Shown here: positions 1-64,000 of the stretch, piece after piece | Layout of the letters: every line of letters starts with the position of its first letter | Numbering within the stretch: position 1 is the first letter of the stretch | Position numbers and translations under genes: made by a program | The notes under the pieces: generated by a model | Databases searched by the model: none | The model's input: only the letters and a program-made list of their open reading frames with translations | What the model was told of the DNA's origin: nothing | From: Falsiroseomonas tokyonensis | Lineage (GTDB): Bacteria > Pseudomonadota > Alphaproteobacteria > Acetobacterales > Acetobacteraceae | Reading direction: 5' to 3' | Assembly (NCBI RefSeq): GCF_019024325.1 | Contig: NZ_JAFNJS010000006.1 | Span: 186,001-250,000 of the forward strand | DNA: 64,000 bases

Positions 1-2967
1 GACCAGGCGCGCCGCATACTTCTCCGCCTCGGCCTCGGCCTGATACTCCTGCTGGCGCTGCCCCTTCCGCGTCTCGGGGTCCACCCCGCGGCCCCGCAGG
101 TTGTTGTCGATCTCGGCCAGCAGGTCGGTGATCGTGTCGCCATCCTGCATCCAGCCGGATTCGACGGCTGCTTCCAGCGCGCGGTCGAAGGCCATGCCGG
201 TGGGGCGGATCAGGCGGCCGAAGCCTGGCAGGAAGGGGTTGGCCTGGCCGGCCATGAACCGCACGTCGCCCCGGTCGTCGCGCAGCCCGCCGCGGGAGGC
301 GATGAACTCGGAGAGGTTGTCGGGGGCGCGGCTGCCGCTGGCTTCGAACCCCTCGCGCTGCCTGCGCTCGGCGCGCCGCTGCTCGCGCTCGCCGCGCTTC
401 ACCGCGGCGGCGGCCTCGGCCCGCCACCGCATGCCCTCGGCGATCGCGCCCGGGTTCAGGGGGTTGCGGGCCCGGCCGGCCGCCAGCCAGGTGCGCAGCT
501 CGTCGAGCGGCATGCTGGTGATGGCGCCCATGCGCCGGTCGCCGCTGCCGTCGTTGAAGGCGGCGCGGTAGGCCGCCTCTGCCGCCTGCTGGCTGGGGAA
601 GCCCATCAGGGCCTTGTGCTCGTCGAAGCGGCCCGTGTCCGGGGCGACCTGGTCCACGACGAAGACCGGCAGCGCGGCATTCTCCGCCTGCGGCCCCAGG
701 TAAACGTCGACCTCGTCGCCGTCTTTCCCCTCGCTCCGGGCGAAATAGCCATAGTGCGCCGGCATGGCGACTGACCACGGCCGGCCGTCGCGCCCCACGC
801 CGGTGCGGTTCTGCCCGCGCGGCGTCTCGATCGCGACATCCAGGCCGTGCAGCCGCACCCGGCCCTTCGCATAGTTGCCGGCCTGGGCCTGCGCCGGGGT
901 TGGCGCCGCGGTCACGCCGGCGGCGGCGTCCACATCGCCCGGCCGCTGGGCCTGCACCGGCGCGGCGCGCGTGCCGTCCCCCTCCCGGGTGATCTGCGGA
1001 TAGAGGCCCTGCTGCAGGCGGCCATTGGCCTCCTCGATGCTGGCGGCGATCGCGGCGTCGCTCGGCGTGTCGGTCTGGTCGATCCAGTCGCCATCGGGGT
1101 CGAGCACGGAGAACACGCCGTCCTCCTCCACCACGGTGAATCCCTGCGGCAGCTGCTGCTGCCAGCGCGCCACGTCGGCGGCGCGCTGCCGCGCGATGAC
1201 CTCGGGCGACGGCGCGGCCAGGGCCGCCTCCAGGGACATGCGGCCGCCGGGCGGCGGCGGAGGGGCAGCGGGCGGCGCCACAGGAGGAGTCGCACCAGCC
1301 ATCGCAGAAGGCTGTTGTGGCGCCGCCACGCCCGCACCCGGACCCGCCGCAGGCTCGGAGCCTTCGGCCGCGGGCACCCCGGGCGCAACTTGGTCGGGTG
1401 GTGCCGCCGCCCCCGCCGGCGCAGCCTGGGCACCCGGGGAGGCGGGTGCCGGCGCAGCAGCAGCAGGGGGCGGCGGCGTCCCCGCGCCGGCCGGGACCAA
1501 CGGCGGCGACGGGGATTCGAAGGTCGGGGCCAGCGTCTCGCGCAGGATCTGGGTTCCGCGAGACGGAGCAGACGGGGCCTCGCCGGCCGGCGGCCGGCGC
1601 ATCTCCTGGATGGTGCCGAACGCCGTGGTGCCGGCTGCCTGCGGCGCAGCCCCCAGCATCTCGAACAGCACCTCGGAAGGGGTGATCTCGCCGGTGCTCG
1701 CGACCTGCGCGCCGGCCTCGCCGAGCCCTTCGGTTCCGACCTCGATGCCGACGTTGCGCGCCACCCGGCCGGCATTGCGGAGCGCGCCAGCGCCGCGGCG
1801 CAAGCCGGCGGCCGTGCCGAACGACGCCACATCCGCCCCCGCGACCACCGCCGCGCCACGCGAGGCGTCCTGGCGCGCCTGCGCCACCATGTCGGGATTC
1901 GCCCGCACGAAAGCGGTCACCGCGGCGCCGTCCATCGGGTCCACGCCCGCGGCCTTCAGCCGGTCGCCCAGGATCTCGGCGAAGCGCGGGCCCGCATCGG
2001 CGAGCAAGCTGCCCATCCCTGCCCCGATCAGGCCCGGAGTGAGGCCGGCGAGGCCGCCCGCCAGGCCACCGGCCAGCGGCAGCGCCATGTGCGGCAGGCT
2101 CTCCACGGACAGCTGCTGGATGATGCCGGCCGGGTCGGAGGCGAAGATCCGCCATGCGTCGCCAGCGCGGCCGCTATCGACGGCCTCGGCCAGATGCTGG
2201 ACGCGCGGGTTGCGCAGGCGCGCGGCGGCGGCCTGCTGCGACTGCAGGGCCTGGCGCATGTTCTGGGCGAAGCGCCGCTCCAGCGAGGCCCGGGCGCGCG
2301 CGCGCTGCTCGGGCGGGTATTCGTGCCAGGGGGTGCGCGCATTGTCGGGCAGCCGCTCGCCCCGGTCTGCGCGATCGAGGGCGCCAAGCTCCTCCATGGC
2401 GAGGCTGCCGGTCAGCAGGTTGTAGCCGCCACGCGCCGCATCGACGCCGCCGCGCAGCTGCTCGCCCAGGCGCTGGCCAAGGGTGGCCTCGTCATATGTC
2501 AGGGGCGCGCCGGCATAGTCCTGCGGGTCGATCGCGTCGATCTGCGCGCGCTGCTGCTGGCCCTGGTCACGGATCAGGTCGCCGCGGTCGGGCACTCGGC
2601 CAAGCGCCCGGATGCCCTCCAGCACGCGCGTGCCGGGCAGGCTGACCGGCGCCTGCGGCGGCATCTCGAATTCCGTGCTGATCTCCGGCGCGGGCGGCGG
2701 GGGCGGCGGCACGTCCGGCTCGTCGAAGCCCTCGATCGGCGCGGCGCGGCGCATGCCGGGGTTGGGAGCGCGCCGCGGCGCCGGCGGCGCGGCGGCCGGA
2801 GTGGGCGGCGCGGCCTGGCGCTCGGAGAGGCCCAGGCGCCGGCCGGCCTCGGCGCCCAGGCGCTCGCGCGTGTCGGCAAAGCCCTGATCCGGGATCGTCT
2901 GCCAGTCATCGGCGTCAGCCGCGGCTGCGGGCTCGGGGAGGGTTACCCAGTCGTCGACCTCGGCCAT
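1..2967 (-). CDS. Polyvalent virion/ejection protein with inorganic-pyrophosphatase-like domain (partial)
   Basis: Open frame of 989 codons running off the left edge, so the C-terminus is missing. It starts 14 bases after the stop of the upstream gene. The N-terminal ~300 residues are charged and Pro-rich. Residues ~330-420 contain Gly/Ala/Leu-rich hydrophobic stretches, and a long Pro/Ala linker follows. Residues ~700-825 match the InPase domain of polyvalent proteins: KGRVRLHGLDVAIETPRG, then MPAHYGYF, DGDEVDVYLGP, VFVVDQV, FDEHKALMGF and GAITSMPLDEL. Polyvalent proteins are large multidomain proteins thought to enter the host with phage DNA. Its place last in the ejection cassette corresponds to P22 gp16. 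Domain assignment is by motif recall; biochemical activity is inferred. Confidence 0.8.
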   Translation of the reverse strand, partial: MAEVDDWVTLPEPAAAADADDWQTIPDQGFADTRERLGAEAGRRLGLSERQAAPPTPAAAPPAPRRAPNPGMRRAAPIEGFDEPDVPPPPPPAPEISTEFEMPPQAPVSLPGTRVLEGIRALGRVPDRGDLIRDQGQQQRAQIDAIDPQDYAGAPLTYDEATLGQRLGEQLRGGVDAARGGYNLLTGSLAMEELGALDRADRGERLPDNARTPWHEYPPEQRARARASLERRFAQNMRQALQSQQAAAARLRNPRVQHLAEAVDSGRAGDAWRIFASDPAGIIQQLSVESLPHMALPLAGGLAGGLAGLTPGLIGAGMGSLLADAGPRFAEILGDRLKAAGVDPMDGAAVTAFVRANPDMVAQARQDASRGAAVVAGADVASFGTAAGLRRGAGALRNAGRVARNVGIEVGTEGLGEAGAQVASTGEITPSEVLFEMLGAAPQAAGTTAFGTIQEMRRPPAGEAPSAPSRGTQILRETLAPTFESPSPPLVPAGAGTPPPPAAAAPAPASPGAQAAPAGAAAPPDQVAPGVPAAEGSEPAAGPGAGVAAPQQPSAMAGATPPVAPPAAPPPPPGGRMSLEAALAAPSPEVIARQRAADVARWQQQLPQGFTVVEEDGVFSVLDPDGDWIDQTDTPSDAAIAASIEEANGRLQQGLYPQITREGDGTRAAPVQAQRPGDVDAAAGVTAAPTPAQAQAGNYAKGRVRLHGLDVAIETPRGQNRTGVGRDGRPWSVAMPAHYGYFARSEGKDGDEVDVYLGPQAENAALPVFVVDQVAPDTGRFDEHKALMGFPSQQAAEAAYRAAFNDGSGDRRMGAITSMPLDELRTWLAAGRARNPLNPGAIAEGMRWRAEAAAAVKRGEREQRRAERRQREGFEASGSRAPDNLSEFIASRGGLRDDRGDVRFMAGQANPFLPGFGRLIRPTGMAFDRALEAAVESGWMQDGDTITDLLAEIDNNLRGRGVDPETRKGQRQQEYQAEAEAEKYAARLV

Positions 2968-2981
2968 CTACATGCGCTCCA

Positions 2982-4628
2982 TCAGGCCGCGGGCGAGCCG
3001 TCTTCGTTGAAGATCCTGCCGTCTGGCGCGCGAAACTGGCGGCGAGACGGGCTCCACTGCGAGCCGGGCGGCACTGTCGGCGGGCGGCGCAGAGGCGGAG
3101 GAGGAGCGGCGCCCCGCCCGTCGACGGGCGCCTGCGGCGGCGGAGGCTGGGCGCCGGAGGCGGCTGGCTGGCGGCCATTGCCGATCTCCTCGTCCAGCGC
3201 CGCCATGGCCGCGTCGACGCGGCGCCGGATCTCCGCCTCGCGGCGCACCGGGTCGCTCTCAAGCACGTCCCGCTCCGCCGCGGTGCGGAACGCCTGGAAG
3301 GCCCGCGTGCGCTGGGCCGGCGTCACCTGGTAGCCGGAGGCGATCAGCGCCGCCTCCTGCGGCGGCACGCCGGCGGCCACCAGCATCTGCCGGCGGGTCT
3401 CCATCGCGGCGGGCCGCGCCTGGCTGCCGCTGCGCGGCGGTGAGCGCGTGACCGGGCCGGCGGGCGGCTGCGAGGGCTGGGCGGCGGTCTGGGGATTGTC
3501 GCCCCCCGAAGTCGGGGCGCCTGGCGCGGCGGGCTGGCCCGCCACCTCGATCTGCCGGGTGCGCGGGTTGAAGAAGGCCAGCACCTCCTGCTCGTCCCGC
3601 TGGATCCACATCGGGCGCCAGTTGGCGCCGGCCCCGCGCGGCGTGCCGGCCGCCTGCAGCGCCGCCAGCGCGTTCCCGGTCTGAAGGTAGGTGGTCAGGA
3701 AGGACTGCGCTTGCTGCGGGTCGCCGCCGTAATGCCGCTGCGCCAGCAGGCTGCCCGCTGCGAAGCGGCGCCGGCTTTGCTCATCCGCGCCCGTGATATT
3801 CGCCGGGAGCTCCATGCCGATCTGCGCCGCGAACTGGCGGGCGAGGTCCACCTCGCCGCGGCCGATCGCCATCAGGATGTTGCGCTCGGTGGCCTGGCGC
3901 GAGCGCGTCTGGGCGGCTGTGGCCTGGCCCGCCGCGCGGGTGCTGGCGATGTCGCGCAGTCGATTGTCGGTCTCCCCGCGCTGGAGGAGGCCCAGGGCGG
4001 TCGCCCCGCCGCCAGGCGTGCCCGCGAGGCGCGCCAAGATGGGAGCGTAGGGGTTGCGGGGATCGCGTGCCGGCTGCGCCGGCTGCGGCTGCGGGGGCGC
4101 GGCGCCCGGCGTGCCGCCGCCAACGTCCTGGTTGATGCGGCCGGACGGCGGCGGCAGGCCCGCGTCCCAGTTGGGCATCGGGGCGTCGGCGCGGACGGTG
4201 GCCGGGTTGTAGAGCGGCTGTCCAACCGCCGCGGTGCGGCGCGCGCTGTCGGCGGCCAGCACCTCCGGCGGGGCGTCCAGCAGCGCGTCGCGTGCCTGCA
4301 CCGCGCTGGGATCGCGGTAGGTGGGGGCCGGGAACGCGGGGTTGCGATAGGCCGTGAAGCCCTCGTCCGAGGATGCCGCCGGCGCGCCGCCGCTGGCCCG
4401 CACGCTTGCGAGGCCTGGACCGGCTGCGGGAGCGGGCGCCGCCGGAGCGGGTTCCGGGGCAGCAGGCTCCGGCCGGCTTCCGGCGGTCATATCCATGATG
4501 CCGGCGCGGATGGCAGCATCGGTCGCCTGCGCCTGGTCGCGCTGCCGGCCCTGCGCGATACGCGCGCTCATGGCGTCGTAGCCGGCCAGCGCCGGGTTGG
4601 AGCGGATGAAGCCCAGCGAGCCGGACAT
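2982..4628 (-). CDS. Putative DNA-ejection / internal virion protein
   Basis: Predicted 548 residues. The start is the ATG two bases after the upstream stop, with GGGGAG about 10 bases before it; a longer frame to 4727 lies inside the neighbour and is rejected. Two Pro/Ala-rich stretches (residues ~50-80 and ~370-420) and a Pro-rich C-terminus flank helical segments rich in Gln, Ala and Arg. Near the C-terminus, RRQFRAPDGRIF resembles a short virion anchoring motif. There is no signal peptide or membrane segment. Its position between a small and a very large ejection-type protein corresponds to P22 gp20. Function rests on context and composition. Confidence 0.55.
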   Translation of the reverse strand: MSGSLGFIRSNPALAGYDAMSARIAQGRQRDQAQATDAAIRAGIMDMTAGSRPEPAAPEPAPAAPAPAAGPGLASVRASGGAPAASSDEGFTAYRNPAFPAPTYRDPSAVQARDALLDAPPEVLAADSARRTAAVGQPLYNPATVRADAPMPNWDAGLPPPSGRINQDVGGGTPGAAPPQPQPAQPARDPRNPYAPILARLAGTPGGGATALGLLQRGETDNRLRDIASTRAAGQATAAQTRSRQATERNILMAIGRGEVDLARQFAAQIGMELPANITGADEQSRRRFAAGSLLAQRHYGGDPQQAQSFLTTYLQTGNALAALQAAGTPRGAGANWRPMWIQRDEQEVLAFFNPRTRQIEVAGQPAAPGAPTSGGDNPQTAAQPSQPPAGPVTRSPPRSGSQARPAAMETRRQMLVAAGVPPQEAALIASGYQVTPAQRTRAFQAFRTAAERDVLESDPVRREAEIRRRVDAAMAALDEEIGNGRQPAASGAQPPPPQAPVDGRGAAPPPPLRRPPTVPPGSQWSPSRRQFRAPDGRIFNEDGSPAA

Positions 4629-4630
4629 GC

Positions 4631-5395
4631 TCAGATGCTCCCCTGGGTCGTGCGGTATTTCTCGGTGTTCGCCGACTTCATGCTGTCCGCGATGACGCTG
4701 CCAATGCCGCCGATGGCCTCGCCCCACAGGCTGCCGTTCGCCGTGGTTGCCTGCGCCTGGGTATTGGCCGCCTGCGTCAGCCCGTTCGCCTGCGCGGAGC
4801 CATCCGCGGCAAGGCTCTGGGCAATCTGGTTGCCCTGGCCGATCTCGGTATTGGCGATCGCCCCGCCTTCCTGCGCGCGCACCGAGGCCAGGCCGCGCAC
4901 GGCGCTATCGGCATTGCCCTGCGCGCGCCGGAGCTCGCCGCGCATATCCTGGTCGTGCGCGTCGGCCGCGCTGGCGACGAAGCGGCGATCGCTGTCCTGG
5001 ACTGCGCGGATGCCCGCCGCCGAACCGCGCAAGCCGGAGGCGGCCAGCGTCGCCATTCCATTCCGGCGCAGGTCGTCCCGCGCGATCTGCTGTGCAGACG
5101 TCAGGCCCCGATAGGTTGTCAGCCCAACCGGTCGCGCCTGCGTCAGCGGCGCGATCGTGTCGGCATAGCCCTGGGTGCCCGAGCGGATGGCTGCGATGCC
5201 GCGGTCAGCGGCGGCGCGGAATTCTCCGCGCGCCTCCTTGTTGGCGGCGATCTGTGCCTCGGTCGCGGCGAGCTGTCCCGCGGCCGCCGTGTCGGCTGCA
5301 TCGCGGTTGGCGCTGCTCGCCTGGCTCGCGCCAAAGAGCGCAGTCCCTGCCTGGATGAGCGGCGAAGCAATCTGGAAAAGGCTGCCCAAGTCCAT
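4631..5395 (-). CDS. Putative small ejection / internal virion protein (gp7- or gp14-like)
   Basis: 254 residues. The N-terminus has a hydrophobic helix (LFQIASPLIQAGTALFGASQ) followed by a long Ala/Gln/Arg/Asn-rich helical region typical of podovirus internal virion proteins that form the ejection conduit (T7 gp14, P22 gp7). A second Gly-rich hydrophobic patch lies near the C-terminus (GEAIGGIGSVIADSM). It is followed after 2 bases by the next ejection-type gene, so the two are probably co-translated. No catalytic motif is visible. The family call depends on architecture and order. Confidence 0.55.
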   Translation of the reverse strand: MDLGSLFQIASPLIQAGTALFGASQASSANRDAADTAAAGQLAATEAQIAANKEARGEFRAAADRGIAAIRSGTQGYADTIAPLTQARPVGLTTYRGLTSAQQIARDDLRRNGMATLAASGLRGSAAGIRAVQDSDRRFVASAADAHDQDMRGELRRAQGNADSAVRGLASVRAQEGGAIANTEIGQGNQIAQSLAADGSAQANGLTQAANTQAQATTANGSLWGEAIGGIGSVIADSMKSANTEKYRTTQGSI

Positions 5396-5417
5396 CGGTT
5401 GTGCCCCCTTGCCCCTA

Positions 5418-7127
5418 TCAGCCCATCATGCCGGGCGGCGGCGCAGCGCCCATGCCACCCATAGCACCAGCAGCGCCCATCTGGGGCGGAACCGAAGCCT
5501 TCAGCGCGCCGGAAATCATCTTCTGGAACTGCGGCCCCAGCACCTCCAGCAGCGCGGACGCCACCATGGGGTCGGAGCCAATCGCCATCATCATCGCCTG
5601 CTGCGCCACCGGCGGAAGCGAGGCCAGGCGCATTGCCGCGGCATCGGCGTTCACGCCCTGGCTTTCGTCGGCCGGGGTGAAGGGATCGCTGCCCCGCTGG
5701 ACGGATGCGTAGGGATGATCCTCGCCCAGGTAGGAGTCTCCATCGACGTTGCCGCCGCCGCCCATGCCTGCGCCGAAGGCGTATTCGTCCTGCTGCGCAA
5801 CCGATGTCATGGAGGCGACCTCGGCGTCGCCAGGCGGCGGCGCGCCGTCCATGCCCATCCCATCCGGGTCGTAATCGGCGAGGCTGCCTGCGGCGCCCAT
5901 GCCCTCGTTGCCGAAGGAGCCGCCGAAGGCGTCGTCCATGGTGTTTTCCGCCTGCATGTTCGACATGGGCGCCGGCGCGCTCTGCGGCGCGCCACGCCCG
6001 CCCATCGGCGTGTGGAACGGCGCGACTTCATTCGGGCCCGCGCTCGTCACCGGGTCCATCATCATGCCGTTCGTGTTCACCCCCGGCAGACCGCCCCGCG
6101 CGCTGGCTTGGCCCGCGCCACCGGCGCGGATCTTCGAGAGCGCATCGAGGCCGTGGCCCTGCTGGACCATGTGGTGGGGGATGACGATCTCGCCCTCATG
6201 GACCGTGCCGGCGGGCCGGTCCGGCTGCACGATGCCGTCGTCGCCGGCGCCGGTGTAGCCGCCCTTCATGAACTGACTCTCGCCGCCATACCCGCCATCG
6301 GCGGAGCTGTCGCTTGCGCCGTAGCCTCCACCGCCGGAATCGGTTCCCGCGTTATCGCCACCCGGGTCGCTGCCGGAACCATCGGGGCCGGAGTTGCCCG
6401 TGCCCGCGGTATCACCCTTGTCTCCGCCGTCCGGGCCGGTGCCACCTTCGGCGTCGCCGCCTGACCCGTCCGGGCCGAAGTTGCCCGTGCCCGCGGTGTC
6501 GCTCTTGCTGCCGCCATCAGGCCCCGTGCCGCCCTCATCCGCCGCGACCGCATCCGGCGCGGTTTCCGCGGTCAGGGGATTGTCCGGGGTGACGTTCGAG
6601 GTGGTATCGGCCTTGGCCCCACCACTCGTTCCGTCATCTTCGGTGCTGACGTTCTCCGGCGTCGGCTCGGCCAGGCTTTCGCCCAGGGCGCCCCGGGCCA
6701 CCTGCGTCAGGCTCAGGGTGGGCGGCATGCCCATGAGGTCCGAGAGCGCCAGCGCGGTGAAGGCGCCGAAGGGGTTCAGCGCGCTGGCGGCGTTGGCGAT
6801 CGAGCCTATTACGCCGGTCAGGCTCTGGTCCGGCGACACCACGTTGTTCTCGGTGGACGGGGCACCATTGGCCCCCCCAAAGTCGGCCGCCCGCCGGTCG
6901 ATATCCTCGTCGGACTCCGGGCGAATCGTGGAAGCGGGCGAGACCGCCTGCGGCGCCGTGGTCGTGGGGGCGCTCGGCGCATTCGCCACCGGCACCGCGC
7001 CCGCGGCCTCGGGATCGCGGCCGAAGCCGGGATAGTTGAACGTCACCCCGCCGCTCCGGCGCGTGGCCGTCTGGTAAGCGGGGCGGTTTCGCGTCGAGAT
7101 GGAAGCCAGGCCGGAGCGGGTTGCCAT
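5418..7127 (-). CDS. Gly/Asp-rich virion protein with tape-measure-like GGYTG/VHEGE motif
   Basis: 569 residues in three zones. Residues ~1-190 are polar with one hydrophobic helical segment (GVIGSIANAASALNPFGAF). Residues ~195-285 are a low-complexity acidic/Gly zone with two near-identical repeats of the type GGTGPDGG-K-DTAGTGN-GPDGSG. Then comes GGYTGAGDDGIVQ followed by GTVHEGEIVIPHHMV, a motif found near the C-termini of many phage tape-measure and tail proteins. The C-terminal zone is rich in Met, Gly and Pro and ends in a Met/Gly tail. It lies between the gp10/needle-like genes and the ejection genes, so a structural role is likely; the exact role is unknown. Confidence 0.5.
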   Translation of the reverse strand: MATRSGLASISTRNRPAYQTATRRSGGVTFNYPGFGRDPEAAGAVPVANAPSAPTTTAPQAVSPASTIRPESDEDIDRRAADFGGANGAPSTENNVVSPDQSLTGVIGSIANAASALNPFGAFTALALSDLMGMPPTLSLTQVARGALGESLAEPTPENVSTEDDGTSGGAKADTTSNVTPDNPLTAETAPDAVAADEGGTGPDGGSKSDTAGTGNFGPDGSGGDAEGGTGPDGGDKGDTAGTGNSGPDGSGSDPGGDNAGTDSGGGGYGASDSSADGGYGGESQFMKGGYTGAGDDGIVQPDRPAGTVHEGEIVIPHHMVQQGHGLDALSKIRAGGAGQASARGGLPGVNTNGMMMDPVTSAGPNEVAPFHTPMGGRGAPQSAPAPMSNMQAENTMDDAFGGSFGNEGMGAAGSLADYDPDGMGMDGAPPPGDAEVASMTSVAQQDEYAFGAGMGGGGNVDGDSYLGEDHPYASVQRGSDPFTPADESQGVNADAAAMRLASLPPVAQQAMMMAIGSDPMVASALLEVLGPQFQKMISGALKASVPPQMGAAGAMGGMGAAPPPGMMG

Positions 7128-7139
7128 GATGGGTGCCCT

Positions 7140-7457
7140 CTATTTCGCTGCGTTGATGATCGCGTTGAGCTTGTCGTAGGCGTCGGCGAGCTGCTGGGGC
7201 TGGTAGGGATCAACGATCGGCCCCACCATCGACGCCAGGCCAGCGATCGCAGCGAGCCGCTCCTCTGCGGCTGCAAGGCGCGCCTCCAGGTCAGCGATCT
7301 GATCGGTATGCGTGGCCGATGTGCCGATGACATTGGCCTCCAGCGACAGCGTCCGGAACAGGTCCGCGAGCCAGTCGATGATGGCGCCGAGATCCGTCGT
7401 CGTATCGCCGGTGCGGCGCGGCGGTGCGAGGAGGGTGTTGCCAGCTTCGGCTACCAT
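7140..7457 (-). CDS. Small coiled-coil virion protein, possible tail needle or plug
   Basis: 105 residues starting at the ATG that overlaps the last 7 bases of the gp10-like gene. A central heptad-like region (ADLEARLAAAEERLAAIAGL) predicts a coiled coil, preceded by an amphipathic segment (IIDWLADLFRTL). In P22 the gene after gp10 encodes the trimeric coiled-coil tail needle gp26, so this may be a much shortened analogue. P22 gp26 is 233 residues, so the match is positional only. A longer frame reaching 7922 is a shadow of the neighbouring gene. Confidence 0.45.
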   Translation of the reverse strand: MVAEAGNTLLAPPRRTGDTTTDLGAIIDWLADLFRTLSLEANVIGTSATHTDQIADLEARLAAAEERLAAIAGLASMVGPIVDPYQPQQLADAYDKLNAIINAAK

Positions 7458-8857
7458 GACCCGCGCTCCATCCGCGCCTGCGCGGAGACGAACTCCACCG
7501 GCACCGCGTCGGTGATCGCCACTTCGAGTTGCCAGCTGTGCGCCCAGCCGAAGCCGCCGAAGTCCACGACCATGCGGGTGTCGCCCGGCGCGCCCAAGCC
7601 GCGGAAGACCCAGTCTGACCACTTGCCGTTGTCCCGGTTGACCCGGACCATCATCTGCGGCTCCCGCCCCTGGTAGCCGCCAACGGCCCGCTTCAGCCGG
7701 ATCCGCAGATCGTCCATCCGCGATGGGCCGAAGGAGTCGATGTGCGCCGACCGCCACAGCGCCCGCATCGGCTTGCCCAGGACCGAATATTCGTCCGCCC
7801 GCGCCTCGGCGATGCCATCCTCCACGCCGACGAAGGTGCGGCCCCAGGCGCTGGCGATCGACCAGCCCGGCCAGCGATCCGGCCGGCCGTTCTGGCTGTC
7901 CCAGCCCCACAGGAACGACCATTTGCTGGCGCGGTAATCCAGGAGGAAGGTGACGCCGGTGGCGCCGTGCGCCTCGCTGACCGCCCTGGGCGCCTGCAGC
8001 AGCACCATGCGCTGGCCCTTGATGGCGATGCTGGCCGCCCAGGCGTCGGTCCAGTCCTCGACCTCCTCCAGCGCCAAAGCGATCGCGCGGGACTGCTCGC
8101 GGGACACCTGCGCGTTGAAGCGGGTCATCTCCGACCGCTCATTCACACCATAGGTGCCGGCCAAGTCGGTCACCAGCGTGTAGGGGTGCGCCAGGCCCTC
8201 GCCCGTCGACCACCGCCGCGCGAAGGGGCGGGCGCCGTTGGACAGCCGCTCAAACTGCTCGATGCTCTCCGGGCCGCAGAGAAGCAGCTCGCGATAAGGC
8301 GTGACGGCCACCGCCACCAGGTTGTCCGGCTTGCCATCGGCGCTGAAGACGGACAGCTCGTTCCAAACGCGATAGCTGCCCGGGTCCGAGAAGCGGAACC
8401 GGCCGCTGTTCTGCTCGATCGCGATCAGGTAGCCGTCGACGAAAGCGACATGCGTGCTTTCCGGCGCCTCGTCGGAAAGCCGCTCCGTCCGGTCGGTGGA
8501 GAGGCTGACCAGCGGGCCGCCCGTCGCGATGACCAGTTGCTCCTCCGTCGCGGCGAAGACAGGCCGCTTGCCCCCCACCAGGGGCACACCCGTCACATCG
8601 GCGACCGAGAGATCCTTGCCGATGCGATAGACGCGCCCGCGCTCGGTGGCGGCGATCAGGTCATCGCGCCACTCATGGAGGTAGATCCGGCCTTCGTTGG
8701 GCAGTGCCAGCAGGCTGCGCAGGCCGGGGAAGCGCGAGAAGCCCTCCGCCTGGTTGGCATAGACGTTCTCGGCCGCGGCCGGCGCCCTGCGCAGGATGCT
8801 TTCGTCGGCATTGGCGAAAAGGGCGTCCTTGAACGGGATATCGGCCCACTGTGCCAT
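7451..8857 (-). CDS. P22 gp10-like tail accessory / DNA stabilization protein
   Basis: 468 residues, against 472 for P22 gp10. The family layout is visible: an N-terminal NADESIL/FSRFPGLRSL stretch matching the NADY-SFPGI start of gp10, repeated beta-rich blade-like segments (GRVYRIG, FAATEEQLVIATGG, HVAFVDGYLIAIEQ), and AGTYGVNERSEMTRF, which aligns with the gp10 GTYCKT/FISHP region. In P22 it forms a hexameric ring below gp4 that closes the portal and binds the needle. It lies four genes downstream of the gp4-like adaptor, separated by tailspikes and a lytic enzyme. The assignment rests on motifs, length and neighbours. Confidence 0.72.
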   Translation of the reverse strand: MAQWADIPFKDALFANADESILRRAPAAAENVYANQAEGFSRFPGLRSLLALPNEGRIYLHEWRDDLIAATERGRVYRIGKDLSVADVTGVPLVGGKRPVFAATEEQLVIATGGPLVSLSTDRTERLSDEAPESTHVAFVDGYLIAIEQNSGRFRFSDPGSYRVWNELSVFSADGKPDNLVAVAVTPYRELLLCGPESIEQFERLSNGARPFARRWSTGEGLAHPYTLVTDLAGTYGVNERSEMTRFNAQVSREQSRAIALALEEVEDWTDAWAASIAIKGQRMVLLQAPRAVSEAHGATGVTFLLDYRASKWSFLWGWDSQNGRPDRWPGWSIASAWGRTFVGVEDGIAEARADEYSVLGKPMRALWRSAHIDSFGPSRMDDLRIRLKRAVGGYQGREPQMMVRVNRDNGKWSDWVFRGLGAPGDTRMVVDFGGFGWAHSWQLEVAITDAVPVEFVSAQARMERGSW

Positions 8858-8901
8858 TCAGCGCGCCCTCCGCCGGGGGAGCCGATCGCCGGTCTTTGCC
8901 G

Positions 8902-9555
8902 TCATGCCGGCCGCCGGAGGCGCCGCCACACGTTATAGATCGCGGTCAGCACCACGAGCGTGGTGCCCACCGCCGGCGAATGCTCGGCCAGCGGCGCTAG
9001 GTCCGGCAGGGCCTCCCCGACCGCCTCCAGCACCGGCCCCACCACGGCCACCGCGGCCACGCCCGCAGCGCCTACGCTGGCCGCCGCCTTGACCGTGCCG
9101 GAGGCAAGGGCGGGCGGGCTGAGGCCGGCCAGCTTAAGCCCCGCGGCGATGGTCGCGGCGTCGTAGGGATTGCCGCCGAGCTCGTGGCGGATGATGGCCT
9201 CCACCAGCTTCCGCATGGTCTCGTAATCATGCAGGTCGATCTGGTCGGTGGGCGCGTTGCCCAGCGCGCGGGAGACCGCCACGGCGTAGGCGCTGGTCTG
9301 GTTCTCCACCGGCGGGGCCCAGCGGTTGATGATGCCAGCCACCGTCCGAAGGCCATGGCGGTCCTGGTAGGTGGTCAGCAGCATCGCCAGGGCGCGGATG
9401 CCATGCTCGTGCGTCTCGAACACGGCGAAGCGCGGGGGGCTCCCGGTCGTCTCGCGCCCCACCTGGCCCTGCCACTTGTTCGCCGGGTTGAAGTCGATGT
9501 TGCCGGGGTTCTTGTTCCGGTAGCCGCGGCTGGTCTTCGGATCGTTCTTCGCCAT
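8902..9555 (-). CDS. P5-like lytic transglycosylase with C-terminal membrane segments
   Basis: 217 residues. The N-terminus carries RGYRNKNPGNI, the hallmark of the phage structural-protein-P5/endolysin family, followed by FETHEHGIRALAMLL and AVSRALGNAP, all conserved in that family, which cleaves peptidoglycan. Residues ~150-175 (AAASVGAAGVAAVAVVGPVL) and ~193-210 (GTTLVVLTAIYNVW) are hydrophobic, and the protein ends RRLRRP. That suggests a membrane-anchored lysin or a virion-bound muralytic enzyme. Its place among tail genes favours the virion option, but no separate endolysin was recognised, so it may also serve lysis. Confidence 0.75.
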   Translation of the reverse strand: MAKNDPKTSRGYRNKNPGNIDFNPANKWQGQVGRETTGSPPRFAVFETHEHGIRALAMLLTTYQDRHGLRTVAGIINRWAPPVENQTSAYAVAVSRALGNAPTDQIDLHDYETMRKLVEAIIRHELGGNPYDAATIAAGLKLAGLSPPALASGTVKAAASVGAAGVAAVAVVGPVLEAVGEALPDLAPLAEHSPAVGTTLVVLTAIYNVWRRLRRPA

Positions 9556-9570
9556 CTGTCGGGTTCCTTC

Positions 9571-11652
9571 TTACGGTCGCATGACGTCGGTTTCGACGAC
9601 CCATTCCACGATCTGGCTGGTGTTGCCGCGAACCTGGATCAGGGCCGAGCTGCCGGCGACGGCGGCGCGCCAGCCCCATGCGAGGTCGGTCTTGTTCTCC
9701 GGCGGGATGACATACCAATCAGCGGCCAGGACATTGCCATCCGCCACTGCCGTCGTGCCGTTGGAGAATACAAGATTCTCGTTGTCGATAAACAGCTTAT
9801 CCAGGTTCACCAGCGTCATCGTGCCGGCCGTGGTGCCGGTGGTGCTGACCATCAGCGCGCTTGCGCCGGAGGTCACGCCGAAGACGAAGGTGAAGGTCGC
9901 AGGAGTCACGCTGGCGCTGTCATAGTTCAGCGTCGTGGCGTCGCGCAGATCGACCGCCTGCGGGGTGAGAGTGGATGTCGCGGTCGCCGTCTTTGCGTCG
10001 GAGAAGGTCAGCCCCTCGCCGTTGATGAAGGCCCCCGCAATGTCGCGTAGTGAGAGGGTGCCGGAGGTGGCGCCTGTAACGCCGGCGACACGGGCGACGG
10101 CGCCGGATGTGTTGCCGGTCACGATGGTGCCGACCACTGGCGTGGCGCTCGCCAGGTCGTAAGGCAGAGCCGAGCCCGGCCGCGAGTAGGTGGCGACCAC
10201 TTCGCCCGAGCCCCAATTCCCGCCGTCCCGCTGCCTCCCCAGGATGCGCGACCGCACCCGGATCACCTCGCCCGGCTCCAACTCCCTCGACCAGGCGGTC
10301 GTATAGGCGTTATCGGTCGTGACGCCAGGGAACTCCCCTCGCTTGAAGGACGAGTCCCGCATGAGCCGCGCGATCGCGCCGGTCGAGGTCGTATCCGCGT
10401 CCTCGGTGCAATCGACCAGCAGGATGGGGAAGGTCGGAACCGAGAGCACGAAGGAGGCGTTCACGAACTCGGTGCGCTCGAAGCGCACATCCTCGCACAG
10501 CCCATTGAAGGTCAGCTGCCCGTCGTCGACCCGGGAATGCTGCACCGTCAGCTGCTGCACCGTGTTCTCGTCCTCCCGCGACAGGTCCGAGTCGTCCTGC
10601 ACCGCAAGGTGGATGTCGTTGTCGAAGAACACGCAGCGATGCAGCAGCACGTCCCGCGCGCCATTCACGAACACGCCGGTCGAATTGAGTCGGAACTGGA
10701 CACCGCGGATCTCGACCCGGTTCACCGGATCGTCCTCGAAGCTCAACCGGATGCCCTCGCTCGTGCAGCTGGAGATGACGCCCTGATCCCACAGCAGGTC
10801 GAAGATCGGCCCGCCGGTGTTGCTCAGGAGCGCGTCACGGTCGCCGCGGATATCGACGCCCACGGCGCAGAGGAAGACATGCAGGCGGATGAACCGCGCC
10901 CGGTCACCGCCGCGCATCGCTATGCCCGTGGCGAAGCGGTCGATCGCGACGTTGTCGAGGATCAAGTCGTTCTGGCCGATGGAGAGAACGCCGAAGCTGC
11001 CGGTATTCGCATTGACGCCGTCCAGCTTCAGGTCGCGCAGTCCGGCACGGTCGCCGCCGATGGTGCAGACCGCCGTGGTCTGATCGCTTCGCAGAACCGT
11101 GCTGTCCCGCCCCCTGCCCACAAGGACGACTCCCTGCGGCAAAGTCCAGGACAGGAATGGCAAGTCGCCGGGCGGCAGGAGGACGGAACCGCCACCCTGC
11201 GCGGCGGCGGCGCCAATGGCCGCATCGAGGATCGACTGGTTGGCGGCGGCGCTGGTGCCGAAGGTGCCGAAATTCTCCGTCCGCACCTCCACGTCGAAAT
11301 GCTGCGCCAGGGTGCGCGAGACGCCACCGCGCGTCGCCGCGGCGGTCGCCGCGCTGGCATTGGCGCCGACCAGCGAGGTCAGCGGAAGCTGCTCAACCGC
11401 TGTCTGCTCGCCCTGATTGATTCGCAGCTGGTAGGGCACCCCGACATAGACCGGCTGCGCGAACCGCCCATAGGACGTGCCATCGGTTTCGGAGCGCGAC
11501 GCGAGCGTCTGCGGGTTCGCCACGGGCAGCGTTAGCGCCGGGTCCGAAAACAAGGAGGCGAGCGTGGTAGTGCCGGCCTGGAACACCTCGACCACCGCGC
11601 CGCCGTAGCCGGCGCGCCAGAGGTCGAAGTCGCCGATCCGCTGATAGGCCAT
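9571..11652 (-). CDS. Tailspike 1: beta-helix (pectate-lyase-like) receptor-binding protein
   Basis: 693 residues. The N-terminal ~105 residues form a virion-attachment region with the VEVFQAGTTTLASLFSDPA and QPVYVGVPYQLRI pattern, also present in the next tailspike, so the two share an anchor type. Residues ~130-440 show right-handed beta-helix features: GGGSVLLPPGDL, GVVLVGRG, and repeats of short strands such as LRDLKLDGV, LILDNVAIDRF, VEIRGVQF and VLLHRCVFFDN. Two similar ~50-residue repeats follow (GTIVTGNTSGAVARVAG and FVFGVTSGASALMVSTTG, each followed by F-x-NxE-L-FS). Such proteins bind and often degrade surface polysaccharide. Confidence 0.82.
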   Translation of the reverse strand: MAYQRIGDFDLWRAGYGGAVVEVFQAGTTTLASLFSDPALTLPVANPQTLASRSETDGTSYGRFAQPVYVGVPYQLRINQGEQTAVEQLPLTSLVGANASAATAAATRGGVSRTLAQHFDVEVRTENFGTFGTSAAANQSILDAAIGAAAAQGGGSVLLPPGDLPFLSWTLPQGVVLVGRGRDSTVLRSDQTTAVCTIGGDRAGLRDLKLDGVNANTGSFGVLSIGQNDLILDNVAIDRFATGIAMRGGDRARFIRLHVFLCAVGVDIRGDRDALLSNTGGPIFDLLWDQGVISSCTSEGIRLSFEDDPVNRVEIRGVQFRLNSTGVFVNGARDVLLHRCVFFDNDIHLAVQDDSDLSREDENTVQQLTVQHSRVDDGQLTFNGLCEDVRFERTEFVNASFVLSVPTFPILLVDCTEDADTTSTGAIARLMRDSSFKRGEFPGVTTDNAYTTAWSRELEPGEVIRVRSRILGRQRDGGNWGSGEVVATYSRPGSALPYDLASATPVVGTIVTGNTSGAVARVAGVTGATSGTLSLRDIAGAFINGEGLTFSDAKTATATSTLTPQAVDLRDATTLNYDSASVTPATFTFVFGVTSGASALMVSTTGTTAGTMTLVNLDKLFIDNENLVFSNGTTAVADGNVLAADWYVIPPENKTDLAWGWRAAVAGSSALIQVRGNTSQIVEWVVETDVMRP

Positions 11653-11673
11653 GTGCTGTTCCTTTGCCGCCGA

Positions 11674-13398
11674 TCAGGTCAGAACCGTCTCGCTGTCCAG
11701 CGTGATGCTGATGCCCGCGGCTTCCGTCCCGGTCTCCGTCACCGCAGTGGCCGCGCCGGTGAGGATGCTGTTGCTGACCACGATCTGGTTCAGCGCCCCG
11801 GTAGTGTTTCGCTCGGCGTAGATGCCGTGCTCGCCGCCGCGCGGATTGATGTTCGAGATGGTCCCACCGAACAGATTGCTCGAGCTGTTATTGACCAGGC
11901 GCACGCTGGCGCTGCCCGTCACCGTCCCGGGCCCCATCTGAACGCCGTCGATGATGAAATTCTGGAAGCTGCCGCTGCCGCTGCACTCGATGTTGACGCC
12001 CGCCCGGGTGTTGTTGCGGCAGCGGATGCGCCGGAAGACGCAGCTTGGGATGAAGCCCGTGGCCTGCACATCAACGGCATACGCGGCCGAACCCGTGGTG
12101 ACCAACCCGTCGATCTCCACGAAAGCAGAGCCGGCCAGCAACTGCACGGCAACCATGGCCGCCGCATTCAGCGCCGCGCGCATGTTGATGATGGTCGTGC
12201 CCTGACCTGTATTGGTCAGCAGCGGGCCGCTGGTGGTGCCAGAGCCGATCCGAACGAGCCCCTCGATCAGGCAGCCATTGGCGTTGACGGCCACGCCGAC
12301 CCACCCGCCCGTGTTCACGTCGCGCAGGATGCTGTCCGCGCCGTCAAACCGGACATTGGCGCCGCTGGTGCGATCCATCGTCTGTTCGAACTGGATGCCC
12401 TCGATGCGCGCCGCCGTATCGGTGAAGTGCATCACATCGCCGGAGGCGAAGTTGACGACGAACACCGTGCGGCGCGTCTGCCCCAGCCCTTCAATGAAGG
12501 CGCCGCGCCCGAAGGTCACGCCGTTGTCCAGGCGATACACACCGCCAAGGAACGTCGCGTGCCATTCGGTCAGCAGCGAGCATGCGTCGCTCATCTTCTG
12601 GATGATGCCGGCGCAGTTGCCACTGCGGGGGAAGCGGCCCCACCATTCCGGGTAGATCGTGGCGCCGCTGGCGTCGTCATCGTTGCCCTGGAACTTCACG
12701 GTGCCGCTACCCGTGAAGATCGGCACGCGATCCGCGAAAACGTGGCGCCCGCGCAGCATCACCAAGATGCCGCTGTCGATCAGCAGCTGCGCTCCGGGCA
12801 TGAAATACATCGGCACCGTCACGGTGAGAGCCGTGCTGATGCGGAAGGTGCCACTGGGGAAGGTGATGTAGCCGACCGCTGCCTGCATCGCGAGGATGGC
12901 GGCGCTGTCGTTGGTCGAACCGTCGCCCTTGGCGCCATACATGACCACCGTTTCCTGGGCGAGGTTCATCTCCTCGCTCAGCAGACCGGCCGCCAGGTCC
13001 GTCATGAAGGTGCTGCTGGTGTGGCCTGCGTTGACCACCATGGTCCGTGGGAAGACCGGGTCTCGCAGGCGCTCGCCGGGGAAGTAGAGCGTCCCGGCCT
13101 GCCAGATACCGCGCCAGCGATTGGCTTGGCTGACCACGCCCGTCTCGCTGACCTCGTCATCGCGCTCGATCACCATGATGACCGGCTCCCCAACATAGAC
13201 CGGCTGCGGCCACCGGCCGCGGCTATCGAGAGCAACGGGGTTCGCAAGCAGCGTGGCGCCGACCGGGTTCGCATAGACCGCCGCCAGCGTCTCGGTCCGG
13301 TTCAGATCCTCGTCCAGCGTGAAGATGCTGACCGTGGCGCCGGCGTAGAAGGTGTTCTCGATCGCGAAGTCGGGGATGGAGTAGCGCGGAGATGCCAT
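11674..13398 (-). CDS. Tailspike 2: beta-helix receptor-binding protein
   Basis: 574 residues. The N-terminal anchor resembles that of tailspike 1 (GATVSIFTLDEDLNRTE, AAVYANPVGATLLANPV, QPVYVGEPVIMVIE). From residue ~150, VVMYGAKGDGSTNDSAAILA is the classic start of pectate-lyase-3 / tailspike beta-helices. It continues with GYITFPSGTFRIS and many short strands (IIDGVQMGPG, VSNSILTGAA). The C-terminus is Thr/Ser/Gly-rich. It probably binds or depolymerises capsule or LPS. Lying beside tailspike 1 with a matching anchor, it points to a branched or multi-spike tail. Confidence 0.83.
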   Translation of the reverse strand: MASPRYSIPDFAIENTFYAGATVSIFTLDEDLNRTETLAAVYANPVGATLLANPVALDSRGRWPQPVYVGEPVIMVIERDDEVSETGVVSQANRWRGIWQAGTLYFPGERLRDPVFPRTMVVNAGHTSSTFMTDLAAGLLSEEMNLAQETVVMYGAKGDGSTNDSAAILAMQAAVGYITFPSGTFRISTALTVTVPMYFMPGAQLLIDSGILVMLRGRHVFADRVPIFTGSGTVKFQGNDDDASGATIYPEWWGRFPRSGNCAGIIQKMSDACSLLTEWHATFLGGVYRLDNGVTFGRGAFIEGLGQTRRTVFVVNFASGDVMHFTDTAARIEGIQFEQTMDRTSGANVRFDGADSILRDVNTGGWVGVAVNANGCLIEGLVRIGSGTTSGPLLTNTGQGTTIINMRAALNAAAMVAVQLLAGSAFVEIDGLVTTGSAAYAVDVQATGFIPSCVFRRIRCRNNTRAGVNIECSGSGSFQNFIIDGVQMGPGTVTGSASVRLVNNSSSNLFGGTISNINPRGGEHGIYAERNTTGALNQIVVSNSILTGAATAVTETGTEAAGISITLDSETVLT

Positions 13399-13409
13399 GT
13401 GCCGAGCCC

Positions 13410-14120
13410 TCAGAAATCGTTGTATGCGACGCGCCGCGGCTCATTGGCCTGTTCGTGCGCGTCGTAGGCTTCGAGGTCGGAGAGCAGCCGCGCCGCCTCC
13501 AATTGCATGTCACGGACTTCGTCGGCCGGCGCCTTGCGCACAGGCCCATTCGCAAGCTGCGCGGCCAGCGCCGTGACCAGGTAGAGGTTCCAGGCTTCGC
13601 GGAAGCCCAGCAGCTTCTCGGTGCTGGCGCCCTGGGTGAGGTCGGGACTGCAGCGTTGCACCACCACATCGAGGCGGTGCGTCAGCGGCGCGGTCGGCGT
13701 CGGCCAGACCTGCAGCGTGGGATCTGGCAGGCGGTCGATATGGACCATCTGCGGCGGGCCGCTGGTAATCTCCGCCGCCCTCGCCTCCCATTCGGAGCGT
13801 CGGACATTGTCGACCTGCTCCCGGCTGCCGTCCTCCAGGTTCACCAGGTAAACCGCGACGACATGGCTCACGGGCGCCCCGTGCGGCAGCACCGCGGTCA
13901 GGTTGTAGGAGGCCTGGCCGGCGGTCAGCTGGATTGGCGCGGTGGCTGGCACCAGCCACCAGATGCGCCGGCGGGCGGCGACCGCGGCCACCACCATGTC
14001 GAGCCAGAAGCGCGCCTCCTCCATTTCCCGAGGCCGGGCGCCGCTGTCGTTGATCGAGTAGGAGCCGATCTTGCGCAGCGCGCGCTCGCACAGCTCGCGG
14101 ATTTCGAGAATTCGCGCCAT
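13410..14120 (-). CDS. P22 gp4-like head-to-tail adaptor (tail accessory factor)
   Basis: 236 residues. The sequence begins LCERALRKIGSYSIND and continues with EMEEARFWLDMVVAAV, IWWLVPATAPIQLTAG and a TLQVWPTPTAP segment, the pattern of podovirus gp4-type adaptors, which are mainly helical and attach to the portal ring. The C-terminal half has WNLYLVTALAAQLANG and a helical tail. It follows the capsid genes and precedes the tailspikes and gp10-like gene. The stop is 11 bases before tailspike 2. A portal-adaptor role is likely from order; the sequence match is moderate. Confidence 0.65.
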   Translation of the reverse strand: MARILEIRELCERALRKIGSYSINDSGARPREMEEARFWLDMVVAAVAARRRIWWLVPATAPIQLTAGQASYNLTAVLPHGAPVSHVVAVYLVNLEDGSREQVDNVRRSEWEARAAEITSGPPQMVHIDRLPDPTLQVWPTPTAPLTHRLDVVVQRCSPDLTQGASTEKLLGFREAWNLYLVTALAAQLANGPVRKAPADEVRDMQLEAARLLSDLEAYDAHEQANEPRRVAYNDF

Positions 14121-14126
14121 GACGAG

Positions 14127-14660
14127 TTACAGCCCGGCCAGCGCGGACTCTTTGTCCTGCAGGCCGAAACCATCGGTCTGCCCGTCGTCATCGTCGAGAG
14201 TGCCGTCGATGAGGCTTTCGCCATCGGACGCGCCGGCAGCGGGGCGGCCGCGCTCGGAGATGGTGCCCGGGTTGCCGCCGATCAGGAATTCCAGCACCTG
14301 GTCGCGCGGCGCGCCATCCAGCTTGGCGCCGCCGGGGCGCTGCGCCGCGCGCGCGCGCAGGGCCGTCAGCGTGAGCTCGTCGTAGCGGGCGACGCATTCA
14401 TCCTGCTGCAGATCGGTGACGACGCGCTCGCGGGCCGCCTCCGGCTGCGGCAGGGACCGCTGCTCCTTGCCGTTCTCATCGAAGACGATGAAGGCCGGAT
14501 CGCGGAGGAAGATGCTCGCGTCGCTGCGCAGCATCGGCGTCGGCTTGTCAATATCCGCGGTCAGCGGATAGGTGCGGCCGCTCGGAACCTGATGGACGCG
14601 CGGGCCCTGGGTCGCGTTGCGGTCGCACACGGCCCAGATCACTTGGGTCTGCTCGCTCAT
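14127..14660 (-). CDS. Conserved head-region protein, unknown function
   Basis: 177 residues from the chosen ATG at 14660; AGGA stands 8 bases before it, whereas it is only 2 bases from the alternative ATG at 14666. The N-terminal part is beta-rich (VIWAVCDRNATQGPRVHQV, SIFLRDPAFIVFDENG). The middle is helical (ARERVVTDLQQDECVARYDELT), and the C-terminal ~45 residues are acidic and Gly-rich and likely disordered. Its place between a capsid-associated protein and the gp4-like adaptor suggests a minor head or completion protein. I do not recognise the family. Confidence 0.6.
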   Translation of the reverse strand: MSEQTQVIWAVCDRNATQGPRVHQVPSGRTYPLTADIDKPTPMLRSDASIFLRDPAFIVFDENGKEQRSLPQPEAARERVVTDLQQDECVARYDELTLTALRARAAQRPGGAKLDGAPRDQVLEFLIGGNPGTISERGRPAAGASDGESLIDGTLDDDDGQTDGFGLQDKESALAGL

Positions 14661-14723
14661 GGACATGGTCCTGTCTTTGGGAGGATGGGGGGTCGGGGGC
14701 GGCATCAAGCCGCCCCCGGCGGA

Positions 14724-15458
14724 TCAGGCCGCCAGCGCCAGCCGGTAGGGGATGCTGATGAAGCCCTTCCCCGTGTCGGCGTTCATCGAGAGCGTGTAGG
14801 TGACGCTCCGCGCGGTGGCGCCGACCACATAGGAGGCCGGCACGAGCACGCTGCCCGCATTGGTGTCCTCCTTGAGCAGCGCGCCGAGAGTGTCGGTGCC
14901 AGCCAGGGCCCCGCGAACCGTGCCGAGCGTTGCGATCGAAGCCGCATCGAGGAAGCCATCGGCATCGCCACCGGACTCGCTGGACAGCAGGCCCACGTCG
15001 ATGTCTTCCGTGGCGTCGATCGCCGTCACCAGCAGGGAGACGAAGGGCGAGACCAGCGCATTGCGCGGAAGGTCGAACCCGGTGTCCTGCTCGACGGAAT
15101 GGACGACATCGGACGTTGCCCAGGGGATCGTCAGCGTCTGCTCGGCGCGGCCGGTGTCGATGTAGATTTCCTGGACGGCGCCCGGCGCGACGCCGCGCCG
15201 GACGAAGGCCTGGCCGCCCGGCGCCATGCCATACAGGTCGACCGTCTCGACGGTCGCCAGGGTCATGAACCGGATCTTGCCGCGGGTCGGCGTCAGCGGG
15301 TTCGCCATCGCCAGGTTGGTGTCGGGGTTGTAGATCGTGGCCTTCGCCGCGTCGTCGGCGGTGGCCACATAGACCGTGCCGCCGGCGACGGCGATGGTGG
15401 TGCCGCTCGCGCTGTCCTGCAGCTGCACCTCGTAGATATGGAACTGAGTCTCGGCCAT
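14724..15458 (-). CDS. Capsid-associated protein, possibly decoration or head fibre
   Basis: 244 residues, beta-rich, with few long helices. The N-terminal half has IYEVQLQDSASGTTIAVAGG and VYVATADDAAKATIYNP, followed by VETVDLYGMAPGGQAFVRRG, which resembles domains of phage fibre and decoration proteins that run VDLxxxTPxG. The C-terminal half ends in VTYTLSMNADTGKGFISIPY. AGGAG lies 9 bases before the ATG. It follows the major capsid gene directly, the usual place for a decoration or head fibre protein. The role is inferred from position. Confidence 0.6.
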   Translation of the reverse strand: MAETQFHIYEVQLQDSASGTTIAVAGGTVYVATADDAAKATIYNPDTNLAMANPLTPTRGKIRFMTLATVETVDLYGMAPGGQAFVRRGVAPGAVQEIYIDTGRAEQTLTIPWATSDVVHSVEQDTGFDLPRNALVSPFVSLLVTAIDATEDIDVGLLSSESGGDADGFLDAASIATLGTVRGALAGTDTLGALLKEDTNAGSVLVPASYVVGATARSVTYTLSMNADTGKGFISIPYRLALAA

Positions 15459-15526
15459 CTGTGCATGCTCCTGCTGCCCCCGCGCGCAGGGGCGCGAAGA
15501 GGTTGCGTCGGGATTGAAGGGGAGAA

Positions 15527-15553
15527 GCGGGCGGGCCTTCCGGCGCCGCCCGC
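15527..15553 (-). terminator. Hairpin after the major capsid gene
   Basis: GCGGGCGG and CCGCCCGC form an 8-bp stem with an 11-base loop, 11 bases after the capsid stop in the minus direction, followed by TTCTCCCC. It may be a partial terminator that sets capsid stoichiometry relative to downstream genes. Confidence 0.5.
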
Positions 15554-15564
15554 GTTGGCGGCGA

Positions 15565-16677
15565 TCAGGCCGCGGAGGCGGCCGTGAACAGCGACACCAC
15601 GCCGAAATCCTGGCGGGTGCGGTTGTCGATCAGCGACTTCCAGTTGGGCTTCAGCATGCCGATGATGCGGCCGATGCCGATGCCGGGGCGGTTCTTGTAG
15701 TCCGTGTTATCGGACTCGGCGTAATCGACGTTGCCCAGCTGCGCGAAGCCGAGCGCCTGCGCGCCCAACAGCAGCGCCTGGGCGCCGTCGATGGTGGAGC
15801 CGGCGCCCCACTTGTCGACGCCGGAGGTCAGGCCCAGCGTGTTCGCCACCTTCTGGTGGTCGTAGAGCACCACGCCCTCCACCACCGCCGTCGCACCCTT
15901 GAACAGCGGGTTATCGGTGCCGCGCGGCGCGGCCTTCGACACCAGCGTCTGGTAGGTGTTGTCGGTCTTCAGGTCGCGCATCTGCTCGGTGGAGAGCACC
16001 ATGGCGTAGTAGTCCCGGCCGCCGGAGCGGATCGGCTTCACCAGCTTGCGCTTGGCAAACGCCGCCGTGGTGACGATCAGGTTCCAGTTGATCTTGTCCG
16101 AGGCCGTCAGCGAGGCGGTGCTGGTGGCCGTGCCGGCATAGCGGACGCGGCCGCTGGAGGGCGCCACGACATCCGCCGCGAAGGCCAGGCCGGGCAGCTG
16201 CGACGAGGCGTTGCGCGTCGAGCCATCCAGCTTCTTCGTGTAGGGGATGCCGGAGATCGTCAGGAAGGCCAGCTCGTCGATCTTGTCGGCGAGCCAGAAC
16301 GACAGCTTCTCCTTGGACTGGGTGCGGAAGCGGATGACCGTCTCCTGCTCCGCCATCTTGCCCTTCGACCGGGTGCCGTTCCGCAGCTGGTCGATGGTGA
16401 TGGTCAGGGTATCGTTCCAGAGGCTTTCCTCGTTGCCCTCCAGCAGGTTGTCCCCGACCACACCATCGCCTTCCATGTCGCCCACCAGCGACATGACGCA
16501 GGTTCGGCCCTTCTCGGTCTCGGTCAGCTGCGTGATGCGCTGGATCACGCTGCCGGTGCCGTCGCCGATGAAACCGTTGGAGAACCAGAAGTTCTGCTCG
16601 CGGCCGGCCATCCAGATTTCGGAAGACCAGACGCGCTTCTTGGCGGTGCTCAGGGCACCGAAGTCAGTGGCGGCCAT
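15565..16677 (-). CDS. Major capsid protein, N4-gp56 family
   Basis: 370 residues. Family features are visible: MAATDFGALSTAKKRVWS at the start, a SVIQRITQL segment, GDGVVGDNLLEGNEESL near residue 80, ITIDQLRNGTRSKGKM, and a WLADKIDELAFLTISG helix. VLSTEQMRDLKTD and the later FKGATAVVEGVVLYDH complete the pattern of N4-gp56/DUF4043 capsid proteins with an HK97 fold. The gene follows the scaffold and is itself followed by a hairpin, as expected for the most abundant virion protein. Combining this capsid type with a P22-type portal is less usual than a P22 gp5 capsid. Confidence 0.88.
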   Translation of the reverse strand: MAATDFGALSTAKKRVWSSEIWMAGREQNFWFSNGFIGDGTGSVIQRITQLTETEKGRTCVMSLVGDMEGDGVVGDNLLEGNEESLWNDTLTITIDQLRNGTRSKGKMAEQETVIRFRTQSKEKLSFWLADKIDELAFLTISGIPYTKKLDGSTRNASSQLPGLAFAADVVAPSSGRVRYAGTATSTASLTASDKINWNLIVTTAAFAKRKLVKPIRSGGRDYYAMVLSTEQMRDLKTDNTYQTLVSKAAPRGTDNPLFKGATAVVEGVVLYDHQKVANTLGLTSGVDKWGAGSTIDGAQALLLGAQALGFAQLGNVDYAESDNTDYKNRPGIGIGRIIGMLKPNWKSLIDNRTRQDFGVVSLFTAASAA

Positions 16678-16694
16678 TGAGGCCTCCTATCGTC

Positions 16695-17804
16695 CTATCG
16701 CGTGGATGCGAGGATCGCCGCGCGGGTCTGGGCAGGCAGAGCGGCGATCTGTTCGTCAGACATCCGCTCAAGCTGAGCGGCGCTGAAGCCGCCTTCGGCT
16801 GCCGTGCCCATCCCGGAGGGATCCGGTGGGAGGTTCGCCGCCATGTCCATCTTGGCCTGGCGCGCCTTCGCGGCCGGGGAGAGGGTCGGCGGTTGGGTGG
16901 TCGCTTGCTGCTGACGATTGCCGGCGGGTGCCGCGGCGGGCGGGGCCTTGAGGCCGAGCACCGCCGCATTGGCGCGGGCGAGATGCGCCACCGATTCCCG
17001 AAGGATGATCGTGTCCCGGGTGGGGTGCCCGGTCATCCTCTTGTTCGAGCCTGGGAAGACGCCGCCATTGGCGGCCGCCATCTGTTCCGCCATGCCGGCC
17101 AGCAAGGAAGCCTGCTGTTCGGTCAGGGCGGCGGCCTCGGGGAATTGCTTCTGCAGCTCCGTGAGGTGCGTCTCCTCGATGATCTCGTCCATCAGCGCGG
17201 CGCGCTGCGGGGCGGGAGTCGGTTCGGCCCTCTGCAGCGCCTGGATCTGCTCCCAGGTCGCCACTCGGGCCTCCTCGAACTCGGTCATCGTGATCGCGCC
17301 GCTGTCGAATTCCGCGGCCTTGGCCAGAAGGGCGGCCTTCAAGGCTGCCGTCTGGGAGGCTGCGTCGACAGGCGCCGCTTGCGCGGGAGGCTGCTGCTCG
17401 GGCCGCCCGGCGGGTGCCGGATTGCCCTTACGGGTGGCCTCCAGCGCGCCCTCCAGGTAGGCCGCGCGCTCCTGCTGCTCCCGCAGCTGCCGGTTCACTT
17501 CGGCAAACCGGCTGTAGGGGACGGGCGGAGGCGAGGCCTTGGGGGGCTCCTGCGGAGCCGGAGCTGACGTAGCGGTGGGCGCCGGCGCTGCCGGAGGCTG
17601 CTGCTGCGCCTGGTCGCCACCCTTGGACTCGGCTTCGACTGCCGCCAGTGCGGCGGCAAGCTCGATGGCGTCCGGATCTTGGGAGGTGCTGGGCGCCGGG
17701 CTGGAGGCGTCCGGCTGGCTGGCCGGTGCCTGCTGCTCGACAGCGGTTGGGCGTGCGTCGTCGCCGCTCAGGGCAGAGCCCTGATCGTTGCCTTCGATCG
17801 TCAT
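16695..17804 (-). CDS. Scaffolding protein
   Basis: 369 residues, highly charged and Ala/Gln/Pro-rich, and predicted mostly helical or disordered. Residues ~100-140 (SRFAEVNRQLREQQERAAYL) form a coiled-coil segment. The C-terminus (AAQLERMSDEQIAALPAQTR) is a short helical unit like capsid-binding tails of podovirus scaffolds. It sits just before the major capsid gene, the standard place for a scaffold, which directs procapsid assembly and then leaves or is degraded. No protease motif is seen. Confidence 0.75.
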   Translation of the reverse strand: MTIEGNDQGSALSGDDARPTAVEQQAPASQPDASSPAPSTSQDPDAIELAAALAAVEAESKGGDQAQQQPPAAPAPTATSAPAPQEPPKASPPPVPYSRFAEVNRQLREQQERAAYLEGALEATRKGNPAPAGRPEQQPPAQAAPVDAASQTAALKAALLAKAAEFDSGAITMTEFEEARVATWEQIQALQRAEPTPAPQRAALMDEIIEETHLTELQKQFPEAAALTEQQASLLAGMAEQMAAANGGVFPGSNKRMTGHPTRDTIILRESVAHLARANAAVLGLKAPPAAAPAGNRQQQATTQPPTLSPAAKARQAKMDMAANLPPDPSGMGTAAEGGFSAAQLERMSDEQIAALPAQTRAAILASTR

Positions 17805-17886
17805 CAGATCCTCTTTCGCGGGATAGCGGGTTGTGCGCCCTTACCCAGGCGGCGGGGTCACGGATCTCGCTCCGTGACAGGCGAAC

Positions 17887-18405
17887 TCAGTGGCGGGCGC
17901 GGTCGCGCCGCAGCGCGCGCATCGTCGTCTCCGCCGGGGCCACGTCGACCTTGGCCTGCTGCTCCGTCATCTGCTCCAGCACCGCATGCGCCTGGCGCCC
18001 GAAGTCGATCTCGGTCCAGGTCAGTAGGGGCTCGGGAGGCCCCATCTCCCACACCGCTTGGAGGTCGCCATCCTGGTCGCGCCAGAGGGCGAAGATCTCC
18101 TTCGACTGGCAGCTATAGGCCACCACCCAGTGGCCGCTCCGCGCTTCCTGGCGGTTGGTGGCGATGGCGATGCCCACCATCAGCGCCTGCACCGCGCGCC
18201 CGGGGTGCTCCAGGCCCGGCCGGCTGCCGCGCCAGGCGCCATGCCCGCCGCTGGTGAGCAGCACCGCGAACCAGTCCGAGCAGACCTGGGTGGCAATCTG
18301 GTAGGCGAGCGAGGCGACGATGACGGCGTCGCTGCAGCGATGCAGCCCGGCCGGGACTCGGAATTCGGTGCGGGCGACGCCGCCCGCCAGCATGGTCACT
18401 GACAT
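17887..18405 (-). CDS. Hypothetical protein between portal and scaffold
   Basis: 172 residues. It has a SDAVIVASLAYQIATQVCSDWFAVLL helical stretch and a beta segment (SGHWVVAYSCQSKEIFALW), then an amphipathic C-terminal helix ending RALRRDRARH. No catalytic motif or membrane segment is evident. Its place between portal and scaffold is often taken by a protease or small head protein, but no serine, aspartate or cysteine protease signature is clear, so function is left open. Confidence 0.6.
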   Translation of the reverse strand: MSVTMLAGGVARTEFRVPAGLHRCSDAVIVASLAYQIATQVCSDWFAVLLTSGGHGAWRGSRPGLEHPGRAVQALMVGIAIATNRQEARSGHWVVAYSCQSKEIFALWRDQDGDLQAVWEMGPPEPLLTWTEIDFGRQAHAVLEQMTEQQAKVDVAPAETTMRALRRDRARH

Positions 18406-18422
18406 GGTCCTGATCCTCGGTC

Positions 18423-20432
18423 TCAGATAGGCGCCGGCGCGCCCGGCTCAGGGCCGGCCGGGAGGCTGCCGCCGTCCCTGCCTACCCGGCTGCCGCCTGG
18501 GCCCGGGCCAGGGGCGTCCTGGCCCGCTGGCGCGGGTGCAGAGCCGCCCTGCCCGCCTGGCGGCCCCTTGCCCCCGCCGGGCGGCTGCGCGGCGGCCGCG
18601 GCGGCCGCCTGTTGGGCCTCGGCCTGGCGCGCCATGGCGACCGCCAGCTTCAGTTCCTCCTTCCGGGCGACGGACGTGGCGTCGATGATGAAGTCGTCCG
18701 GGATCGGAACGCCCATCCCCTTCAACTCCATCAGCTCCTCGAACTGCGCCTCCAGGAAGCTCTTGCTCAGCGGGGTCTCGTCGATCGCGATGGCGTAGCT
18801 GCCCAGCGTCACGTCGTTCACCACGCCGGCGGCGGTGCGCTGGTTGATGACCTTCTCGATCATCGTCCGGCCAGGCCCGGTCGTGCGGATCACCCGCTCC
18901 TCGGTGTAGTGGTTCTGGACGATCTCCAGCTGCCGCCCGCCCAGCAGCTCCTTGGACCGCTGGAAATTCGCGGTGAAAAGCTCCTGGCCCATGATGGCCT
19001 GGCGCTGCCGGCGCTCGATCGACCGGCCGCTCGCCGCCGCCGCATCCAGCTCGCCCATCGCCGCATCGTTGATGCCGGCGATCTTCATCATGTCGTCCTC
19101 GGCGTCCTTCTCCAGCTGGGCAAAGCTGGCGGGCGTCGTGGCGACCTGGATCTGCGAAGGGGCGGACAGCGTGCCTTCCTTGGAATCGTATTCCAAGTTG
19201 AAGCCGGGGCTGCCGCCGTTCCTCTCCAGGTTGTCCTTCTGCTGCGCGTCCAGGCTCCCGCGCGGATACATCCAGCCGCCATTCGAGGACCGGCCCAGGA
19301 TGTTCAGTCGCACGCTGCGCCGCTTGTTCTTCTCGTCCTGCGCGTCGAGCAGGTGCTCGACCATCCCCTGCGTCACGCCGCGGCGGAAGTAGGGGAAGAA
19401 CGGCACGATGGTGAAGCTGTCGTAGGGGCTCCAATCGTCATAGGCGATCACGTCGCCGATCATGTGGGTCTGGCGCAGGCGGCGGGTGGCCTGCCTCTGC
19501 ACCACCAGCGGCTGGCGCATGACATCGCGCGCCCAGGTCAGCGTCTTCTTCGTCTTCTCCGGCCCCCAGGAGTCCGGCACCGCCCGCTTGTCGCCGGTCT
19601 CCAGGTCGACAAAGAACCATCGCTCGCACAGCACATAATGCTGGATCTCGAGCAGGCGGATGGCTTTCCGCGTGGCGTCGAGGAAGTCGTAGAAATAGGT
19701 CGAGAAGGTCTTGTCGCCTTCCTCCAGCCCGAAGGCGCGCACGGGTGTCGTCTCGCTGACGACATCCGAGCTCGACATTGGCATCCCGCTGCTGACGCCG
19801 CCGGCCTGCATGAATGGGCCGATCATCTCGGCGATCGTCTTGCCGTAGAAGAACTGCACCTCCTCATAGGAGGTCCAGCGGGACGCCATGATGAAGGCGC
19901 CCTCATTCAGGTCGTAGGCGTCGGCGTCGGGGTCCAGGTAGGTGGAAAAGGGGTCCTGCGCGCGGCACTTCACCGCGCCCAGCGTGTTCTTCCGGAAGTC
20001 GAGCCGCATGTCGTAGAAGCCGCGGCCGGTGATGATGCCATCCATGAACACCTCGGTGTCCACATAGGCCTGCTGATTCGCCTCCGCGATCTGCTTCGCC
20101 ACATGGGTCAGCACCGCGGCCGTCTCGGACGTGCCCAGGCCGTCGAAGCCCGGCTTGTAGGCGATATCGGTGCGGTTGTTGATGTGATAGCCCAGCACCA
20201 GGTTCACCAGCCGCCGGATCATGTTCAGCGTGAGTGCCGGCCGCTTCTCCCGCGCCAGCTTTTCCAGGTCAGCCTGGCCCCACTGGCGACCCTCGACATA
20301 ATCCACGCACTTCTTGGCATTCTCCGACCACTGCGCCAGCGCGTCGCTTGCCCGGCGGAAGCGGTTCGCGTGCAGCAGTATCCGGTGCTGATCCTGCGGC
20401 GGCACCGGCCGGCGCGGCGCAATGATGCTCAT
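18423..20432 (-). CDS. Portal protein, P22 gp1-like
   Basis: 669 residues (P22 gp1 has 725). Family marks: CVDYVEGRQWGQADL near residue 45, RPALTLNMIRRLVNLVLGYH, then a beta/alpha core with FYDMRLDF, DPFSTYLDPDADAYDLNE and FPYFRRGVTQGMVEHLLDAQ, and IAGINDAAMGELDAAAASGR followed by an RQAIMGQE-type helix. The last ~75 residues are Gly/Pro/Ala-rich and disordered, replacing the barrel helix of P22. The portal forms the dodecameric DNA channel. Its start overlaps the upstream small membrane protein gene by 4 bases. Confidence 0.9.
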   Translation of the reverse strand: MSIIAPRRPVPPQDQHRILLHANRFRRASDALAQWSENAKKCVDYVEGRQWGQADLEKLAREKRPALTLNMIRRLVNLVLGYHINNRTDIAYKPGFDGLGTSETAAVLTHVAKQIAEANQQAYVDTEVFMDGIITGRGFYDMRLDFRKNTLGAVKCRAQDPFSTYLDPDADAYDLNEGAFIMASRWTSYEEVQFFYGKTIAEMIGPFMQAGGVSSGMPMSSSDVVSETTPVRAFGLEEGDKTFSTYFYDFLDATRKAIRLLEIQHYVLCERWFFVDLETGDKRAVPDSWGPEKTKKTLTWARDVMRQPLVVQRQATRRLRQTHMIGDVIAYDDWSPYDSFTIVPFFPYFRRGVTQGMVEHLLDAQDEKNKRRSVRLNILGRSSNGGWMYPRGSLDAQQKDNLERNGGSPGFNLEYDSKEGTLSAPSQIQVATTPASFAQLEKDAEDDMMKIAGINDAAMGELDAAAASGRSIERRQRQAIMGQELFTANFQRSKELLGGRQLEIVQNHYTEERVIRTTGPGRTMIEKVINQRTAAGVVNDVTLGSYAIAIDETPLSKSFLEAQFEELMELKGMGVPIPDDFIIDATSVARKEELKLAVAMARQAEAQQAAAAAAAQPPGGGKGPPGGQGGSAPAPAGQDAPGPGPGGSRVGRDGGSLPAGPEPGAPAPI

Positions 20433-20794
20433 GGGCGGGCAGTCCTTTGTTCGCGCAGGATCGCCTCACGCCGCAGTGTCTCGATTTCGCGAAGTATCGC
20501 TGCCGCGGTGCTGGCCAGCGCGGCCAGCTCCCGCTGCATTGCGTCCAGCTTCGCCTGGTCGCGGGTATCCGACTGCTCCAGCCGCTCGATGCGCTGGATG
20601 ATCTCGGCCCGCCCTTGCTGTCTCTGCGCCTCGATCACTCTCATGCGCTGGCCCAGGTCGTTGATCCGATCCGCCGCCCAATAGATGGAGGCCAGCATGA
20701 CGGGCACGCCAAGCAGTGTGATGGCGCGAGCGGCCAGGGTCACCATTGCGCTATCCACGACTGAACGGGCTGCTTCCTCAACACGCGGGGGCAT
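20429..20794 (-). CDS. Small membrane-anchored coiled-coil protein (spanin- or holin-like)
   Basis: 121 residues from the ATG that overlaps the upstream ORF stop as TGATG; a longer frame to 20995 is rejected. Residues ~17-42 form one membrane segment (AARAITLLGVPVMLASIYW). A long charged coiled coil with heptads follows (MRVIEAQRQQGRAEIIQRIE, later LDAMQRELAALASTAAAILR). This plan fits phage inner-membrane spanins and some holin-like proteins, but the location beside the portal gene is unusual for lysis genes. Confidence 0.5.
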   Translation of the reverse strand: MPPRVEEAARSVVDSAMVTLAARAITLLGVPVMLASIYWAADRINDLGQRMRVIEAQRQQGRAEIIQRIERLEQSDTRDQAKLDAMQRELAALASTAAAILREIETLRREAILREQRTARP

Positions 20795-20898
20795 CAGGCG
20801 CCCGCCACCAAGACCGCGCCACCGCGCGTGCCCACTTGCTGCATAGCTGCCTCCAATGCGGTGATGCGGCGTCGCCGCGGGAGTGGCGCGCCCGCCAT
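20794..20898 (-). CDS. Tiny coupled ORF (34 residues)
   Basis: The ATG overlaps the stop of tailspike 3 as ATGA, and its own stop overlaps the next ATG as TGATG. The product is basic at the N-terminus (GAPLPRRRRITALEAAMQQV) and Gly/Ala/Val-rich at the end. Coupling at both ends matches the operon style, so translation is plausible. No function can be assigned. Confidence 0.35.
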   Translation of the reverse strand: MAGAPLPRRRRITALEAAMQQVGTRGGAVLVAGA

Positions 20899-23237
20899 CA
20901 GCCCACGTCGAGGACGACGCGGAGCTGCTGGCCAGTGCCCGTCCGGTTCTCGATCGACAGCCGGGCTTGCGCCACGGCGAGGTTGAGCAGCCCATCCGTG
21001 CCAGTCGTGCCGGTCAAAGGTCCGGTCGCGAAGCCAACGCCTACCGGGGTAGAGTAGTTGATGACCGAAGCGTTGTGACCGGAGCGCAGCACGCCGTTAT
21101 AGACCAGGGCCGCGCTGCTGGAGAGCGGATGCACCCGCGCCCAGACCTGGTTGCTGGAATACGACGGCAGCGGGATCGAGATGGCCTGGTCATCGCCGAT
21201 GCGCAGATCATAGGCATATTCGCCGACGCGCATGTAGCCATTGGTGCCATCGGAGATGCTTGATATGCGCGTCAGGCCAGCCAGGATGCCTGTGCCGCTT
21301 TGCGTCGTCCGGTTGCTGTAGATTTCCCAGCCGGCACGGAGCGCCTGCACCTGCACGTTGCCTGCGACGACATAAGCATCGACGGATGTGTTGAAGTCGA
21401 GCTCGCACTCCTTCAGCAGCAGTCGCCAGTCGGCGTTGGTGGACTGGCCCTCAACCTCCACCGCGGCGGTCAGGTAATCCGCCTGGCAGTCCGCGACATC
21501 CACGACGCTACCGGGCGTCATCGTCGGGCCGAGGATGTAGATCAGCCGCCGGTCGCCGCGCGTCGGCGCCGGGACATTCACCATGAAAGGCGAGATGCGC
21601 CGCAGCATCTTGATCCGGCGGATGCGGGTGTAGCCGCCCGTGTGCGAGATATAGACGCCAAGCTGGCCCTCGCCGTTGATCTCGACATCCTCAACGGTCC
21701 AGCCGTAGCCGCGCAGCACGATGCCGGTCTTGACGTTGCTGACCTTGCCGTTGCGCAGCGCGATGTCGAAGGACTGGCCATGGCCGCCGATACCCGATTG
21801 CGTCAAGTCATCCCAGTTCGCGCCGTCCGTCCCTTTCTCGCCGCCGTCAACGTAGAAGTTGTGGATGATGCCGCGCACGGTGGGATAGAAGCCGATGAAG
21901 TCGGTGGCGCGGCGGGCGTTATAGACCTCGTGACGGAACACCTCCACGTCACGGCACTCTTGAAATCCCGTGGCGTAGCCGAGCGTGTTGTTGAGCGTGG
22001 AGGCGTCGTCAATCGTGCAGTTGAGGAACTTCGGCTTCCAGCACCGCACGAAATAGGCGCCAGCCGCACGCGCGCCATTGATGCGGACATCGCGCAGCTC
22101 CGGCCGCACACAGCCCTGAATGGTCAGGCCACGCTGCACGCCGCTCCCCGCGCAATCCAGCGTCATCCCCTCAAGGATGACGGTGGCCGGATGAATGACA
22201 GACACATACGGAGTGGCGACAATCTCGACCACTGAGGTGGCGTCGAGAGGCGCGGGCCAGTCCGATTGGTCGTTAAAGTCGGAGCCGATGGTGAAGGTCG
22301 CGGTGCGCGTCGCCGCGTCGTAGCGGTTGATATACCGCTGATGGCCGGCATTGGTGCCAGCCGTCACCCGCATCAGGCAGCCGAAGGTGGCATCGCTTTG
22401 CAGCGCCGCCGCGTCCAGCGCCAGCACGGCGGTGGTCGCCGTCCCGCTCGCCAGCGTGCCGGAGTAGATCACGCCTGCGCGGTAGCCGAGCGCGATGGGC
22501 TCATAAAGCTCCACCTGGTTGCCCGGCCCGACGCTTCGGACCCGCACCAGCTCGCCGAACACGATTTGATTGCGGTTGTCGTGCTGCCACAGGCGCGCGC
22601 TCTTGATCGAGAGCAGGTCACCGGGCAGCATGTCCGCGACGTTCCCCAGGGTGACGCGGATCGCGGTCACCGGAGCGTCGGCGGCCAGCACCGTGTAGTG
22701 ATTTTCGGTGGTGAACACCTTGGGGTTGCCAGTCGGCCAATCGACTGCATACGGGCCACCGATGCCGGTGGCGCCCAGCAGCACCGGGAAGTCCGACGAA
22801 AGATCGGCCGACATAGAGATCCGGGTCAGATCCTTGCCGGCGCCACGGACGTGCACCGAGCCATTGATGTTCGTGCGCTGCACGAGGGCCGCCCAGGTGA
22901 AGTCCCCCGGCGGCAGGTCGATGACGACTGGCGCGGCACGCGCGATCTTTGCGTCCAGCGCGCGGGCCACGGCGGCGTCCAGGGTGCCCGCCGTCGCCTC
23001 GGCATCCGTGCGGAAGTCAGCGACCCGCAGATTGCCGGTGGCGTTCTCGCGCACCGCGATGGGGCGGGCGACTGCGCCGCTGTCGGGCGGAGCATAGACC
23101 ATGCGCGCGGCGCCAGCCGCGATCTCATCCAGCGTATCGGCGACCAGACCAAGAAACCGCTGCTCGCCGATCATGTGGCCGGACGGAAAGGCGTGATCGA
23201 GCTCGCGCAGGAACTCGTCCCGCGTTTTCATCGACAT
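20898..23237 (-). CDS. Tailspike 3: beta-helix receptor-binding protein
   Basis: 779 residues. The N-terminal ~75 residues differ from tailspikes 1 and 2 (EFLRELDHAFPSGHMIGEQR), so it has another anchor. A loading region (IDLPPGDFTWAALVQ, VHVRGAGKDLTRISM) leads into a beta-helix with VILEGMTLDCAGSGVQRGLT, LRDVRINGARAAGAYFVRC, FKNCTIDD-like steps and VRGIIHNFYVDGG. The C-terminus is a beta-sandwich-like domain (SIPLPSYSSNQVWARVHPL). It lies directly after the large terminase, away from the other two spikes. The receptor is probably a surface glycan. Confidence 0.8.
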   Translation of the reverse strand: MSMKTRDEFLRELDHAFPSGHMIGEQRFLGLVADTLDEIAAGAARMVYAPPDSGAVARPIAVRENATGNLRVADFRTDAEATAGTLDAAVARALDAKIARAAPVVIDLPPGDFTWAALVQRTNINGSVHVRGAGKDLTRISMSADLSSDFPVLLGATGIGGPYAVDWPTGNPKVFTTENHYTVLAADAPVTAIRVTLGNVADMLPGDLLSIKSARLWQHDNRNQIVFGELVRVRSVGPGNQVELYEPIALGYRAGVIYSGTLASGTATTAVLALDAAALQSDATFGCLMRVTAGTNAGHQRYINRYDAATRTATFTIGSDFNDQSDWPAPLDATSVVEIVATPYVSVIHPATVILEGMTLDCAGSGVQRGLTIQGCVRPELRDVRINGARAAGAYFVRCWKPKFLNCTIDDASTLNNTLGYATGFQECRDVEVFRHEVYNARRATDFIGFYPTVRGIIHNFYVDGGEKGTDGANWDDLTQSGIGGHGQSFDIALRNGKVSNVKTGIVLRGYGWTVEDVEINGEGQLGVYISHTGGYTRIRRIKMLRRISPFMVNVPAPTRGDRRLIYILGPTMTPGSVVDVADCQADYLTAAVEVEGQSTNADWRLLLKECELDFNTSVDAYVVAGNVQVQALRAGWEIYSNRTTQSGTGILAGLTRISSISDGTNGYMRVGEYAYDLRIGDDQAISIPLPSYSSNQVWARVHPLSSSAALVYNGVLRSGHNASVINYSTPVGVGFATGPLTGTTGTDGLLNLAVAQARLSIENRTGTGQQLRVVLDVG

Positions 23238-23264
23238 GTGCTGATTTCCCAGGGACGCCGGCGA

Positions 23265-24848
23265 TCAGGCCGACATATGCGTGGTTTGCTGCAGAATGGC
23301 GGTCAGCCTGTCGACCTTCCGGCGCATCGCATCATCCCGGCTCTGCCGCCGGGCAACCGTCTCGTAGAACGTCATCGCCAGCGCATCGGCCTCGTCCGGT
23401 GACGGCAGCCCGCGCGCCTTCATGTCGTCCTTGCTCTCCAGCTGCAGCTGGCCGCTGCGATCGGCAAAGCCGTATTCGACGGCGGTAAGCCCCTCGGTCA
23501 GCGTGCGGGTTTCCTCAATGCACCCGCCGCCGCGCAGCCACTTCCGCACCCGGTCATACATCTCGACCCGGCGGTTGAAGTAAGCCTTCGGGTTCAGCGC
23601 CTTCCGGCCCGCGTTCACGTCGATCACCGAGTAGCCGAGCGCCCGCAGCTCATCGACCACGCCCGCGCCCACGCCGACACCGTCGACGAACGTCGCATCC
23701 GGCCGGTGCTCGGTAATCGCGTCGATCACCAGCTGCTTTACCTGGTCGGTGCCCAGGCCATTGTAGCGGCCGATGATCTTGGCGATGTCGCCCTTGCGCA
23801 GCAGCAGGACCGTGTGGTCGTCGCCGTAGCGCGCCACGTCCACCGCCAGCACCAGCGGCTCGTCCGGATCCACGTCGTCCGTGACCGCCAGCGATACCCG
23901 CTCCGGGTCAATGTTCAGCAGCAGCGCCTTCTCGCGCTTCAACCTCTCCCGCCGCTTGAACCGCGCCACCGCGGCAGCAACGTCCTCCTCCGAGATGAAC
24001 TGGCTCGTCGCCGCCCGCGGCCACTGGCCCTTCACGCGCACCCGGAAGAAGTCGCTGTCTTCCCCGTAGTCCTCCAGCCAGGCCTGGATCTGCTTCTTCG
24101 ACGCCTTCTTCGCATCCCGGCTGTCCACCTGCATGGTGAACCACCGCTTCGCGAACCGGCGCCAGCACTCCCGGAAGCGGCCCGTGTTCCGTGTCGGGTT
24201 GCCGAACACGATCCACATCGCGCCGGCCGTCGTCATCGCGCCCTCCGCCACCTCCCAGATGGCGTCGTCAATCGCGCTGCCCTCGTCGAACACCAGCAGC
24301 ACATGCTTCTCGTGCGTGCCGGCAAAGGCCTCCGCCTTCTCCTTCGTCCACGGCACCGCGCTGGCGAACCAGGTCTCCGAGTGACCCTTCAGGTAGAACT
24401 TCTCGGCCGACCACTGGAACCAGCTGCCGTTGATGGCCCGCTTCTGCCACTTCGCCAGCTCGCGCCACGTCTTGCTGGTCAGCTGCGCCTTCGTGTTCGC
24501 CGTCACCACGATCTGCGGATGGTCCCGCGTCGAGATGAACCACAGGATGATCCACGCAATCAGCGCCGTCTTGCCAATGCCGTGCCCGCTCGCCACCGCG
24601 ACCTGCACCGCCTCCGCCACCGCCTCGCCGGCGTCCACCCCTTCCTGCACGCGCCGGCCAATCTCCAGCAGCACCTGCTCCTGCCAAAAATCCGGCCCCT
24701 CCTCCCCCGCGAGGTCCGTCCCCTCCTCGCCCCAGGCAAAGGCGAAATACACAAACCCCAGCGGGTCCGCGTAAAACCCCTTGATGATGTCGACCAGCTC
24801 GTCGCCCGCTCCAATCTCGTCGAGCGGCGTTACCTCGCGACGCGCCAT
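23265..24848 (-). CDS. terL: Terminase large subunit
   Basis: 527 residues. ATPase: Walker A ASGHGIGKT (residues ~86-94), VVTANTKAQLTSK, Walker B VLLVFDEGSAI with D188/E189, and the coupling motif FGNPTRNTGRF. RNase H-like nuclease: LAVDVARYGDDHT (D337), FVDGVGVGAGVVDEL, and a C-terminal DEADALAM. It packages DNA into procapsids through the portal. The gene follows a group of tiny ORFs rather than an obvious small subunit. The start is the first in-frame ATG after the preceding stop. Confidence 0.95.
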   Translation of the reverse strand: MARREVTPLDEIGAGDELVDIIKGFYADPLGFVYFAFAWGEEGTDLAGEEGPDFWQEQVLLEIGRRVQEGVDAGEAVAEAVQVAVASGHGIGKTALIAWIILWFISTRDHPQIVVTANTKAQLTSKTWRELAKWQKRAINGSWFQWSAEKFYLKGHSETWFASAVPWTKEKAEAFAGTHEKHVLLVFDEGSAIDDAIWEVAEGAMTTAGAMWIVFGNPTRNTGRFRECWRRFAKRWFTMQVDSRDAKKASKKQIQAWLEDYGEDSDFFRVRVKGQWPRAATSQFISEEDVAAAVARFKRRERLKREKALLLNIDPERVSLAVTDDVDPDEPLVLAVDVARYGDDHTVLLLRKGDIAKIIGRYNGLGTDQVKQLVIDAITEHRPDATFVDGVGVGAGVVDELRALGYSVIDVNAGRKALNPKAYFNRRVEMYDRVRKWLRGGGCIEETRTLTEGLTAVEYGFADRSGQLQLESKDDMKARGLPSPDEADALAMTFYETVARRQSRDDAMRRKVDRLTAILQQTTHMSA

Positions 24849-24854
24849 CGAACC

Positions 24855-24974
24855 TCAGACCTCTACGGCCGTCAGCGCCGCAAGCTCAGCCATCCGCTGC
24901 CGCTCCGCATGCAGCGCGTTCCGCGCCTCCACCTCGCCCTCTATCAGCACGTCACCACCAAGCGCCTCGGGCAC
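24855..24974 (-). CDS. Possible tiny ORF before terL (39 residues)
   Basis: A GTG-initiated frame giving MPEALGGDVLIEGEVEAR and a helical end (HAERQRMAELAALTAVEV), with its stop 6 bases before the terminase ATG. The in-frame sequence extends open further upstream without an ATG, and its composition looks more protein-like than the overlapping GTG frame at 24944-25120. It may be the 3' part of one frame-disrupted gene spanning 24855-25120. No good ribosome site is visible. Confidence 0.3.
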   Translation of the reverse strand: MPEALGGDVLIEGEVEARNALHAERQRMAELAALTAVEV

Positions 24975-25120
24975 GCGACATTCCCGCAAAGCGCACCAGG
25001 GGCGCAGCCGCAAGATGGGCCATTCGGCACCGCTAGAGGCACGAGAGGCGCCGGGCCCAAGCGGCGCTCCAGCATCGCAATGCGCAGTTCAGCCGCGGCC
25101 AGCCTCTCCTCGATGGTCAC
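24944..25120 (-). CDS. Small coupled ORF (58 residues), possibly frame-disrupted
   Basis: GTG start overlapping the upstream stop as GTGA. The first ~22 residues (TIEERLAAAELRIAMLERRL) are a convincing charged helix. The remainder is Pro/Cys-rich and resembles an out-of-frame read. After ~25055 the other frame gives the better protein. It could be a small terminase fragment or a linker helix. Confidence 0.4.
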   Translation of the reverse strand: MTIEERLAAAELRIAMLERRLGPAPLVPLAVPNGPSCGCAPGALCGNVACPRRLVVTC

Positions 25121-25344
25121 GCGCCACCCGCCCGGCGCATCAGCACCTCAATGTCCGACGTGTCCTCGTTCGGCCGGCGCCAGGCCCTGACACCGATGCG
25201 CGGCTTGTGCCCGTAGCCCGGCACCAACCGCGTCAGCCCCCGCGGCAGCGAAGCCGGCGGCTCCAACACGCCCAATCGCTCCCGCGCCGGCGCCGCACCC
25301 TCCGCCGCGCGCCACGCCGCCTTCACTTCCTCCCACAGCGCCAT
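25117..25344 (-). CDS. Small conserved-type ORF (75 residues)
   Basis: The ATG overlaps the preceding stop as TGATG; the longer frame to 25479 is a shadow of the preceding gene. It begins MALWEEVKAAWRAAEGAA, then LPRGLTRLVPGYGHKPRIGV, and ends IEVLMRRAGGA. It is basic and soluble. The place just upstream of terL would suit a DNA-binding packaging component, but no known domain is recognised. Confidence 0.5.
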   Translation of the reverse strand: MALWEEVKAAWRAAEGAAPARERLGVLEPPASLPRGLTRLVPGYGHKPRIGVRAWRRPNEDTSDIEVLMRRAGGA

Positions 25345-25568
25345 CAGCCCGGCCCCGCTTCCAGCAGCGTCCCGCTCACCACACCATCCGCGACCGCACG
25401 GACCACAGCCAGGATCCGCGCCGGCGCCCCCGTCCCCAGCGCCAGGCTCCCAGCCACCGCACCCAGCACACAAGCGCACCCATGCGCGTCCTCGCCGAGC
25501 CCCGCCTTCTGCAAGGCCTCCATCACCGCAGACCCCGCAGCCTCAAGCTGCTCCTCCGTCGCCGGCAT
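25344..25568 (-). CDS. Small helical ORF (74 residues)
   Basis: GGAGGGTGAGGG stands just before the ATG. The protein starts MPATEEQLEAAGSAVMEALQ and has a Gly/Ala-rich hydrophobic centre (VLGAVAGSLALGTGAPARIL). Translation is coupled to the next ORF. An AT-rich element lies ~30 bases upstream (25596-25615). Function unknown; a packaging or accessory role is possible from position. Confidence 0.5.
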   Translation of the reverse strand: MPATEEQLEAAGSAVMEALQKAGLGEDAHGCACVLGAVAGSLALGTGAPARILAVVRAVADGVVSGTLLEAGPG

Positions 25569-25585
25569 CCCTCACCCTCCATCGG

Positions 25586-25615
25586 TCCAATGCGTGCAAC
25601 AAAAAATTTTGGGGG
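25586..25615 (-). repeat. AT-rich element, copy 1 (second copy at ~26124-26156)
   Basis: Minus-strand CCCCAAAATTTTTTGTTGCA then CATTGGACCG. A near copy at 26124-26156 reads CCCAAAAATTCTTTGTGCGG then CATTGGGTCG. Both lie in the small-ORF zone upstream of terL and stand out as AT-rich in ~70% GC DNA. They could be a packaging (pac/cos) or terminase-binding site, or a late promoter element. Confidence 0.4.
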
Positions 25616-25617
25616 AA

Positions 25618-26079
25618 TCACCACCGGCCCCAGCGGATCTTCGCCTCAGCGACCACCGCCTGCTCCACCCGCCCAGGCCTCGACTTCCAGCCCGCCGCCG
25701 CCCGCGCCTCCAGGCGCTCCTCCTCCACCCACCCCGCGCCGCGCAGGCTCGCCCCGCTCTCCGACTGCAGCGTGTAGGTGACGATCCTCGCCCCACCCAT
25801 CGCCGACCACGCACGCCACGCCGCGGCATACAAAAACGAGCACGTCCCCTTCGGCGCATCCGGCAGCACACACAGCCGCGTCACCTCCGCAACCCGCACA
25901 TCAGCCTGCAGCACCCTGCTCGTCGGGCGGCCAACCACCACCACACCAACCAGCGATCCATCGACCTCAGCACCAAAGCCCCAGCGCCAGCCCCTCGCCG
26001 GACGATTGTGCCGATGCCAGCGCCCTATCACCGCGCTCACCTCACGCAGCGTCATCGGCAACGCAGCCAGCTTCGGCAT
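25618..26079 (-). CDS. XF1762-like GNAT-type acetyltransferase family protein
   Basis: 153 residues from the ATG at 26079, which has GGGGAG 6 bases before it; starts at 26097 and a GTG at 26145 are possible. Signature segments of the XF1762 phage family are clear: IGRWHRHNRPARGWRWGFG, SLVGVVVVGRPTSR, VAEVTRLCVLPDAPKGTCS, AAAWRAWSAMGGARIVTYTL, SGASLRGAGW. The fold is GNAT-like with the acetyl-CoA loop approximated by the LCVLPDAPKGTCS segment. The substrate is unknown. Members occur widely in alpha- and gammaproteobacterial prophages. Confidence 0.75.
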   Translation of the reverse strand: MPKLAALPMTLREVSAVIGRWHRHNRPARGWRWGFGAEVDGSLVGVVVVGRPTSRVLQADVRVAEVTRLCVLPDAPKGTCSFLYAAAWRAWSAMGGARIVTYTLQSESGASLRGAGWVEEERLEARAAAGWKSRPGRVEQAVVAEAKIRWGRW

Positions 26080-26426
26080 CACCGACTCCCCGGCCATCTC
26101 GCCAGCACCAGCGAAATGCCCCCGCAACGACCCAATGGGCCGCACAAAGAATTTTTGGGCAGGGTCATATTCAGGGGGGTGCCCCCCCTGATCGCGAGCA
26201 CGGGGGGGGCGGGCGCCCGGCCCCGGCCGCCAACACGCCCCGGCCGCCCGCCGCCCGCGCCCCTCCTGCCCTGGCCTGCCGCTCCGCCGCGCCGCCCTGG
26301 CCTCGACCCTCGCCGCCCCTGCCCCTTGTTCGGCTCGCCCCTCGACCCTTCGAGTGGCACCGCTCGCACGGCCCGAAGACGTGGCAACTTCTGCGCGTGC
26401 CCCCGAAACCCCAGGCGGAAGGCCGC
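26080..26426 (-). other. GC-rich gap with hairpin, no convincing gene
   Basis: 347 bases between two late genes. It contains the second AT-rich element (~26124-26156), a strong hairpin at 26171-26191, and a very GC-rich stretch with long G and C runs. A minus frame of 102 residues exists but is Arg/Gly/Pro repetitive and has no ribosome site. The region may hold a promoter for the downstream packaging genes. Confidence 0.5.
26171..26191 (-). terminator. Hairpin downstream of the putative small terminase gene
   Basis: TCAGGGGGG and CCCCCCCTGA pair with a 2-base loop and one extra C. It stands ~235 bases after the stop at 26427 in the direction of transcription, without a T tract. It may act as an attenuator or processing site. 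Confidence 0.4.
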
Positions 26427-27053
26427 TTAGCCGCCTTCCAGCGCCGCGACTGTGACCTCGTCGCGACCGATTGCCTCCGCCACGCCCTCCACCACCCGCG
26501 TCGCGGCCTCTCCGCGCGCCATCATGGCCCGCGCCAGCCGCTCGCCGAGGTGCACATGCACCTGGCGCCCCGCCTTCGCCTGGGTGGCGGCCGTGGCGAA
26601 GGGCAGCTTCATCATCCTGGTCAGCGCCGCCCAGTCCGGGACGCCAGCCGCGCCCGCCAGGTGCGCCGCCTGCACCCTGGCCTCCAGCATCCCCGGCAGC
26701 ACGGGCCGCAGCAGCTGGGCCGCCACCGGATCCGCCGCCGAGGCAACGAGGTGGTCCGCAAGTGCCTCATAATCCACGCCTTCGGCCACTTTGGCCGCCA
26801 GACCTCCCCGTTGCAGGCCGGCCTGGTCCAAGGGGTTGCCGCCCCCTTCCTTCCCTTTGCGCGCGCGCTTTTTGGGGCTGCTGGCGGAGGAGGAGGTTTG
26901 GCTGGCCTTGGGTGGTGTTGGCGCTGTGGTGGCGCTGGGCGGCGCGGTGGGTTGGCTGGGAGGTGGTGATGCGGCGCGCTGCTGTGCGGCCTTGGCGCGG
27001 TCGCGTGCGGCCTGGGATCGGTCGATGAGATAGGGCGGCAGGGAGGAGGGCAT
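26427..27053 (-). CDS. First late gene; possible terminase small subunit
   Basis: 208 residues from the ATG at 27053, which has GGAGG about 4 bases before it; the longer frame to 27128 is unlikely. Residues ~5-30 form a charged helix (YLIDRSQAARDRAKAAQQR). A Ser/Pro/Thr linker and a basic patch (PKKRARKGKEG) follow. The C-terminal ~115 residues are helical (YEALADHLVASAADPVAAQL, TRVVEGVAEAIGRDEVTVAA). A basic DNA-binding segment joined to a helical domain, at the head of the packaging operon, would suit a small terminase, but no HTH signature is certain. Confidence 0.4.
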   Translation of the reverse strand: MPSSLPPYLIDRSQAARDRAKAAQQRAASPPPSQPTAPPSATTAPTPPKASQTSSSASSPKKRARKGKEGGGNPLDQAGLQRGGLAAKVAEGVDYEALADHLVASAADPVAAQLLRPVLPGMLEARVQAAHLAGAAGVPDWAALTRMMKLPFATAATQAKAGRQVHVHLGERLARAMMARGEAATRVVEGVAEAIGRDEVTVAALEGG

Positions 27054-27383
27054 GGAGGGGTGTTCTCGTCGCGTGCGCGCGCGCCTGGATGGAATGAGGG
27101 AGAGAAGGAAGGGCCCCCCGGACACCACCCCCCCCTGCCCCCCCCGCCTTACCCCCCCGCTGGGGACACCTTTTGCGATGGTGCCGGAGTCGGTAACCCG
27201 GAAACGGGTAAATCGCGAAGCGAAAAGAGGGCTGGACGCGCAGTTTCTGGAGATTTAGGGCCAGACAGCGGGCTATCTTTTACCGTATTGAGAAATTCCT
27301 ATTGACGCCATATCCGTTTGCGGTGACTAATATCGCATCTGGGGATGGATGAGCCCCCTGGTTCCGAAAGAGGAGTTCCGTCG
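27054..27383. promoter_or_regulatory. Divergent control region between late arm and first early operon
   Basis: 330 bases without a gene. From left to right: four C-runs of 6-8 bases (27114-27158, G-rich on the transcribed minus strand); a hairpin ACCCG-GAAA-CGGGT at 27196-27209; and an AT-richer stretch 27265-27340 with TTTTACCGTA, TTGACG (27302-27307), a CGGTGA box and TAATAT (27328-27333) that would drive the plus-strand genes. The -35/-10 spacing of 20 is long, so the exact promoter is uncertain. Late transcription leftward must also start here. Confidence 0.5.
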
Positions 27384-27671
27384 ATGCGGGTGCTGGATCG
27401 GTCGCTGGTTCGGGAGGCGAGGACGGGCGGCGAGGATGAGCCGCCTCCCTGCGGGGTTGCTCTGGTTGGTGCGGCGCTGGTGCCGCTGGCGGGCGCGGAG
27501 ATCGCGCCGGCGGGGACGATCCAGGCGTTGCGGGACTGCTTCAGCGCCCTGGTGAACATCCGGGACTACCTGCAGCGCCATGCGGACAAGCTGCCGCCGA
27601 TGAGCACCGCGACCATTGAGGTTCGGATCGAGCAGGCCGAGGCGCTGCTGGCCCTGGCGGGGGAGGCTTGA
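27384..27671 (+). CDS. First early gene, hypothetical (95 residues)
   Basis: Start chosen at the ATG preceded by AGAGGAG with an 8-base gap; an in-frame ATG at 27345 lacks an equally good site. The middle is hydrophobic (GVALVGAALVPLAGAEIAPA), and the C-terminal half is helical (IQALRDCFSALVNIRDYLQR, VRIEQAEALLALAGEA). No known domain. As the first gene of an early operon it may be a host-takeover protein. Confidence 0.55.
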   Translation: MRVLDRSLVREARTGGEDEPPPCGVALVGAALVPLAGAEIAPAGTIQALRDCFSALVNIRDYLQRHADKLPPMSTATIEVRIEQAEALLALAGEA

Positions 27672-27674
27672 GCG

Positions 27675-27893
27675 ATGGCTGGCTCAATTGGCAACCGCCA
27701 TATCCTCCAGCCGGAGGAGTGGCGCGCGATCCGCGATGGCGACAACGGCCCGTGGTGCCTCTGCGCCGTGGACCAAGCGCGCATGCACCCCGGCGGCGGG
27801 CCGCTGGAGGTGATCGTGGTGGCGCTTGATGCCTCCCGCATCGACATCACCGACAAGGTGATCGCACAAGCCTCCGCCGAAGGGAGCCGCTGA
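27675..27893 (+). CDS. Hypothetical small early protein (72 residues)
   Basis: Starts 3 bases after the preceding stop, with GGGGGAGG about 7 bases before the ATG. It contains ILQPEEWRAIRDGDNGPWCL and VDQARMHPGGGPLEVIVVAL, suggesting a small alpha/beta fold. Function unknown. Confidence 0.55.
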   Translation: MAGSIGNRHILQPEEWRAIRDGDNGPWCLCAVDQARMHPGGGPLEVIVVALDASRIDITDKVIAQASAEGSR

Positions 27894-27894
27894 C

Positions 27895-28110
27895 ATGGCA
27901 CGCATGACACCCTCCGAAGCCCGCGAAGTGCTGCGCCACTGCAAGGTCAACCTGCACGTCGACTTCCACGCCCTGGACAGCGACAAGGTTCAGGCGCTGG
28001 TCGCAGCGGCTGACCGGGAAGGCTACCGCAAGCCCAAGAACGCCAATGGCTCGCGCGCGCGGTCCTACCACGCCCGGCTGGTCCGGCTCGCCGAGCGGGA
28101 GGACATCTGA
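27895..28110 (+). CDS. Hypothetical small basic early protein (71 residues)
   Basis: Basic protein with RMTPSEAREVLRHCKVNLHV and AADREGYRKPKNANGSRARS. It is similar in style to small phage proteins carrying a helical N-terminus. The ATG lies one base after the previous stop, with GGGAG upstream. Function unknown. Confidence 0.55.
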   Translation: MARMTPSEAREVLRHCKVNLHVDFHALDSDKVQALVAAADREGYRKPKNANGSRARSYHARLVRLAEREDI

Positions 28111-28111
28111 C

Positions 28112-28823
28112 ATGGGCTGGACCACCACCCGCGAGGTGCTGCGCGAGGCGCCCGCAGACTTCATCCGCACCCTGCTCTCCGTCGAGCGTCCCCCCGCCGG
28201 CTACCGCCAGGAGGTGAAGCGCATCGCGCGGGCCGGCTCCTACTTCTTCGTGGCGATGGAGGTGACGGGCGACGAGATGGACCAGCAACCCCGCCGATTA
28301 CGCGGTGGAGGAGGAGCGGATCGGCGGCACCGGCCCGCTGATCGGCATCAGCATCGTCAGCGCGGCCAAGCGCACCGACGTGTTCGCCTCCTATGCCGAG
28401 CACAGCATGGAGCGGCTGCTGGACAGCGCGCGCGAGATGGACGGCAAGAGCGATCCCAACGACGGCAAGCTGCCCAGCAGCGAGGCCATCATCCGCGCCG
28501 CGCTGATCGACTGCGGGTATGAGCCGGATGCGGAGGGCGTGGCCGATGAGGCTGGCGCCGAGATGCCGGCGCCGGCTCTGCGCGACATGGTGTGCGCGGT
28601 CTGGGAGATTTGGACCGGCAACGGGCGCGGCCTGGATATTGAGGGCAGTGCGACGACATTCGAGCGCGCACGATCCGCCGCCCGAGAAACCTGGGCGCCG
28701 GGCATCACCCTGGAGGTGTGGCAGGCTGCGGCGCTGGAGCGGCTGGGCCATGTGTCGGACGAGCAGCGGCAGGCGGCGGCCGTGGCCGAGGCCAAGGCCC
28801 TGATCGAGAAGCGGGAGGGCTGA
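28112..28823 (+). CDS. Frame-disrupted early gene (+1 shift at a CCCC run)
   Basis: The upstream frame starts at ATG 28112 (MGWTTTREVLREAPADFIRT) and reads well to about 28285, then turns into an Arg/Gln/His shadow until 28522. The +1 frame from ~28290 reads well to 28823 (ADYAVEEERIGGTGPLIG, IIRAALIDCGYEPDAEGV, WAPGITLEVWQAAALERLG) but has no ribosome site and no ATG near its start. A CCC-C run at 28289-28292 allows a +1 slip joining the two into ~237 residues. Programmed shift, real mutation and assembly error are all possible. The family is not recognised. Confidence 0.6.
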
Positions 28824-28826
28824 CCC

Positions 28827-29153
28827 ATGACCGACGCGAAGGAGATCCGCGCGCTGGCGGAGCGCATGCGGGCCAGGGGCGCGCAGGTCGAGCTGCGCGC
28901 CGACGCCGATGGCTACCTCGACTCGGTGCAGATCACGCACGCCCCGGGCATCGGCCCGCACGCGATGGGGCTGGTGGCCGCCGCCGAGGCCATGCGCGCG
29001 TGGCTGGTGGCCGAGGAGGGACAGGCCGAAAGCCTGGCGCTGCGCGACCTCGATGACGCCATCGCCGATGGGGACAGCGACGACTGGCGCGGCTGGCACG
29101 ACGAGCCCAAGCGGACGCGCCGGCCGAAGCCCGATCCTCCCCCCAAGGATTAA
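28827..29153 (+). CDS. Hypothetical early protein (108 residues)
   Basis: The ATG is 3 bases after the preceding stop. It is helical at the N-terminus (KEIRALAERMRARGAQVELR), then GYLDSVQITHAPGIGPHAMG, then a long helix (LVAAAEAMRAWLVAEEGQAE). The C-terminus is charged and Pro/Arg/Lys-rich. It ends just before a strong terminator, so it is the last gene of this transcription unit. Function unknown. Confidence 0.55.
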   Translation: MTDAKEIRALAERMRARGAQVELRADADGYLDSVQITHAPGIGPHAMGLVAAAEAMRAWLVAEEGQAESLALRDLDDAIADGDSDDWRGWHDEPKRTRRPKPDPPPKD

Positions 29154-29180
29154 GCCCCGCTGAACAGTTTGAGCCCAACC

Positions 29181-29212
29181 AGCCCCGCCCGGCCCCAGCC
29201 TGGCGGGGCTTC
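29181..29212 (+). terminator. Rho-independent-type hairpin
   Basis: AGCCCCGCC and GGCGGGGCT make a perfect 9-bp stem with a 12-base loop, 28 bases after a stop codon and followed by TTCC. It separates the 27.4-29.15 kb unit from the MarR/ACP unit. Confidence 0.7.
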
Positions 29213-29239
29213 CGATTCTCGCGAATGTTCGGTTTTGCG

Positions 29240-29299
29240 ATAGCTTTGCGACCAATTCCTCTTTACGGTGAATTTGCCCCGGAGGAGGGGGCGATCACC
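29240..29299 (+). promoter_or_regulatory. Promoter/operator region before the MarR-like gene
   Basis: AT-richer stretch after the terminator containing TTTACGGTGAATT (29262-29274), the inverse of the TTCACCGTGA box at the lysogeny promoter (49368). No clean -35/-10 pair can be fixed. Position and the shared box suggest regulated transcription of the next operon. Confidence 0.4.
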
Positions 29300-29698
29300 A
29301 TGACCACGACGACGACCAAGCCTTCACCCGCCACCGTGTCGCCAGCGCCGGAGGCGCAGGATCTGCTGCGCACGCTGCGCGGCACCATCATCGAACAGGT
29401 GGCGTCCGAGGCGCCCGACTTGTCCATGCGGCAGCTGGGCGTGCTGCTGGAGGTGTATCTCCAGGATGACGCGCAGACGGTGCGCGGCCTGGCCGCGACG
29501 CTGAACGTCAGCAAGCCCGCCATCACCCGCGCCCTGGACCGGCTGGGCGAGCTGGACCTGGCCCGCCGCAAGGTGGATCCCAGCGACCGCCGGAGCGTGC
29601 TGGTGCAGCGGACGCTGGCCGGCACGAAGCATGTGCACCAGCTGGCCGAGCAGCTGGCCAAGCATCATGCCAAGGTCGCGCGGAGCCCCGCGCCATGA
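29300..29698 (+). CDS. MarR-family winged-helix regulator
   Basis: 132 residues from the ATG at 29300 (GAGGGG 9 bases before). After a Thr/Pro-rich leader, the winged-helix core is clear: LSMRQLGVLLEVYLQDDAQT, VRGLAATLNVSKPAITRALD (recognition helix), then the wing LDLARRKVDPSDRRSVLVQR with the DxR(D)R motif typical of MarR. It probably controls the short operon it heads, perhaps through the ACGGTGA box in its leader. It overlaps the next gene by 4 bases. Confidence 0.82.
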   Translation: MTTTTTKPSPATVSPAPEAQDLLRTLRGTIIEQVASEAPDLSMRQLGVLLEVYLQDDAQTVRGLAATLNVSKPAITRALDRLGELDLARRKVDPSDRRSVLVQRTLAGTKHVHQLAEQLAKHHAKVARSPAP

Positions 29699-30009
29699 GC
29701 CCGATGCAGCGCGATGAGCGCACCACGCCGCCCCTGCCTGGCCTGCAGCACCTCGCCAAGCTGGTGGTGCTGATCGAGGAACACCTTGGGGTGGAGCCCG
29801 AGGACGTGAGGATGGGCGCCACGCTGGAGCATGATCTCCACTGCGACAGCCTCGATCGCTTTGAATTGGCGCAGGCCGTCGAGAGCCGGTTCGGCCTTCC
29901 CTCCGAGATCACCGACGCCGAGGTGGCGAAGCTGGTCACCGTGGCCGACCTGGCGGCGCTGATCGAGGCGAAGCTGGCCGAGAGGGAGGCCGCCACATGG
30001 GCGCGCTGA
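29695..30009 (+). CDS. Acyl carrier protein-like (phosphopantetheine-binding) protein
   Basis: 104 residues. An N-terminal extension of ~17 residues precedes a full ACP domain: LAKLVVLIEEHLGVEPEDVR, then ATLEHDLHCDSLDRFELAQA with Ser52 in the DSLD attachment motif for 4'-phosphopantetheine, then VESRFGLPSEITDAEVAKLV and TVADLAALIEAKL. Helix order and acidic character match bacterial ACPs. It lies between a MarR-like regulator and a nucleotidyltransferase-like gene with overlaps on both sides. It may intercept host acyl chains or the holo-ACP synthase; that role is inferred. Confidence 0.85.
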   Translation: MSPMQRDERTTPPLPGLQHLAKLVVLIEEHLGVEPEDVRMGATLEHDLHCDSLDRFELAQAVESRFGLPSEITDAEVAKLVTVADLAALIEAKLAEREAATWAR

Positions 30010-30725
30010 CCTCCGACGACATGCACCGCATCCTCACGTCCATGCCCAAGGACGCGGTGAAGATGCTGAAAGACAACTCCCCGCGGCTTTTCCTCGCCGG
30101 CGGCTCCATCCGCGCCATGATCGCTGGAGAGAGCGTGTCGGACTGGGACTTTTTCGGCCCGACCAAGGAGGCGTTGGAGCTGGCGGCGCGACGCCTCGCG
30201 GATGCTCGCGAACCGAAGGGCAAGCTCTACAAGACCAAGAACGCCTTCACGGTTCTCGGCCATCCACGCACCCCGGTGCAGTTCATCAGCAGATGGCTCT
30301 ACGACGACCCCGCTGCGCTGCTGCAAAGCTTCGACTTCTCCGTGGCGCGGGCCGTCATCTGGTGGGATGGCGTGGGCTGGCAGAGCCTGTGCGACGCGCT
30401 GTTCTACCCCGACCTCGCGGCGAAGCGGCTGCGCTACATGCAGCCGGATCGCAACGAGGACGCTGGCGGCTCCATGCTGCGGGTGCAGAAGTTCTTGCAC
30501 CGGGGCTACCACATCGCGCCTGAGAGCCTGGGCAGGGTGATGGCGCGCATCACCACTCGTATGCGCGGCGAGGCGTCCCCGCAGAACGCTGGCGAGCCGG
30601 ACGAGGCGTGGCATGGGCGCGTCATCACTGGCCTGTTGCGCCAGGTCGATCCGCTGACCGTGGTGGACGGGCTGGAGATGCGCGGCGACGACGACGACCA
30701 GGGCGAGGAGGTCACGGCGCCATGA
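29997..30725 (+). CDS. Nucleotidyltransferase-superfamily-like protein
   Basis: 242 residues, with GAGGGAGG before the ATG. RLFLAGGSIRAMIAGESVSD followed by WDFF matches the GGS-R...DxD core of polymerase-beta/CCA-adding-type nucleotidyltransferases (D-W-D as the metal pair). TPVQFISRWLYDDPAALLQS and FDFSVARAVIW give the third-strand region seen in phage members. A helical C-terminus ends in an acidic tail. The substrate could be a tRNA or another small RNA or protein. Overlaps with the ACP gene suggest joint expression. Confidence 0.65.
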   Translation: MGALTSDDMHRILTSMPKDAVKMLKDNSPRLFLAGGSIRAMIAGESVSDWDFFGPTKEALELAARRLADAREPKGKLYKTKNAFTVLGHPRTPVQFISRWLYDDPAALLQSFDFSVARAVIWWDGVGWQSLCDALFYPDLAAKRLRYMQPDRNEDAGGSMLRVQKFLHRGYHIAPESLGRVMARITTRMRGEASPQNAGEPDEAWHGRVITGLLRQVDPLTVVDGLEMRGDDDDQGEEVTAP

Positions 30726-30871
30726 CGCGCGGCGGGCTGATCCTGATGCTCGGCACGGCCTTCCTGCTGCCCCTGGCCGCGCCCGGCGCCGGCGGATGGA
30801 CGGAGCAGGCGGTGCGCGGCGTGCTGTGGGTGGTGCTGGTGCTAGCGAGCCTGCTGGGATGGCCGTCATGA
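30722..30871 (+). CDS. Small membrane protein (49 residues)
   Basis: The ATG overlaps the stop of the preceding gene. It has two hydrophobic segments (GLILMLGTAFLLPLAAPG and VRGVLWVVLVLASLLGW). It could act at the inner membrane, for example in superinfection exclusion, but nothing specific is visible. Confidence 0.5.
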   Translation: MTRGGLILMLGTAFLLPLAAPGAGGWTEQAVRGVLWVVLVLASLLGWPS

Positions 30872-30981
30872 CCGCGCGCCAGGCGGCGGCCTTGCAGGTA
30901 GCCTGGGTGCTGGTCTTCCTGGCCCTGCTGGGCTGGTTGCGGTGGGGCGGCTACCTGCTGGACAAGCTGGTGCCGCGCTGA
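30868..30981 (+). CDS. Small single-span membrane protein (37 residues)
   Basis: ATGA overlap with the previous small membrane ORF; GGGATGG upstream is a weak site. It has one membrane segment (LQVAWVLVFLALLGWLRWGG) and a basic end (LLDKLVPR). The pair of tiny membrane ORFs closes this operon just before a terminator. Confidence 0.5.
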   Translation: MTARQAAALQVAWVLVFLALLGWLRWGGYLLDKLVPR

Positions 30982-31014
30982 CGGCCATTCACCGTGAACG
31001 GAAAGCCGGAACGC

Positions 31015-31049
31015 AGCGGCCCGCTCCTCCCAGGGGGCGGGCCGCTTTG
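31015..31049. terminator. Bidirectional terminator between convergent operons
   Basis: AGCGGCCCGC and GCGGGCCGCT form a 10-bp stem with a 12-base loop, followed by TTT on the plus strand. It lies between the plus operon ending at 30981 and the minus gene ending at 31064. A TTCACCGTGAA palindrome (30988-30998) lies just before it. Confidence 0.7.
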
Positions 31050-31063
31050 CATGCGGGGTCTCG

Positions 31064-31699
31064 TCATCGCGCTGGCTTCCGGGTGATGCCCCACCTGGCG
31101 CTGGCGACGATGGGCTGGCCGCTGTGCTCGGAACGGCCAAGATCCTCCCCGGGCCGCGCCACGGCGACCGAGACGCCCCATTCCTCGTCCGGGTAGGGCG
31201 CGGGCGCTGGGCGCTCGTCCAGCCGGCCGCCCAGCTGCAGCACGATGTGGGCGATGGCAGCGCGGTGGGCCTTGCGCAGGGCGGTGATCGAGTTGCCGCC
31301 CGGGATGGCCTGCGCCGGGCCGCGCCGGCGGGCCCGCGGCGCCGCCCATCGCTCCAGGCGCCACTGGCCGATGTGTTCCCAGGTCAGGCCGGCCGCTCGC
31401 ATCAGCAGGATGTTGCCCGCGTCCTGCACCAGGCCGGCGGCGCGGCCGGCATCGGTGCTGACCCAGGACCAGATCCAGCCCAGGGCGACATCCATGGCCC
31501 GGATGTCCTCACTTGTGGCCTGGACGCGCGGCCGCTTGGCGCTGTCCCAGCCGTATGAGCCCCACCCTTTCACCACCTCCGGCATGGCGGAGCGCAGGCC
31601 GGCCGGGAACAGGTGCTTCGACGGGATGCGGCGGAGCGTCACCAGCGCCAAGCGCAACTCGGCTTCGACGCGGGAGGATGTCCATGGACCGTCAGCCAT
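31064..31699 (-). CDS. DUF6362-like phage protein
   Basis: 211 residues. The family pattern is visible: WTSSRVEAELRLALVTLRRI at the N-terminus, a W/Y-rich middle (VVKGWGSYGWDSAKRPRVQ), SEDIRAMDVALGWIWSWVST, LLMRAAGLTWEHIGQW, and a basic HTH-like end (ALRKAHRAAIAHIVLQLG). The LTWEHIGQWRLERW part resembles a sigma-region-like helix-turn-helix. Members are common in alphaproteobacterial prophages near replication genes. It is the last gene of the minus replication operon. Function unknown. Confidence 0.6.
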   Translation of the reverse strand: MADGPWTSSRVEAELRLALVTLRRIPSKHLFPAGLRSAMPEVVKGWGSYGWDSAKRPRVQATSEDIRAMDVALGWIWSWVSTDAGRAAGLVQDAGNILLMRAAGLTWEHIGQWRLERWAAPRARRRGPAQAIPGGNSITALRKAHRAAIAHIVLQLGGRLDERPAPAPYPDEEWGVSVAVARPGEDLGRSEHSGQPIVASARWGITRKPAR

Positions 31700-31886
31700 C
31701 GGTCCACCTCTGGTCCTGCGCGCACGCCGCGCTGCACACCTGGCGCAGGCGGTTGCCCAGGATGCGCGCGGCGTGGCTGCAGTTGCCGCGGAACGGCCCG
31801 CCGCAGACCGCGCATGTGGCCTCGGCGCCTGCCTCTCGCACGACGTGGGCGCTGCGCTCGGCGGCGGCCGTGGACTGCGCGGTCAT
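31692..31886 (-). CDS. Small zinc-ribbon-like protein (64 residues)
   Basis: Starts at the ATG that overlaps the previous stop; the longer frame is a shadow. CAVCGGPF and VCSAACAQDQ give a Cys4 pattern (C-x2-C and C-x3-C) with NCSHAARILGNRLRQ between, like a compact zinc-binding unit. It overlaps the DUF6362-like gene by 8 bases. Confidence 0.5.
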   Translation of the reverse strand: MTAQSTAAAERSAHVVREAGAEATCAVCGGPFRGNCSHAARILGNRLRQVCSAACAQDQRWTDG

Positions 31887-32032
31887 ACGCCGAGCCTCCG
31901 AAGCATGGCCTCGATCTCCGCTTGCTGGCGCCGGTATCGCTGCTCGCTCGCGCACATCCAGTAGCCGTAGATGGCGCCGCCGATGAAGCAGCCGAACAGC
32001 AGCCAAAGCATGGTTGCCGACGTGATGGTCAT
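31883..32032 (-). CDS. Small membrane protein (49 residues)
   Basis: AGGAGG lies 7 bases before the ATG. It has one membrane segment with Gly-rich faces (MLWLLFGCFIGGAIYGYWM) followed by a basic amphipathic helix (EQRYRRQQAEIEAMLRRL). It overlaps both neighbours by 4 bases. Function unknown. Confidence 0.55.
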   Translation of the reverse strand: MTITSATMLWLLFGCFIGGAIYGYWMCASEQRYRRQQAEIEAMLRRLGV

Positions 32033-32367
32033 TTCCGCGCCTCCTGTGGAAAGCGGTGCTCTGAGCCATCGGTCATTCCGATCAGAATGTATCCCGGCAT
32101 GTAGGCAATCGACTTGACGAGTGGATGCTCGACCAGATCGCGGGCCACAGCACGATATCCATCAGCGGGCATTGGGCGGGCGGACAATCGCCGCATCAGC
32201 ATTTCTGGCGTCTCGCTGCTCATAAGCCCCCGTTGGAGCAAATCCCTGACCGCCTCTGCTTCGGAAGCAAAGTTCCGGGTCTCCTGGTATGCGCGAACGG
32301 ATGCCAGAAGGGCCGCGTCCAACAAATAGATGCGCCGTTCCGTCGTAGATGCTGCCTGCCTGCTCAT
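32029..32367 (-). CDS. Ribbon-helix-helix-like DNA-binding protein (112 residues)
   Basis: GGAGG precedes the ATG at 32367. The N-terminal part (RRIYLLDAALLASVRAYQET, then SEAEAVRDLLQRGL) matches the ribbon-helix-helix pattern of CopG/MetJ-type proteins. The rest has RPMPADGYRAVARDLVEHPL and a beta end (YILIGMTDGSEHRFP). It probably acts as a small regulator or antitoxin-like protein; no toxin partner is adjacent. Confidence 0.6.
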   Translation of the reverse strand: MSRQAASTTERRIYLLDAALLASVRAYQETRNFASEAEAVRDLLQRGLMSSETPEMLMRRLSARPMPADGYRAVARDLVEHPLVKSIAYMPGYILIGMTDGSEHRFPQEARK

Positions 32368-32444
32368 TCCCACGCCTCCTTCCGCTGCGCGCGCGTCAGC
32401 CCGGCCGCGATCTGCGCGGGCGTGCGGCCCGTCGTCGCGCTCAT
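32364..32444 (-). CDS. Tiny coupled ORF (26 residues)
   Basis: ATGA overlaps at both ends join it to its neighbours. Product: RTPAQIAAGLTRAQRKEAWE plus a short N-terminus. The GLTRAQR segment resembles the start of small phage helical proteins. It may be a leader that couples translation of the ribbon-helix-helix gene. Confidence 0.35.
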   Translation of the reverse strand: MSATTGRTPAQIAAGLTRAQRKEAWE

Positions 32445-33055
32445 GCCGCGCCTCCATCGCCGCGCGCTCGGATCGCGGCATCGTCCTCGCCTTCGCGAAC
32501 ACGCTTCATCGCCTCGGCTGCCTCATAGTTGAAGTCGGCCTCGATCAGGTCGGCCACGTCCTCAACGACCTTGGCGTCCTCGTCGCATGGCGTCGTGTCT
32601 GCCTCATCGCGAACCGCCTCGATGATCCGCTCTCGCTCCTCCTCCACCGCGCGCCGGAGCAGCTCGGCCAGCGCCGACGCGGCGGCCGGGTCCGAGGGCG
32701 GGAGGGCGCGGATTACAGAGGCCGCACCGGTCGCGCCGCTCGCGTAGTAGACCATGCCGTTGCCCGGCTTGATTTCCGATGTGGCCACCTCGGCATGAGC
32801 CTCCGCGGCTCGCTCTGCCCGCTCGATCCCCCGCAACTCGGCCGCAGCGCGCTCGGCTGCGATCCACGGTGCGATGGCGGCGAGGGCTGCGCGGGCGTTT
32901 TGGCGCCACACGCCGCGCTCCGTGTCCGCGCAGCTGAAGGTGCATGTGTCCCAGGCACCGGGCCACAGCACGCCGTCCATCATCGCGCGTGCGGCAAGGT
33001 CCACCACGTCATCAGGCCAGGCGGGCGCGGCGGGGTCACTCTGCATCGGGGTCAT
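32441..33055 (-). CDS. Hypothetical phage protein (204 residues)
   Basis: The start overlaps the upstream stop as ATGA. Helical and acidic, with DVVDLAARAMMDGVLWPGAW, then WRQNARAALAAIAPWIAAER and a long helical hairpin region (LLRRAVEEERERIIEAVRDE, ADFNYEAAEAMKRVREGEDD). Similar helical proteins of unknown role fill replication operons of alphaproteobacterial phages. Confidence 0.5.
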   Translation of the reverse strand: MTPMQSDPAAPAWPDDVVDLAARAMMDGVLWPGAWDTCTFSCADTERGVWRQNARAALAAIAPWIAAERAAAELRGIERAERAAEAHAEVATSEIKPGNGMVYYASGATGAASVIRALPPSDPAAASALAELLRRAVEEERERIIEAVRDEADTTPCDEDAKVVEDVADLIEADFNYEAAEAMKRVREGEDDAAIRARGDGGAA

Positions 33056-33630
33056 AGGCCGGGGCTCCATGGCTTGGGGATCGTGTCGTCAGGCAGGTAG
33101 AGCGGATGCCATGGCACACCGGCCGCGCTGACACGCAGCGCACGCAACTCGTGCCCGTCGCGGATCAGCATCCGGGCGACCGCTGGTCCGCGCTGCCGCA
33201 GAGGGACAATCTTCGGATTGCCGTAGGCCATCACGATTTGAATTGCCTCCGCCGCCATCGCCCGCAAATGGCGGTCGTTGTCTGGGCCGATTGGGTCAGA
33301 CGCCTCCACAAGCCGCGTCTGATCCGTGCAGCGGTAAGCGTGGACGTTTCCGATCAGCAGCCCGCCGAAGCCCCATCGCTTGGCAAACTTTGTGACCTTG
33401 GCAATGGTCGCGTCGTCGGCTTCGGCGCTCGCGGTGCTGGGGTTCATCATGATGAACAGCACTGACGGCCCTTCGCCCCATCGACGACCGAGACGGTAGC
33501 GGTAGCAATCGAGCGGACCGCCAAACAGGGCCGTCCCTTGGCTGCCAGCGGACCGGACCAGAACGCGATTGCCGGCATGATGGCGCGGTGCGTCAAACAG
33601 GTCGCCCGCGCCGGGCTGCTGCGCGGTCAT
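33052..33630 (-). CDS. DUF1643-family protein
   Basis: 192 residues. Family marks: LDCYRYRLGRRWGEGPSVLF, IMMNPSTASAEADDATIAKV, TKFAKRWGFGGLLIGNVHAY, VMAYGNP and PWHPLYLPDDTIPKPW at the C-terminus. DUF1643 proteins are widespread in phages and resemble uracil-DNA-glycosylase-like folds in order of motifs, but activity has not been shown to my knowledge. It overlaps both neighbours by 4 bases. Confidence 0.78.
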   Translation of the reverse strand: MTAQQPGAGDLFDAPRHHAGNRVLVRSAGSQGTALFGGPLDCYRYRLGRRWGEGPSVLFIMMNPSTASAEADDATIAKVTKFAKRWGFGGLLIGNVHAYRCTDQTRLVEASDPIGPDNDRHLRAMAAEAIQIVMAYGNPKIVPLRQRGPAVARMLIRDGHELRALRVSAAGVPWHPLYLPDDTIPKPWSPGL

Positions 33631-33992
33631 GGCGCGCTCTCCGCGGCGGGCTGCGCGGGGATGCGGGCGAGTTCGGTGCGCGCCTTGCTCCAAGCCGCAT
33701 CTACCGGGCCGAGGTGGTTTTCGTGACCCGCCTCGACCGGCCCCTCCCGCCACAGATTCGACAGCGCGGCGTCGAGACCCGCGAGCGCCGCCCGCAGCGC
33801 GTCCCGCTCGGCCGCGAGCGTGCGGAGGGTGGCGGCAAGCGCCATCTTGGCGTCGCCCTCCGCCGCATCCAGCGCGGCAGCGGCCTCCGCCAGCAACGCG
33901 CTGACATGGCTTGCGCTCAGCGCATCGCCGTCGCCGTTACCGGGCCAGCCGCGTAGCCGTGCCCGCAGCGCCGCGCGTTCTTCCTGGGTCAT
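33627..33992 (-). CDS. Coiled-coil hypothetical protein (121 residues)
   Basis: Starts MTQEERAALRARLRGWPGNG, then Ala-rich helices (ALLAEAAAALDAAEGDAKMA, TLRTLAAERDALRAALAGLD), and ends LARIPAQPAAESAP. It overlaps the helicase stop by 4 bases. Only a coiled-coil character can be stated. A longer frame to 35303 is a shadow of the intein/helicase region. Confidence 0.45.
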   Translation of the reverse strand: MTQEERAALRARLRGWPGNGDGDALSASHVSALLAEAAAALDAAEGDAKMALAATLRTLAAERDALRAALAGLDAALSNLWREGPVEAGHENHLGPVDAAWSKARTELARIPAQPAAESAP

Positions 33993-36900
33993 GCGTTCTC
34001 TCCTGATTCGGGTTGGGTGGAATCGGTGCCGGTGTCGGCGCCGCAGCTCGCCAGGCGGCCGGTGCGCGGATCTCGCTTTAGCACGGCCTTGCTGTTTCGC
34101 ACGCCGAAAGCGGGAAACCGGGCCTTCCAGCAGTGGACATTCACGTAGCCCTCGAACTCGCGGTAGATCGTCAGCCCCAGGTCGGCCCGGTTGAACCACA
34201 TGGCCGACCCGTTGATGTCGTAGCCTTCGACCACCGGGTATTTCTTCGTCTTGGGGTCCTTGGCCTGGCCCTTGGGATGGGCCGCGATCAGCAGGCCGAT
34301 TCCCTCGCGTCGCGACCACGCCTTGAGGCGGCGCAGCCAGCGGCCGGTGTATTGCGTCTCGCTCTCGCCACGCTGGAACTGGTGCTCCAGCTCGTTGTTC
34401 GGATCCAGCACCAGCAGCTGCCGCTTGTGTCGCTTCTTCGCCTGCTCGGCGCGCGCCAGCAGCCACTCGTATGTCATCTCCGTGTCCGGATCGTCCGCAT
34501 AGACGAAGGTGATGTGGTCGCGAATCCATTGCTCGGCCTCGGACAGCATCCAGTCGGGCATGTAGCCGCCGGCTTCGCGCACCGGCTGGTTCTTCACGAT
34601 CTGGGCGATGTCCAGCGCCAGCACTTCGGGGCGATTGTCCTCCGGGCTGCACCAGATGATGCCGATGTCGTGGCGGTGGGCGATGTAGGCCAGCCAGCAG
34701 CGGAGGAAGGCGCTGTTGTGGGTCGCGATATGGGCGCGAGTGACAAGGAACTGGTGGCTGGGATGCGCCACCTGGATGCACTTGACCGGCACGCTCTCGC
34801 ATCTCTCGGCCGAGACGATGGTTCGATGCTTGAGCCTTGGCCTGCCGCGGCCAAGCACGGCCTCCAGGCGCTCGGCCTTGCGCCGCAGCCTGAAAACCTG
34901 CGTCGTCGGGTAGAACAAGACGCGATACTTCGGCCCGCAGTCCCGCCCATTGATTGTCGCTCGCCCGGCAACCAAGCTTGGGCGCATACCGAGCGAAGCA
35001 ACCAGCGTGAATGCAGCTTCGGCGAGTTTCAGGTTGATCGAGCAGAACTCGGCTTGGCCCTGGGCGCTCATGTAGCCGTCCGTGTCCATCAACCCTTGCA
35101 GCAAGGCGAGCCGCTGATCCTGCGATGCCATGAGGTATGCCTGCGGGACGTGTTTGTTGTTCAGCACGCCGAGGGTGCGAAGGTCGGTTGATAGGCCGAG
35201 CGGGCTCCACTTGGGCAAGCGGCCGACCCAGTAGGTGCTGGTGGTATCGCTGGCGCCCTTTGCCTGCCTTTCCACGACGAACCCATCGGCCTCGACATGG
35301 CAAAGGATTTCAGCGTCAGCATCGGCGCATGTCAGCCTTGACGATGCGCTGGTCCCATCGCCAAGCCAGACGCCCAGCGTGTAGGGCGGCACCAACAGAT
35401 CTGCGGCGTTCATCTGGACCGGCGCGGCAACGGCGATGGTGTGGTTCAGCCTGGTGCGGTCTTGACCATCGCGCACCGTCAGCGTCTCGGCGATTTGTGC
35501 GGTGGTTTTGGAACTCGGGAAGGCCCGAAGGTGCTGCTGATCCTTGCCACGAGGCTTGGTCGCTTCGCGCCCGGCGCGCTTCTTCCGAGCCTGAGTCGCG
35601 CTACGCCGCGCCTTGTCGTCGCACGTCACCCATTGGTGCTCGGCGTCAGCGATCACCTCGGTGCCGCAATCGAAGCGCAGTCGGTAGCAGGGCCGGGAGT
35701 GCATTACCTCGCTGACGGCCAACACTTTGGTGGCGGTTCCGTCTGGAGCGAATACCAGATCGCCTGGCTGCAGATCGGCCATGTAGCGCCAGCCCTGCGG
35801 CGTCGGAATTTCGGTGCCCAGCGCCAGGGCCTTCCCGTGCGACGGGATGCCCGTCACCACGGTGAGCCAGCCGCCGCCGAAAGGCAGGCGGGCGATCTCG
35901 TCGAGGCTCTTGATGCCGCTCTCCAGGCCGCGCGGCTGCTGGCCGGTCGCCATGAATTCGCGGAGCGCGCCCGGCTTGAGGTCGAACAGGCCCATCAGCG
36001 GCCAGGGCTGCGCCGCGGCGATGGCGTCGCGGAGATCCTGGCGCCCCTGCTCCAGCTGCTCGGGTGTCGGCTCCTGGCCCTTCGGCGCGTGCCGCCGCAG
36101 CACGTCATTGGCGTCCTTGCAGCCTTCCGGCCAGGTCACTTTCCAGCAGCGGACCTTGCCGAGCCGGCGCGCTAGCTCCTCCGCCAGGTATTGGCCCGGC
36201 ACGTCGCTGTCCGTCGCGATGATGATGCGCTTCACCGTGGCCACGGCTTCCTGGTTGGTGTCGAGGCAGAAGAAGCGATGGTTCTCCATGCGCTTCGGGT
36301 CATCCTCGGCGAGCAGCTTGTTGTCGGTGCCGTCCGGCATGCTCACGACCTGGCGGAAGCCGGCTTCGTGCAGCGCAAGCACGTCCATCTCGCCTTCGAC
36401 GAATATGACCTCATCGTCGCTGGTGATGGCGTCGACGTTGAACAGCGTGCGCTCGCTGTCCTTGTCCTGGCGGAACTGCTTGTCCTTCGACCGGAACTTC
36501 CGGTTCACGATGGTGCCGCCCCAGCGGTAGGGGAACACGATGGTCGGCTTCGGCTCGAAGGTGGCCTCGCCATCGCCGTCCTTGATCGGCTTGCCATCGG
36601 CATTCAGCGCGGGCCACCGCATCGTGCAGGCGTAGATCCCGAACTCGTCGACGGTCTCGCCGCTGATGCCGCGGCGCGCGAAGTAGGCGTAGAGCTCCGG
36701 CGGTCGCGTCATCTCCTCCGGCTTGTGCAGCTTCGGCGCCACCGCCACCGGCCGGGGCCGGGGCCTGGGCGTCTCATCGCCGCCGGCGCGGTGGCGGTCG
36801 CTGCTCTCGATGCGGCCGGAGCCGGGCACCAGGTCGTTGCCGCCGCAGGTGCCCCGCTTGCAGTGCCAGGCCGCGCCCTGCCCGTCGTCGTCGATCTTCA

Positions 36901-37078
36901 GCGAGAGGCTTTGCTCGCGGGTGCTGCCGCCATTGCAGGCCGGGCAGAGGAGCTTGCTGTTGGCGCCGGGCACCAGGCGCGTGCGGGCGCTGGGCACGAT
37001 GCGCGCCTCGGCGAGAATGTCGGCGATGCTGTCGCCGACCAGGAAGGGCTTAACGGGATCGGGGCGGCGGGCCATCAT
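33989..37078 (-). CDS. Primase-helicase (T7 gp4/Twinkle type) containing an intein
   Basis: 1029 codons including a 372-residue intein, so the mature protein would be ~657 residues. N-terminal zinc finger: LLCPACNGG, then AAWHCKRGTCGG. TOPRIM: VIFVEGEMDVLALHEAGF and IIIATDSDVPGQYLAEEL. RecA-like DnaB helicase: GIKSLDEIARLPFGGG, Walker A GIPSHGK|S split by the intein, IGIIWCSPEDNRPEVLA, Walker B LLVLDPNNELEHQ, GIGLLIAAHPKG. It would open and prime the phage fork. It starts at the ATG overlapping the upstream stop (ATGATGG allows 37078 or 37075). Confidence 0.92.
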   Translation of the reverse strand: MMARRPDPVKPFLVGDSIADILAEARIVPSARTRLVPGANSKLLCPACNGGSTREQSLSLKIDDDGQGAAWHCKRGTCGGNDLVPGSGRIESSDRHRAGGDETPRPRPRPVAVAPKLHKPEEMTRPPELYAYFARRGISGETVDEFGIYACTMRWPALNADGKPIKDGDGEATFEPKPTIVFPYRWGGTIVNRKFRSKDKQFRQDKDSERTLFNVDAITSDDEVIFVEGEMDVLALHEAGFRQVVSMPDGTDNKLLAEDDPKRMENHRFFCLDTNQEAVATVKRIIIATDSDVPGQYLAEELARRLGKVRCWKVTWPEGCKDANDVLRRHAPKGQEPTPEQLEQGRQDLRDAIAAAQPWPLMGLFDLKPGALREFMATGQQPRGLESGIKSLDEIARLPFGGGWLTVVTGIPSHGKALALGTEIPTPQGWRYMADLQPGDLVFAPDGTATKVLAVSEVMHSRPCYRLRFDCGTEVIADAEHQWVTCDDKARRSATQARKKRAGREATKPRGKDQQHLRAFPSSKTTAQIAETLTVRDGQDRTRLNHTIAVAAPVQMNAADLLVPPYTLGVWLGDGTSASSRLTCADADAEILCHVEADGFVVERQAKGASDTTSTYWVGRLPKWSPLGLSTDLRTLGVLNNKHVPQAYLMASQDQRLALLQGLMDTDGYMSAQGQAEFCSINLKLAEAAFTLVASLGMRPSLVAGRATINGRDCGPKYRVLFYPTTQVFRLRRKAERLEAVLGRGRPRLKHRTIVSAERCESVPVKCIQVAHPSHQFLVTRAHIATHNSAFLRCWLAYIAHRHDIGIIWCSPEDNRPEVLALDIAQIVKNQPVREAGGYMPDWMLSEAEQWIRDHITFVYADDPDTEMTYEWLLARAEQAKKRHKRQLLVLDPNNELEHQFQRGESETQYTGRWLRRLKAWSRREGIGLLIAAHPKGQAKDPKTKKYPVVEGYDINGSAMWFNRADLGLTIYREFEGYVNVHCWKARFPAFGVRNSKAVLKRDPRTGRLASCGADTGTDSTQPESGENA
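34715..35830 (-). mobile_element. Ala1 intein with LAGLIDADG homing endonuclease in the helicase
   Basis: 372 residues inserted between Lys and Ser of Walker A (helicase residues ~417-788). The first residue is Ala (ALALGTEIPTPQGWRYMADL), not Cys or Ser. The block B region reads DAEHQWVTCDDK, with the conserved His. Endonuclease motifs: PPYTLGVWLGDGTSASS and ALLQGLMDTDGYMSAQG. The C-terminus is HQFLVTRAHIATHN, followed by Ser+1, giving the penultimate His and terminal Asn. Ala1 inteins splice by direct attack of the +1 residue on the upstream junction. All splice residues needed for that path seem present. Confidence 0.92.
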
Positions 37079-37923
37079 CCGCACTCCACGCCGCATGCCG
37101 ACAGCGTAGGGCCGGGGTCCAGCGGCAGCCGTGCTTGCCGGCTCACCAGCGATGCGATCTCAGCCAGCGAAGGGCGGTCGCCGCGGTATCGGCCCGAGAA
37201 GCCCCGCGCTTTGCTGCTCGCCTCATCCTCCAGCCATTGCTCCATGTGCTCGGGTTCCTCCTCGAACATGCGCGCGACCTGGTGGATGCGCTTCTGGAAG
37301 CAGCCGCCGCAGTTGCCGGCCCACTTCGGAACGCGGAGTTGAAAGGGCTGGAGGCGCCAGAACGCCAGAACCTCCTCCTCGGTGATGCCGGCCGCGTCCA
37401 GAGGCATCACGCTCTGCCAGGGGCTTCCACCGCGCGCGTTGCTCGCGACCCGCGCCGCGACCCGTTCCGGCTCATCGTGGCGCAAGCCGACGACGTTCAC
37501 CCATTGCTTCCAGCCCAGGGCATCCTTCAAGAACCGCTTGAGCGTCAGCACCTTCAGTTCCTCGGTGCAGTAGCGCATCCCTGGATGCGGCAGCAGAAAG
37601 CCCTTTGCCTCCAGCAGCGCGCGGAAGGGTTCGCCGCGGCGCGATGCGCTGTTGTGGCTCACCTCCTCGGCCCACCGCTTGCCGGTCGCGGCATCGCGGC
37701 GCCATTCAATCCAGCGGATGCGGACGTTCCACCGGGCGGCGAACTCGGCCACGAAGTCGAGCGTGCCCGGCATCTCGCGCCCGGTGTTGGCGAAGGCGAC
37801 CACCACGTCATCCGGCAGCGTGCCGCCGTGCGCCTGGAGGATGCGCCGCAGCATGTAGGCGGATGTTCGCCCGCCGCTGAACGAGATCACGGCCGGGCCG
37901 GTGATGAGGAACGGATCAGCCAT
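37075..37923 (-). CDS. PAPS reductase / PP-loop family protein
   Basis: 282 residues from the ATG overlapping the next stop; the longer frame is a shadow. PP-loop: AVISFSGGRTSAYML (SGG-x2-S). Then VVVAFANTGREMPGTLDFVA, RIRWIEWR, LLPHPGMRYCTEELKVLTLK (RYC-x6-K, as in the CysH/DndC group), NVVGLRHDEPERVA, and a C-terminal Cys pair CGGCFQKR plus a terminal ACGVECG. Phage members may serve DNA modification (DndC-like), sulfur metabolism or nucleotide chemistry. No DndD/E partners are visible. It lies immediately upstream of the helicase. Confidence 0.75.
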   Translation of the reverse strand: MADPFLITGPAVISFSGGRTSAYMLRRILQAHGGTLPDDVVVAFANTGREMPGTLDFVAEFAARWNVRIRWIEWRRDAATGKRWAEEVSHNSASRRGEPFRALLEAKGFLLPHPGMRYCTEELKVLTLKRFLKDALGWKQWVNVVGLRHDEPERVAARVASNARGGSPWQSVMPLDAAGITEEEVLAFWRLQPFQLRVPKWAGNCGGCFQKRIHQVARMFEEEPEHMEQWLEDEASSKARGFSGRYRGDRPSLAEIASLVSRQARLPLDPGPTLSACGVECG

Positions 37924-38765
37924 CAGCTTTGCTCCTCGTCGCCATACTTGCCTTCGGCGACCGCCACAGGGCTGCCGGGGCGCAGGGCCCAGTCGATGTT
38001 GGCGCGCCAGCTGCGGTCGTTCTCGCCGCGCAGGAAGGGCGCCGCGGCGATCGCCTGGCAGTAGGCCCGCCATTTGCCCAGCGGGTCCTTCTTCCACCGC
38101 TCGGCGATGCGCGCGCGCATGGAGGCCTGGCGCTTGGCTGTGAGCTCGCTGCACTGGGGCAGGCCGGCGCCGGCGGCCATCTCATTCCAGATCGCCGCCA
38201 TGTCCTGCAGGACCGCCAGCGGGATCGCCTGGGCAGCGCGGGGCACCCTGGCTGGAGGGGCGGCGGGGGGCTCGTCGGGCTTGCCCGGCGAGACTCCTTT
38301 CCCCCCTTCTTCTAGGGGGGAAAGGAGAGAATCTTCTTGATGTGACTGTGACTGTGACTGTCCATCGTTTTGCGAAGCGTTTGCCAATGGCTCCGCGATC
38401 CCGTTTGCCATGGAAGTGCCGTTGATATTCCAGCGTTTTTCCGCGCCGAGGAGCCCAGCCGAACGCCGTTTTTCAGCGACGGTTTGTGAACGCGCCAACT
38501 CGATTTCCATGCGCCGGTTGCGAAGCGCCCCGCCGTCTTCATAGAAAAATGCCAGCACCGCAGGGCGGGCTTTTGCCCACTCGCGACGATCCATCCGGGC
38601 GAGGTGCCGAAGCCGCTCGTCGTCGGTTGGCAGCCCGCCCCCGCGCGTCCACGCCTGCATCAGCAGGAGGAGGTAGGCGCCATGCTCGGCGCCGGTTAGG
38701 TGGCCTGTGTCGCGCAGGTAGTCGCCGATGTAGAGCGGCATCCAGGCGTCCGATTTGCCGCTCAT
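37923..38765 (-). CDS. DUF1376 replication-associated protein
   Basis: 280 residues from the ATG at 38765 (GGAG 8 bases before; a GTG at 38774 is the alternative). The N-terminal ~110 residues match DUF1376: DAWMPLYIGDYLRDTGHLTG, EHGAYLLLLMQAW, LPTDDERLRHLARMDRREWA, VLAFFYEDGGALRNRRMEIE. A linker with SQSQSQSHQ repeats and a nucleic-acid hairpin follows. The C-terminal domain (MRARIAERWKKDPLGKWRAY) is helical. Such proteins replace DnaC-like or YdaU-type replication factors in prophages. The ATG overlaps the PAPS-like gene by 1 base. Confidence 0.75.
   Translation of the reverse strand: MSGKSDAWMPLYIGDYLRDTGHLTGAEHGAYLLLLMQAWTRGGGLPTDDERLRHLARMDRREWAKARPAVLAFFYEDGGALRNRRMEIELARSQTVAEKRRSAGLLGAEKRWNINGTSMANGIAEPLANASQNDGQSQSQSHQEDSLLSPLEEGGKGVSPGKPDEPPAAPPARVPRAAQAIPLAVLQDMAAIWNEMAAGAGLPQCSELTAKRQASMRARIAERWKKDPLGKWRAYCQAIAAAPFLRGENDRSWRANIDWALRPGSPVAVAEGKYGDEEQS
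38294..38327. repeat. Strong hairpin inside the DUF1376 coding sequence
   Basis: CTCCTTTCCCCCC and GGGGGGAAAGGAG form a perfect 13-bp inverted repeat with an 8-base loop (TTCTTCTA). It codes for the linker. Three tandem TGTGAC units stand next to it at ~38341-38358. It looks like a terminator or attenuator without a proper T run, or a small inserted palindrome. Confidence 0.7.
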
Positions 38766-38829
38766 GGCAGCCACTCCGCTGGCAGTCTGGCGCCCGGCAG
38801 CGGAGGCAGCGGAAGGTTGCGGCCTGCTG

Positions 38830-39174
38830 TCACTCGGGTCGGTCCTGTCGTGCGGCCCGGATGCGCGCCAGCCGAGCGTGCTTCGGGGGCCTGGCGTCGG
38901 GGAGATCAGCAGGGGGCACCGTCACGACTTCGCCGGCTGCCGGGCTCCAGACCAGCAGCAGCGGCTGGCCCCGGTGCGTCACCTCCCACTGCTCCGTCCC
39001 ATCCGGGTTCATCCGAATCATGCGAGCGGTTCGCCGGACGGACGGATCGCGCTCGGTGATGGCGAGGATGAAGCCGAACCACTCCTCCTTGGTCGGCTGA
39101 TGGCCCAGCCGCTGTTGCGCGCGCCGCAGAGCATGGCGCGACACGCCTGTGATGCGGCTGGCTGGATCGGTCAT
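38830..39174 (-). CDS. Hypothetical early protein (114 residues)
   Basis: Begins ITGVSRHALRRAQQRLGHQP, then KEEWFGFILAITERDPSVRR, a beta segment (MIRMNPDGTEQWEVTHRGQ), and VVWSPAAGEVVTVPPADL-like strands. The C-terminus is basic (ARLARIRAARQDRPE). The layout (a short helical start, then strands, basic) resembles small RelE/BrnT-like ribonucleases, but no catalytic set can be pointed out. It overlaps the upstream gene by 4 bases. Confidence 0.5.
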   Translation of the reverse strand: MTDPASRITGVSRHALRRAQQRLGHQPTKEEWFGFILAITERDPSVRRTARMIRMNPDGTEQWEVTHRGQPLLLVWSPAAGEVVTVPPADLPDARPPKHARLARIRAARQDRPE

Positions 39175-39542
39175 CGTGGATCTCCACCGGCCAGCGCCAG
39201 GAACGCCGCCTCGTCCTCCTCCGAGCGCGAGGCGACCACGACATGCGCGTCGTCAATGCGGGGGAGGCCTTCCACGTCCGGGTCCAGCCGATAGCCCACG
39301 CCTGCGACATTCTGGATGGCGCCAGGCGGCAGCTTGGCGCGCAGCTTGGCGATCATCGGGTGGAGGATCATGCGGACGAAATTCGGACGCTCCGCCGCCG
39401 GCCCGCTGTCGCCATAGATCGCGTATTCCAGCGCCTCATAGGTGACGATGTGACCGATCGACGCATGCAAGCGGCGCAGCAGCGCGCCCGTGCGCGTCCC
39501 CGCGGCGAAGCACGGTTCGGCGGGGCTCGGTTCCTCGGTCAA
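39171..39542 (-). CDS. Winged-helix protein, OmpR-type C-terminal DNA-binding domain
   Basis: 123 residues. GALLRRLHASIGHIVTYEAL, EYAIYGDSGPAAERPNFVRM, ILHPMIAKLRAKLPPGAIQN and VAGVGYRLDPD match the winged-helix 'trans_reg_C' fold (the GYRL end is characteristic). There is no receiver domain, so it is a stand-alone DNA binder, a common type in alphaproteobacterial phages. The C-terminal part is acidic. It probably regulates early transcription. Confidence 0.7.
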   Translation of the reverse strand: MTEEPSPAEPCFAAGTRTGALLRRLHASIGHIVTYEALEYAIYGDSGPAAERPNFVRMILHPMIAKLRAKLPPGAIQNVAGVGYRLDPDVEGLPRIDDAHVVVASRSEEDEAAFLALAGGDPR

Positions 39543-39985
39543 GTGCAGACCTCCTTTGCGAAGACGGCGCGCGCCGCAGCTTCCGGGCCCAAGGCCCGCC
39601 GGAAGGCCGCGTTCTCGCGGGTGCTGATGTCGAGCCGCGCCTGCAGGTCATCCGCCCTGCGCTTGAGCGCGGCGTTCAGGGTGCCGAGGCTGCGGTTGCT
39701 GGCGCGCAGCTCGTCGGTTTTGCGATTCGCCGCCTCCAGCAGCGTTTTCAGCAGGCGAATGTCGCCCTGGGCCTCGCGCAGCATTGCGGCGATCTGCCGA
39801 CCCGCGTTGTCCATGGCCGCAAGCTCTGCTGATTGGTCGGTGCCTGGGCCGGCCAGGCTTTCCCAGCGCAGCCCTGCCGCCGCCAGCATCTTGCTGGCCC
39901 GATGGAGCGCGGCGGCTTGCTCGCCTGGCTGGTCGCTCGCCAGCAGAGCGAGAACCTTCGCCAGCTTGGTCCGGTCGAGGCTCAC
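39539..39985 (-). CDS. Coiled-coil protein with DUF2786-like N-terminus (148 residues)
   Basis: The N-terminal ~45 residues (DRTKLAKVLALLASDQPGEQ, AALHRASKMLAAAGLRWESL) resemble the helical start of DUF2786 proteins. The remainder is a long coiled coil (ANRKTDELRASNRSLGTLNA, LKRRADDLQARLDISTRENA). It overlaps the next gene by 4 bases. A role in replication or DNA binding is possible but unproven. Confidence 0.5.
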   Translation of the reverse strand: MSLDRTKLAKVLALLASDQPGEQAAALHRASKMLAAAGLRWESLAGPGTDQSAELAAMDNAGRQIAAMLREAQGDIRLLKTLLEAANRKTDELRASNRSLGTLNAALKRRADDLQARLDISTRENAAFRRALGPEAAARAVFAKEVCT

Positions 39986-39987
39986 GG

Positions 39988-40428
39988 CTAACCGAGCCGG
40001 GTGATCGTCAGCGTGGTCTGCGGCGTCAGGCCGTATCGCTTGTTCAGCCGCATCGACGCGATCTGACTGTCGTCCTTCCAGACGATCTGGTTCAGCGCGT
40101 CGGCGATCAGCTTGGTGGTGTTGTCGAGGTCGGGCTTGCCCGTGGGGAGAAGTTGGCCGGCCTGTGCCGCGGCCTGCTTTTTCTTCGACCAGCTCGCCGG
40201 GATCATCACGACGATGTCCATGGCCATGGCCAACGGCCCTTCGAGAGGTGGGCCGCTGAAGACCTTATCCGCACAAGCGCGGACCCAGGTTTCCATGTCC
40301 TCGGTCCTGGAGTCGGTGAACGTCCTGACGAATTTCAGCGGCTGGCCGTTGCGGTCGCGGGCGGAGAAGCGAGGCCGGCCCTTGCCGAGCATCTTGCCGG
40401 GGATGGTGATGACGATGGGCTCGATCAT
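39988..40428 (-). CDS. rusA: RusA-type Holliday junction resolvase
   Basis: 146 residues from the ATG at 40428 (AAAGG 8 bases before); the longer frame to 40470 is less likely. The fold starts IVITIPGKMLGKGRPRFSAR, then GPLAMAMDIVVMIPASW, and the catalytic centre KPDLDNTTKLIADALNQIVW followed by KDDSQI: D100, D102, K106 and an Asp at 119/120 correspond to RusA D70, D72, K76 and D91. It resolves recombination and replication junctions before packaging. It is the first gene of the minus replication operon. Confidence 0.92.
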   Translation of the reverse strand: MIEPIVITIPGKMLGKGRPRFSARDRNGQPLKFVRTFTDSRTEDMETWVRACADKVFSGPPLEGPLAMAMDIVVMIPASWSKKKQAAAQAGQLLPTGKPDLDNTTKLIADALNQIVWKDDSQIASMRLNKRYGLTPQTTLTITRLG

Positions 40429-40799
40429 GCTGACGCCTTTCCGATCTACGAACATAGCCTTCGACGCCACAGGGATCGCTTATCTCGCGATAGGTGAGGA
40501 TCGAAGCCAAAATCTGCCGCTGTTACTCAAGGGTCACTTATAAGCCACTGTTTAAATGAGACTTTGCGCCGCAGCAGGGCTTAGCCCGCTACGCTTCCGC
40601 TGCAAAAATCACCGCAACACGATATTCGTATCTTGCGGTTACCGTCACCGATTGGCAAGATGCGTCGTGGCTGGCTCCCGCATTTGGTTTCCAGCCACGG
40701 TCATCGAGGGGTGGGCGCCGCGTTCTCCACGCGGTTCGGTCGGCAGCCGCAGACGCTGACTGCCCGCCCCTCGAAGCAGCCCTTCGGGAGGCATATCGC
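40429..40799. promoter_or_regulatory. Divergent promoter/operator region between replication and recombination operons
   Basis: 371 bases without a gene, AT-richer than its surroundings at 40500-40640. Inverted repeats: ATCGC-7-GCGAT at 40475-40491 near the start of the RusA operon, and ACCGCAA-15-TTGCGGT at 40611-40639, which encloses GATA-TTCG-TATC (40621-40632). Candidate promoter pieces (TTATAA, TTTAAA) lie at 40520-40555. The palindromes are good repressor-site candidates. The right half (40680-40799) shows only GC-rich sequence. Confidence 0.6.
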
Positions 40800-41192
40800 T
40801 TGGTTTTCAAAGGATCTTCCGCGCCTCTCCGACCTGAGAACGTGGACCCTCGAATTCTTGAGACGGCAGCCCGCATCCGCCTGGTTCGGCGGAAATTCCG
40901 GGTTCTCCAGTCGGAAATCATTGCGCGTGCCAGCACAAGTCGTTTTGCGGTTCGCCAGTGCCTCCGGGGCTACCTGGTCCGGCAGCCGGATCCGGCATGG
41001 TCGGTGCGGGTGAACAGCGCGATTGACGCCATCCTGCAGGACCGGGCCCGCGCGGCGCTGGCCCGCCTCGATCCCGAATTTGCCGCCTGGGACAAGCAGC
41101 GCGCGGAGCGCCTGCTGCTGGACCGTGCTGCGCGCCTGGAGGCCGCGGTGCAGCGCGCGCGCGCCGATGCCGATGGCGGAGGGCGCTTCTGA
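40800..41192 (+). CDS. Putative HTH protein (130 residues, TTG start)
   Basis: TTG start supported by GGGAGG 8 bases before; no ATG is better placed. A helix-turn-helix-like segment (RKFRVLQSEIIARASTSRFA, VRQCLRGYL) is followed by a long basic helix (LQDRARAALARLDPEFAAWD, RAERLLLDRAARLEAAVQRA). It heads the recombination operon and overlaps the next gene as TGATG. It may autoregulate through the palindromes upstream; that is inferred. Confidence 0.55.
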   Translation: MVFKGSSAPLRPENVDPRILETAARIRLVRRKFRVLQSEIIARASTSRFAVRQCLRGYLVRQPDPAWSVRVNSAIDAILQDRARAALARLDPEFAAWDKQRAERLLLDRAARLEAAVQRARADADGGGRF

Positions 41193-42001
41193 TGGTCGGC
41201 TTCGGGAAGCAGGGGTGGCCCACTGAGGCGGAGGACATGGTCAAGGCGGGGTGGGTCGTGCCGCGCTCGCCGGGAGAGATTGCGGCCGATCTGTCCAGGC
41301 GGTTCGGCATCGCCGTGACGGAGGCCATGGTCTCTGCCAAGGCGCATCGCCTGGGCCTCAAGCCACGCAGGCGCATCGTCACCCTGAACCAGGCGCTGCT
41401 GGAGGCGAAGCTCATGCCAGGCGACTGGGATCTCCTGCGGGCGATCGAGCAAGCCGCGCGTTCGGGCCGTCCGGCGCCGACCAATCTCGAGATCTGCGGC
41501 CTCTTTGGTCTCGCCAGCGTGTCCACCGCTGCGCGGATGGTCCAGCGCCTCGAAGAAGCGCGGAAGATCGCCGTGCAGCGCGGCGCCGATCACCGCGTCA
41601 TCACGGCGGCAGACGGTTCCTGGAAGACCGCGGCGCCCCGCGGCAAGCGCATGCCCAACAGCCGGCCGGATTCGCCTCGCAGGACCGCGCCTCCAACCGT
41701 GGCGCCTTCCGCCCCTGCCGGCGCGGCGATGCCGGTGGAGGAGGTCGCGGCCTTGCTGGAGGGGCCAGCCGGCCAGCCCGGTCCCTTCGAGGAGCAAGCG
41801 CCAGCCGAGCCGAATGCGCCCAGCGCGGTCCGGCCGGCGATCCTGCTGCGGCCTGGCGTGCGGTATCGGACCTACCAATTTCCCCAGGGGCACCCCCGGA
41901 CCCCCGGCTTCCGGTTCTGCGACGCCGCTACGGTGCCCGGCCGCCCATACTGCGCGGCTTGCTGCGCCAAGGCCTACGTCGTTCGGGGGCAAGCAGCATG
42001 A
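41192..42001 (+). CDS. GcrA-like cell-cycle regulator with extra winged-helix domain
   Basis: 269 residues. The N-terminal HTH (RSPGEIAADLSRRFGIAVTE, AMVSAKAHRLGLKPRRR) has the GcrA 'IA..L....A...K.HRLGL' pattern. The middle domain, LEICGLFGLASVSTAARMVQ then RLEEARKIAVQRGADHRVI, is LexA-like winged helix. After a Pro/Ala linker the C-terminus (YQFPQGHPRTPGFRFCDAAT, VPGRPYCAACCAKAYV) matches the GcrA C-terminal domain that binds sigma-70 region 2. GcrA activates N6-methylated promoters in alphaproteobacteria. An adenine methyltransferase gene lies two genes downstream. Confidence 0.8.
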   Translation: MVGFGKQGWPTEAEDMVKAGWVVPRSPGEIAADLSRRFGIAVTEAMVSAKAHRLGLKPRRRIVTLNQALLEAKLMPGDWDLLRAIEQAARSGRPAPTNLEICGLFGLASVSTAARMVQRLEEARKIAVQRGADHRVITAADGSWKTAAPRGKRMPNSRPDSPRRTAPPTVAPSAPAGAAMPVEEVAALLEGPAGQPGPFEEQAPAEPNAPSAVRPAILLRPGVRYRTYQFPQGHPRTPGFRFCDAATVPGRPYCAACCAKAYVVRGQAA

Positions 42002-42168
42002 GTAACCGGATCTGGTTCGGCCGGCGTGCGAATCAGCGCCCCCCGGAACCAGTGGCGCCGCCGCCCGCGCGTGGCGTGCTGGTGGAGCTGCAGCCGGATG
42101 AGATGGAGGCGCTGCGCCGCTACTGGGATGAGCGCGAGGCGCGCCAGGCCGAAGGGCGCCCCGCATGA
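41998..42168 (+). CDS. Small hypothetical protein (56 residues)
   Basis: ATGA overlap with the GcrA-like gene and ATGACA overlap with the methyltransferase gene. Pro-rich N-terminus, then a helix (ELQPDEMEALRRYWDEREAR). Function unknown; it may couple translation of the neighbours. Confidence 0.5.
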   Translation: MSNRIWFGRRANQRPPEPVAPPPARGVLVELQPDEMEALRRYWDEREARQAEGRPA

Positions 42169-42695
42169 CAACCGATCTGCTCGGCAACGGCACCAAGCGC
42201 GGCATGGGTGGGCACCACAGCCACGCCAGCGACACGACCGTCTGGCTCACGCCGCCGGAGTTGCTGGCCTCGCTTGGGGCGTTCGATCTGGACCCCTGCG
42301 CCGCGCCGGAGCCGAGGCCGTGGCCGACCGCCGCGGTCCACTATGGCCTGGCAGAGAATGGCCTGATGAGGCCCTGGGCCGGGCGCGTGTGGCTTAATCC
42401 GCCGTATGGCGCCGTCGTCTCTGCGCCTTTCATGCGGCGGATGGTCGAGCACGGGCGCGGCACCGCTCTTATTTTCGCCCGCACGGAAACCGCGCTGTTC
42501 CGCGAAACCGTCTGGCGCGCCGCTTCCGCGCTGCTTTTTCTAGCTGGGCGCCTGTATTTCCACCGGCCAAACGGCGACCGCGCCGAAGCCAATGCGGGCG
42601 CTCCGAGCGTGCTGGTCGCCTACGGCGCGGAAGACGCGGCGCATCTGCGCGACTGCGGCCTGCCTGGCGCTTTTGTCCACGGATGGCGTGCATGA
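42165..42695 (+). CDS. Phage DNA N6-adenine methyltransferase
   Basis: 176 residues. The family pattern of phage N-6-adenine-methyltransferases is clear: SDTTVWLTPPELLASLGAFD, LDPCAAPEPRPWPTA, GRVWLNPPYG with the catalytic NPPY at residues 78-81, FARTETALFRETVWRAASAL, LFLAGRLYFHRP. The SAM site is provided by the LDPCA region, as in Dam-like members. The target site cannot be read. It could protect phage DNA or tune methylation-dependent host promoters, relevant next to a GcrA-like gene. Confidence 0.85.
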   Translation: MTTDLLGNGTKRGMGGHHSHASDTTVWLTPPELLASLGAFDLDPCAAPEPRPWPTAAVHYGLAENGLMRPWAGRVWLNPPYGAVVSAPFMRRMVEHGRGTALIFARTETALFRETVWRAASALLFLAGRLYFHRPNGDRAEANAGAPSVLVAYGAEDAAHLRDCGLPGAFVHGWRA

Positions 42696-43567
42696 CGAAG
42701 GATATCGTCGTGCGTCCGTCGAGCCTGACCACCTTTGCCAGCTGCCCGCGGCGCTGGGCGGCGCGGCACATGCAGGATGAAGTGCGGGCCGCCGGCTACA
42801 CGCTGGCCCAGGGCCGCGCCACGCATGTCGGCGCGCAGATCGGCACGGCGGTCCACGCGGCGGCTTCGCACACGCTGGCGGAGAAGATGCGCCGCGGCGG
42901 CGACCTGGGCACGGATGCCGATGCCGAGGAGGTCGGCATCGAGGCCTTCCGCGAGCGCGTCGCGGCCGAGGGCTGCGACTGGGACACTATCACGGGCGAC
43001 CCCGACACCGCGCAGAAGCAGATTCGCCGCATGTCGAGGGTGTGGCGGCGCTCGGAAGCCGCGGCGGGCAACCCGCTGATGACGGAGGAACGTCTGGAGG
43101 CCGAGGTGCGGCCTGGCCTGATCGCCAGCGGTCAGATGGACGCAGTAATGACGGGCGATCCTGATGCGTCGATCCGGGACACGAAAACAGGCGTCTCGCG
43201 CCGCGCGAACGCGCTGCAATACGGCACCTACGGGATGATCCTTCGCGCGCATGGGCACAACCCGGGCGAGATGATCGAGGACTACCTGCCGCGCGTGTCG
43301 ATCCGAAAGGAGCAGCCCCCCGTGGAGGCGCACTCGGTCGACATCATCGCCGCGCAGGAAGAAGCCTGGGAAGCGATCGAGGCGCTGGCCGCAACGGTGG
43401 AAGAATTCCGCCGGCGCTGCGCCGACCCCAATTCGCGGCCGCCGAACATGGCGTTTCGCGCCAACCCCGCCGATTCACTCTGCGCGGCGAGGTGGTGCCC
43501 GGCCTGGGGCACCGACTTCTGCAGAGCACACATTCAGGCGCCTCGAAGCGCGGACGAGAAACCATGA
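42692..43567 (+). CDS. RecB/Cas4-like PD-(D/E)XK exonuclease, possible Fe-S cluster
   Basis: 291 residues. Start PSSLTTFASCPRRWAARHM (C18), GTAVHAAASH (H55), SGQMDAVMTG (D150), SIRDTKTGVSR (D163, K165) and ALQYGTYGMIL (Q176): the RecB-family nuclease order H-D-DxK-Q. The C-terminus carries CAARWCPAWGTDFC (C264, C269, C277), which with C18 could hold a 4Fe-4S cluster as in Cas4 and AddB. It sits upstream of RecT and probably supplies the 5'-3' resection that RecT needs. Confidence 0.8.
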   Translation: MTKDIVVRPSSLTTFASCPRRWAARHMQDEVRAAGYTLAQGRATHVGAQIGTAVHAAASHTLAEKMRRGGDLGTDADAEEVGIEAFRERVAAEGCDWDTITGDPDTAQKQIRRMSRVWRRSEAAAGNPLMTEERLEAEVRPGLIASGQMDAVMTGDPDASIRDTKTGVSRRANALQYGTYGMILRAHGHNPGEMIEDYLPRVSIRKEQPPVEAHSVDIIAAQEEAWEAIEALAATVEEFRRRCADPNSRPPNMAFRANPADSLCAARWCPAWGTDFCRAHIQAPRSADEKP

Positions 43568-43902
43568 ACAACGAAGCGACCCAGCCCGCCGAGCCCAGCG
43601 ATGGGGGATGCGTTCTGAACGACGCGCGCGCGCAGGCCAAGCTGATCGCCCAGCAGGCCCACCACATGACATGGTCCAAGGAGGAGGCGCCGCCGGTGAC
43701 ACTTGGCTTGCATGGTGCGCTGTTCACCTTCGGCCTGGGCGAGCCGGACAACGTGCTGGTGCAGGTCGATCCGCAGAACCCGCTGAATGTGCGCGGGCTC
43801 GATGCGGATATGCTCCGCGCGCTGGCCGGCACGATGCTCGGCATTGCCGACGCGCTGGAGCCGTTCCAGCCGCCCGCCGCCGGCAAGGCGGTGGCGAAGT
43901 GA
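43564..43902 (+). CDS. Hypothetical protein in recombination operon (112 residues)
   Basis: The start overlaps the preceding stop. Helical N-terminus (AQAKLIAQQAHHMTWSKEEA), a beta-rich middle (VTLGLHGALFTFGLGEPDN, VLVQVDPQNPLNVRGLD) and a helix (MLRALAGTMLGIADAL). Phage recombination operons often have a small protein here; no family is recognised. Confidence 0.5.
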   Translation: MNNEATQPAEPSDGGCVLNDARAQAKLIAQQAHHMTWSKEEAPPVTLGLHGALFTFGLGEPDNVLVQVDPQNPLNVRGLDADMLRALAGTMLGIADALEPFQPPAAGKAVAK

Positions 43903-44138
43903 GCGGCGACCAGGAGACGGGCCGTGCCCTGGTGACGGTGGAGCAAGGCGATCTGCTCCCACCCGGGCCGCCGCCGCACGCCACGCTGATTGCGACCGAT
44001 GGCCGGAGGGTGGTGCTGCAGCGCCAGCCGGACGGATCGCTGTCCATGATCATCCACGGGCGCGAGCCGGTGGTGCTGGATCGCTTCCAGACCGCCGCCT
44101 TCGTCGCCGCCGTCGCAGCGCTGGGAGACCCCCGATGA
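43899..44138 (+). CDS. Hypothetical small protein (79 residues, GTG start)
   Basis: GTGA overlap with the preceding gene and ATGA overlap with recT. It is beta-rich (ATLIATDGRRVVLQRQPDGS, SMIIHGREPVVLDRF) with a helical end (TAAFVAAVAALGDP). A partner of RecT or of the nuclease is possible from position alone. Confidence 0.5.
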   Translation: MSGDQETGRALVTVEQGDLLPPGPPPHATLIATDGRRVVLQRQPDGSLSMIIHGREPVVLDRFQTAAFVAAVAALGDPR

Positions 44139-45295
44139 GCGAAACCCGCACCAAGCCCAGGCCCACCATGGCGCCGCCGAGCGCGGCCACCGCCGTGATG
44201 TCGCCGGAGGAGATGAGGACCGTCCTGAAGCAGACCGGCCGCGAGGCCGGTGGCTCGAAGGTCAGCAGCTTCTTCGAAGCCAACAAGGGCAAGCTGGCGC
44301 AGCTGCTGCCGGAGGCGATGAAGCCGGATCGCTTCCTGCGCATCACGCTGAACGCGCTGCGCACCACGCCGAAGCTCATGGAGTGCACCATCGAATCGCT
44401 TTTCGGCGCTTCGATCTTCTGCGCGCAGCTCGGCCTGGAGCCGAACACGCCGCAGGGGCACATCTATCTGATCCCCTTCAAGAACAACCGGAAGAACATC
44501 ACGGAGGTGCAGGTCATCATCGGCTACCAGGGCCTGATCGCCCTGGCGCGCCGCACGGGCGAGATTCAGTCCATCTCCGCGCAGGCGGTCTTCGCCAACG
44601 ACGACTTCGACATCGACTGGATGAGCCCGGAGAACAGCCGCCACAAGCCGCCGAAGCACGGAACGCCGCGGGGCGAATTCATCGGCGCCTGGGCGAAGGC
44701 GACTTTCAAGGATGGTGGCTTCGCCTTCGATTACATGCCGGCCGAGGACATCCTCAAGATCCGGGACGGCAGCCAGGGCTATCGCTCGGCGGTGCGCTTT
44801 GCGAAGCCCGGCCAAACGCCGAACACCCCATGGGCCACCAACTTCGACCAGATGGCGGTCAAGACGGCGATCCGCCGCCTGGCGAAGCGCCTGCCCATGT
44901 CCATCGAGTTCGCCGCAGCCGCCACCCTGGACGAGGCGGGCGACCGCCGTGTGAGCCAGGGCATGCACCGCGTGCTGGACCACGGCGAGTTCGACCTGTC
45001 GGCGATCGGCCAGCCCGAGGACGACGAGGACGCCGATGCAGAACCGCCGCCGCGGGTGCAGGAGCCGGAGCCGGACCAGCGGCAGCCGCGCCAGGGCCGG
45101 CAGCCTCGCCAGCCCCGCGGGCAGCAGCAGGAGGCGGATGCCCCCAGCGCCGAGACGCCGCACGACCTGGAGACGGGCGAGGTGGAGGATGGTGATGGCT
45201 TCCCCGGTGACGGTGACACGGGCGGCGATCCCGGTCCGCAGACGGATGATGGGCGAAGCGGCGGGCCGCCTCCCCGAGTGGAGTTCGGCGAGTGA
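44135..45295 (+). CDS. recT: RecT single-strand annealing recombinase
   Basis: 386 residues. Core marks: LKQTGREAGGSKVSSFFEAN, LAQLLPEAMKPDRFLRITLN, FGASIFCAQLGLEPNTPQGH, IYLIPFKNNRKNITEVQVII, GYQGLIALARRTGEIQSISA, ADDILKI-like and NTPWATNFDQMAVKTAIRRL, all conserved in RecT/Bet-type annealing proteins. The C-terminal ~90 residues are acidic/Pro/Gln-rich and disordered, longer than in E. coli RecT (269 residues), and may recruit partners such as SSB. With the adjacent Cas4-like nuclease it forms a RecET-type system. Confidence 0.92.
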   Translation: MSETRTKPRPTMAPPSAATAVMSPEEMRTVLKQTGREAGGSKVSSFFEANKGKLAQLLPEAMKPDRFLRITLNALRTTPKLMECTIESLFGASIFCAQLGLEPNTPQGHIYLIPFKNNRKNITEVQVIIGYQGLIALARRTGEIQSISAQAVFANDDFDIDWMSPENSRHKPPKHGTPRGEFIGAWAKATFKDGGFAFDYMPAEDILKIRDGSQGYRSAVRFAKPGQTPNTPWATNFDQMAVKTAIRRLAKRLPMSIEFAAAATLDEAGDRRVSQGMHRVLDHGEFDLSAIGQPEDDEDADAEPPPRVQEPEPDQRQPRQGRQPRQPRGQQQEADAPSAETPHDLETGEVEDGDGFPGDGDTGGDPGPQTDDGRSGGPPPRVEFGE

Positions 45296-45636
45296 CCGCC
45301 GCGACAAGGCTGTCCGAGGCGCTGGCCGAATGGGGCATGTGGCAGCGCCTGGACCGGATGCAGATCGAGCTCCAGCAGCGGCCCGAGCAGCAGATGATGG
45401 TGTCGTTCCGCTCTGGAACCTCTGGGCCCGATGACCGCCATCTGGAGATCCCGCGCGAGAAGCTGGTGGAGTTCATCCACGACCGGATGCGGGATCAGAA
45501 ATATCGCCTGATGCGCCTGGGCGTGGAGGGCCATTTCGAGCCGACAATTTGCCCGCCGCCGGCGGCGCCCGGCGATGAGGCTGACGCGGCGCCATGCCGC
45601 CTTCCCGACACCTGCGACGAGGAGAAGCCGCTTTGA
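45292..45636 (+). CDS. Hypothetical protein in recombination operon (114 residues, GTG start)
   Basis: GTGA overlap with recT and TTGA-type overlap with the SMC-like gene. Helical (TRLSEALAEWGMWQRLDRMQ), then a beta pair (MMVSFRSGTSGPDDRHLEIP), then REKLVEFIHDRMRDQKYRLM. Cys near the C-terminus (ICPPP, PCRLPDTCDE). Family unknown; overlaps suggest functional linkage to RecT or the ATPase. Confidence 0.5.
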   Translation: MTAATRLSEALAEWGMWQRLDRMQIELQQRPEQQMMVSFRSGTSGPDDRHLEIPREKLVEFIHDRMRDQKYRLMRLGVEGHFEPTICPPPAAPGDEADAAPCRLPDTCDEEKPL

Positions 45637-47375
45637 CCATGACCTTGAAGGTCCGCGACGTGCTGGGCGTCGTATCGGCCTCTCTGCCGTTGGAGAAAAT
45701 CACGCTGGTTGGCGGCGGCAACGGCCAGGGCAAGTCCTCGCTGCTGCAGGCCTGCGCCGCGGTGGCGCTGCGGATGCCGAAGCTGCGTGGCGCGTCCCGC
45801 AAGGCCGACTTCGCGCATGTGGTGCGCCGCGGCAGCGCCGATGGCGGCGCCGCGACCCTGTCCTGGGAGACCGGCATGCGCCGGATCTCCTGGCCGAGCG
45901 GTGATGTTCACTCCACCGGGGACGGCGACGCGCGCCACATGGGCTCGCCCCTGGGCATCGGCGCGGTTCGCTTCATGGAGCTGCCGCCCAAGGAACGCCT
46001 GTCCGTGCTGGCCGAACGCCTCGATCTGGCGCCGACGCTGGACGACATCGCGGCCTGGCTGGCGCCGAAAGATGACCGGGGCAAGCCGCTGCCGGAGGCC
46101 GAGGAGGATCGGCAGGCCCGACTGGACCTTGCGACGGCGCTGCACAGCAAGGTCGATATCTCCGGCTGGGACGCCTGCGAGAAGACGGCCCGCGAATACG
46201 CGCTGAAGCTGAAGGGGCGATGGGAAGAGGTGGCCCGGCCGGCCAACTGGGGGCCGCAGAAGGCCGCCACCTGGGTGCCGGAGGGCCTGCTGCCGGACGA
46301 GCCCTACGACCTGGCGGAGGTCGCGGCCGAGATGGACGCGGCCAAGGCCGCCTACCAGGCGGCGCTGCGGGCGGGCAGCGCCAGCGAGGCGGAGATTGCC
46401 CTCGCCCGAGAGGCTGCGGCACCCCTCGACGATCTGCTGAAGGCGGGCGAGGCCTGCCAGGCGGCGGTCCTGGCGGCGCAGGAGACGCTGACGGCGCTGG
46501 AGCAGCGGCTGAAGGACTTGCCGCGGCCGACCGATGCCCTGCCGCTGCACACCTGCCCGCACTGCGAGGCGGAGATCCGCGTCACGATCAATGCGGCGAT
46601 CGACGAGATCAGGCTGGAGAAGCCGCCGGCGGAAGCCGCCAAGAAGGCGTCGCCGGCGGAGAACGCCAAGCGGCGCACCGCCATCACCGCCGCCAGGGAC
46701 GCGATCCGTGGCGCGCAGGATGCGCTGGAGCAGGCCCGAAGGGCAGCGCAGGAGAACAGCGCGGCAGTGGCCACGGCCGAGGAGGCGAAGAAGCGGCTGG
46801 CGCGGCTGCAGGCCATGCCGAAGCAGGATCCGGAGGCGGTCGGACGGGCGCAGCTGGCCGCGACCCAGGCCGAGACCAAGCACCGCCTGGTCAGCACCAT
46901 GCTCCGCGCCCGCGAGATCTACCGGGATTGGTGCGCCCAGCAGCCGATCATCAACTGCCTCGCCTCCACCGGCGTGCGGATGACGGTGATGGAGCGCCGC
47001 ATGGGCGCCTTCAACGCCGAGCTAGCCGCGCTGTGCCAGGTGGGGCGGTTCGGCCCCGTGACCCTGACCGGCGAAGGCGAGCTTCGCTATGGCGAGTCGT
47101 CGTGGGAGCAGATGGCGGAAAGCGAGCGGTGGCGCGCCGAGCTGCTGCTGACGCTGGCCTTCGCCAAGCGAGAGGGCGCCCAGCTGGTGCTGGTCGATCG
47201 CCTCGACGTGCTCGTGCCCACCCAGCGGCCCGGCGTCTGCGAGCTGCTGATCCACATCGGCATCCCGGCCCTGGTCGCGATGTCGGCACGCAACCCCGAG
47301 GCACTGCCGAACCTGGAGGCGGCCAATTACGGCCGTCGCGCCTGGATTGAGGGCGGCGTGCTGCGGCTGCTGTGA
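45633..47375 (+). CDS. SMC/Rad50-like ATPase with zinc-hook motif
   Basis: 580 residues from a TTG with GGAG 8 bases before; the ATG at 45639 is the alternative, 14 bases from that site. Walker A VGGGNGQGKSSLLQAC (residues ~26-41), a long coiled-coil zone, CPHC at ~308-311 as zinc hook, a second coiled coil, and a C-terminal head with ELLLTLAFAKREGAQLVLVD (Walker B, VDRLDVL) and LVAMSARNPEALPNL. Phage SbcC-like proteins work with nucleases in end processing. No SbcD-like partner is adjacent, so the Cas4-like nuclease may be its partner. Confidence 0.75.
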   Translation: MTMTLKVRDVLGVVSASLPLEKITLVGGGNGQGKSSLLQACAAVALRMPKLRGASRKADFAHVVRRGSADGGAATLSWETGMRRISWPSGDVHSTGDGDARHMGSPLGIGAVRFMELPPKERLSVLAERLDLAPTLDDIAAWLAPKDDRGKPLPEAEEDRQARLDLATALHSKVDISGWDACEKTAREYALKLKGRWEEVARPANWGPQKAATWVPEGLLPDEPYDLAEVAAEMDAAKAAYQAALRAGSASEAEIALAREAAAPLDDLLKAGEACQAAVLAAQETLTALEQRLKDLPRPTDALPLHTCPHCEAEIRVTINAAIDEIRLEKPPAEAAKKASPAENAKRRTAITAARDAIRGAQDALEQARRAAQENSAAVATAEEAKKRLARLQAMPKQDPEAVGRAQLAATQAETKHRLVSTMLRAREIYRDWCAQQPIINCLASTGVRMTVMERRMGAFNAELAALCQVGRFGPVTLTGEGELRYGESSWEQMAESERWRAELLLTLAFAKREGAQLVLVDRLDVLVPTQRPGVCELLIHIGIPALVAMSARNPEALPNLEAANYGRRAWIEGGVLRLL

Positions 47376-47410
47376 CTGCCTACCCCAACTGCTGGAAGGG
47401 CCAAGGGGAC

Positions 47411-47734
47411 ATGACCAAAGACAAACTAAGCGGGGACTTCTGGGCAGGGCTCCTATCGCCTCTCATTCTTGGCGTGTTGCTTATCGCCATGTCCCCGCTG
47501 CTGATCCTGCGGGCATGGATGCTGACGCTGATGTGGGGCTGGTATTTGGTGCCGGCTTTCGGGCTGGAGCCGCTCCGCCTCATCTACGCTTTCGGCATCC
47601 TGCTGATTCTCGGCTTCCTCCGTGGCCGGCCGCCTTCTCAGAAGGACGAGAAGTTTTTGGCTGCGGCCCTCATCAGTCTGCTCGCGAGCGCGGCCATTCT
47701 GGGGATGGCGTGGATCGGCACGTTCTTCATCTGA
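47411..47734 (+). CDS. Small membrane protein (107 residues)
   Basis: The ATG at 47411 is preferred; a GTG at 47372 overlapping the upstream stop would add 13 residues. Three to four membrane segments: LSPLILGVLLIAMSPLLILR, MLTLMWGWYLVPAFGL, LIYAFGILLILGFLRG, LAAALISLLASAAILGMAWI. Function unknown; possible superinfection exclusion or envelope role. Confidence 0.55.
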   Translation: MTKDKLSGDFWAGLLSPLILGVLLIAMSPLLILRAWMLTLMWGWYLVPAFGLEPLRLIYAFGILLILGFLRGRPPSQKDEKFLAAALISLLASAAILGMAWIGTFFI

Positions 47735-47760
47735 CCACCACCACGGAAGGACCGACGACC

Positions 47761-48099
47761 ATGGCAAGACGACCGAGCGCGGGTTTTGAGCGCGCGCGCC
47801 TCGCGCCGCTGCTGAGAGGAGAAGACCTGGCCGAGATGCTGGCGCTGGCCGAGGTCGGCGTCTGCTGCGGCGGGAGCCTGCACTTCACCAAGCCGACGCA
47901 GGTGACGCTGCGGCTGATCGAACTGAAGTTGGTCGAGCGGAAGAAGCCGCCGCGCGAGGTCGACGGCGTGAAGCAGGGCATCAGCGCCAATGGCTATGTG
48001 CACCGGCTGACGAAGCTGGGCTGGCTCACGCTGCTGACCCGCGCCGAGCACGAGATGCGGCACCTGCTGCCGCCGGAGCCTGAGCCCGACCCGGAGTGA
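47761..48099 (+). CDS. Hypothetical protein, winged-helix-like (112 residues)
   Basis: GGAAGGACC precedes the ATG. ARLAPLLRGEDLAEMLALAE, then KPTQVTLRLIELKLVERKKP and GYVHRLTKLGWLTLLTRAEH read like a winged-helix fold with a late basic helix. The last residues are acidic/Pro. Regulatory role possible but not shown. Confidence 0.5.
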   Translation: MARRPSAGFERARLAPLLRGEDLAEMLALAEVGVCCGGSLHFTKPTQVTLRLIELKLVERKKPPREVDGVKQGISANGYVHRLTKLGWLTLLTRAEHEMRHLLPPEPEPDPE

Positions 48100-48132
48100 A
48101 TCCGGCGTCTGACCAACCCCCACCACCAACCT

Positions 48133-48154
48133 CTGAAAGGACCACAGGACCATG
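48133..48154 (+). repeat. Duplicated ribosome-binding leader (copies at 48133 and 48518)
   Basis: CTGAAAGGACCACAGGACCA followed by TG is identical before two consecutive genes (48133-48154 and 48518-48539), and a variant (GGAAGGACCGACGACCATG) precedes the gene at 47761. It provides AAAGGA as ribosome site and fixes the starts. It suggests local duplication of a leader cassette. Confidence 0.8.
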
Positions 48155-48496
48155 CGACACGACCAGATGATAACCGCCGGCTTTACCGTCGGCAGCTCGG
48201 CCTACATTGAGGCCGTGCGCCAGCAGGAGAAGGGTGGACTGCCGCTGATCGGCCGCACGGCTGACCGACTGCATCAGCGACTGTTGGAGATCGAAAAGCG
48301 GCTTCTGGAATTGGGCGATGAACTTGCGGGGCCGCGGCCGCCCGGCCCTCCGCCCAGCGAGAGCGCAGGTCCAGTGCCCGTCATGCGCGGCGGGGTAATC
48401 GAGCAGCTGAACGATGCGATGGCGAGCCTTGAGACGAAGGCCGACCACCTCTCGTTCGCGCTTTCCCGCATCGAGGATGCTGTCCGCGGCGCCTGA
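48152..48496 (+). CDS. Hypothetical protein (114 residues)
   Basis: The start is fixed by the AAAGGA leader. It contains ITAGFTVGSSAYIEAVRQQE and LIGRTADRLHQRLLEIEKRL, then a Pro/Ser-rich linker and a helical end (VIEQLNDAMASLETKADHLS). A coiled-coil structural or scaffold-type role is possible. Function unknown. Confidence 0.55.
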   Translation: MRHDQMITAGFTVGSSAYIEAVRQQEKGGLPLIGRTADRLHQRLLEIEKRLLELGDELAGPRPPGPPPSESAGPVPVMRGGVIEQLNDAMASLETKADHLSFALSRIEDAVRGA

Positions 48497-48536
48497 CGCC
48501 TCATCTACCCGAAACCCCTGAAAGGACCACAGGACC

Positions 48537-49271
48537 ATGGCGACGAAGAAGAACACCCCGGCCGCCGCGATGCAGGCGGCAAAGGACCACCTCGAAGGCA
48601 CCGAGCGCGAGCCGATGAGCCTCGCCGAGGCGACGGCGCTGGACCAGGAGCGGCAGGAGGAGGAGCGCCTGGCCGCCGAGGCGGCGGAGGAGGAGCGCAG
48701 GGTGCTGGCCTACCTGCGTCATCTGCCCGGCGGCGAGGAGCTGGTGGCGTCCGTCCGCTCCTTCCTGCTGGACCGCCTGCGCGACACCCAGGACGCGCGG
48801 CCGTGGAACATGCGGAGCGAGGCCGACCAGCAGCGGGTCATCAAGGCGGCGGAGGAGACCGCCCGCATGCTGGTCCGGGAGATCGTGGGCATCGTCGCGG
48901 CGAACAGCTTCCGCCATGTGGCGGGCGTGCTTGAGCAGGTGACCGCCAAGGGCGGCTTCAAGGTGGTCATCAAGGTGCCGAAGTCGGCCGAGGCCTGGGC
49001 GGATCTTGGCCCGTTCGAGGGCCGGCCGGTGACGATCGTGCTGGCCGACCCCCAGGCCTATGACGGGCACATGCCGCCGGTGAACATCCGTCGCGATGAG
49101 CCCACGCTGCCCGGCATCGTGCGCGAGGAAGACGATTCGACCGGCGAACGCGAAGACGAAACAATCTTTCCCGAATCCGGCGAATCGGAGCGGCCCTCTA
49201 CTGCGCGCGAAGCGAGCGAGGAGGAGGACCGCGCAGCGCGCGAGGCGGATTTGCAAGGCGTGGAATCGTAA
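48537..49271 (+). CDS. Hypothetical acidic helical protein (244 residues)
   Basis: Same leader as the previous gene. Charged coiled-coil N-terminal region (LAEATALDQERQEEERLAAE, AEEERRVLAYLRHLPGGEEL), then VRSFLLDRLRDTQDARPWNM and TARMLVREIVGIVAANSFRH, a beta-rich part (GGFKVVIKVPKSAEAWADLG, PFEGRPVTIVLADPQAYDG), and an acidic disordered tail. It is the last gene of the operon. I recognise no family. Confidence 0.55.
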   Translation: MATKKNTPAAAMQAAKDHLEGTEREPMSLAEATALDQERQEEERLAAEAAEEERRVLAYLRHLPGGEELVASVRSFLLDRLRDTQDARPWNMRSEADQQRVIKAAEETARMLVREIVGIVAANSFRHVAGVLEQVTAKGGFKVVIKVPKSAEAWADLGPFEGRPVTIVLADPQAYDGHMPPVNIRRDEPTLPGIVREEDDSTGEREDETIFPESGESERPSTAREASEEEDRAAREADLQGVES

Positions 49272-49346
49272 TCCAGCGGCGCGTTCGATCCATCCGAACC
49301 GGCACAGATCGTCACCCCAAGCGGGGGGGCCTCAAGCGATATCGTA

Positions 49347-49418
49347 AACGGAAGCCCGTTAACATATTTCACCGTGACACGATACGCGGCTGAGACTATA
49401 TATTGGGTTCTCACCCAA
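49347..49418 (+). promoter_or_regulatory. Lysogeny promoter with three inverted repeats
   Basis: GTGACA (49374-49379), a 17-base spacer and TATATA (49397-49402) form a good sigma-70 promoter. TTCACCGTGAC (49368-49378) overlaps the -35. AACGG-AAGC-CCGTT (49347-49360) lies just upstream. TTGGGT-TCTC-ACCCAA (49403-49418) directly follows the -10. This layout suits autoregulation by the XRE repressor encoded by the second gene. Confidence 0.7.
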
Positions 49419-49435
49419 ACCATCGGAGTTACAGG

Positions 49436-49717
49436 ATGAGTCGCCGGAGTTTGTCGCCGCGCGTGAGGGCCGGTGTGGAGCTGAAAGAGATTCGGATACG
49501 GCTCCACCCGCTGCTCGGGCCTACGACGACTCTGATCGGCGAGGTGCAGCTGCCGGGCCGGCGACGGGGCGATTTGGTGGATGCCAGCTTCGAGACCAAG
49601 GCCATCTTGCCGGAGCTGGAAGCCTACATCGTGGCGCTGAAAGAGCTGTTCGGCGATCTGGCCGAGCCGCAGGCGAAGAAGTCCGATGATGAGCAGCAAG
49701 GCGGAGGTGACGACTGA
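49436..49717 (+). CDS. Hypothetical protein in lysogeny operon (93 residues)
   Basis: ATG at 49436 with CAGGA close before it. Beta-rich (GVELKEIRIRLHPLLGPTTT, LIGEVQLPGRRRGDLV), then a helix (ILPELEAYIVALKELFGDLA) and an acidic tail. Its stop overlaps the repressor ATG (TGATG), so the two are co-expressed. It may modulate the repressor. Confidence 0.5.
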   Translation: MSRRSLSPRVRAGVELKEIRIRLHPLLGPTTTLIGEVQLPGRRRGDLVDASFETKAILPELEAYIVALKELFGDLAEPQAKKSDDEQQGGGDD

Positions 49718-50184
49718 TGAGTAAACCACGGTCCGAGACGAAGGGAGCGATGAAGTCCGAACGCCTGCGCGCGAGCCACGGCACGAGGTCGGTGAGCGCG
49801 CTGGACCGGCATGTTGGTGCTCGCATCAGGAACGCGCGCATTGCGCGGGGATGGAGCCGCGCTGACGTTCAGGCGCTCGTCAACCTGGGGGCGCCGCAGA
49901 TCCACAAGATCGAGACCGCCGAGAACAAGTGCTCGATCCAGAATCTCTTTGTCTTCTCGAAGGTGCTGGATGTGCCGATCCAGTGGTTCTTCGAGGACTT
50001 CAGCCTGGACCCGCGCGCGGCGTTCGAGGAGCTGCCACCGCTCGATCTTGGCGAGGCCGAGATCAAGATGGTGCAGCAGATCGGCAGGCTGCCGGAGAGC
50101 GGCCGCCGGCTGATCTCCAAGATGATCGCCGAGTTGCAGCCCGCGTCGTTGGAGAGCGATGCGGGCGAGGACGAGGCGGCTTAA
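49717..50184 (+). CDS. XRE-family repressor-like regulator
   Basis: 155 residues. HTH_3 domain at residues ~29-85: LDRHVGARIRNARIARGWSR, ADVQALVNLGAPQIHKIETA, ENKCSIQNLFVFSKVLDVPI. The C-terminal part has LGEAEIKMVQQIGRLPESGR and a helix, without a peptidase Ser-Lys dyad of the LexA/CI type, so it is probably not RecA-cleaved in the usual way. Together with the promoter repeats it is the best candidate for the prophage repressor. An acidic tail ends the protein. Confidence 0.75.
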   Translation: MSKPRSETKGAMKSERLRASHGTRSVSALDRHVGARIRNARIARGWSRADVQALVNLGAPQIHKIETAENKCSIQNLFVFSKVLDVPIQWFFEDFSLDPRAAFEELPPLDLGEAEIKMVQQIGRLPESGRRLISKMIAELQPASLESDAGEDEAA

Positions 50185-50240
50185 CCCCACCTGTTCACCA
50201 CTGGGCGGCGCGCGGCCGGCTGCGGACGGCGCGCTGACCG

Positions 50241-50259
50241 CCCCCTGTAACCCAGGGGG
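50241..50259 (+). promoter_or_regulatory. Hairpin covering the excisionase ribosome site
   Basis: CCCCCTG and CAGGGGG can pair with a 5-base loop. The right arm is the GGGGG just before GAGATG of the next gene, so folding would hide its ribosome site. It could also be a weak terminator after the repressor. Confidence 0.45.
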
Positions 50260-50264
50260 CCGAG

Positions 50265-50696
50265 ATGAGTGAGATCCGAGAAGACAGCGACCTCCGACTG
50301 CTCTCCGCGCCAAGCGCGGCCAAGCTCCTGGGTGTTTCCCTCAAGACATTCCGCGCGCTGCGAATTCCCTGCATCCGCTCTGCGGGTGAACGGAAGTTCT
50401 ACACGCGCCGCGGCATCGTCGATTGGCAGAACCACCAGCAGCAGGAGCAGAAGGCATGCCCACCGTCCCCCGGAAGCCGGGAGGGCGACGGAAAGCCGTC
50501 GCCGGCGAAGAATTCCTTGTCACGCGCGCCGAGTCCTCGGCCTGGCACTACGATTTCTCCATCGAAGGAGAGAGATTTCGCGGAAGTTGCGGGACTGGCG
50601 AATTCGAAGCCGCCGCAGCCATTGCTAAGGCTCGTTTCGACGAGCAATTCGCCCGCATCAAGCTCGGGCAGGAGCCGGTCCGGCACCTCACGCTGA
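50265..50696 (+). CDS. Excisionase/MerR-like HTH protein overlapping int
   Basis: A 143-residue frame. Residues ~12-62 form an HTH_17-type domain: LRLLSAPSAAKLLGVSLKTF, RALRIPCIRSAGERKFYTRR, GIVDWQ. After residue ~64 the frame runs inside int for ~240 bases and turns Ser/Pro/Arg-rich, like an out-of-frame read, so the functional part is the N-terminal ~65 residues. Excisionases commonly precede int. An unusual extended overlap or a lost stop codon is possible. Confidence 0.6.
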   Translation: MSEIREDSDLRLLSAPSAAKLLGVSLKTFRALRIPCIRSAGERKFYTRRGIVDWQNHQQQEQKACPPSPGSREGDGKPSPAKNSLSRAPSPRPGTTISPSKERDFAEVAGLANSKPPQPLLRLVSTSNSPASSSGRSRSGTSR

Positions 50697-51676
50697 ACGA
50701 CGCTTTTGTCCGCTTCTATGAGGAGGTGGCGAAGGGCACGACATACGGCGAGCGCGGGCAGAAGCACCAGATGAACCGGATGCTGCGCATCCTGGGCCCG
50801 AGGCTGCGGCTGGCCGACCTGACGGACAGCGTGGTCAACGACATGGTGCAGGTGCTGCGCACGACGCCGCTGGCCGCGACGGGCAAGCGCGCAACGCAGG
50901 TGGCGTCCGGCTCGACCATCAATCGCTACATCGACACGCTCTCCGCGGTCTGCCGCCGTGCGCGCGAGGTCTGGGGCGTCGTGGTCGGCCAGTGGTCGCG
51001 GAAGAAGCACCGCCAGGCCGAGCCGGAGGGCCGCGAGGTCTTTCTGGACCATGAGGTGGCAAAGCGCGTCTTGCACCATGCCGTTGCGCATATCCGCCCG
51101 GTGATGCTGCTGGACGTGATGACCGGGATGCGGAAGGCGAACGCGGTCGGAGTGACCTGGGAGCAGATCAGCCTGCCGGAGGCGCGCATCGCCTTCATCG
51201 GGAAGGGCGGGAAGTCCCTGGCTGTGCCACTGCCTGCGGAGGCCCTGCGGCTGCTGGAGGCTCTGCAGCCGGAGCCGGAGAAGCGGCGCGGGCCGGTGTT
51301 CGTCTATGGCAATCCGGCCGTGGCCTGCGGCTGCGCGGCGTGCAAGCGGCCGGACCTTCGAGGCAAGGCCTTCAAAGATCCGAAGCGGTCCATCAAGACG
51401 GCGTTCCGCCTGGCGGGGCTGGGGCCGGAGGTGCGGTTCCACGATCTGCGGCACACCTTCGCGAGCTGGCTGCTGGCGGCCGGCGGCGACCTGAAGATGG
51501 TTCAGGAGCGGTTGGGCCACGCCGACATCAAGACGACGATGCGCTACGCGCACATCGACAAGGCCAGGACGGCGCGCGTGGTGGCGGCGGCCAGCGCCGG
51601 CCTGTTCAGCGAGCCGAAGCCCACGGCCGAGGTAGTGCAGCTGCCCGCGCCGGAGCGGGAGGAGGACGCGGCATGA
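50456..51676 (+). CDS. int: Tyrosine integrase
   Basis: 406 residues from the ATG at 50456 (AGGAG 8 bases before). SAM-like N-terminal domain, then the catalytic domain: R226 in DVMTGMRKANAVGVTW, K~250 in IAFIGKGGKSL, HDLRHTFASW (H329, R332), ERLGHADIKT (H355), Tyr364 in TMRYAHI. A small Cys cluster (CGCAACKRPDLRG, residues 291-303) sits between box I and II, unusual and possibly metal-binding. It is expected to recombine at the tRNA-Pro site 2.2 kb downstream. Confidence 0.92.
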   Translation: MPTVPRKPGGRRKAVAGEEFLVTRAESSAWHYDFSIEGERFRGSCGTGEFEAAAAIAKARFDEQFARIKLGQEPVRHLTLNDAFVRFYEEVAKGTTYGERGQKHQMNRMLRILGPRLRLADLTDSVVNDMVQVLRTTPLAATGKRATQVASGSTINRYIDTLSAVCRRAREVWGVVVGQWSRKKHRQAEPEGREVFLDHEVAKRVLHHAVAHIRPVMLLDVMTGMRKANAVGVTWEQISLPEARIAFIGKGGKSLAVPLPAEALRLLEALQPEPEKRRGPVFVYGNPAVACGCAACKRPDLRGKAFKDPKRSIKTAFRLAGLGPEVRFHDLRHTFASWLLAAGGDLKMVQERLGHADIKTTMRYAHIDKARTARVVAAASAGLFSEPKPTAEVVQLPAPEREEDAA

Positions 51677-51909
51677 AGAACGCGGGAGCGCCGGTGCGGG
51701 CCGGCGAGAAGGTGCCGCTGGCGCAGCAGATCGCATGCGTCGAGCGAGAGCTTCGGCTGCGGCGCTCGGCCTACCCCAGGTGGGTAGCGGCCGGCCGGAT
51801 GACGGAGGAGAAGGCCGCCGCCGAGACGTGGCAGATGCAGGCGGTGCTGGACACGCTGCGCGGCCTGGCCGGCACTCCGACCGCCGTGCAGCCGGATCTG
51901 CTGCGATGA
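51673..51909 (+). CDS. Small phage protein (78 residues)
   Basis: ATGA overlap with int. VPLAQQIACVERELRLRRSA, YPRWVAAGRMTEEKAAAETW and MQAVLDTLRGLAG are recognised as a recurrent small phage protein of unknown role, with a coiled-coil form. It is co-expressed with the integrase and the next gene. Confidence 0.6.
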   Translation: MKNAGAPVRAGEKVPLAQQIACVERELRLRRSAYPRWVAAGRMTEEKAAAETWQMQAVLDTLRGLAGTPTAVQPDLLR

Positions 51910-52466
51910 CGGCCCGCCCGATTATCTTCTCGGCGCCGATGGTGCTGGCGCTGCTGGCCGGCCGGAAGACGCAGACTCGGCGCCTGGCCTCCTCGCCCCT
52001 GCGGCGCGTGCAGCTCGGCGAGCGCCTGTGGGTGCGGGAGAATTGGCAGTTTGCGCCGCAGCAATATTGCACCTGTCCGCAGGGCGCAGAACCCTCGCCC
52101 TGCGATGATTGGCAGGAAGGAACCGGCTGCGCCAGCAACCGCGATGGCACGATTTATGCGGCAGATGGTGTGAAAGCCGCTCGCTGGCGCCCCTCGATCC
52201 ACATGTCGCGCTGGGCCTCGCGCCTGACGCTCACCGTCACCGATGTGCGGGTGCAGCGGCTGGGCGCCATGAGCAGCGCGGATGCGCGGGCCGAGGGGAC
52301 ACCGCTCGATCCCTACGACGAAGCCTGGGCCGACGAAGATCCGCGCCGGTGGGTGCTGGCCTTTGCGGCGCTGTGGGACCGCCTGCACGGCGCTGGGGCG
52401 TGGGACGCCAACCCCTGGGTGGTCGCCCTGACCTTCACCGTCGAGCGGAGGAACGTCGATGCCTGA
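51906..52466 (+). CDS. ASCH-like phage protein
   Basis: 186 residues. The familiar phage pattern is present: RPIIFSAPMVLALLAGRKTQ, TRRL, GERLWVRENW, a Cys-rich insert (YCTCPQGAEPSPCDDW), AADGVKAARWRPSIHMSRWA, SRLTLTVTDVRVQRLGAMSS, ADARAEGT, WDANPWVVALTF. ASCH folds bind RNA or nucleic acid. Common in temperate phages near lysogeny genes; exact role unknown. The start overlaps the upstream stop. Confidence 0.72.
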   Translation: MTARPIIFSAPMVLALLAGRKTQTRRLASSPLRRVQLGERLWVRENWQFAPQQYCTCPQGAEPSPCDDWQEGTGCASNRDGTIYAADGVKAARWRPSIHMSRWASRLTLTVTDVRVQRLGAMSSADARAEGTPLDPYDEAWADEDPRRWVLAFAALWDRLHGAGAWDANPWVVALTFTVERRNVDA

Positions 52467-53052
52467 CCTTGCCCCGCAGAGATACGGCGCCTTGCCGGTG
52501 CCGGTGACGGCCGCCTGGTCGGTGGAGCAGGACGAGCGGGAGCCCCGGGTGGTGCGCTGGCGCTGCGGGGCGCGGGGCGAGTTGCGGTTCACCTCGGATG
52601 GCGTCAACAGGCCGGGCGAAGGCAAACCGCTATTCACGATCCTGCACGCCGACCGATGCCGGGCCGTGATCGAGCGTGGGCTGTGCCAGATGTGCGTCCG
52701 GCCACTTCCCCACTGCCGGATCTGCATGACGAGCGGAGCCACGCTCCAGGGCCTGCCGCTTGTCAGCGATGGGCTTCCCATGTGTCCAGCCTGCGCCATG
52801 ACCGCCTATCGGGCGTGCATCGGATTGCAGCGCAATGAGGCGGCTGGCCGCCTGCGCATCTATGCCGTGGAGGCGGATGGGTGGGTGCTGTCGCCGAAGG
52901 TGCTGGGCATCGTCAGCGGGCCAGGCGCAGACGAGCGCGTCAATGCGCTGATCCGCAAGCACGGCAAGCTTTACGCTGGGCCCGACCTGCAGCTGCGGCG
53001 GTTCCGCCGGCTGGCCCTGGCCGATCTGGAAGGGATGCTGGTCGATGGCTGA
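52459..53052 (+). CDS. Cys-rich hypothetical protein (197 residues)
   Basis: Three Cys pairs suggest zinc binding: a run GLCQMCVRP, HCRICMTSG and MCPACAMTAYRACIG at residues ~73-119. The N-terminus is beta-rich (VVRWRCGARGELRFTSDG), and the C-terminus has VLSPKVLGIVSGPGADERVN and RRFRRLALADLEGMLVDG. Family unknown. It overlaps both neighbours by 8 bases. Confidence 0.55.
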   Translation: MPDLAPQRYGALPVPVTAAWSVEQDEREPRVVRWRCGARGELRFTSDGVNRPGEGKPLFTILHADRCRAVIERGLCQMCVRPLPHCRICMTSGATLQGLPLVSDGLPMCPACAMTAYRACIGLQRNEAAGRLRIYAVEADGWVLSPKVLGIVSGPGADERVNALIRKHGKLYAGPDLQLRRFRRLALADLEGMLVDG

Positions 53053-53233
53053 CCTTTCGGCCGCCGCCCGTGCTGCCGCCTATGTCGAGGGGTGGCTGGC
53101 CGCCGCGTCGCGCAGCGCCATGACCCTGTCCTACGGGGATCAGCACCCCCTCTATGATGCCTGGGTGCGCGGCTTCGTCCGCGGGCTGCAGAGCGACTTG
53201 ATGCACCGGCTGCGGGTGGTGCCGCGGCGGTGA
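53045..53233 (+). CDS. Small helical protein (62 residues)
   Basis: LSAAARAAAYVEGWLAAASR, then HPLYDAWVRGFVRGLQSDLM and basic RLRVVPRR. Overlaps by 8 bases upstream and 4 downstream. Typical small accessory ORF. Function unknown. Confidence 0.5.
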   Translation: MADLSAAARAAAYVEGWLAAASRSAMTLSYGDQHPLYDAWVRGFVRGLQSDLMHRLRVVPRR

Positions 53234-53457
53234 GCCGAGCGGATCTCGAGGCGGATGCCCGCCACCATGCGCTGCTGCAGCTGCTGGATCTGGTGGCGCC
53301 GGCGGCGGAGAGGGCGAAGGACGCCCTGACGCGCTACCCGCCCGCGGACAGGCCATACGGGCTCACGATGGCCCAGGTGATGGACGAGGAGCGGGAGCGC
53401 CTGGTCAGGCTGGTGCGCCAGGCCCACCACCAGATGATGCAGAGGAAGGGGCCATGA
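53230..53457 (+). CDS. Small helical protein (75 residues, GTG start)
   Basis: GTGA overlap with the preceding ORF. LEADARHHALLQLLDLVAPA, then DRPYGLTMAQVMDEERERLV and RLVRQAHHQMMQRKG. Helical and soluble. Function unknown. Confidence 0.5.
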   Translation: MSRADLEADARHHALLQLLDLVAPAAERAKDALTRYPPADRPYGLTMAQVMDEERERLVRLVRQAHHQMMQRKGP

Positions 53458-53597
53458 GCGACCTCTACCAGATCCTGCGGGCCTGGATGCTGCTGGCGCA
53501 TGCCGCGGCCCGCCGGCGGAACGGCGCGGCCTTCCGGGAGGCGGCCGACATGCAGGAGCTTTGGGACCACGAGAACAGGGAAGGACGCGGGCGATGA
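53454..53597 (+). CDS. Small helical protein (47 residues)
   Basis: GGAAGGGGCC precedes the ATG, which overlaps the previous stop. LYQILRAWMLLAHAAARRRN, then AAFREAADMQELWDHENREG. It overlaps the next gene as ATGA. Function unknown. Confidence 0.5.
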   Translation: MSDLYQILRAWMLLAHAAARRRNGAAFREAADMQELWDHENREGRGR

Positions 53598-53794
53598 GCA
53601 AGAAGCGCGGCGGCCACGACTTCGGCAACCTGACGCCTGAGAAGAAGCGGCTCTGGAGCGAGGAGATTTGGAGGTTCGGCGCGCTCCCGCCCGACCAGAT
53701 GCGCGCAGAGGCCGCCGAGCATATGGCTCGGTGGGAGCGTCAGGAGCGCAAAAGCGACCGCCCGAATACGGTGAAACCTGCCGGCAAGGGATGA
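53594..53794 (+). CDS. Last prophage gene, small basic protein (66 residues)
   Basis: ATGA overlap upstream. Basic start (SKKRGGHDFGNLTPEKKRLW), SEEIWRFGALPPDQMRAEAA, and a charged end. It closes the lysogeny operon ~90 bases before the tRNA-like att. Function unknown. Confidence 0.5.
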   Translation: MSKKRGGHDFGNLTPEKKRLWSEEIWRFGALPPDQMRAEAAEHMARWERQERKSDRPNTVKPAGKG

Positions 53795-53882
53795 CCTATC
53801 AGGTCGGTCCCTTGCCGCAACGGCGTCACGCCAGCGGCACAGGCCGGCGCGGAGGAGGCGGAAAGCGAGGGATTTGCTGAGG

Positions 53883-53942
53883 CGGAGCGGGACGGGAACA
53901 TGCCCCCCAGACTGATGCGCTACCAGACTGCGCTACGCTCCG
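53883..53942 (-). tRNA. tRNA-Pro(GGG) 5' half with disrupted 3' half: prophage attachment site
   Basis: The minus strand from 53942 reads CGGAGCG (acceptor), TA, a GCGC-loop-GCGC D-arm, A, TCAGT and the CTGGGGG anticodon loop (to 53904): a good tRNA-Pro 5' part of 39 bases. After the loop the pairing strand, variable loop and T-arm are missing; a 7-base CGCTCCG matching the acceptor stands only 14 bases later (53883-53889), so the total is 60 rather than ~77. This fits an att junction in the anticodon loop. tRNA-Pro next to merR/ihfA is, I believe, a conserved alphaproteobacterial location. The intact gene may be reformed at the unseen left end. Confidence 0.7.
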
Positions 53943-53960
53943 ACTGCGGCGGCAATAGCA

Positions 53961-53988
53961 CCGGGGGGGCGCAGCCGCCAACCCCCGG
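53961..53988 (-). terminator. Hairpin downstream of the merR-family gene
   Basis: CCGGGGG and CCCCCGG form a 7-bp stem with a 14-base loop, 10 bases after the MerR stop in the minus direction and just before the tRNA-Pro. No T run, as in many GC-rich genomes. Confidence 0.5.
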
Positions 53989-53997
53989 GGCGTAGAA

Positions 53998-54417
53998 TCA
54001 GCCGCGGGCGACGAGGGCGCGCAGGTCGTGCGCCAGTCTTTCCAGCGCATCCAGCGCATCGCGCACCGGCTCCGGCGCCTCCGGCTCCTCCATATCGCCC
54101 AGCGGCAGTTCCGGCGCGTGGCCGGCTTCCTCCAGCCCGCCCTCGCGCAGCAGGCGCTGCACGCCCTTGATGGTATAGCCCTGGGTGTAGAGCAGGTCGG
54201 AGATCCGCCGCAGCAGCGTGATATCCTCCGGTCGGTAGTAGCGCCGGCCGCCGCCGCGCTTCAGCGGCTTCAGTTGGGGGAACTTGGTTTCCCAGAAGCG
54301 CAGCACATGCTGCGGGATCTGCAGATCGTCCGCCACTTCGCTGATGGTGCGGAAGGCGGTGGCCGCCTTGCGCGGCCGGGCGCGCGTGGCGTCGCCTTCC
54401 AGCGTGTCGTCACTCAT
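53998..54417 (-). CDS. MerR-family transcriptional regulator
   Basis: 139 residues. [40 protein letters not shown] and [29 protein letters not shown] form the MerR winged-HTH with its dimer helix start. The C-terminus has a coiled-coil segment ([18 protein letters not shown]). No effector-binding domain or Cys sensor, as in the conserved alphaproteobacterial MerR next to ihfA. The target genes are unknown. ATG at 54417 chosen over an upstream ATG at 54429. Confidence 0.85.
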
Positions 54418-54425
54418 GCCCGATC

Positions 54426-54746
54426 TCACGCATCATCGTCAGCCGAGCGACCCACGGCGAGCCCGGGGTTCAGCCGCGCCTTGAGCACATGGGAGGGGCG
54501 GAAGGCCAGCACCTTGCGCGGCTGGATCGGCACCTCGACGCCGGTCTTCGGGTTGCGCCCGACCCGGCGGCCCTTCTGGCGCACGACGAAGGAGCCGAAG
54601 GCGGAGATCTTCACCGCCTCCCCCGCCTCCAGCGCCGCCGACATGCGCTCCAGCACCGTCTCCAGCAGCTCGGCGCTCTCGTTGCGCGAGAGTCCCACCT
54701 GCGCGTAGATCGCTTCCGCCAGATTGGCCCGCGTGATCGTCGTCAT
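54426..54746 (-). CDS. ihfA: Integration host factor subunit alpha
   Basis: 106 residues, the usual size. [80 protein letters not shown] and [11 protein letters not shown] give the HU/IHF fold with the alpha-type PKTGVEVPI arm. IHF bends DNA and would also serve the prophage integrase whose att site lies <1 kb away. ATG at 54746 chosen as the standard start. Confidence 0.95.
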
Positions 54747-54856
54747 GCCAGAGCAGATCCTTGCAACCCCTTCAAGTCGCAAGAAAGCCGGGTTCCGGGA
54801 TGGCCGTCAACCACGGGATTGGAACGGTGTGGCGTGAAGTTCACACACTGTGGCAG

Positions 54857-54876
54857 CCGCGCCTCACAAGGCGCGG
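54857..54876 (-). terminator. Hairpin after fabH
   Basis: CCGCGCC-TCACAA-GGCGCGG, a 7-bp stem, 8 bases past the fabH stop in the minus direction. Probably ends the plsX-fabH unit before the ihfA promoter region (54760-54850). Confidence 0.55.
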
Positions 54877-54883
54877 GATTGCC

Positions 54884-55858
54884 TCAGAATCGGGCCAGTG
54901 CGGCGCCCCAGGTCAGCCCGCCGCCGATGGCTTCCATCAGCACCAGCTCGCCCGGCTTGATGCGGCCGTCGCGGGTGGCTTCCGCCAGCGCCAGCGGGAT
55001 CGAGGCGGCAGAGGTATTGGCGTGGCGGTCCACCGTGACCACGACGCGGTCGAGGCCGAGATGCAGCTTGCGGCCCATCGCCTCGATGATCCGGATGTTC
55101 GCCTGGTGCGGCACCAGCCAGGCGACGTCGTCATGGCCGAGGCCATTGGCGGCCAGCGCCTCATCCACCGCGGAGGCCAGCTTGGTGACGGCGTGCTTGA
55201 AGACCTCCCGACCCGCCATGCGCACCACGCCGGTGCCGCCGGTCGATCCCGCGCCGCCATCGACCTGCAGGATGTCACCGTGCCGGCCGTCCGAGTGCAG
55301 ATGGGTCGAGAGCAGGCCGCGGGCGCTGCCCGGCTCGGCCCGCAGGAAGACCGCGCCGGCGCCGTCGCCGAACAGCACGCAGGTGCCGCGGTCGGACCAG
55401 TCCAGGATGCGGGAATAGACCTCGGCCCCCACCACCAGCACGCCCCTGGCCTGGCCGATGCGGATCATCGCATCGGCGACCGAGAGCGCGTAGATGAAGC
55501 CGGTGCAGGCGGCCGAGAGGTCGAAGGCGAAGCCGCGCGTCACGCCCAGCGCGCCCTGGATGCGCGCGGCGGTGGAGGGGAAGGCGCTGTCCGGCGTCGC
55601 GGTGGCGACGATCACCGCATCCACATCGGCCGCGCTGGCGCCGGCCTGGGCCAGCGCGGCGCGGCAGGCGGCGGCGCCCATGGAAGAAGCGGTCTCCCCT
55701 TCCGCGGCGAAGTGGCGGCGGCGGATGCCGGTGCGCTCGACGATCCAGGCATCGGTGGTGTCGAGGTTCTTCTCCACCGCCAGCTCGTCATTGCTGACGG
55801 AGCGCGCGGGAAGGTAGCCGCCGGTGCCGGCGATCACGCCGCGAATCGCGCTGGACAT
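54884..55858 (-). CDS. fabH: Beta-ketoacyl-ACP synthase III (FabH)
   Basis: 324 residues, normal length. Catalytic triad visible: Cys118 in DLSAACTGFIYAL, His251 in WLVPHQANIRI, Asn281 in DRHANTSAASIP. Also TDAWIVERTGIRRRHF and GDGAGAVFL. It condenses acetyl-CoA with malonyl-ACP to start fatty acid synthesis. It follows plsX by 11 bases, giving the common plsX-fabH pair. ATG at 55858 is the family start; the longer frame to 56080 is a shadow. Confidence 0.96.
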   Translation of the reverse strand: MSSAIRGVIAGTGGYLPARSVSNDELAVEKNLDTTDAWIVERTGIRRRHFAAEGETASSMGAAACRAALAQAGASAADVDAVIVATATPDSAFPSTAARIQGALGVTRGFAFDLSAACTGFIYALSVADAMIRIGQARGVLVVGAEVYSRILDWSDRGTCVLFGDGAGAVFLRAEPGSARGLLSTHLHSDGRHGDILQVDGGAGSTGGTGVVRMAGREVFKHAVTKLASAVDEALAANGLGHDDVAWLVPHQANIRIIEAMGRKLHLGLDRVVVTVDRHANTSAASIPLALAEATRDGRIKPGELVLMEAIGGGLTWGAALARF

Positions 55859-55869
55859 GGGGAAACGCC

Positions 55870-56958
55870 TCAGCGGGGGGTGGTGGCAAGCCGCGGGGTG
55901 GGGCTGGGCAGCAGGGCCAGGCCTTCCCGGATCCGGTCGTTGAAGCGGTGCGTCACCATGTCCATCGCCACATCCACCGCATGGGCAAAGCCGACGGCAT
56001 CGGTACCGCCATGGCTTTTCACCACCACGCCATTGAGGCCGATCAGCACCGCGCCGTTGTAGCGCCGCGGGTCCATCCATTCGCGCAGACGGTCCAGCGC
56101 CGGGCGGGCCAGCAGGTAGCCCATGCGGGCGGGGATCGAGCTGGTGAAGACCTGGCGCAGCAGGTCGCGCATCAGCTTCAGCGCGCCCTCCCCGGTCTTC
56201 AGCGCCACATTTCCGGTGAAGCCATCGGTCACGATCACATCGACCGTGCCGGCGGCGATATCGTGGCCCTCGACAAATCCGCGAAAATTCGCGCCGAGAT
56301 GACTGTCGCGCAGCGTCTCCGCCGCCTGGCGCACGCGCTCATCGCCCTTCAGCTCCTCGGAGCCGACATTGAGCAGGCCGAGGGTCGGATTCGTCAGGCC
56401 CAGCACGGCGCGGGCGAAGGCATCGCCCATGATGGCGAATTCGATCAGGTTGCGCGCATCGCATTGCAGATTGGCGCCGAGGTCGAGCATGACCACGTCG
56501 CCGCGCGCCGAGGGGCCGATCGCCGCCAGCGCCGGCCGGTCGATCTCCGGCAGCGTCTTCACCACGATCTTGGCCAAAGCCATCAGCGCGCCGGTATTGC
56601 CGGCGGAGACGACGCCCGAAGCCTCGCCCTGCGCCACGGCGTCGATCGCCACGCGCATCGAGGATCCGCGCACGCGCAGCGCCGCGGTCGGCTTCATGTC
56701 GCCCGGGATGGATTCCGGCGCATGGCGCAGGCTGCAGGCCTTGGCGGCGCGCGGCCGCCGGGCGAGCAGCGCGCCCAGCCGAACCTCGTCGCCGGCCAGC
56801 AGGAAGCGCGCCTTCGGATGACGCTCCGCGGCCAGTTCCAGCCCATCCAGCACGGATTCGGGCGCGTGGTCCCCGCCCATGGCGTCGATCGCCAGGGCGA
56901 ATTCACCGCTGCCCCGGCCCGCCAGGTCCTTCGCCGCCACGCTCAGAGCCTTCGCCAC
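55870..56958 (-). CDS. plsX: Phosphate acyltransferase PlsX
   Basis: 362 residues. FALAIDAMGGDHAPESVLDG, VSAGNTGALMALAKIVVKTL, DRPALAAIGPSARGDVVMLD, LGANLQCDARNLIEFAIMGD, GLLNVGSEELKGDERVRQAA and VDVIVTDGFTGNVALKTGEG are diagnostic. It makes acyl-phosphate from acyl-ACP for phospholipid synthesis. It lies in the classic rpmF-plsX-fabH order. Confidence 0.96.
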   Translation of the reverse strand: MAKALSVAAKDLAGRGSGEFALAIDAMGGDHAPESVLDGLELAAERHPKARFLLAGDEVRLGALLARRPRAAKACSLRHAPESIPGDMKPTAALRVRGSSMRVAIDAVAQGEASGVVSAGNTGALMALAKIVVKTLPEIDRPALAAIGPSARGDVVMLDLGANLQCDARNLIEFAIMGDAFARAVLGLTNPTLGLLNVGSEELKGDERVRQAAETLRDSHLGANFRGFVEGHDIAAGTVDVIVTDGFTGNVALKTGEGALKLMRDLLRQVFTSSIPARMGYLLARPALDRLREWMDPRRYNGAVLIGLNGVVVKSHGGTDAVGFAHAVDVAMDMVTHRFNDRIREGLALLPSPTPRLATTPR

Positions 56959-56983
56959 ATGGGCGGTTGCCCTTTCGTGCGGG

Positions 56984-57184
56984 TCAGACTCGGACGACGC
57001 CCTTGGCCTTGTCGGCCGCCATCACCTCACGGCCGTCGTAATGGCCGCAATGCGAGCAGATGTGGTGCGGGCGCTTCGGTTCGCCGCAGTTGGAGCACTC
57101 CATATGCGCGGCAGCGGTCAGAGCCTGGTGGCTCCGGCGCATACCGGCGCGGGAGGGCGAAACCTTTTTCTTCGGAACGGCCAT
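56984..57184 (-). CDS. rpmF: 50S ribosomal protein L32
   Basis: 66 residues: [20 protein letters not shown], then [20 protein letters not shown], with the four zinc-ribbon cysteines intact (so it is the zinc form). Typical position before plsX. The start is the canonical MAVPKKK. Confidence 0.98.
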
Positions 57185-57246
57185 GGTGCCGAGCCTTTCT
57201 CGTCAACAAGCTGCAATATCAGCGGAGCCGCGGGCATTAGCACCGC

Positions 57247-57278
57247 GCGACCCAGGGGCGCAAGCGGCCCCGGGTCGC
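57247..57278 (-). terminator. Hairpin between yceD and rpmF
   Basis: GCGACCC and GGGTCGC (7 bp) with inner GGGGC/GCCCC pairing, 10 bases after the YceD stop in the minus direction. It may attenuate read-through into rpmF. Confidence 0.55.
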
Positions 57279-57287
57279 TTCATCCCC

Positions 57288-57815
57288 CTAGTTCCGCTTG
57301 AGGCGGGCCAGGGCGGCGAAGGGATTCGGGCGCTCGGGGGGCGTATCGTCCATATCGGGCGCGGGCTCAAGCGCATCGCCCTCCAGCTCCGGCGGAATCG
57401 CCGCATCAGGGGCGCGCGGATAGGGGTCCAGCGCCAGGGCCAGCTGCTCCGCCACCACCTCGCCGAGATCGACCACCCCGCCCGAGGTCTCGATCTCGTC
57501 CGGGCTTTCGGGGTCGTCATCGGTGGCCGGCGTGCCCTCCGGCAGCAGGAGCAGGTCGATCGGCACATCGACCCGCTGGGCCACCGGCTCCAGCGTCACC
57601 ACGCATTCCTGCACCACATCGGCCTGCAGACGGCCCTGCAGCCGGGTGGTGCCGTCCGTGCCCGGCACCAAAGTGAGCTGCGCCTCCAGCCGCGGCACGG
57701 CCGGGATGCCGAAGCGGGCGGCCAACGCGGAGCCCTCCTCCGGCCTCGCCCGCAATTCCAGGCGGCGCGGCTCGGTGGCGCCCAGGCGATGCGGGCGGGA
57801 GAATTCGGGGGTCAT
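57288..57815 (-). CDS. yceD: YceD/DUF177 family protein
   Basis: 175 residues. The usual DUF177 features occur: a beta-rich N-terminal half (RLEAQLTLVPGTDGTTRLQG), VVQECVVTLEPVAQRVDVPI with the conserved Cys, VDLGEVVAEQLALALDPYPR, and the C-terminal PNPFAALARLK motif. It precedes rpmF as in most bacteria. Related proteins affect 23S rRNA processing. It overlaps the upstream chaperone gene by 4 bases. Confidence 0.9.
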   Translation of the reverse strand: MTPEFSRPHRLGATEPRRLELRARPEEGSALAARFGIPAVPRLEAQLTLVPGTDGTTRLQGRLQADVVQECVVTLEPVAQRVDVPIDLLLLPEGTPATDDDPESPDEIETSGGVVDLGEVVAEQLALALDPYPRAPDAAIPPELEGDALEPAPDMDDTPPERPNPFAALARLKRN

Positions 57816-58345
57816 GCGAAGCGCACCTTGCCGCGCTGCAGGGCGGCGATGGGCTGGGGCGCCAGGGTGGCGGCGACCGCCTGGGCATGGGCGGCCAGCC
57901 TTTCCGCGGCGCCGTCCGGCACCGCCGCGCCGCGCCAGATATTGCGCGACAGGGCCTCGGCCAGCGCGGCCTGATCATTGGCATCCAGCGCCGCCTCATA
58001 GGCCGCGGCGCGGCCGTGGAAGGCTTCCCACATGCGCTTCACCCGCTTGCCCACCACCAGGTCGCCCACCCCCATCTCCCGCAGGTTCACATCCATATCG
58101 GCGAACATGGCGTCGAAGACGGCCTGGGCGAGCTTCGGTCCCACCGGGTCCGAATCCCGCCTCAACCGGCGGATCAGCAGGGCGACATGCAGCGAGACGA
58201 GGTCGAAGCGCCCGTCCAGCGTGTCGGGCACCCCGAGTCCCGCGAAGAAATCGGGCTGGCGCGCCGCGGCGACGGCCGCGCCGTAGAGCTCGAAGCCCGC
58301 ACGCTCATGCGGCTTGCGTGCGAAAAGGCCGAGCAGGCCCATCAT
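57812..58345 (-). CDS. Ubiquinol-cytochrome c chaperone family protein
   Basis: 177 residues. FDLVSLHVALLIRRLRRDSD, AQAVFDAMFADMDVNLREMG, VGDLVVGKRVKRMWEAFHGR and AAAYEAALDANDQAALAEAL, SRNIWRG match the Ubiq_cyt_C_chap (CBP3-like) family that helps assemble cytochrome bc1. The N-terminus GLLGLFARKP is conserved in alphaproteobacterial members. Start at 58345 or 58342. Confidence 0.9.
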   Translation of the reverse strand: MMGLLGLFARKPHERAGFELYGAAVAAARQPDFFAGLGVPDTLDGRFDLVSLHVALLIRRLRRDSDPVGPKLAQAVFDAMFADMDVNLREMGVGDLVVGKRVKRMWEAFHGRAAAYEAALDANDQAALAEALSRNIWRGAAVPDGAAERLAAHAQAVAATLAPQPIAALQRGKVRFA

Positions 58346-58451
58346 CCACTCCCATTCAGCCGATCCGGCGGGCTGCATCCTGAGGCACCGCCCGGCGGCG
58401 GCCGTTGACCGCAACCCGTCCGGGTGGCATTGCCGCCACATGGAGCGCCCC

Positions 58452-58997
58452 ATGCACGCGGTCAACATCTTGCGGCCCTCGGCGGCCCGTCGAACCACCC
58501 GTTTGGGCCTGGCGCTCGGCGCCCTGCTGGCCACGGCCGGCTGTTCCTGGATGCCCTCCGTCCCCGGCGCCAGCCTGTTCGAAAGCCCGCGCCAGATGCG
58601 CGGCCATGCGGTGGATGAGGAAGCGCTGGCGCAGATCACGCCCGGCGTCAGCTCCCGCGCCGATGTGGAGGCGGTGATCGGCTCCCCCTCCCATACCGGG
58701 ACCTTCGACAATTCCACCTGGTACTACATGAGCAGCGTCACCCGGCAGCGCCCGGCGCGGACCCTGTCGGTCGAGGACCAGCGGGTGGTCGCCATCAGCT
58801 TCAACCAGGCGGGCGTGGTGCAGGACATCAAGCGCTACGGGCCGGAAGATGCGCGCGAGGTGGAGGTGGTCACCCGCATCACCCCCGCCCCGGGCAATGA
58901 CCGCACCCTGCTGCAGCAGCTGTTCGGCAATATCGGGCGGCTGGCGCCGGGCCTCGGCGGCCAGACCAACCAGACGATCGGCGCGCCCACCCGCTAA
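58452..58997 (+). CDS. bamE: BamE family outer-membrane assembly lipoprotein
   Basis: 181 residues from the ATG at 58452 (GGAG 6 bases before). Signal peptide with basic start (RRTTRLGLALGALLATAGC) and lipobox LATAGC. The mature part has ITPGVSSRADVEAVIGSPSH, STWYYMSSVTRQRP and VVAISFNQAGVVQDIKRYG, the SmpA/OmlA fold. Part of the BAM complex. It diverges from the minus-strand chaperone gene. Confidence 0.93.
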   Translation: MHAVNILRPSAARRTTRLGLALGALLATAGCSWMPSVPGASLFESPRQMRGHAVDEEALAQITPGVSSRADVEAVIGSPSHTGTFDNSTWYYMSSVTRQRPARTLSVEDQRVVAISFNQAGVVQDIKRYGPEDAREVEVVTRITPAPGNDRTLLQQLFGNIGRLAPGLGGQTNQTIGAPTR

Positions 58998-59007
58998 GCC
59001 CAGGTGC

Positions 59008-59036
59008 CAGGAAACAGCCGTAACCGGCTGTTCCTG
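59008..59036. terminator. Bidirectional terminator between bamE and the MFS gene
   Basis: CAGGAAACAGCCG-TAAC-CGGCTGTTCCTG, a 12-bp stem with a one-base bulge, located between two convergent stop codons (58997 and 59043). Confidence 0.85.
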
Positions 59037-59042
59037 CGGAAT

Positions 59043-60224
59043 TCAGACCGCCTGCGTTCGGGCCGGGCGCAGGAACAGCGTCAGCCCCAGCGCAAACAGC
59101 AGCGCCGGCAGCAGCATCAGGTTCAGCACATACCAGCCTGCCGTCGCATGGATGACGCCGGAGCCGAGCGCCGTGCAGGCGACGGTGCCGAAGACGATGA
59201 AGTCGTTCGCCGTCTGCGCTCGCACCCGTTCATGCGGCGCATGCGATTCGCCCAGCAGGGTGGTGGCGCCGGTGAACATGAAGTTCCAGCCGAGCCCCAG
59301 CAGCACCAGTGCCACCACGAAGTGCGCGAAGGTCTCGTCCTGCACGGCCACCGCGACGCAGAGCGCATTCAGCGCCACCCCCACCCCGATGATGGTCCGC
59401 GCGCCCCAGCGGGCGATCAGCCGGCCGGTGAAGAAGCCCGGCGCGAACATCGCCACCGCATGCGCCTGGATCACCGTGGCGCTGGCGCCGACGCCGAAGC
59501 CACAGGCCATCATCTCGAGCGGGGTCGAGGTCATCAGCAGGTTCATGGTGCCATAGGCCATGGCGCCGGTGCCGGCGGCGGCCAGGAAGGCGGGGCGGCG
59601 CAGGATCTGGATGATCGGCGTCGCCACCTTCGGGCGCGGCGGCGCCGGCGGCAGGCGGACCTTGGTCAGCAGCACCGCGCAGGCGATCGGCAGGACGGCC
59701 AGGATCAGATAGGTGCCAAGGAAGAGGAAGGGCTCGAACAGGTTGCGGCTGTGCTTCACCAGCTCCGGCCCGAAGATCGCCGCCAGCACGCCGCCGGCCA
59801 TGACCAGCGAGATGGCCTTGGGGCGATAGGCCGGGCTTGCGACCTCCGCCGCCGCGAAGCGGTAGTGCTGGGCGATGCCGAAGCCAATGCCGGCGGGCAG
59901 CGCGCCCAAGGCATAGACCCAGAAATCGCCGAGCCAGATGCCCAGCGCGAAGGTCAGCGCGCCGCAGAAGGACCCGGCCGCGCCCATCAGGAAGCCGGCG
60001 CGGCGGCCGAGGCGGGCGAAGATGATGCCGGCGGGAATCGAGGCCGCCATGGTGGCGACCATCTGCAAGGCGAGCGGCAGGGTGGCCAGCGACTTGTCCG
60101 AGGCCAGGCTGTAGCCCACCAGCCCCCCCATCGCGACCTGGCCCACCACCGAGGCATTCATCAGCGCCTGGCAGAAGAACAGGATCCGCACGTCCCGCTT
60201 CATGCGGGCTTCTTCGGCAAGCAT
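59043..60224 (-). CDS. Major facilitator superfamily transporter
   Basis: 393 residues, about 12 membrane segments. GRRAGFLMGAAGSFCGALTF lies after the loop-2-like FARLGRR motif, GFGIAQHYRFAAAEVASP, ISLVMAGGVLAAIFGPELVK, MAYGTMNLLMTSTPLEMMAC, GRLIARWGARTIIGVGVALN. Resembles YfmO/YnfM-type drug efflux or uptake permeases; substrate unknown. ATG at 60224 overlaps the thiL stop as TGATG. Confidence 0.85.
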   Translation of the reverse strand: MLAEEARMKRDVRILFFCQALMNASVVGQVAMGGLVGYSLASDKSLATLPLALQMVATMAASIPAGIIFARLGRRAGFLMGAAGSFCGALTFALGIWLGDFWVYALGALPAGIGFGIAQHYRFAAAEVASPAYRPKAISLVMAGGVLAAIFGPELVKHSRNLFEPFLFLGTYLILAVLPIACAVLLTKVRLPPAPPRPKVATPIIQILRRPAFLAAAGTGAMAYGTMNLLMTSTPLEMMACGFGVGASATVIQAHAVAMFAPGFFTGRLIARWGARTIIGVGVALNALCVAVAVQDETFAHFVVALVLLGLGWNFMFTGATTLLGESHAPHERVRAQTANDFIVFGTVACTALGSGVIHATAGWYVLNLMLLPALLFALGLTLFLRPARTQAV

Positions 60225-61183
60225 CAGAAGTGACTCCATCCGCTGGCAGGCAGCGGCACATCATGCCCGGCGGGGTCGCGCAGCCGCACCCCCTGCCCGG
60301 CGACAAAAACACCGATCCGCGTCACCGGCACGCCGGCCTCGGCCGCCGCCGCCAGGACACGGTCCGAATCGGCCGGGTCTGCGGCGAAAAGCAGCTCGTA
60401 ATCGTCGCCACCGGTCATGATCCGCGGCAGCAATGCCGGATCGGCGGCGAGCGCGGCCTGAGCCGGCGCGGAAAGCGGCACCGACGCTGCCTCGATCACC
60501 GCGCCGCAGCCGGCCGCGCGGGCCAGGTGGCCGAGGTCCTGCACCAGCCCGTCCGAGACATCCATCGCCGCCCGCGCCAGCCCCACCAGGGCCAGGCCGA
60601 GCGCCACCCGCGGCTGCGGCAGGCGGTAGCGGGAGGCCAGGTGCGGGTCCGGCGGCAGCCGCCCGGTCAGCGCCAGCAGGCCGAGCGCCCCGTCGCCGAT
60701 GCTGCCCGAGACCCAGACCTCGTCGCCCACCCGAGCACCCATGCGCCGCAGCGCCGCGCCCGGTGCGACATGACCCAGGATGGTGAGGGAGAAGGTCGCT
60801 GGCCCGTCGGTGGCCACCGTATCGCCGCCCAGCAGTTCGATGCCGAATTCCGCCTGGTCCAGCGCCAGCCCGGCTGCGAAGGCGGCGATCCAGTCCTGGG
60901 TCACGCCGCGCGGAAAGGCGGTGGTCATCAGATAGGCGAGCGGCGTCGCCCCCATGGCCGCGAGATCGGACAGATTCACCCGCAGCAACTTGCGCCCCAG
61001 CGTCTCGGGCGGATCGTCCGGCAGGAAATGCACGCCCGCCACCATCGCATCGGCCGCCAGCACCAGGCTGCGGCCCGGCGGCGGGTCCAGCAGCGCGGCA
61101 TCGTCGCCGAGGCCCAAGCCCCCCTTCCCGGCCAGCGGCGCGAAATGGCGCGCGATCAGGCCGAACTCGGCGGGCAGGGTCAT
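60224..61183 (-). CDS. thiL: Thiamine-monophosphate kinase
   Basis: 319 residues. GLGLGDDAALLDPPPGRSLV, LAADAMVAGVHFLPDDPPE, LLRVNLSDLAAMGATPLAYL, GGDTVATDGPATFSLTILGH, AMDVSDGLVQDLGHLARAAG and IMTGGDDYELLFA are the PurM-fold active site motifs. It makes thiamine pyrophosphate. It follows nusB by one base. Confidence 0.95.
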   Translation of the reverse strand: MTLPAEFGLIARHFAPLAGKGGLGLGDDAALLDPPPGRSLVLAADAMVAGVHFLPDDPPETLGRKLLRVNLSDLAAMGATPLAYLMTTAFPRGVTQDWIAAFAAGLALDQAEFGIELLGGDTVATDGPATFSLTILGHVAPGAALRRMGARVGDEVWVSGSIGDGALGLLALTGRLPPDPHLASRYRLPQPRVALGLALVGLARAAMDVSDGLVQDLGHLARAAGCGAVIEAASVPLSAPAQAALAADPALLPRIMTGGDDYELLFAADPADSDRVLAAAAEAGVPVTRIGVFVAGQGVRLRDPAGHDVPLPASGWSHF

Positions 61184-61184
61184 C

Positions 61185-61712
61185 TCAGGCGCGGGGCACG
61201 GTAGCAGCGGGGGCCGGCGCGAATTCGTCGGCGCGATAGGCGCGGGCCAGCGCATCCAGCACGCCATTGGCGAAGCGCGGCTCGTCGCCCACGAAGAAGC
61301 CATTGGCGATGTCGAGGTATTCGTTGATCACGACGCGCGCCGGCGGGTCCTTCGGGCTGGCCAGCTCCCCGGCCGCCGCGCGCAGAAGGGCGCGCAGGAC
61401 GGGGTCCAGCTTCTCCAGCGGCCAGTCCTTGGCCAGCGACCGGCCGATGGTCTCGTCCAGGCTCTCGATCTGGGCGGCCGTGTTGCGGACGATGCGGGCG
61501 AAGAGCTTGGCGTCGGCCTCAGGAATCCGGCCCTCGCCATAGCTTTCCTCGGCCTCATTGGGGCCAAGGCGGTGGCGGACGAATTCGGCGATGACCGATT
61601 CGGGGTTCTCCCCGGCCTGCTCGCTCTGAAACAGCGCCTGCACGGCGGCGACGCGGGCGCCGGTGCGCGGGCGGCCGCCGGCGGCGGGGGGCTTGCCCTT
61701 ATGCGCGCTCAT
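61185..61712 (-). CDS. nusB: Transcription antitermination factor NusB
   Basis: 175 residues from the ATG overlapping the ribH stop. ARVAAVQALFQSEQAGENPE, FARIVRNTAAQIESLDETIG, RSLAKDWPLEKLDPVLRALL, RAAAGELASPKDPPARVVIN and EYLDIANGFFVGDEPRFANG, VLDALAR. Slightly longer N- and C-termini than E. coli NusB (139). Order ribH-nusB-thiL is standard. Confidence 0.96.
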   Translation of the reverse strand: MSAHKGKPPAAGGRPRTGARVAAVQALFQSEQAGENPESVIAEFVRHRLGPNEAEESYGEGRIPEADAKLFARIVRNTAAQIESLDETIGRSLAKDWPLEKLDPVLRALLRAAAGELASPKDPPARVVINEYLDIANGFFVGDEPRFANGVLDALARAYRADEFAPAPAATVPRA

Positions 61713-62206
61713 CGGCGGGCCCAATGCGAGAAATGCCAGCGGCGGGCCAGCGCGATCTGGCCGAGCACGGCATGCGCCGCCTCCGCCCCCTTGTTGTGCT
61801 GGTCCGCGCGCGACCGCGCGATGGCCTGGTCCAGATTCGCCACCGTCAGCAGGCCGAAGCCAAGCGGCGCGCCGTATTCGGAGGAGACGGTCATGGCGCC
61901 CTGGCAGACCGCCTGGCAGATGAAGTCGTAATGGTCCGTCTCGCCCTTCACCACGCAGCCGAGCATCAGGAAGCCGTCCCAGCGGTCCGGCGCGCCGAGC
62001 GCCATGCGCAGCGCCGCCGGCAGCTCGAAGGCGCCGGAGACATCGACCACTTCGAGGCTGGCGCCGACGCCTTCCAGCACGCCGCGCGCGCCGGCCAGCA
62101 TGCCGCCGACGACATCCGCATAATAGGGCGCCTGGATCACCAGGATCCGCGGCGGTTCGCCCGCCAGGCCCTTGGCGGCGCGGGTGGGCGCGTCCTTCGT
62201 GCTCAT
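61709..62206 (-). CDS. ribH: 6,7-dimethyl-8-ribityllumazine synthase
   Basis: 165 residues. ILVIQAPYYADVVGGMLAGA, LEVVDVSGAFELPAALRMAL, FLMLGCVVKGETDHYDFICQ and VSSEYGAPLGFGLLTVANLD, ARSRADQHNKGAEAAHAVLG are the family signatures (VSGAFELP, GxVxxGxTxHxD). Last but one step of riboflavin synthesis. It is separated from ribB by 118 bases without a clear riboswitch. Confidence 0.96.
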   Translation of the reverse strand: MSTKDAPTRAAKGLAGEPPRILVIQAPYYADVVGGMLAGARGVLEGVGASLEVVDVSGAFELPAALRMALGAPDRWDGFLMLGCVVKGETDHYDFICQAVCQGAMTVSSEYGAPLGFGLLTVANLDQAIARSRADQHNKGAEAAHAVLGQIALARRWHFSHWARR

Positions 62207-62324
62207 ATCTTGACCCTTAAACGCCGGGCGCCGGCTTGGCTTCGCGCCACAAGGCGCGGCGGCCATTCGGCCGCTCGGCCGGCGAAAGGCGCCGGCCGCC
62301 TGTCGCTTGATTGTGCCGCAGGTA

Positions 62325-63452
62325 TCACTTGCTGTCCTTCGGGATCGGCCGCGTCTCCACCACCGTCAGCCCATAGCCTTCCAGGCCGACCAGCGGGCGG
62401 GGGTTGTCGGACAGGCGGATGATGTCGCGCAAGCCCAGATCCGCCAGGATCTGCGCGCCGATGCCATAGTCCCGGATCTCCGGCGAGACCAGGCTGCGTT
62501 CCCGCGCCGCGCGCACCTGCTGGGACAGCCCGTCCAGCCGCCAGTCGCGCAGCATCACCACCGCGCCGCGCCCGGCTTGCGCGATGCTGCGCATGGCGGC
62601 GTGCAGGTCATCCTCCACCTTGCCGCCCACCATGTCCCGCAGCAGGGAGGTGGCATGCATCCGCACCAGCACCGGGCTGGGGCCGGAAAGGTCGCCCTTC
62701 ACCAGGGCCAGGTGCTCGCCATGATCGAGTGTCGAGGCATAGACCACCACGCGCCAGGTGCCGCCCACCCCCTCCACGCTGCCTTCCTCCACCCGGCGCA
62801 CCAGGCGCTCGGTCCGGCGGCGATGCGCGATCAGGTCGGCGATGGTGCCGAGCTTGAGGCCGTGATGCTGGGCGAAGGCCACCAGGTCCGGCATGCGGGC
62901 CATGGAGCCGTCGTCGTTCATGATCTCGCAGATGACGCCGGAGGGGTTGAGGCCGGCGAGGCGGGAGAAATCGACCGCCGCTTCCGTATGCCCGGCGCGG
63001 ACCAGCGTGCCGCCCTCCCGCGCCACCAGCGGGAAGACATGGCCGGGGGTGACGATGTGTTCGCGGCCGAGTTCCGGATTGATGGCCACCGCCACCGTCC
63101 GCGCCCGGTCGGCGGCCGAGATGCCGGTGGTGACGCCGTCCCGCGCCTCGATGGAGACGGTGAAGGCGGTGGCGTGTCGGGTGCCGTTGGACTGCGCCAT
63201 CAGCGGCAGGCCGAGCTGCTTCACCCGGTGCCGTGCCATGGCCAGGCAGATCAGCCCGCGGGCGTGCTTGGCCATGAAGTTGATGGCATCCGGCGTCGCG
63301 AATTGCGCCGGGATGACCAGGTCGCCCTCATTCTCCCGGTCCTCGTCATCCACCAGGATGAACATGCGGCCGCGACGGGCTTCCTCCAGCAGTTCCTCGG
63401 TGGGGCTGAGGAAGTCGTGAAAATTGGTGGTGCGGGCGGTCACGGTGCTCAT
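62325..63452 (-). CDS. ribB: 3,4-dihydroxy-2-butanone-4-phosphate synthase with decayed GTP cyclohydrolase II half (RibBX type)
   Basis: 375 residues. The RibB part is intact: MFILVDDEDRENEGDLVIPA, TAFTVSIEARDGVTTGISAA, VFPLVAREGGTLVRAGHTEA and AVDFSRLAGLNPSGVICEIM. The RibA half (residues ~205-365) keeps the fold (VLVRMHATSLLRDMVGG, DYGIGAQILADLGLRDIIRL) but lacks the RVHSECLTGD sequence, the zinc cysteines and the catalytic cluster, so cyclohydrolase activity is unlikely. A separate RibA is expected elsewhere. It overlaps ribE by 4 bases. Confidence 0.92.
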   Translation of the reverse strand: MSTVTARTTNFHDFLSPTEELLEEARRGRMFILVDDEDRENEGDLVIPAQFATPDAINFMAKHARGLICLAMARHRVKQLGLPLMAQSNGTRHATAFTVSIEARDGVTTGISAADRARTVAVAINPELGREHIVTPGHVFPLVAREGGTLVRAGHTEAAVDFSRLAGLNPSGVICEIMNDDGSMARMPDLVAFAQHHGLKLGTIADLIAHRRRTERLVRRVEEGSVEGVGGTWRVVVYASTLDHGEHLALVKGDLSGPSPVLVRMHATSLLRDMVGGKVEDDLHAAMRSIAQAGRGAVVMLRDWRLDGLSQQVRAARERSLVSPEIRDYGIGAQILADLGLRDIIRLSDNPRPLVGLEGYGLTVVETRPIPKDSK

Positions 63453-64000
63453 GCCTCGAACTCCCGCAGGCGGGCGACGTAGCGGGCCAGCATGTCGATC
63501 TCGATATTGACCAGATGGCCGGGGCGCAGCTGGGCGAAGCCGGTCACCTCGGTGGTGTGGGGGATGATGTTCACGCCGAATTCCTGGCCTTCCACCTCGT
63601 TCACCGTCAGGGACACACCATCAATGGCGACGGAGCCTTTCGGAGCGATGAACGGCGCGATGGCCTTCGGCACCCGGAAGCGCCAGCGGGTGGAGCCGTT
63701 TTCCGGCGTGGAGGCCAGAACCTCGCCCAAGCCATCGACATGGCCGGAGACGACATGGCCGCCCAGCTCGTCGCCCATGCGCAGCGGCCGCTCCAGATTG
63801 ATGCGCCGACCGACCTGCCAGCCGCCCAGCGTCGTTTTCGTCAGTGTCTCGGCCGAGGCCTCCACCGTGAAGGCGGTGGGTTGCAGTTCGACCGCGGTGA
63901 GGCAGCAGCCGGAACAGGCGATGGAGGCGCCGAGCACCGCGCCCTCCAGCCAGCCCTCCGGCACGGCGACGGTCAGGCGCATGTCCTGCCCCTGCCCGAT
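63449..64000 (-). CDS. ribE: Riboflavin synthase alpha chain (partial)
   Basis: Runs off the right edge; the N-terminal ~23 residues (MFTGI start region) are missing. Visible: GASIACSGCCLTAVELQPTA, FTVEASAETLTKTTLGGWQV, GRRINLERPLRMGDELGGHV, VSGHVDGLGEVLAS and GSVAIDGVSLTVNEVEGQEF, FGVNIIPHTTEVTGF: two lumazine-binding repeats. Dismutates ribityllumazine to riboflavin. First gene of the visible rib cluster. Confidence 0.94.
   Translation of the reverse strand: MGQGQDMRLTVAVPEGWLEGAVLGASIACSGCCLTAVELQPTAFTVEASAETLTKTTLGGWQVGRRINLERPLRMGDELGGHVVSGHVDGLGEVLASTPENGSTRWRFRVPKAIAPFIAPKGSVAIDGVSLTVNEVEGQEFGVNIIPHTTEVTGFAQLRPGHLVNIEIDMLARYVARLREFEA

Follow-up and report, generated by a model that had tools for sequence, protein, structure and literature searches.

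A GcrA-like protein with a predicted winged-helix insert, encoded beside a DNA adenine methyltransferase in a prophage of Falsiroseomonas tokyonensis

Introduction

GcrA directs the RNA polymerase of its host to methylated promoters. In PMC3667746 it is called the founding member of a regulator class that reads adenine methylation, and its mechanism is treated both there and in PMC7403470. Homologues of GcrA in phages are already known. A GcrA is encoded by the phiCbK-like phages, for which the use of host functions was proposed (PMC3556154), gp5 of Atu_ph08 is a phage homologue (PMC6630229), gcrA occurs in a coral-associated phage genome (PMC11309003), and a table row lists GcrA among the genes of phiLM21-like prophages (PMC12429752). 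In Brevundimonas, the expression of a prophage-like operon depends on GcrA (PMC7987155). GANTC-specific phage methyltransferases lie near replication genes in prophages of Sinorhizobium and Paracoccus, where they are thought to mimic the host marks (PMC5537653), and phage GcrA and phage CcrM analogues are named in one sentence, as separate examples, in PMC9437464. In the literature searched, which included few subscription papers, we found no report of the three-part form of the protein described below or of the MT-A70 neighbourhood of phage GcrA genes. The DNA analyzed here is a stretch of 64,000 nucleotides from Falsiroseomonas tokyonensis, referred to as the window, and loci from other records are identified where necessary by our own labels (L numbers).

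Results

The window belongs to a genome of 6.16 Mb and contains most of one prophage. The prophage setting recognized in the initial annotation is confirmed by genes for a terminase (23265-24848), a portal (18423-20432) and a major head protein (15565-16677), all on the minus strand, by an integrase gene on the plus strand (50423..51676) and by a 43-bp exact repeat at tRNA-Pro. The right copy of this attachment repeat is at 53904..53946 and the left copy, which overlaps tRNA-Pro(GGG), lies about 10.9 kb to the left of the window, and because the repeats mark both ends the prophage is estimated at about 64.9 kb. The window also encodes, at 33989-37096, a protein of 1035 aa with strong PHROG matches to primase/helicase (47-423) and to terminase large subunit (about 414-803).

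A rightward operon, with all its genes on the plus strand, begins near 40800, and its first five genes are joined at every junction by TGATG or ATGA overlaps. The first gene (40800..41192) has a putative TTG start and encodes 130 aa for which a Pfam search gave no match, and its stop overlaps in a TGATG the start of the gene for the GcrA-like protein of 269 aa (41192..42001). Next is an ORF of 56 aa (41998..42168), with no match in Pfam or PHROG, that sits between the GcrA-like gene and the gene for a phage DNA N6-adenine methyltransferase of 176 aa (42165..42695). An ATGA at 42692 couples the latter to a PD-(D/E)XK exonuclease gene (42692..43567; PF12705, 61 bits), of which a longer ORF version begins at 42683. 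The coordinates first assigned to the two proteins are correct, and the claim that the methyltransferase lies two genes on in the same operon is borne out by these overlaps and by the PF05869 match given below. Further to the right are genes for a RecT family protein (44135..45295; PF03837, 163.7 bits; start assigned by inspection of its ATGA overlap) and for an SbcC-like or AAA ATPase (45594..47375) whose family evidence is weak, consisting of PHROG matches to phrog_1499, of unknown function (E 1.8e-4), and to the SbcC-like phrog_77 (E 8.6e-4), together with a Pfam AAA score below the cut-off.

In the AF2 model the 269-aa protein is predicted to have a GcrA-type DNA-binding fold at its N-terminus (codons about 8-58; 41213..41365), a LexA-like winged helix (codons about 65-132; 41384..41587) and a GcrA sigma-interaction domain (codons 224-265; 41861..41986), with flexible linkers between them. 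The initial annotation had read the same arrangement from the sequence, a GcrA domain at either end with a LexA-like winged helix inserted, and Pfam, the model and the structure comparisons all agree with it. It had also named a failure of HMM comparison to support the C-terminal domain as what would refute it, and the support held. The match to Pfam GcrA, PF07750, reaches 32.6 bits with a gathering cut-off of 26.9 (E 1.3e-7) and falls in two stretches, the best of which places residues 224-262 on profile positions 107-145, and in an hhalign comparison with seven aligned GcrAs the C-terminus alone was matched, at residues 224-265, with a probability of 98.4. Both ends of the protein align to a profile of 81 proteins from 80 viral GcrA loci (19.1 and 27.3 bits), and the NCBIfam GcrA equivalog NF050816 gave 15.9 bits, with a cut-off of 280, over residues 8-59. 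The structure comparison with GcrA that had been suggested as a check gave fold matches of the modeled C-terminal domain to 5YIX (5yix_B, 40 columns, rmsd 1.8) and 7YE2, although this agreement is partly circular because the input alignment contained GcrAs, and in a single-sequence AF2 run the domain was unfolded, with a pLDDT of about 30. The N-terminal fold is a widespread one, with scores within 2 Z also obtained for domains of small terminases and of Myb. A Foldseek search with the AF2 model gave no match with an E-value below 0.001 and a PDB sequence search with the protein gave no credible match.

The protein departs from GcrA in two of these parts. Its recognition helix reads TEAMVSAK, compared with [RK]NAV[IV]GK in the GcrA of its own host and in that of Caulobacter. 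Other viral GcrA-domain proteins deviate from this motif too, and deviations at single positions also occur in a few chromosomal GcrAs of relatives. In the C-terminal domain, the four near-invariant positions Cys-Cys-Cys-His, which we guess to be a metal site, are Tyr-Cys-Cys-Cys (Y228, C243, C254, and C257). Among 116 viral sequences the first position is Cys in 106, Gly in 1 and a gap in 9, and the last is His in 111, Cys in 2 and a gap in 3. Because the first Cys has become Tyr and the last His has become Cys, sigma binding is perhaps weak or lost. Nine residues that are invariant in a nine-sequence alignment are kept (P231, G233, P235, F240, C243, G250, Y253, C254, and A261). Since the recognition helix and two of the Cys/His positions differ, we do not file the protein as a GcrA orthologue; as a phage protein with a PF07750 domain, it may still act as GcrA does.

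The methyltransferase scored 32.7 against the Pfam gathering cut-off of 28.1 for PF05869 and matched PHROG 111, 'DNA methyltransferase', with an E-value of 3.5e-41, and its score against the TIGR01712 equivalog was 26.1, where the cut-off is 97.05. It retains every residue that is at least 90% conserved among 44 sequences, its own included, and these include the intact NPPY motif and N78-P79-P80. A PDB sequence search with the enzyme gave no match. Relatives of the PF05869 type are common in phages, being present in 298 of 50,697 records. Judged by these residues the enzyme looks intact, and its first job is probably the modification of phage DNA. With regard to possible target sites, the divergent intergenic region of 329 bp upstream of the operon (40471..40799) contains two GATC sequences, at 40474 and 40499, and no GANTC. 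Between 39900 and 42300, a sigma-70 consensus was found 0 times with 0.2 expected, and a terminator search found none. Across the prophage GANTC is depleted, with 59 sites versus 189 expected under a first-order model (3-52 kb), and GATC is not (329 versus 281 expected). The density of GANTC is 1.2 per kb in the prophage and from 0.5 to 1.9 per kb in stretches of the host (L227-L230), which is sparse in both. The host encodes a GcrA and a protein that has a RAMA domain and scores 478.9 bits to CcrM 6PBD, and because of this CcrM-like protein GANTC marks are probably made by the host in any case.

A tblastn search of 50,697 phage records turned up no close homologue of the whole 269-aa protein, and neither did scans of viral contigs and genome contigs with single-protein patterns. 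In two overlapping sets of 146 and 397 related genomes, most of the matches listed cover the C-terminal part. One of them (L220) spans 9-263, and this protein and L218 are GcrAs of ordinary build. Some of the matches listed cover the middle part only, and they include those of L214 and L217, which lie in ATPases that we take to be DUF87/HerA-like. The nearest GcrA matches include named Rhodospirillales and Acetobacteraceae. A second viral sample, of 35 loci, was obtained by a scan on C-terminal motifs close to those of the window protein, and it contains one protein with the same three parts (L234, IMGVR_UViG_3300045912_000679; 32% identity over 190 columns, E 2e-13 in that comparison). In contrast to the window protein, L234 retains SKNAVAGM and all four of the Cys/His positions, and its record of 31.8 kb, which is possibly a fragment, has no PF05869, MT-A70 or PF01555 gene. 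No further protein with the middle part came up when a two-sequence profile, made from the window protein and L234, was run over the ORFs of all collected loci, L266-L345 included, and the best other match was a chromosomal GcrA (L027) with a middle-part domain E-value of 0.021. In all, two proteins with the three-part architecture were found.

Other viral proteins combine the GcrA domains in other ways. In L242:2758-3498, an HTH that Pfam assigns to the MarR type precedes the GcrA DNA-binding domain, and in L257:1846-3087 an extra HTH can be discerned by eye before the same domain. Five viral ORFs of 61-69 aa that are much alike consist of the sigma-interaction domain only (L243:1607-1801, L249:625-807, L251:374-568, L253:4389-4595, and L254:227-409). 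The one tested with Pfam, L243, passes PF07750, and the five are possible sigma70 decoys. The constant part across these differing builds is the sigma domain. Among relatives of the prophage terminase, a GcrA scored over the cut-off in 0 of 23 records (the longer contigs of 53 loci), in a search that is insensitive to divergent members, as shown by the absence of the window protein itself from the results of a search of this kind. In the host itself, contigs C3 (at its start) and C12 (at its end) break inside paralogous genes for the GcrA C-terminal domain (L228:2-256 and L229:5743-5997) that have near-identical starts and a similar small ORF after each, and these represent a repeated GcrA-domain gene family.

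The initial annotation had proposed a search for the gene pair in other phages. We used the best 80 of 187 viral GcrA loci, a sample biased because it had been selected for [RK]N[AT]V[IV]GK-type motifs, and analyzed 50 of them, picked by hand, as whole records. Those left out were near-duplicates at 70% identity and, for the most part, short contigs, plus L158 and L160 to bring the number to 50, and among the left-out loci MT-A70 is also near GcrA in L134, L155, and L156 and Dam (PF05869-type) in L089 and L098. In the permutation test the observed strand relation of each enzyme was kept and related records were treated as independent. MT-A70 is present in 10 of the 50 records and in 9 of these it lies within 2 kb of GcrA on the same strand, where 0.65 were expected and a count of 9 was reached in 0 of 20000 permutations. 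The remaining record (L104, record G159) is linear and 38 kb long, a truncated MT-A70 sits at base 4 and GcrA occupies the right-hand end, and the two would be neighbours if the genome were circular or circularly permuted. The nine records correspond to about four or five lineages, as L106, L132, L135, and L136 form one (enzyme identities of 67% or more). MT-A70 precedes GcrA in L081, L116, and L154 and follows it in the other six, and in L041/L081 the Dam, MT-A70 and GcrA genes overlap in one row. MT-A70 near a viral GcrA was seen in L081/L041, L101, L106, L116, L132, L135, L136, L151, L154, L156, and L262.

PF05869 is also present in 10 of the 50 records, and 2 of these have it within 2 kb of GcrA (expected 0.32, P 0.03). 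PF01555 is found in 13 of 50, in 2 cases within 2 kb (P 0.25) and in 6 within 3.5 kb (expected 1.49, P 0.0014). C5 methyltransferases, taken as a control, scored over the cut-off in 14 of 50, with 4 within 2 kb (expected 1.36, P 0.035), a count that omits three below-cut-off matches, by which two records were dropped and one extra match was lost in a third. Because the C5 enzymes are mildly close too, part of the closeness between methyltransferases and GcrA reflects a shared genome region, and the difference between MT-A70 and C5 is given by a Fisher P of 0.0045. In the 35 records of the second sample, a single one has MT-A70 (L262, with the enzyme gene about 1.7 kb ahead of the GcrA ORF on its upstream side), 7 have PF01555 and none, the L234 record included, has PF05869. 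Conversely, among 43 viral Dam loci a GcrA-like ORF is present at one, L041, which coincides with L081. A general Dam-GcrA pair is therefore not supported by these samples. What stands of the proposed pairing is that phage GcrA genes adjoin an adenine methyltransferase gene of the MT-A70 kind, and this is supported.

Discussion

Based on these data we put forward, with a probability of about one half, the proposal that the 269-aa protein is a GcrA-like phage transcription cofactor of the host sigma70 with a changed choice of promoters. The C-terminal domain would bind the primary sigma factor of the host at its region 2, and promoters would be chosen by the two N-terminal DNA-binding domains. 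Compared with that of host GcrA, this choice would be altered by the changed recognition helix and by the LexA-like winged helix on its flexible linkers. Because the one is altered and the other added, we propose that host polymerase is sent to different, probably phage, promoters and that the protein is not a copy serving the host regulon. The cofactor may be expressed early, with the neighbouring Dam-type enzyme modifying phage DNA in the first instance.

The initial annotation went further in joining the two genes. Its observation is confirmed, its interpretation is partly supported and the specific pairing with Dam is weakly supported. In the mechanism concerned, phage promoters would be methylated by the Dam-type enzyme of the phage and the GcrA-like protein would bring sigma70-RNAP to these marks, thereby switching the host polymerase to phage genes. 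The two genes are in the same coupled operon, the methyltransferase has kept its conserved residues, MT-A70 is next to viral GcrA in nine of ten records in either gene order, and L041/L081 has all three genes in one overlapping row. On the other hand, PF05869 is within 2 kb of GcrA in only 2 of 10 records and is absent from the whole second sample, C5 methyltransferases, which write no m6A, are mildly close as well, the protein has an altered recognition helix and has lost one near-invariant Cys of its C-terminal domain, and GANTC is lacking upstream of the operon, and we regard this mechanism as unlikely. A further step less probable is that the protein is an ordinary phage regulator in which the winged helix is the working part, switching in the manner of LexA or a repressor, and both GcrA ends have become relics; relics would hardly be expected in a C-terminal domain that passes the Pfam cut-off and keeps nine invariant residues from P231 to A261, nor in L234, where all three parts are retained with the four Cys/His positions intact. 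Finally, it is very improbable that the protein is a decoy that occupies region 2 of sigma70, displaces host GcrA and stalls the host cell cycle since, although the sigma domain is kept while the DNA-reading helix is altered and five viral loci encode that domain alone, a decoy would not need the two predicted DNA-binding domains.

Beyond the proposed cofactor itself, we offer a rather doubtful generalization, that phages of alphaproteobacteria carry portable epigenetic modules in which an adenine methyltransferase, mostly MT-A70 and here PF05869, writes and a phage sigma70 cofactor reads. Such a cofactor would consist of the GcrA sigma domain joined to changeable DNA-binding domains and would move host RNA polymerase to phage promoters. 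Phage GcrAs with changed or added DNA-binding domains would mark the sigma-binding part as a movable adaptor, and the repeated adenine methyltransferase neighbourhood provides a direct route to testing a phage-run, methylation-driven promoter switch.

Comparison with known systems

The CcrM-like methyltransferases of the Sinorhizobium and Paracoccus prophages are phage adenine enzymes, as is that of the window. The window enzyme gave no alignment with one of them, phiLM21_p027, and for this reason a phiLM21-type GANTC control is not supported for it. A search of the 50 kb of phiLM21 with GcrA profiles found no GcrA. Like the window protein, phiCbK gp222 and its relatives and Atu_ph08 gp5 are phage-encoded proteins with GcrA domains. 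By annotation gp222 has 182 aa versus 269 aa, from which we infer that it has no space for the winged-helix insert, and the 3 kb around its gene, in which hypothetical genes predominate, carry no annotated methyltransferase. The GcrA homologue of Brevundimonas phage Bajun is longer than gp222. Compared with GcrA of Caulobacter crescentus (PF07750; PDB 5YIU, 5YIX, and 7YE1), the window protein is longer (269 aa versus 173), is carried by a prophage and has the inserted winged helix, its recognition helix and two of its Cys/His positions are changed, and it scores far below the NCBIfam equivalog cut-off. What the two have in common is the overall plan of an N-terminal DNA-binding fold, predicted in the case of the window protein, a flexible linker and a C-terminal sigma-interaction domain.
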